A stretch of DNA of 16,751 bases from Allosphingosinicella sp. GTDB taxonomy: Bacteria > Pseudomonadota > Alphaproteobacteria > Sphingomonadales > Sphingomonadaceae. The notes below the pieces were generated by a model, which did no database searches, was not told where the DNA came from, and worked only from the letters and a program-made list of their open reading frames with translations. A program made the translations under genes and the position numbers. Positions 1 to 16,751 of the stretch are shown in pieces (the first letter of the stretch is position 1; each line of letters begins with the position of its first letter). The DNA lies in NCBI GenBank assembly GCA_030146745.1, contig JASLBD010000060.1:1-16751 (forward strand), in the 5' to 3' direction.

Positions 1-1056
1 CTTGGGAATCGCGACGGAAGAGATTTGCATTATCCGGGCGATGACAGTTCCAAAGCGCTGGTACGGGAAGGCATCGACCGCAACACGCACCTCTTGTCCC
101 ACCGCGAGAAAACCTGCGGCACTGGTGGGAACGTAGAGTTCTGCGCGGCGAGTCGCGTGTTCGGGCATCACGACCATGAGGGGCTGTTGCGGCGTCGCCG
201 CCTGGCCGAGTCGAGCTGTGACCGCGGTCACCATTCCCTCGATCGGCGATGTCAGCGTGTAGCCTTCCGCCGTTTCCACCTCCGCCAGCCGCTGGATCAG
301 CTCCGCCCGGCTGGATTGGACGCCAGCCGCTTGCGCCTCGGCCACGGCACCGGCTTGCACGATGCCGCGGCGCGCTTCGGCCAAGGCTGCGCTTTTGGCC
401 GCACGCGCCTGTTCCAATTGCGAGAGCTGTTGGCGCCGCGCGATTAGCGCACTCTCGCGAGTTTCGAGATCGCGCCGGCTGATGAAGCCTTTGCCGGCAA
501 CACCCTGCACCTCACGAAATTCGTTCCCCGCCACTTCGACGAGGCGCCGCTGCTGCCCAATCTGCATGTCGAGACTGGCGATCTCCTGACCAAGGCCGCG
601 CATCTGCTCGGCCAGCCGCGACTGCTCCGCCCCGGCCGCGTTCATCATCAACGCTGTCTGGCTGGCGAGGCGCCGGTCCTGCTGCTGCAAGGCATCCCGG
701 ATTCGGCGAGGCGCGGTGCGACCGCTCGCCATGTCTTCCTCCGATCGAATTTGCACGAGCACGTCACCGCGCTTGACCCGCTGTCCCTCGCGCGCTGGGA
801 GCGCGGCGACGATGCCGGCCCGCGAGGGCACGATCGACGCAACGCCGCGATCGAGAACGACTGCGCCCGCTACGGTTTCGATGCGTGAGTAGCTCGCGCT
901 GAGGAGGAAAGCGAAGGCAACGGCCAGCACTGCCAGCAGCGTAAAGCCGATAAGCTGCCAAGACACTGGAACTGCAATGCTGACGTCACCATGCAGGCGA
1001 TCTGCGCGGTGCTCCAGAACTTCCTGCCGAAAGAGCTGACCGGTTGGTACGTCCAC
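1..1056 (-). CDS. HlyD-family periplasmic adaptor, CvaA/MchE type (partial, C-terminus off the left edge)
   Basis: 352 codons are visible; the C-terminus lies beyond position 1. The protein is a membrane-fusion adaptor that would link an inner-membrane ABC exporter to an outer-membrane channel. Seen in the sequence: a short cytoplasmic stretch with LFRQEVLEHRADRLHGD (residues 8-24), typical of colicin V secretion adaptors; one membrane helix at about 33-53; a first lipoyl half-motif at about 79-102 (EGQRVKRGDVLVQI); a long Gln/Ala/Arg-rich coiled-coil hairpin at about 115-245 containing GKGFISRRDLETRE; a second lipoyl half (LTSPIEGMVTAV) near 270; and the start of the beta-barrel with DAFPYQRFGTV near the edge. 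CvaA-family proteins usually have 400-430 residues, so roughly 60-80 are missing. The start is GTG at 1056, the only plausible start after an in-frame TAG, preceded by a G-rich stretch. CvaA partners are normally peptidase-containing ABC transporters; such a gene may lie further left (inference). Confidence 0.88.
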   Translation of the reverse strand, partial: MDVPTGQLFRQEVLEHRADRLHGDVSIAVPVSWQLIGFTLLAVLAVAFAFLLSASYSRIETVAGAVVLDRGVASIVPSRAGIVAALPAREGQRVKRGDVLVQIRSEEDMASGRTAPRRIRDALQQQDRRLASQTALMMNAAGAEQSRLAEQMRGLGQEIASLDMQIGQQRRLVEVAGNEFREVQGVAGKGFISRRDLETRESALIARRQQLSQLEQARAAKSAALAEARRGIVQAGAVAEAQAAGVQSSRAELIQRLAEVETAEGYTLTSPIEGMVTAVTARLGQAATPQQPLMVVMPEHATRRAELYVPTSAAGFLAVGQEVRVAVDAFPYQRFGTVIARIMQISSVAIPK

Positions 1057-1115
1057 TAACCCCGTCCCCGAATCAGCAAGACTCAGAAGCTAGGAGCATA
1101 AATACATTGGCGCAA

Positions 1116-1138
1116 CAGTGAGGCTCCGGCCGTCACTG
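1116..1138. repeat. Short inverted repeat upstream of the adaptor gene
   Basis: CAGTGA (1116-1121) and TCACTG (1133-1138) form a perfect 6-bp inverted repeat. A further GGC/GCC pairing inside closes a four-base loop with one bulged base. There is no T-run on either side. It could be an operator or an mRNA hairpin in the 5' leader of the adaptor gene; the sequence does not decide. Confidence 0.3.
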
Positions 1139-1236
1139 CATGCTCAAAATCGGGGTTGAAAAATTGTGCCAACTCACTGTAAATCTGCGGTGTTCAGCGC
1201 TTGCTGAGCGTCAACAAAATCAACGACTTAGCACCC

Positions 1237-1266
1237 AAAAAAACCGGCTGCGAATCCTGCCTTCGC
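1237..1266 (-). terminator. Possible weak intrinsic terminator after the hydroxylase gene
   Basis: On the minus strand, 13 nt after the hydroxylase stop, GCGAA (1266-1262) can pair with TTCGC (1254-1250) around a 7-nt loop. Six nt later there is a run of seven T (1243-1237). The stem is only 5 bp and does not abut the T-run, so this is a weak candidate. Its position after a gene end and before a new start supports a transcript boundary. Confidence 0.35.
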
Positions 1267-1279
1267 TGATCGTGTCTGC

Positions 1280-2308
1280 TCAGGCGTCCACCTTTGCCGG
1301 CTCCTTGGAGGCGGTGGCGAGGAGCCTGCGCGGCCGTAGCGGGCGGGGGAGGGCACGGGAGGCCGGGCGGAAGCGGGGAAGATCCCGGACGATTTCTTCG
1401 TTTTGCGGGTGCAGCGTGCCGAACAGCCTGTCCCATAACGTGAAGAACACCGCATAGTTGAACACATAGTCGCGGTGGTGGAGGTTGTGGTGGGTCCCGA
1501 AGGCGATCCAGGAGAAGCGGCGCGAGTCGGTGATCATCCTTGGAAAGAATTCGACATTGGCGTGGCCGATGGCGGATCGCGCAATCGCCAGGACGGAGAA
1601 TGTTACCAGGACCAGCGGGGACAAAGGCAGCAGTACCCCGATTCCGATGACGAACGGCATTGAGGCCAGCTGCTCTATCGGCGACAGCTGGAACTGGGTA
1701 AGCGGGTTCGGACTGGTGCTGAAGTGGTGCACGGAATGCACATATCTCCACAACGGGCCCCAGTGGAGGGCGCGATGGACGGCATAGAAATAGCCGTCGT
1801 AGAGCACCAGCATGAGCGCCAGGCCGAGCGCGAAGTCACCGGGGCCATGGGCGCCCGAATCCATGTTCATCCTCAGCCCGGCCAAGTGCACGGCCAAGGC
1901 CCCGATCGTCGCGGTGACCGCCGCCGACCACAGCCAGACGGTGCTGAACATCAGCTCATGCCGGAGCTGCCGCCAAGTCAGCCGGGTCGGCTGGATCGGG
2001 CCGCGGAGGCGCCATAGGGCATGGGCCGCGCCGAAGAGGAAGGCGGCCAGCAGGAATCCGCCGACGATGCTCACCACGAGCGCATAGCCGCTTCGGACGC
2101 TCGACTGCCAAAGTGCCTGAGCTGCCGCCAAAGCGCCTTCCCAGGACGCGATATCCCCGGGATTGAGCGCCAGCATCATCGCAAGCAAGGCGGCAGTCAG
2201 AGCCGCCGCGATTCCCGTCTGGAGGAAGAGATGCTGCCGCACCTCGAGATCGGCCGGGGCATTCGCGCCCGGATCCTGCTCATGCCCGCTCGTTTTCCAT
2301 TCAGCCAT
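1280..2308 (-). CDS. Membrane di-iron hydroxylase, sterol desaturase / fatty acid hydroxylase superfamily
   Basis: 342 residues. Integral membrane enzymes of this superfamily use a histidine-bound di-iron centre to hydroxylate or desaturate lipids, sterols or carotenoids. The histidine boxes are intact: HRALH (178-182), HSVHH (191-195), a lone His at 249 (IGHANVEFFP) and HHNLHH (273-278). Hydrophobic stretches lie at about 28-50, 72-98, 118-145, 157-176 and 210-245. The start ATG has a good ribosome-binding site, GGGGGA, about eight nt upstream. It follows the FkbM/FkbH synthase gene after a 279-nt gap on the same strand. It may modify an acyl chain or lipid moiety of the cluster product, or an independent membrane lipid (inference); the substrate cannot be read from the sequence. 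The C-terminal 35 residues are Arg/Pro/Ala-rich and probably cytoplasmic. Confidence 0.88.
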   Translation of the reverse strand: MAEWKTSGHEQDPGANAPADLEVRQHLFLQTGIAAALTAALLAMMLALNPGDIASWEGALAAAQALWQSSVRSGYALVVSIVGGFLLAAFLFGAAHALWRLRGPIQPTRLTWRQLRHELMFSTVWLWSAAVTATIGALAVHLAGLRMNMDSGAHGPGDFALGLALMLVLYDGYFYAVHRALHWGPLWRYVHSVHHFSTSPNPLTQFQLSPIEQLASMPFVIGIGVLLPLSPLVLVTFSVLAIARSAIGHANVEFFPRMITDSRRFSWIAFGTHHNLHHRDYVFNYAVFFTLWDRLFGTLHPQNEEIVRDLPRFRPASRALPRPLRPRRLLATASKEPAKVDA

Positions 2309-2587
2309 CGCGATATCCCCCGTTCAACGTCTCTCAATTTCCAAATCCGGTGTGGCGGCCTCGCCGACGGCGCGATGGCGCGGCGGGGGAATCGGGGTCC
2401 TTTGCGGCCGAGGAAGCAATGGCGGCGCTCCGAGTCGAAGCCGGCTTGATATTCGACGCAGGGCGGTGCGGGATCGGCTGCCGCGCCGGGTAGGGTTGAG
2501 TTCTGGGCCCATGGTTGGACCTCGATCCCGCAGCCCGCGGCGCCAGTCTTTTTCCCCTCGTCCGCCGCGGCGTCCGGCTCGGTCCCG
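2309..2587. other. Intergenic gap between FkbM/FkbH synthase and hydroxylase
   Basis: This 279-nt gap separates the long synthase operon from the hydroxylase. No recognisable gene is present. Two open frames on the minus strand look marginally coding. One would start at the ATG overlapping the synthase stop (ATGA, 2589-2586) and gives an Arg/Pro/Ser-rich 84-residue product ending at 2334. The other has somewhat higher third-position GC, enters from a TTG at 2607, contains three Cys, and would need a frameshift to end sensibly near 2324. A perfect 8-bp inverted repeat lies at 2535-2570. The hydroxylase ribosome-binding site is at its left end. I treat the region as non-coding unless peptide or RNA data say otherwise. 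Confidence 0.45.
2535..2570. repeat. Perfect 8-bp inverted repeat downstream of the synthase gene
   Basis: CCGCGGCG (2535-2542) and CGCCGCGG (2563-2570) are exact reverse complements separated by 20 nt. The repeat lies 18 nt beyond the synthase stop codon. A GC-only stem could form in the transcript, but no T-run follows on the minus strand, so it is not a classical intrinsic terminator. Such motifs also arise by chance in high-GC DNA. Confidence 0.3.
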
Positions 2588-5500
2588 TCATCCTTCCCCG
2601 GACCCAATCAGCTGGCCGAGATGGCCGATGAGCCTGCCCATGAGCGCTTCGGCTTCGGGACTCGCCAAGGTGCCCGGCCGGCACTTCAGAACGAGGACGA
2701 GCCCTTCTCCATCCTCGAAGGCGTCTATTCCCAGCGGGGCGAGGCCGACCTGCGGGGTGAGCCCCATCAGTCGCGCGTCGCCGGACCCGAGGGTGAAGGG
2801 GTCGGACACCTCGCCATCGGGGAGTAACCTCAGGATCGGATCGGAAGCGAGGTGCTCGTGATAGGCGAAGGTCGTGCTGATGTCGTCGCCCGCAATCGCG
2901 CCCGACTCACCCGCGTGAACTCCGGCCAATGCGTTTCCAATCGTCCGGTGCACGTCCTGGACCAGACGGTCGAAGTTACGGTCGCACCCGCCTATCTGCA
3001 GCCTTGCCAGGACCGCGAAGTTGCCGACCGTGTCGCGGTGAAGCGCTGGGTCCCGCAACGAGACGGGCGTCCCGACACCCAGCTCCGTCTGGCCGGATTC
3101 GCGATGGACGAAGGAGGCGAAGCCGGCGAGCAGCGCGGACAGCGGGGAGACTCGGCGGCGCGCGGCGGCGGCGGCGACATTCCCTTCCGGCCCGTGCGGC
3201 AGCCGCCCGACGACGACGGCGACGGGGTTTGCCTCGGCCATCGGCCTGTCCCAGCCGCCGCCGCTTGCCTTTGCCCACCAAAGCGGGATGCGGTCGCCGC
3301 CGCCGGATTCAGGCCGCCGGCCGGGTCCGCCGGGCGGCGCCGGCGCTGCGGCCGCGAACTCGGCATAGGCCGATGCCGAGGCTGCGGGAGCAGTCGCTTC
3401 CGCGCCCGCCAGTTTCTCGCCGAAAGCGCTCAAGATGATGCTCAGAGACTGGAAGTCCGCGACCATATGGTGGACCCGAAGCACCACCAGGCACCGCTTG
3501 TCCGGGAGCGTCAGGACGTCGATGCCGACGGGCGACCGGCCGAGGTCGATCGGGTCCTTGCTCCGCCGCCGGACATAATTGAAGGCGTCCTGAACATCCC
3601 AGATCGCGCCGTCGAGGAAGCGCCAGGCGGAGATCGACTCCGGCGAGGCAGTGGCGACCGAACGCCGCCCGTCGAGCCGGTAGGTTGTTCGCAGCAGCGC
3701 GTGCTCGGCGCAGACGGCCTCCCACGCGGCCCGGATCGCTTCGGGATCGGGCGCCGGATCGAGAAGCAGCGGAACGAGGGTCACATAAAGAGACGAGCGC
3801 GGATTCTTTTGATGCTCGAACCACAGCGCTTGCTCGGGCGCGGACAGGTTGCGGTCGCCCTCGCTGGCGAGTGCCGGTATCGTTGACCGATCCGCGTTAG
3901 CGGAAACCCGGTCGCCCAGAGCCGCCGCCATCCCCCGAATGGTGGTTGCCCGATACGCCTCCTTGATGCTGAGTTGGCGATATCCCCGCCGCCGAAGGTC
4001 CCCGATCACCTGGACGAGGCGCAACGACGTTCCGCCGATGCTGAAGAAGTCGATATCGATGCTTGCGACAGTTCGGCCGAGAGCGTCTTCCCATACTCGC
4101 GCGACCTCTCGCTCCGCCTCGCTCCCTTCGATCTGCGCTCTTGGGCCGCGATATTTCGGCCAGACCAGCCCGGCGATCGATTTGGCGGTACGGGCTGCCT
4201 GCAGCCGCTGAAGCAGCCATTGCTCGTCGCGATATCGGTCGTCCAGGACCGTCGTGTCACGAGTCGCGACCGAAGCCGCAGCGGAGGGCTTCAAGGCGAA
4301 CCATTCGTCCAGGTCCCGCAGCCGCGCCTGAACGGCCTCGTCTGCGGCAATTCGGGCCAGCGAACTTCGCTCGTCGATCTCGCCGATTGCCCGCACGAAC
4401 GCCATCGCGGGTTCGTTGCGGTCGGTCCGCCGGCAGTGCAGCTCGACCTGACCATGGCCGAGTGCCTGCGCATCCTTCAAGACGTGGAGCAGCATCTGCT
4501 GCTCGACGCCTCGCCCGAGTGCACGGCAGCTCAGGAGGAACTGGTCGACGCAATAGCGTCCTGCCGTCGAGCCGGCGATCAGGCCGACGGTGCCGTAATC
4601 GCCGAACTTGTCGCGCGCGGCGACCTTCCATATGCGCTCGCTGCCATTTTCCATCCTCGCGCGAAGCACCGCTTCCGGCTGGACCCGAGGATGAAGATTG
4701 AACTGATTTGTCCGCCGGGTCAGCTCGGCAAGCCGCTCGACGTCAGCGAGGCCCGCGGTCTCGCATCGGACCTCCAGCCCGAGTTCCTCTACGAACCCCC
4801 TGAACGAGGCCGAATTCTGCCTGACGTCGGCTCGAGTGGCTTCCTGACGGGCGCTCTCCGTTCGGTCGATCGACGCAACCGCGCCGGGAACGCAATCGAG
4901 AGCCCAATGATGCTCGAGGATGGCCAGCGCTTCGTCCTGGTCGTGGGGGAAGCGGATCACCAGCGCAGCGGGAAAAGCCGCCTGGACTTCCGCACACTCG
5001 ATCTCGTTGTCGTCGATGAAGATCAGGGAGTCGGCATTCAGCCCAAGCTTCCGGAGCACTGCCGCGGCGTTGGCCGACTTCGCTTCCCAATTGACCTCGA
5101 CCGCGACGAAATCATCGCGGTGGGCAAGCATGCCCGGCCGCTGTTCGAATACCTGCCAAACGTCCTCCGGTACGTTCTTGCTGAGGAGCACCAGGAGGTG
5201 GCCGGCCTCCTTGAGCCGCTTCAACTTGGCCTGAAGCGCGAGAGCCGCAGGGGTAAGTTCGACACCTTCGGCGCCGAGCTCCGCGCAGGCGCCCTGCCAG
5301 AGCGTATTATCGGCATCCACGGCCACCACCTTGTGTGGAAGGCGATGGCGCGCGGCATAATGCCGCAGGGCCCAGGCCCCTGCGGCGGCATACCATTCCG
5401 GAGAATAGGGGATGGCCGCTTCGCGCGCGGCTTCGTCGGATGCCGGCGACTGGACCGGGTAGGACGCCGACAGCGTCTTCCAGTCCGAGAGGTAGACGCT

Positions 5501-6844
5501 GGAGATGGTGTCGCAGGCCTCGCGCAATGCCTGGGCGGCGCGATCCAGTTGCGCTCTGACGTGATCCGATGCGGCGCCTCCGCTAGTATACGGCCCGACG
5601 ATGAGATGGACCGGCAGGCTGGAGCGGGTCCGGAACGCCCGCAGAGCGGCCTCGAATGCGTCGACCCGCTGGCGAAGTCCGAGCAAGGTGGGATGAGACG
5701 CGGGCTGAGTCCTCTCGTGGGAGGCGCCCGGGCGGACCGCATAGAGGAGGGAAAGACCTGAATTCTCCAGATGGGGGTCTACCGCCGAAGTGAGCTGGAA
5801 GCCGTTCGCGGCAAGGTGCCGCCGGATCCAGCCGCTCTCGTCACCATCGTCATCATGCGTCTCCACGACGATCTGCCGGATCCTCGGCCAGTGCTCCGCG
5901 CGGATGCCGCGCAGGATGGCGGCTTCACTATGCTCCGCGTCAATCTTGAGCAGGTCGACGACCTCGAGGGCGTACTCGTCGATGACATCGGAGATGGTCG
6001 TCATCTGCACGTCGGCGGCGACTGCATTGAGCCGGTCCCCCACGAACTCGGCCGCGAGCGGGGCCGCGGTCTCGACGCCACTCGCACCCATTTCGTTCTG
6101 GATGGCGGCCTCGAGCGCCTTGCGGTCCCTCCCAATGTCTGCGTGGAACCCGGAGAAGACGGTGGCCCCCTCGTAATGGGTGAAGCGCTGCATGCCCGCG
6201 CGCTCGCCGACGCCCTGCTGCAACACTGTGGCGCGCCCGCGGCCGCTTAGGTTCGCAGAGCAGATCTTCGCGGTGACCGGGGAGGGCTCGATCGCAACGA
6301 CTCTCGCATCGGGAGAGTGGCTGAGAACGAACAGCGAAAAGATGCCGATGTTCGCGCCGACGTCGATCACCGCGGCAGTGGACGGCAGGCTGATAAAGGA
6401 CGGGAGATAATCCGCACGATCGAAGATCTCGCCGTAAAGATAGTTGGTTTCATATCCGTGCAGCTCCATGATCTGCTGCCCGTTGGGGAGGAACCCGGCT
6501 GTCGCGCCGACCGCCCGGGCGGCTTCGCAGGCGGTCTGATCGGCCAGCTCGTCCCGGCGGCACCAGTCTTCGAGGGACAGAAGGAGGAGGAGCTCACGGG
6601 CCGTCTCGGGCGGTGCCCCGGCCTGCCCATGCAGGCACTGCAGGACATGGTCGAAGGGCGCGCTCGACAGGGCGATGCCCAGATCCCCGCCGAGCGAAAG
6701 CATGACTTCCTGGAGCAGCTCGATCGAGAAGTTCGCTGCTGCGTGGATGGCATGAGGAGTCCCTCGCTGCGGCTCCAAGCTTGTGGGACTCACGTCTCCG
6801 CTGCCTTCGGGTTCGGCTCGTCGCGCCGGGTAAGCGGAGTCCAT
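2588..6844 (-). CDS. Fusion synthase: FkbM methyltransferase - FkbH (HAD + GNAT) glyceryl transferase - PCP - condensation domain
   Basis: 1418 residues from the ATG at 6844, 2 nt after the stop of the small membrane protein; longer in-frame starts would overlap that gene. Residues 120-370 form an FkbM methyltransferase: PNGQQIMELHGYET, the SAM loop VIDVGANIGIFS (159-170), and VDLLKIDAEHSE (296-307). Residues 400-850 are FkbH-like: HAD loop VDADNTLWQG (Asp510, Asp512), LLSKN (553-557), NWEAKSAN, FIDDN (609-613), then the GNAT-like part with RTNQFNL and LLSCRALGRGVE (Cys773). The FkbH family binds 1,3-bisphosphoglycerate, dephosphorylates it and loads glyceryl on a carrier protein. Residues 908-978 are a PCP (FFSIGGTSL, Ser940). 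Residues 998-1418 are a condensation domain with HHMVADF (1125-1131) and a complete C-terminal half. No A domain is present, and the chain ends in C with no acceptor PCP. Glyceryl loading of the internal PCP is inferred from the domain order. Confidence 0.92.
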   Translation of the reverse strand: MDSAYPARRAEPEGSGDVSPTSLEPQRGTPHAIHAAANFSIELLQEVMLSLGGDLGIALSSAPFDHVLQCLHGQAGAPPETARELLLLLSLEDWCRRDELADQTACEAARAVGATAGFLPNGQQIMELHGYETNYLYGEIFDRADYLPSFISLPSTAAVIDVGANIGIFSLFVLSHSPDARVVAIEPSPVTAKICSANLSGRGRATVLQQGVGERAGMQRFTHYEGATVFSGFHADIGRDRKALEAAIQNEMGASGVETAAPLAAEFVGDRLNAVAADVQMTTISDVIDEYALEVVDLLKIDAEHSEAAILRGIRAEHWPRIRQIVVETHDDDGDESGWIRRHLAANGFQLTSAVDPHLENSGLSLLYAVRPGASHERTQPASHPTLLGLRQRVDAFEAALRAFRTRSSLPVHLIVGPYTSGGAASDHVRAQLDRAAQALREACDTISSVYLSDWKTLSASYPVQSPASDEAAREAAIPYSPEWYAAAGAWALRHYAARHRLPHKVVAVDADNTLWQGACAELGAEGVELTPAALALQAKLKRLKEAGHLLVLLSKNVPEDVWQVFEQRPGMLAHRDDFVAVEVNWEAKSANAAAVLRKLGLNADSLIFIDDNEIECAEVQAAFPAALVIRFPHDQDEALAILEHHWALDCVPGAVASIDRTESARQEATRADVRQNSASFRGFVEELGLEVRCETAGLADVERLAELTRRTNQFNLHPRVQPEAVLRARMENGSERIWKVAARDKFGDYGTVGLIAGSTAGRYCVDQFLLSCRALGRGVEQQMLLHVLKDAQALGHGQVELHCRRTDRNEPAMAFVRAIGEIDERSSLARIAADEAVQARLRDLDEWFALKPSAAASVATRDTTVLDDRYRDEQWLLQRLQAARTAKSIAGLVWPKYRGPRAQIEGSEAEREVARVWEDALGRTVASIDIDFFSIGGTSLRLVQVIGDLRRRGYRQLSIKEAYRATTIRGMAAALGDRVSANADRSTIPALASEGDRNLSAPEQALWFEHQKNPRSSLYVTLVPLLLDPAPDPEAIRAAWEAVCAEHALLRTTYRLDGRRSVATASPESISAWRFLDGAIWDVQDAFNYVRRRSKDPIDLGRSPVGIDVLTLPDKRCLVVLRVHHMVADFQSLSIILSAFGEKLAGAEATAPAASASAYAEFAAAAPAPPGGPGRRPESGGGDRIPLWWAKASGGGWDRPMAEANPVAVVVGRLPHGPEGNVAAAAARRRVSPLSALLAGFASFVHRESGQTELGVGTPVSLRDPALHRDTVGNFAVLARLQIGGCDRNFDRLVQDVHRTIGNALAGVHAGESGAIAGDDISTTFAYHEHLASDPILRLLPDGEVSDPFTLGSGDARLMGLTPQVGLAPLGIDAFEDGEGLVLVLKCRPGTLASPEAEALMGRLIGHLGQLIGSGEG
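3911..4132 (-). other. PCP domain inside the FkbM/FkbH fusion
   Basis: Approximate limits: residues 905-978 of the fusion protein. The phosphopantetheine site reads FFSIGGTSL with Ser940, instead of the GGDS found in the four NRPS carrier domains of this window. Helix 1 (EREVARVWEDALG) and the helix 3 region (IKEAYRATTIRGMAAAL) are recognisable. The different core sequence fits a carrier dedicated to the FkbH domain rather than to an amino-acid loading enzyme (inference). Confidence 0.8.
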
Positions 6845-6846
6845 GG

Positions 6847-7134
6847 TCACCGACGGTCTTTCCGCGTCCCGCGAGCGCTCTTCAGGGCACGGTCCTCGAG
6901 CGCCTTGGGCGTCATGTTGGGGTTCAGGAGCTTGAAGTAGGCGATCGCCAGGGTAAGGACATAGATGCCCAGGAAAAAGCCCGCGAAGATCAGATATTCT
7001 CCCGAAACACCGCGAACGACACCGACAATCGCCACAATGACAAGTGCGACCACGAAGCCGAGGGCCTCGAGCCAAAGCGATCGGGCCGCCTTGAGCTGCT
7101 TGCGCTCCTGTCGAGCTTCTCTTTCCCTATCCAT
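6847..7134 (-). CDS. Small two-helix membrane protein, unknown function
   Basis: 95 residues. The N-terminus is highly charged (MDREREARQERKQLKAAR). Two hydrophobic helices follow, about 24-41 (LGFVVALVIVAIVGVV) and 47-68 (YLIFAGFFLGIYVLTLAIAY), joined by a short loop, then a basic C-terminal tail ending KDRR. Both tails are probably cytoplasmic by the positive-inside rule. The start at 7134 is chosen because GGAG sits about eight nt upstream and the longer in-frame alternative adds low-complexity Arg-rich sequence reaching back over the hydroxylase gene. It lies between the CmlA-type hydroxylase (57-nt gap) and the FkbM/FkbH synthase (2-nt gap), so it is made with the pathway. I do not recognise the family. 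Possible roles are a membrane tether for the synthase, a transport accessory or self-protection; none is shown by the sequence. Confidence 0.75.
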   Translation of the reverse strand: MDREREARQERKQLKAARSLWLEALGFVVALVIVAIVGVVRGVSGEYLIFAGFFLGIYVLTLAIAYFKLLNPNMTPKALEDRALKSARGTRKDRR

Positions 7135-7190
7135 GTTCTTCTCCGTTGCTTGTTCACGGCGGTTGGAATTGGCCGCGCGACTTCGGCGGC

Positions 7191-8789
7191 TCAGGCTGCG
7201 AGCAAGAGCTTTTGGCCGTACAGCCGCTCGGCGCCGAGACCGATTCGGAGGCATTCGGTTACGAGCTTGTCCGATTCCACGATCGGCCGTGATTGGGGCG
7301 TGTATTGGATGCTCGACAGATAGGTCAGCCACGGCTCCTGACCCATCGCATAGACGAAGACCGATTTGGGCTTGATGCACCGGACGAGCTCAAGCGCGCC
7401 CGCATAGTCCGAGCCGTTCAGCCGCCGCGACTGATCTAGCTTCCGATCCACCGGCCGTCCGAACAGGGGGCCGTACAGCCATGACATCGGTGCGCCGTCG
7501 CATTCCATTCCGAGGAACAGATAATCGACCGGTCCCACCGCCCGGCTGACATGCTCGTAGAGTTCCGGCTGGAGATTGTTGGAATCGGCCGCGCAGATGA
7601 AGCTGTGGCCGCCGAGCCGGACGTAGAAGCCGAGCTTGGTCAGCACATGCAGGTCGCCATGCTCGCCGAGGAAGGGGACTCCGATGATCTGGCCGCCGTC
7701 GACGTCGATCGTGTCGAGTTCGCCCAGTTCGATCACGTTGTCGAACCCCGCCGCCATGAGAGCCAGCCGGAGCGAAGGATCCTGGATCTGCCCGCCATTG
7801 TTGCGCGGCACCACGATGGTCCCGATGCGCGGCCTCATCTGCAGGAGGGTCTCGATCGACACATGGTCCTGGTGCGTATGGGTGATGAGGACGTAGTCGA
7901 TTCGATCCGGCAGATCGTGATGGGTGTAGCGGTCGATGCCCGCAGTGACCGGATAGCTGACCACTGGATCTGTCATGATCGTCACCGATTTGCTCTCGAA
8001 GAGCACCGTCGCGTGGCCGAAATAACGGACCCTGACGCCATCGCCGCGGTAATTCCGGTCGGGCCGATCGGCCGGCGGGGTCTGGTGGAAGAAGCTGCGC
8101 AGGCGGTCGCGGCCGTCCGGCGTGGCGACATGATCGACAAGATCGTCCACCAGGGATCGGGGCCCGCCGCTAGTGCGGAAGTTGGCGAGCCCGTCGACTA
8201 GAGGAGAAGCGAACGGGACCTGCGCCACCGGCTCGTTGGGTGCCGCGAGGCGAGGGGTGCTCAGGATGAAGGGCCGGTCGTCCGCGTCGCCTTCGGAGAA
8301 GAGAAGGCTCTGCCGGCCTGGATCGTAATATCGGGTGCGGTACATCAGGCCTTCAATAAGCCGCAGCGAGGGCCTGTGATGAAGGTCGTAGCCGAGCTCG
8401 ACGAGTCCGCGAAGCGCCGCCGGGACCCGCGGGTACCAATCGACGAGCGAGGAGCCGTTGGCTTCCCTGTTCAGCTCCTCATCGAACGACGTGATTGCCT
8501 CCGCGAGCTCCAGCAGCGGCGCTGCGCTGGCGCGGGTGCGCTCCATAAACTCGCGGACGGACTCGGCGCTGCCCTCATAGTCCATGAACGGGCCGCCGCG
8601 CATGGCCGGGTTGCGGGCGGCGGCGCGATGAAGGTCGGGCGCCGACGCGAAGGATTCGAGAATCCGAAGGTGCAGGTTGCGAGTCGTCAACGCCGCCGTG
8701 GCCGGCGAGATGAGGAATGGCCATGCGTACCATTCGCCGATGGTGGGTTCCATTCGGACGTTGTCGGAAAGATAGAATTGCTGGGTCAT
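7191..8789 (-). CDS. CmlA-type diiron beta-hydroxylase (metallo-beta-lactamase fold)
   Basis: 532 residues from the ATG at 8789, the same length as chloramphenicol CmlA as I recall it. CmlA enzymes use a carboxylate/histidine-bound diiron centre on a metallo-beta-lactamase fold to beta-hydroxylate an aminoacyl group held on an NRPS carrier protein. The N-terminal 240 residues match the CmlA helper domain (WYAWPFLISPATAAL at 20-34; DLHHRPSLRLIEGLMYRT at 135-152). The C-terminal domain has HTHQDH with His304, His306, Asp308 and His309; Glu376 in LGEHGDL; and Asp402 in AADSNN. These fall one residue before the CmlA ligands as I recall them (305, 307, 309, 310, 377, 403). FrsH of the FR900359 pathway is a related example. 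The ATG overlaps the thioesterase stop (ATGA) and has GGAG nine nt upstream; longer upstream frames are antisense or overlap noise. The substrate is probably an aminoacyl-PCP of this assembly line (inference). Confidence 0.92.
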   Translation of the reverse strand: MTQQFYLSDNVRMEPTIGEWYAWPFLISPATAALTTRNLHLRILESFASAPDLHRAAARNPAMRGGPFMDYEGSAESVREFMERTRASAAPLLELAEAITSFDEELNREANGSSLVDWYPRVPAALRGLVELGYDLHHRPSLRLIEGLMYRTRYYDPGRQSLLFSEGDADDRPFILSTPRLAAPNEPVAQVPFASPLVDGLANFRTSGGPRSLVDDLVDHVATPDGRDRLRSFFHQTPPADRPDRNYRGDGVRVRYFGHATVLFESKSVTIMTDPVVSYPVTAGIDRYTHHDLPDRIDYVLITHTHQDHVSIETLLQMRPRIGTIVVPRNNGGQIQDPSLRLALMAAGFDNVIELGELDTIDVDGGQIIGVPFLGEHGDLHVLTKLGFYVRLGGHSFICAADSNNLQPELYEHVSRAVGPVDYLFLGMECDGAPMSWLYGPLFGRPVDRKLDQSRRLNGSDYAGALELVRCIKPKSVFVYAMGQEPWLTYLSSIQYTPQSRPIVESDKLVTECLRIGLGAERLYGQKLLLAA

Positions 8790-9685
8790 TGTCCGGCTCC
8801 TTGTCGAAGAAGAAAGGCTGGCTTCACGGAGGATTCGATCGACCTCAGAACGGCTTCGGCCGTGCGTTGCCCATGTTCCCCGGTCAGAAGGTCGGAGTGC
8901 CCGCAGTCGACGGCGCAGCTGTCGAAGCCGCCGAGCGCGGTCTCCCGCCACATCGCTACGGTCCGATCGGAGATCCCACCCCGAAGGGCCCGGACGCAAA
9001 GGATCCGGGCACGAAGCCCGACGGGGACGTGCTGTGCCGACAGGCGCACGCTCTGCGTCAGCCGGCGGCGCGCTTTTGCAAGCCGCTCTCCGTTCAGGCC
9101 GGCCACGGCTTGGCTCTGCAGGGTCGCATCCAGCACGGCGGCCGCCGCGTTCCCGCTCGCCGCATCGGCCAGGGCTCGAGCGTCGGGTGGGATTCGACTG
9201 TCGAGAAGCGCAACGAGGCGAACGGTGACCCCCATTCGCTCCAGATGCGCCGCCACGGCGTGGGCCAGCACCCCGCCCAGGGACCAGCCGATCAGCACGA
9301 GCCGGCCGCTGCGGGAAAGGTCGATGAGCGCCGAGGCGCGACTGGCGGCAAAGGCATCGAAGCTTTGAAATTCCGTCTCGACGGGGGTCGGGTCTTCCCT
9401 TGGCGCGAGCCCGTACAAACGCAGAGACTTTCCGAGCCGCTCAGCGAGGTGCTGGTAAACCGCGATTCCGCCGGCGCCGGTATGGACGAAGCAGGCCGGC
9501 TGCCCCTCCTCCGCCCCGCCGAGTCGCACAACCAGAGCGTCGGCCGAGCCTCCGTGCGACGGGACGGCGCCCCCGCCGCTGGCGGCCGCCTGAAAATTCA
9601 TCGGCCGCCTGGCGTCCGGCGCCGCGAGTCGCCGCTGGATGGCTTGGCGAAGACGGTCGTTCGGCTGCAGGGCAAAGTCGGTCAT
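8786..9685 (-). CDS. Stand-alone alpha/beta-hydrolase thioesterase of the NRPS line
   Basis: 299 residues. NRPS thioesterases release the finished peptide by hydrolysis or cyclisation, or, as type II editors, clear misloaded carrier proteins. Seen: the oxyanion-hole region CFVHTGAGG (65-73), YGLAPRED near 91, the nucleophile elbow GWSLGG (133-138, Ser135), a likely catalytic Asp162 in LLDSRIP and His263 in CGHSDLL. The first 60 residues are a low-complexity extension. The overall pattern, including RLVALLDSRIP, is closer to the releasing TE domains at NRPS C-termini than to short type II enzymes (inference). The ATG at 9685 overlaps the stop of the upstream NRPS (ATGA), with GGAG eight nt upstream. 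This looks like a terminal TE separated from its synthetase by a gene break with coupled translation. Confidence 0.9.
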   Translation of the reverse strand: MTDFALQPNDRLRQAIQRRLAAPDARRPMNFQAAASGGGAVPSHGGSADALVVRLGGAEEGQPACFVHTGAGGIAVYQHLAERLGKSLRLYGLAPREDPTPVETEFQSFDAFAASRASALIDLSRSGRLVLIGWSLGGVLAHAVAAHLERMGVTVRLVALLDSRIPPDARALADAASGNAAAAVLDATLQSQAVAGLNGERLAKARRRLTQSVRLSAQHVPVGLRARILCVRALRGGISDRTVAMWRETALGGFDSCAVDCGHSDLLTGEHGQRTAEAVLRSIESSVKPAFLLRQGAGQ

Positions 9686-12600
9686 GCCTCGATCTCCGCT
9701 TCGGCACACAGGGCCGCGGCGGCCTCGACCACTAGCCCGCTCCACGCCCCGCCGCTGGCGAGCGCCTCTGCAAAGCCGGAGAGCGTCGGGTGCTTGAAGA
9801 TCAGGACGAGCGGGATTTCGGTCCCGAAAATCTCCTCGAGCTGCGCCACCACCCGCAGCGCCCGGATGGAATCGCCGCCGGCCCTGAAGAAGTCTTGGTC
9901 CGGCCCCAGCGTGCTCGCTTCCAGCGCTTCGGCCCAGACCGCGGCGACGACACGCCCGACATCGCGAGCGCCGTTCGGCGGAGCCTCGGCGACCGGACTC
10001 CACGACGAGCTGCCGCTGGTGGCCGCCATCGGCTCGTTGGCCTTGATCACGAGGGCGTCGGTTTCGGGCACCCAGCTGTCTGAAAGCGAAGAGCGGAGTC
10101 GGTCATGGACGGCGGCGGCCGCGTCGGGGGCGCCATCGGAGCGTACCCACAATAGCAATCGCGGATCGGCACCCGAAGCGTCGAGATCGAGGACGGCACG
10201 CTCGACGCCGGGCGTCGTCTCGGCGACGAACTCGATCGCATCCATCTTGATCCAGCGGCCGCCGGCCAAGGGAACCCTGCCGGCCGCACCGTAAATGACG
10301 ACCCCACCATCGCCGGACATCCGGCCGACGAGACCGGTCCGGAAGGCACGCATTCCCGACCCACCCGGGGCCGGGCAGAAGCGCTCGGCCGTCATCCGGG
10401 AAGCGCCGCGGTATCCCCAGGCCAGACCGGCCGCCTCGACGAGGATTTCGCCGACGGTGCCGATGGGAGCGGGCCCGCCGTCGGAGCCCATGACCCGTAG
10501 GGACGACCCTGGGAGCGGCCGTACGACCGGCAAGGCGCCGGTTGGCTCGCAAGTAGAGGAGGCGAGTTCGAAGGCCAGCCCTGTTTCCGGGCTGCCGAAG
10601 AGGTAGCGGCGGCGGCTCGCCATGTTGCCCGCAGCCGCCCAAACCTGCCCCGGCGCCGGCATTGCCCGCTCGAGCAGTCTGAAGCACAGCTCCGCCCTTG
10701 GATCCTCCGGCACGGCGTCGGACCAGAGCCCGCGCTCGTTGCCCGCCAGGCCCAGGTCCGCGAGAGTGAGCGTGAGCAATATGCGGGAGCGCCAGTCTGC
10801 GGGTCGCCTTACCTTCAACGAATCCGAGTCGGCCATCGCGCGCAGCTGTTCGGCAGACCTGGACCAGGCGGTGCGCGAGAGCATCAAAGTGCCGTCCGCC
10901 TCGCCGGCCAAGCCAAGCGGCCAGGCGGTGTCGCGCAACGCAACCTCGGCCAATCTGTGATCCGGCTCCCGCGAGGCCGGCGCCACCGCGCGCTCTTCGG
11001 CAGCGGCTGCGCTTAGGCGGGATGCGAGGCGGAACTCCAGCGGGCGGTATCGCGAGGCCGCATTGCGCACACTGAGACTCAAGTCGCCGGATCTATCGGA
11101 GCACGTGCTGCCATTGCAGCGCGGCAGTGACAGCTCTTCGCCCGATTCCTCCGCCGCGATTTCGAGCAGAGCCGTCTCGAGGTTTGTTCCGCCGGGATGG
11201 CTCGGCACATCATCAGCCGACGGCTGCCGCACTTGATCAATTGCCTCGCCGCCCGGGTCGTCCCCCGGTCGAACAATCAACGCACCGCCATGGAAAATGA
11301 GGAGGTTGTTGAGCTCTTGCACGTAAAGGTCGCGCACGGTCTCGGCGTAGCGCGAATAGCCTGCGGGTGCGTCGAACACGCCGATTAGGCCTCCGCCCTC
11401 GGGGTCGCGCGAGAAGTGCATGACGAAGCCAAGGCTCGATTTCGCCATCCCGTCGCGACGGACCACTCGGAGCAGGCACTCCCCGGCGCCCCCGGGAGCA
11501 TTGTGGAAACGGGTGTAGTTGAAGGCGACGGCAAAGACGCTCCTGCCGCCGGCGAGCGCCTGGATGCGGCTCAGCGGAAAGCGCCGATAGGGAAGGATGG
11601 CCGATTCCTGATCGAAGCAATGACGCGCCAACTGGCTCCAGGTGCGGCCTGCGCCATCCGCCCATACCGGCACCGTGTTGAGGTACATCCCCAGCGCGGT
11701 GTCGCCGCCCTCGCCCTCGGGGCGGCCGTTGAAGACCATTCCGGTGACAACGGAATCGTCTCCCGTCATCCTTCCGAGAACCCGCACGTGCCAAGCCAGC
11801 AGCAGCGATTTGAAAGGAACGCCCCATGCGTCAGCGATCGACTGAAGCAGGTCCGCTTGTTCCCGGCCGAGGGTGAAAGCCGAGCGGCCGGGGCGCAAAT
11901 CGTCCGGTGCCGGCGGGGGCATGTCCAGAACCGCTGGGCGCCGAAGCCGGTCGGCCCAGAATTGAACGGCATCGGAATCCGATACGCTGAGCCGCTCCAG
12001 CGCAACGAAGTCCCGGTGCGGGCTTGGCTTCAGCTCGGTCGTGCGTGACGAACCCTGCTCGCGCTCTTCGTAGCGGTCGAGGATGAACCGCACGAGCATC
12101 GATTCGCTCCAGCCGTCGAGCAACGCGTGGTGAAAGCTGAAGCAGAGCATGCATTCCTGCGTGTCGAGCGCATCGATGCGGACCCGAAACGGCGTCCCCT
12201 CGGAAAGTTCGAAGCCACGCTCCAGCTCCGCGCGCGTCCAGCGCTCCAGCGCCTCATCCCGGGATTCGGAGTCGAGGTCCCGCAGGTCCGTCACGTCGAC
12301 TTGCACCCGGGGCCGGCTCCAGACGAGCTGCAACGGTTCCGAATAGCTGGTCAGGTCGAGCGTGGTGGCGAAAACCTCGTGCTCGGCGAGCACGTCCTCG
12401 ACGGCCGCTCGCAACCCCTCGACACGGTAGCGGCCGGCCAGCCGGTAGCGGATGATGTCGTGATAGGTGCCCGAGCGGTCGAGGCGCGAGTGATAGACCA
12501 TGCCGGCTTGGAGGCCGCTCAGCGGGTAAGCGGCCACGACGCCGTCCGGCAGGCGGCAGCGGTCCGCGGCCGCGACGAGATTGAACGGGCCGGTCGCGGT

Positions 12601-14805
12601 GCCCTCGTCCGGGCCTGCGCTTCGGCTCAGCGTGGCCGACGCCAGGGTCCGGATCGTCTGATGCTCGAACATGTCTTCGACGGCGAGGGGGATTCCGGCG
12701 CGCTGTGCGATCGCCTGCACCTTGAGGCAAAGGATCGAATCGCCGCCGAGCGCGAAGAAATTCTCGTTCAGGTCGGGGAGGCCGCAGCCGAGGGCCGAGC
12801 TCCAAGCCTCCCGGAGCACCGTCTCGATCTTCGCACGGGCGGCGGTGTCGGCGGCCGCGGCTGGCGGGACAGGCACCGGCCGCAGGTCGCTCAGGTGGGA
12901 CTGGGAAACGGCAGGCGCTTCGCCTGGCTCGGGAAGGAGCTGGAGCGGGCGGCCCGGCAGCGCCAGCATCCGCCCTCGAAGCCCCGTCCGGAACATCCTC
13001 GACCCGGGCGGCCCTTCCGCCTGGGCCGGCACGAAGTTTTCCGCCGTCCGCCTCGCCGCCTCGGGATAGCCGTGACCAAGGGTGGGGCCGCCGAGGCAAA
13101 TCTCGCCGACCGCACCGAGGGGCTGCGGCAGGCCGTTTGGGCCGAGGACATAGGCTTCGGCACCGCCCATGACCTGCCAGAGCTGCAGACCCTCGCCGTC
13201 CGTTCGTTGCAGGCAGTAGCCCGTCTCCGGCCGGCCGAGCAGGATCGGCGCCGCTGCGTCGGCAGCCCCCTCCGCGGCGATCCACCCCGGGGGCAGCCAG
13301 AGGTGTCCAGCTTGCAGGGCGGCGTCTGCCGGCGCCGACGCGCGGGGGCCCCGGACCAGCTTGTGGCGCGGGCCGGAAACCGCTTGGTCTTCCTCGGTGA
13401 CGAGGTCCAACTCGGCGATGAGCGCCTCCGGGTTACGGATCAGGCGCTCAAGCGCCGAGCGATAGCCTCGAACGAGTCCTTCGGCATGAGACGGCGAGAT
13501 CCGGCCGGGCGGATATTCCAAGTTGAGCCGCCACCCGTCGCCGTCCGGGAGCAGAGTCATGAGGATGTCGAAGCGCGCCGCCGGAGTGCGGATCGCGACC
13601 GGCTCGATCCGAAGCTTGCCCCAGGAGGCCTCCGCAAAGACGCCGGGGGATGCGTTCTGGAGCGTGAACATGGCCTGGCACAAGGCGGCCTCGCCGCCGC
13701 GCTCGGCACCCAGGGTCGAGGCAATCTGCTCCCACGACACCTCCGGCAGGTCGAGAGCGGCGAGGAATCCTTCCTGCAGCTCACGAGCGAGGCTCGAAAA
13801 GGATTTTCGGAGAGGACAGCGAACCGCGATCGGCAGTGTGCTGGCGAAGCAGCCGATCAGCCCTTCGCACTCCTCATGGTCGCGTCGCGCGACCGGGGTG
13901 CCGATGAGAAACCGTTCCTGCCCGGTATAGCGGCTGAGCAGGACCGCATAGGCCGCGATCAGCGGCGCGAAATCCGTGGTGCCGATCGACCGGCCGAATT
14001 GGCGGACTTGGCGGCGCAGCTCCGCGTCGAGCCCTCCGGCGGCGTCGGCGCCGAGGGTTGGTGCAACGGACCCGGAGTCCGCAGGGATTCGAAGCGGCGC
14101 CGCCGCATCGCCGATCGCTTCCCTGTAGAAGCGCAGCGTTTCAGCGGACTGACGCGCGCTCGCCTGGACCTGCCAGGCCGCATAATCCGCGAACTGGAGC
14201 GGGAGCGGCGGCAGCTCCCCTTCGTCCAGATACAGCGTCCGCAGCTCGTCCAGGAGGATCGGGACCGACCAGCCGTCGCAGGCTATGTGATGAAGGATGA
14301 GGGAAAGCACATGCACTTCCGCAGAAGTGCGGAACAGTGCGGCGCGGAGTGGCGGCTCCCGTTCGAGATCGAAAGGCGAGGTGTAATGTTCCTGAAGCCG
14401 CCCCGTCAGGTCCGCCGGGTCGAGATCGACGGCGGCGAGGTTTGAAGCCGCGGTCGGCAGGATCCGCTGCTCGGGCTCGCCTTCGACGGCCGGAAACACC
14501 GTCCTCAGGATCGAGTGGCGCTCAACGATCCGGTCGAGCGCCGAAGACATCCGCTCGACGCTGAACTCGGACCCAAGGAACTTCAAGACGATCGGCAGGT
14601 GAAACCCGGCGGAGGAGGAGCCGCGCAGCCGCGAATGAAGCCACAGGCTGCGCTGGGCCAAGCTGAGCGGCGCCCTCTCGCGCATGCCATGGACCTCGAT
14701 GCACGAGGCGTCCGAATATTCCTGTCGAAGCGTCTCGAGAGCATCGCCCTCGTCGGCGGCGCCTCCGCCCGTTACGCTTCTCTTTCCTGCCAATTCTTCA
14801 AGCAT
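9682..14805 (-). CDS. NRPS with two modules and two non-functional A-domain remnants: C-(A*)-PCP-C-(A*)-PCP
   Basis: 1707 residues, one uninterrupted frame. C1, about 44-475: PLSLAQRSLW, HHIACDGWS (172-180) and GTPVARRDHEECEGLIG; it resembles LCL-type condensation domains. A-remnant 1, about 515-640. PCP1, about 655-725: FFALGGDSI, Ser690. C2, about 748-1175: AYPLSGLQAGMVYH, HHALLDGWS (892-900), FNYTRFH; a second C subtype, shared with the upstream protein. A-remnant 2, about 1200-1598. PCP2, about 1612-1685: FFRAGGDSI, Ser1646. Both condensation active sites and both phosphopantetheine serines are intact, so condensation should work while adenylation should not. The start at 14805 lies 14 nt after the upstream NRPS stop and has only a weak ribosome-binding site; Met41 is an alternative start. 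The stop overlaps the thioesterase ATG. Amino acids must be delivered to these carriers in trans (inference). Confidence 0.93.
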   Translation of the reverse strand: MLEELAGKRSVTGGGAADEGDALETLRQEYSDASCIEVHGMRERAPLSLAQRSLWLHSRLRGSSSAGFHLPIVLKFLGSEFSVERMSSALDRIVERHSILRTVFPAVEGEPEQRILPTAASNLAAVDLDPADLTGRLQEHYTSPFDLEREPPLRAALFRTSAEVHVLSLILHHIACDGWSVPILLDELRTLYLDEGELPPLPLQFADYAAWQVQASARQSAETLRFYREAIGDAAAPLRIPADSGSVAPTLGADAAGGLDAELRRQVRQFGRSIGTTDFAPLIAAYAVLLSRYTGQERFLIGTPVARRDHEECEGLIGCFASTLPIAVRCPLRKSFSSLARELQEGFLAALDLPEVSWEQIASTLGAERGGEAALCQAMFTLQNASPGVFAEASWGKLRIEPVAIRTPAARFDILMTLLPDGDGWRLNLEYPPGRISPSHAEGLVRGYRSALERLIRNPEALIAELDLVTEEDQAVSGPRHKLVRGPRASAPADAALQAGHLWLPPGWIAAEGAADAAAPILLGRPETGYCLQRTDGEGLQLWQVMGGAEAYVLGPNGLPQPLGAVGEICLGGPTLGHGYPEAARRTAENFVPAQAEGPPGSRMFRTGLRGRMLALPGRPLQLLPEPGEAPAVSQSHLSDLRPVPVPPAAAADTAARAKIETVLREAWSSALGCGLPDLNENFFALGGDSILCLKVQAIAQRAGIPLAVEDMFEHQTIRTLASATLSRSAGPDEGTATGPFNLVAAADRCRLPDGVVAAYPLSGLQAGMVYHSRLDRSGTYHDIIRYRLAGRYRVEGLRAAVEDVLAEHEVFATTLDLTSYSEPLQLVWSRPRVQVDVTDLRDLDSESRDEALERWTRAELERGFELSEGTPFRVRIDALDTQECMLCFSFHHALLDGWSESMLVRFILDRYEEREQGSSRTTELKPSPHRDFVALERLSVSDSDAVQFWADRLRRPAVLDMPPPAPDDLRPGRSAFTLGREQADLLQSIADAWGVPFKSLLLAWHVRVLGRMTGDDSVVTGMVFNGRPEGEGGDTALGMYLNTVPVWADGAGRTWSQLARHCFDQESAILPYRRFPLSRIQALAGGRSVFAVAFNYTRFHNAPGGAGECLLRVVRRDGMAKSSLGFVMHFSRDPEGGGLIGVFDAPAGYSRYAETVRDLYVQELNNLLIFHGGALIVRPGDDPGGEAIDQVRQPSADDVPSHPGGTNLETALLEIAAEESGEELSLPRCNGSTCSDRSGDLSLSVRNAASRYRPLEFRLASRLSAAAAEERAVAPASREPDHRLAEVALRDTAWPLGLAGEADGTLMLSRTAWSRSAEQLRAMADSDSLKVRRPADWRSRILLTLTLADLGLAGNERGLWSDAVPEDPRAELCFRLLERAMPAPGQVWAAAGNMASRRRYLFGSPETGLAFELASSTCEPTGALPVVRPLPGSSLRVMGSDGGPAPIGTVGEILVEAAGLAWGYRGASRMTAERFCPAPGGSGMRAFRTGLVGRMSGDGGVVIYGAAGRVPLAGGRWIKMDAIEFVAETTPGVERAVLDLDASGADPRLLLWVRSDGAPDAAAAVHDRLRSSLSDSWVPETDALVIKANEPMAATSGSSSWSPVAEAPPNGARDVGRVVAAVWAEALEASTLGPDQDFFRAGGDSIRALRVVAQLEEIFGTEIPLVLIFKHPTLSGFAEALASGGAWSGLVVEAAAALCAEAEIEA
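10012..11208 (-). other. Near full-length but degenerate A-domain remnant 2 (within the NRPS)
   Basis: Approximate limits: residues 1200-1598. The A5-A7 region is clear: YLFGSPETG (1401-1409), LPGSSLRVMGSDGGPAPIGT, VGEILVEAAG, WGYRGASRMTAERFCP and FRTGLVGRM (1488-1496). TGD has become TGL, as in remnant 1. The A8 hinge region reads GRVPLAGGRWIKMDAIEF, retaining only the tail of the motif. The expected A10 lysine motif (NGKVDR) is replaced by IKANEPMAATSG (1587-1598). The segment where the phosphate loop should lie (about 1296-1310) reads LGLAGEADGTLMLS and lacks the Ser/Thr-Gly-rich loop and lysine. The first 90 residues are unrecognisable and contain CNGSTC (1230-1235). Activity as an ATP-dependent adenylating enzyme is very unlikely. 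Confidence 0.8.
12886..13263 (-). other. Degenerate, truncated A-domain remnant 1 (within the NRPS)
   Basis: Approximate limits: residues 515-640. Only the middle of an A domain can be recognised: LGRPETG (523-529) where the A5 motif would read YGPTE; AYVLGPNGLPQPLGAVGEIC (551-570); GHGYPEAARRTAENFVP (577-593); and RMFRTGLRGR (603-612), where the invariant ATP-binding Asp of TGD is Leu. The ATP phosphate loop, the substrate pocket, the hinge and the A10 lysine are absent. About 110-125 residues remain of a normal ~500. The frame is open and codon use resembles the neighbours, so this is an in-frame deletion and not a recent frameshift. Confidence 0.8.
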
Positions 14806-14819
14806 GTCGGTTCCGAGCG

Positions 14820-16751
14820 TTAGGAGGCGTGTTCCGAGACGCGGTCATCCGCGCTCGCGGCGGGGGCGGGCTTCGGCGTGCCGGAACGGAGGGGTTCGGA
14901 GGGCGCCGGGCTCAGGGTGGCGGCGTAAGCCGCGATGGTCGGAGCCTCGTACAGGCGGCCGATCTTGAGCTTGAGGCCGAGGCGCTTGCGCAGGCGGGCG
15001 TTCATCCGCGCCGCGGCGATCGAATCCCCGCCGATCTCGAAGAAATTGTCGTGCCGCCCGACGCTGGGCAGGTCCAGTACCTCGGCCCAGACCGAAGCGA
15101 GCGCCTGCTCGACCGGGCCTTCGGGCCGCTCCGTCGACTCCGCCCGCGCAATCGCTTCGTCGCCTCGCGCCATCGACGAAAGGACATTGGCTATCAGGGC
15201 GGCAAAGGCCTTGAGCGTGCCGGCCTCGTAGAGGTCGCGACGACCCGAGACCGCGCCCTCGATCACCCCGGTCGCCGGTGAGGCCTGGAAGGTGACGGTG
15301 AGCGGGAAGCTGTTCTCGGCGAAACCGGTGCGGCCCTCGATCAAGTCGGCGACGTCGAGGCCGCTCTCCGCGACGCTCCTGTAGATGTGGAACTGAGTGA
15401 AGTTGAAGAGCACTTCGAACGGGGGTTTGCCGCCATTGGCCCGAACGAGGGCGGGATAGGGATAGGCTTTCAGGGGCTCCAATCCGCACTCTTCCGCGAA
15501 GGTCCTGCGGATCAGCTCGGCCCAGGACCCGGAGGCGGCGGGGACCGTGGCCGGCAAGGTGTTGAGGAAGAGGCCGATCACGCCGGCGCCATCGGCGGCC
15601 GCTGGCCGGGCATGTACCGCGACTCCCGTGGTTACGGTCGCTTCCCCCGTCGCCAGTGCAATCGCCCTGAGCTCGGCTGCCAGAAGCACCGATTTCAGCG
15701 GAACCTGGAGCTGGCGCGCCAGGGCGGACAGCCGGCGAGCGACCTCGGCGGGAATATCGATTCCGACATGCCGCTGGACCTCGCCCTCATGGACCTCCAA
15801 GTCGGCTTCGCGGGAGCTTTCGCGGAGGATCCCGGGAAGGCGGGTGCTCGCCGCCTTGCCAAGACGGTCGCGCCACTGTCGCTCGATGCCGGCGTCCGCG
15901 AGGGCCGTCACTTCGGCCAGGACGGCGTCCGCGTAGCGCGTCCGAACCGGGGCGGACGGAAGCGGAGCCGATCCCTTCAGGAGCCGCTCGTAGCGGAGCA
16001 GAAGCTCGCTGACGAGCGTCGCCTCGCTCCACCCGTCGAGAACCGCGTGATGAAAGCTGAGGGCGAGTCGGAACTCGCTGCCGGAGACGGTCAGAACCGT
16101 CATTCGAAGCCAGGGCCATTCCTCTTCGGAAAAGCCTCGAGCCGCTTCCGCGCCGACCCATTCGCTTACGCGCCGACGCTGCTCGTCCGCATCGACATCC
16201 TCCAGGGCCTCGATCGTTAGGCCGATCTCGCCGTCCGCGTAGACGAGCTGGAGGGGGGTCTGGAAATCGGCGACGCTGATCCGGGTGCGGAGCACCTCGT
16301 GGCGCTCGACGAGCTGAGCCACGGCCGACCGGAAAGCCGACTCCTCGAAACGCCGCCTGATCGTGTAGACGACGACGTCGTTGTAGAGCGTGCTGCCCTC
16401 GTGCAGTTCGGCATGGTAGACCATTCCGAGCTGCAACTGGCCCAGCGGATAGGCGTCGACGACGCCTTTGGGTAATATCTCGCGAAGCTCCGGCGCGATC
16501 ATCGAGAAGGGTTCCGCGTGGCGCGGCCCGCGATCGTCGCAATGCTCCGTCGCCCTCGCGATCGAGGCCAGCCGGGCGACGCTCTGGCGTTCGTAAAGCT
16601 CCTTGACCGTGAACTCGACCCCGCGCTCCTGCGCCCGGGCCTTGATCTGGATGCTGAGGATGGAGTCTCCGCCGAGCTCGAAGAAGTTGTCGTGTCGTCC
16701 GACCTTGGGCACTCCGAGCACTTCGGCCCAGACGGCGGCGAGCGCTTCCTC
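14820..16751 (-). CDS. NRPS, C-terminal part: PCP-C-PCP with no adenylation domain (N-terminus off the right edge)
   Basis: 643 residues are visible; the frame is open through the right edge, so the start is outside. First PCP: AAVWAEVLGVPKVGRHDN, FFELGGDSI (Ser at visible residue 30). Condensation domain, about 85-525: AYPLGQLQLGMVYHAEL, active site HHAVLDGWS (234-242), and FNFTQFH (449-455), the same subtype as C2 of the downstream NRPS. A linker of only about 20 residues follows where an A domain of ~500 would be expected. Second PCP: SVWAEVLDLPSVGRHDN, FFEIGGDSI (Ser577). The chain ends with a Pro/Ala/Ser-rich tail of 30 residues (PAPSEPLRSGTPKP), a possible docking or spacer segment. Downstream, the next NRPS begins with a C domain, so the second PCP probably donates to it. 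Whether the hidden N-terminus holds an A domain cannot be seen. Confidence 0.9.
   Translation of the reverse strand, partial: EEALAAVWAEVLGVPKVGRHDNFFELGGDSILSIQIKARAQERGVEFTVKELYERQSVARLASIARATEHCDDRGPRHAEPFSMIAPELREILPKGVVDAYPLGQLQLGMVYHAELHEGSTLYNDVVVYTIRRRFEESAFRSAVAQLVERHEVLRTRISVADFQTPLQLVYADGEIGLTIEALEDVDADEQRRRVSEWVGAEAARGFSEEEWPWLRMTVLTVSGSEFRLALSFHHAVLDGWSEATLVSELLLRYERLLKGSAPLPSAPVRTRYADAVLAEVTALADAGIERQWRDRLGKAASTRLPGILRESSREADLEVHEGEVQRHVGIDIPAEVARRLSALARQLQVPLKSVLLAAELRAIALATGEATVTTGVAVHARPAAADGAGVIGLFLNTLPATVPAASGSWAELIRRTFAEECGLEPLKAYPYPALVRANGGKPPFEVLFNFTQFHIYRSVAESGLDVADLIEGRTGFAENSFPLTVTFQASPATGVIEGAVSGRRDLYEAGTLKAFAALIANVLSSMARGDEAIARAESTERPEGPVEQALASVWAEVLDLPSVGRHDNFFEIGGDSIAAARMNARLRKRLGLKLKIGRLYEAPTIAAYAATLSPAPSEPLRSGTPKPAPAASADDRVSEHAS
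15087..15179 (-). other. C-to-PCP junction lacking any A domain
   Basis: Between the end of the condensation domain and helix 1 of the following carrier (SMARGDEAIARAESTERPEG) there are about 20-25 residues of charged linker. An extending NRPS module normally has an A domain of about 500 residues here. No A-domain motif remains, and the frame is intact on both sides, so the module is C-PCP by design or by complete in-frame loss. Confidence 0.8.

Follow-up and report, generated by a model that had tools for sequence, protein, structure and literature searches.

Conserved stepwise fossilisation of adenylation domains in a nonribosomal peptide synthetase line of Allosphingosinicella, at two of three positions beside dehydrating-type condensation domains

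We found in an Allosphingosinicella contig a nonribosomal peptide synthetase (NRPS) line whose adenylation (A) domains have fossilised stepwise; the loss is real and conserved among relatives, and two of its three positions lie beside condensation (C) domains of the dehydrating type. Our preferred account, which we hold to be probable though by no means secure, is that this is the back end of an assembly line in which A domains are dead at three successive positions, C and carrier (T) domains are kept, and loading is done upstream or by other modules. Because the window (the whole stretch analysed) is the entire contig of 16,751 bases and begins within a T domain of NRPS1, cut there by the contig end, the absence of A domains is a statement about this contig.

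Table 1. Features of the window; domains are named for their genes.
Feature	Coordinates	Strand	Remarks
NRPS1, 5'-truncated by contig end	14820..16751	minus	T - dehydrating-type C - T; no A between C and T
NRPS1 T, cut by contig end	16563..16751	minus	HMM scan
NRPS1 C, dehydrating (CmodAA) type	15153..16457	minus	HHAVLDG, KSVLLAAE; PDB matches, motif, tree, HMM scan
NRPS1 T	14913..15110	minus	HMM scan
NRPS2	9682..14805	minus	C1 - A remnant 1 - T1 - C2 (dehydrating type) - A remnant 2 - T2
NRPS2 C1, canonical elongating	13381..14682	minus	HHIACDG; top PDB matches Txo1, Txo2, TycC
A remnant 1	12961..13212	minus	profile 314-397, A6-A7 only; A7 Asp to Leu
NRPS2 T1	12634..12825	minus	LGGDSIL; C1 acceptor, C2 donor
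NRPS2 C2, dehydrating (CmodAA) type	11311..12588	minus	HHALLDG, KSLLLAWH; PDB matches, motif, tree; scan match 11434-12531
A remnant 2	10060..10623	minus	profile 292-481, A5-A9; A7 Asp to Leu
NRPS2 T2	9760..9954	minus	AGGDSIR; HMM scan and Ser motif
Free-standing thioesterase	8786..9685	minus	GWSLGG, GHSD; PF00975 72 bits; ATG overlaps NRPS2 stop
CmlA-like diiron beta-hydroxylase	7191..8789	minus	HTHQDH; PF18456 242 bits
FkbM methyltransferase - FkbH (HAD) - T (3917-4114) - degenerate C (2924-3847)	2588..6844	minus	TIGR01686 268 bits, TIGR01444 91 bits

Scanned in six frames with HMMs, the window returned four C domains, five carriers that all keep the phosphopantetheine serine (GGDS in four, GGTS in one), and only two positive A matches, of 84 and 190 profile positions; the same scan found no free-standing A domain within the contig. 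This confirms a preliminary description of the DNA, made from the letters alone, which had counted four C domains with HHxxxD, five carriers with serine and no intact A domain. The span that it gave for these, 9682-16751, holds three of the C domains and four of the carriers, the fourth C and the fifth T lying in the FkbM-FkbH protein. Its graded series of C-to-T intervals also held: about 14-20 residues without A in NRPS1, 180 residues including an 84-residue A piece in the first NRPS2 interval (int1), and 447 including a 190-residue piece in the second (int2). The HMM comparison with A-domain models that it had proposed gave partial matches only, with no ATP loop or A10 Lys aligned and Leu in place of the TGD Asp. 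Reading frames are open across the intervals, as it had said, and third-position GC (77-93%) is near that of C and T domains (80-91%), but its claim of normal codon use stood only in part: codon log-odds are weaker in int1 and int2 (0.06-0.11, and 0.15 in linker2, versus 0.25-0.33), on a scale trained on C-domain and NRPS1 DNA and so biased toward those regions.

The motifs of an A domain include the A3 P-loop, A5 YGPTE, A7 TGD, A8 GRxDxQVK and the A10 lysine. In remnant 2 the A5 motif is degraded, the A8 Arg and Lys are gone and the A10 Lys is unaligned; neither remnant has the features of a functional A domain (PF00501/TIGR01733), A3 and A10 being unaligned. Pfam AMP-binding scored 31.4 bits in two pieces, slightly over its cut-off of 29.9, AMP-binding_C had no Pfam match, and the NCBIfam A-domain model TIGR01733, whose cut-off is 317.4, reached 106.5 bits. 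In a control set, 809/809 full-length A domains carry the A7 Asp, which is missing from 11/11 aligned remnants of the seven NRPS2 members (no column could be aligned in 3 of their 14 intervals) and from all three NRPS1-type remnants. Judged by sequence, both NRPS2 remnants lack residues required for adenylation, and the NRPS1 interval has no A domain. The predicted fold of remnant 2 resembles A cores at low confidence (mean pLDDT 59.7 on six sequences), in a model that includes T2, so that the top Foldseek E-values are not attributable to the remnant alone; the predicted structure of remnant 1 (mean pLDDT 49.7) was discarded.

Six homologues of NRPS2 (P0002-P0005, P0048 and P0117) share its domain order at 33-79% identity, three at 74-79% and three at 33-49%. 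Both intervals are reduced in all six, to lengths that vary between members. In a tree of C domains the C1 domains of the seven members form one group and the C2 domains another (forks 94 and 99). Among four relatives, positions identical in all four make up 71-78% of C and T domains, 63% of remnant 1, 56% of remnant 2, and 23-50% of the linkers and the N-terminal part of int2. The reduced intervals and the C-domain groups support A loss as a family trait, common to relatives at different depths.

The C domain of NRPS1 clusters with P0258_C2, P0134_C1 and P0142_C1 (fork 98). P0258, from Stenotrophomonas sp. GZD-301, is the nearest NRPS1 relative among the matches listed, with the order A-T-DHC-A-T-DHC-deadA-T (DHC, dehydrating C); the link consists of one C domain at 41% identity, gene order being no part of it. 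Like NRPS1, P0258 and the Xanthomonas proteins P0134 and P0142 combine a DHC-type C with T, yet at the C-to-T position, which is empty in the window, they retain a degenerate A of 234-248 profile positions. P0258 also carries two full A domains (578 and 540 bits) upstream of its dead one on the same protein, whereas the window contig stops before that point; in-line A domains could therefore serve the window carriers as well. Their substrate codes read D,F,W..M,V,H for A1 and D,A,F..G,T,F for A2, which we take to resemble the codes for Thr and Val. Searches with lengthened queries covered candidates of about 632-2012 and 1980-6300 residues and gave 1954 and 1763 matches; the best 120 of each included no NRPS1 homologue more than 42% identical. 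Fragments shorter than 632 residues fell outside both ranges, so this result hardly bears on the contigs of P0002-P0004.

Two of the window's C domains match the dehydrating C domains McyA and AmbE, a point that the preliminary description had overlooked. The best PDB matches of NRPS1-C are McyA (8jbr, 235 bits) and AmbE (7r9x, 159 bits), the next scoring 100; for NRPS2 C2 the figures are 213, 155 and 101. The CmodAA motif is given as [K/R]SVLLAAH, with its His in 48 of 50 CmodAA domains, each of which is said to retain at least one Arg of the C6 pair (PMC11342130). C2 has all these features (HHALLDG, KSLLLAWH, and the Arg pair in YRRFPL). NRPS1-C keeps HHxxxDG and the motif Lys, but Glu replaces the motif His and LysAla the Arg pair, two departures that make its dehydrating activity uncertain. 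By these features C2 is of the dehydrating (DHC/CmodAA) type; NRPS1-C is assigned to the same type by its best matches and its place in the tree, the activity of both being predicted. The strict CmodAA pattern proved too narrow and a looser one was used for counts; it occurs in C2 of 7/7 NRPS2 members, and in 18/49 modules without A, 10/22 with degenerate A, 218/967 with full A and 0/2 others, rates that are biased because the set was gathered with DHC-like queries. The remaining 31 of the 49 C-T modules without A carry no loose pattern, but the pattern misses some A-less domains (L001 and L040, for example), so these counts leave the frequency of an association between A loss and CmodAA domains unsettled.

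An independent-looking case, to go by its sequences, is that of Roseitalea (L040, G001), with one A-less T-C-T, two reduced intervals and three full A domains in the cluster; its C domains fall outside the NRPS2 C1 and C2 groups in the tree. Given these two reduced intervals and the canonical C1 of NRPS2, dehydration cannot account for every A loss. The relatives search over genome contigs gave 112 relatives, and the 80 of these that were kept are 25-40% identical across C2; a scan of viral sequences found none. P0134 had a single match (33%) across 369 genomes from one class, and HlyD one (46%) across 376 genomes, the top plasmid match of HlyD being a Sphingomonas protein (53%). CmlA had two matches (42-44%) across 385 genomes from another class. 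An NRPS2 search at E <1e-120 in 397 genomes of one family gave none, an answer that is uninformative without a positive.

The genes next to NRPS2 (Table 1) include a thioesterase whose LLDSRIP segment is presumably type I-like. The CmlA-like protein has the features of its class, CmlA_N with Lactamase_B_2 (45 bits) and the HxHxDH motif as HTHQDH; a translated segment from a plasmid of Burkholderia arboris shares 50% identity with it. CmlA-bearing plasmid stretches of Burkholderia, Eleftheria and Janthinobacterium were rejected as cases of the same kind: their NRPS A domains are full-length or interrupted, and no absent or degenerate A was flagged among them. In the FkbM-FkbH protein the C domain has lost the Gly of HHxxxDG (HHMVADF). 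The features of glyceryl-carrier loading are present there, an FkbH domain with DxDxT (DADNT) fused to T, and the linked carrier is probably charged by the FkbH domain, needing no A.

Several known systems resemble parts of this line, as far as the cited sections describe them. SidD has a truncated, inactive A, its carrier being loaded by the A of another module (PMC10192304, PMC2644324). Module 2 of SidD/Nps6 and the ferrichrome synthetases (sib1) resemble NRPS2 in that the A separating C from T is truncated or degenerate. In SidD about 290 of its N-terminal residues are missing, which is near the start of remnant 2 at profile position 292; these are fungal siderophore enzymes for which the cited sections mention no dehydrating C, whereas the window has three positions without A. 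CmnI/VioI (capreomycin, viomycin) is a bacterial A-less module, CmnI being charged in trans by the A of another module, but, unlike NRPS2, it is a stand-alone T-C protein for which the cited section mentions no A remnant (PMC12400406). In albicidin, ramoplanin and enduracidin synthesis a dead A left in line, as in the window, is complemented in trans by free-standing A-T proteins; the albicidin A shows low motif conservation rather than stepwise reduction, and its A-T partner is known (PMC8949500). LgnD (legonmycin), C1-T1-DHC with no A for T1 and GGDSx in T1, parallels C1-T1-C2 of NRPS2 (PMC8748450, PMC10880069); there the type II thioesterase LgnA fills T1 with what LgnB T0 carries, whereas the window thioesterase has the LLDSRIP segment. 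A further parallel in layout is AmbE, T1-DHC-T2-TE, where the chain is dehydrated on T1 and then passes to T2 by transthioesterification, with no new loading (PMC10880069), although T2 has been seen loaded with Ala in trans (PMC4357302) and DHCs such as AlbB-C2 also condense (PMC10880069). NRPS2 likewise ends in an A-less T, a dehydrating C and a T (C2-T2 with a dead A) followed by a coupled thioesterase gene, and separate oxygenases hydroxylate ahead of dehydration in the AMB pathway, as the CmlA-like enzyme is predicted to do here. The two systems differ in that the AmbE oxygenases are Fe/2-oxoglutarate enzymes and the window hydroxylase is of CmlA type, that the AmbE TE is on the same protein, and that AmbE has one T-DHC-T unit, with no A remnant mentioned in the cited sections, against two units in the window.

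Modules with no A or a dead A (LgnD, CmnI, SidD) and bypassed dead A domains (sib1, albicidin, ramoplanin) are thus already known from these sections, and the loss is not new in the form in which the preliminary description had ranked it as the most unusual biology of the window. That description had also read the DNA as a family whose loading moved to a trans enzyme while A domains decay; the alignment of homologues that it had proposed bears out the decay as a family trait, but no enzyme for a shift to trans was found in the contig. Among titles and abstract openings, mostly from outside the subscription literature, we found no published description of the NRPS2/NRPS1 family.

In the account that we prefer, amino acids would enter through intact NRPS1 A domains past the contig end, as in P0258. 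Residues on donor carriers would be dehydrated by the DHC domains, the CmlA-like enzyme first beta-hydroxylating those that lack a beta-OH. Carriers behind DHC domains may then receive the chain by carrier-to-carrier transfer or by condensation with a residue from the A of another module; under either route NRPS2-T1, behind a canonical C, would have to be charged from elsewhere, and the coupled thioesterase would probably free the chain. We propose that the A domains eroded because the carriers were filled by another route and selection on A was gone. Only NRPS2-T1 clearly requires outside loading, since an A-less T-C-T end is known in AmbE and the FkbH-linked carrier is probably A-independent; a trans loader for the A-less carriers is plausible. 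Against this account, the line itself has shown no A domain, its link to P0258 is a single C domain, and NRPS1-C departs from the CmodAA motif.

A sharper form of the same explanation has an appreciable chance of being right: the carriers behind both DHCs would never be aminoacylated, each T-DHC-T being a non-elongating dehydration station where an A is useless since the chain is handed from T to T, and only NRPS2-T1 would be charged elsewhere. Both DHC-T units are C-terminal in their proteins, as in AmbE, whose transfer from T1 to T2 is the precedent; the Ala seen on AmbE-T2 and the condensing activity of AlbB-C2 speak against it, and the loss behind canonical C1 goes unexplained. That a single dedicated trans A enzyme, lying beyond the window, serves every A-less carrier of a line with no A of its own seems to us rather unlikely. 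No such enzyme is in the window, where the contig stops in NRPS1, P0258 has its intact A domains in line, and neither the FkbH-linked carrier nor, possibly, the DHC-acceptor carriers would need it, even though 3/3 C-to-T intervals of NRPS1 and NRPS2 lack a working A and the albicidin, ramoplanin and enduracidin A-T proteins set a precedent.

A dying, non-functional cluster, with A decay as part of the decay of the whole pathway, would fit the further eroded motifs in the FkbH-protein C and NRPS1-C, but is very improbable: every frame is open, 5/5 carrier serines are retained, C and T have changed less than the A intervals across the four relatives, and the reduced state is common to members down to 33% identity. 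Least credible of all is removal of A domains by misassembly or collapsed repeats. The contig does terminate within a T domain, a repeat-prone site; however, the remnants are diverged rather than cleanly deleted, and six homologues from other contigs show both intervals reduced, to differing lengths.

Beyond the preferred account, we offer tentatively, as a possibility on the weaker side, that extension modules are here turning into pure modification stations: the DHC would pass the chain from T to T, the idle A would fossilise, and the family would be caught midway, with positions at different stages by lineage (half an A, a relic of 84 residues, or none at all). What is left of the A core may still serve the C domain or the hydroxylase as a platform. 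Modules without a working A are mostly known as end states, whereas here orthologous positions span several stages of loss, so that the order of events, a new carrier source first or a change in the job of the C domain first, becomes testable. For genome mining, residue counts taken from the number of A domains go wrong in such lines. If the DHC-T units are non-elongating, the product would contain fewer residues than the carrier count implies, and be rich in dehydroamino acids.

Two positive-scoring stretches were all that an adenylation (A) profile, built from the matches of a Roseitalea A domain in a set of 356 retrieved proteins, found in the six frames of the window: remnant 1 (12961-13212, 84 positions) and remnant 2 (10060-10623, 190 positions), in the first and second C-to-T intervals of NRPS2. 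Remnant 1 spans motifs A6 and A7 and remnant 2 spans A5-A9, Leu replaces the A7 Asp in both, and Glu is retained in the A5 column of remnant 2. The preliminary description, that the window holds no A domain with its core motifs, thus stands. Among 809 control full-length A domains, taken from the same 356 proteins and three from Roseitalea (>300 bits, >430 positions, a criterion favouring intact domains), A7 Asp, A8 Arg and A5 Glu are each present in all 809, and A10 Lys in 776. The seven-member NRPS2 family has 14 C-to-T intervals, and the A7 Asp is missing in all 11 where that column aligned (it does not align in the first intervals of P0005 and P0048 and the second of P0117). In NRPS1-type relatives the column holds Val (Stenotrophomonas sp. 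GZD-301 P0258), Leu (Xanthomonas P0134) or Met (Xanthomonas P0142). Short A pieces also occupy C-to-T intervals of other NRPSs (P0161, P0106, P0351, P0344, P0310); in P0161 both A7 Asp and A8 survive in a 96-position piece, which looks like the product of a clean in-frame deletion.

Against solved structures, the condensation (C) domain of NRPS1 best matches the dehydrating types of McyA (235 bits) and AmbE (159; next structure 100), as does the second of NRPS2, C2 (213 and 155; next 101). NRPS2-C1 matches ordinary C domains, and the C domain of the FkbH protein matches weakly (54 bits). For the dehydrating CmodAA clade, PMC11342130 gives the motif [K/R]SVLLAAH plus a pair of Arg residues. C2 reads KSLLLAWH with RR; NRPS1-C reads KSVLLAAE and lacks the Arg pair, so its predicted dehydrating activity is less sure. 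The SolG C domain is likewise a dehydrating candidate, although its authors assign it to the dual clade (PMC10204066). The SolG model is among the window matches but far under cut-off (159 vs 2200 bits).

Several routes to filling such carriers (T) are described. AmbE is Q-A-MT-T1-C2-T2-TE, dehydration occurring on T1 before transfer to T2 (PMC10880069), which AmbB charges with Ala in trans (PMC4357302). LgnD is C1-T1-C2-A2-T2-TE (PMC10880069), T1 being filled from LgnB via thioesterase LgnA (PMC10880069, PMC8748450). In SidD module 2 the A domain is missing ~290 residues at its N terminus, and T2 receives its load from A1 (PMC10192304); sib1 has a degenerate A domain (PMC2644324), CmnA-A1 loads CmnI (PMC12400406), and trans complementation of dead A domains is described for albicidin and other systems (PMC8949500).

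The window, an entire contig of 16,751 bases, carries a minus-strand operon in the order NRPS1 (truncated at 16751), NRPS2, thioesterase, CmlA-like hydroxylase, FkbM-FkbH-T-C protein, fatty-acid-hydroxylase-family protein and HlyD-type adaptor. The NRPS2 stop codon overlaps the thioesterase start codon, and the thioesterase, with a putatively type I-like LLDSRIP segment, may be a detached terminal TE. The adaptor may export the product, and hydroxylation of an acyl chain or the product by the fatty-acid-hydroxylase-family protein is possible. No plasmid record reached 80% coverage of the FkbM-FkbH-T-C protein (best listed, 73%).

Features downstream of NRPS2
Feature	Coordinates	Strand	Remarks
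Thioesterase, free-standing	8786-9685	-	Translationally coupled to NRPS2; LLDSRIP segment
Small ORF	6847-7380		Overlaps FkbM-FkbH frame start; C-terminal part looks, by eye, like a two-helix membrane protein
FkbM methyltransferase, FkbH, T and C in a single protein	2588-6844	-	C motif HHMVADF, Gly lost
Fatty-acid-hydroxylase/sterol-desaturase family protein	1280-2308	-	
HlyD-type adaptor	1-1056	-	53% identity to Sphingomonas parapaucimobilis plasmid counterpart

P0258 (A-T-C-A-T-C-deadA-T) has two full A domains, which score 578 and 540 bits; in the tree NRPS1-C groups with its second C domain, and both its C domains lie in the same part as NRPS2-C2. A loose CmodAA pattern, which has misses, is absent from 31 of 49 modules without A in the collected proteins. 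A second alphaproteobacterial line, Roseitalea sp. MAG L082 (7694-16852, 956-5857), has two reduced C-to-T intervals (~375 and ~393 residues), and its cluster includes three full A domains; it also has an A-less T-C-T, an FkbM insertion inside one A domain and a TauD-family protein close by. Since A has been lost at canonical C1 and in the Roseitalea intervals too, these cases show that dehydration is not the sole road to A loss.

NRPS2-T1, which follows a canonical C domain, would need an amino acid from elsewhere. The FkbH-fused carrier would, judging by the family, be supplied with its unit by FkbH, and the carriers after NRPS1-C and C2 could receive the chain directly. Any A domain for the first NRPS1 carrier, at the contig end, would lie off the contig. 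Where the residue is not Ser/Thr, the CmlA-like enzyme would provide the beta-hydroxyl removed by the dehydrating domain. Five carriers need not, then, mean five missing loaders.
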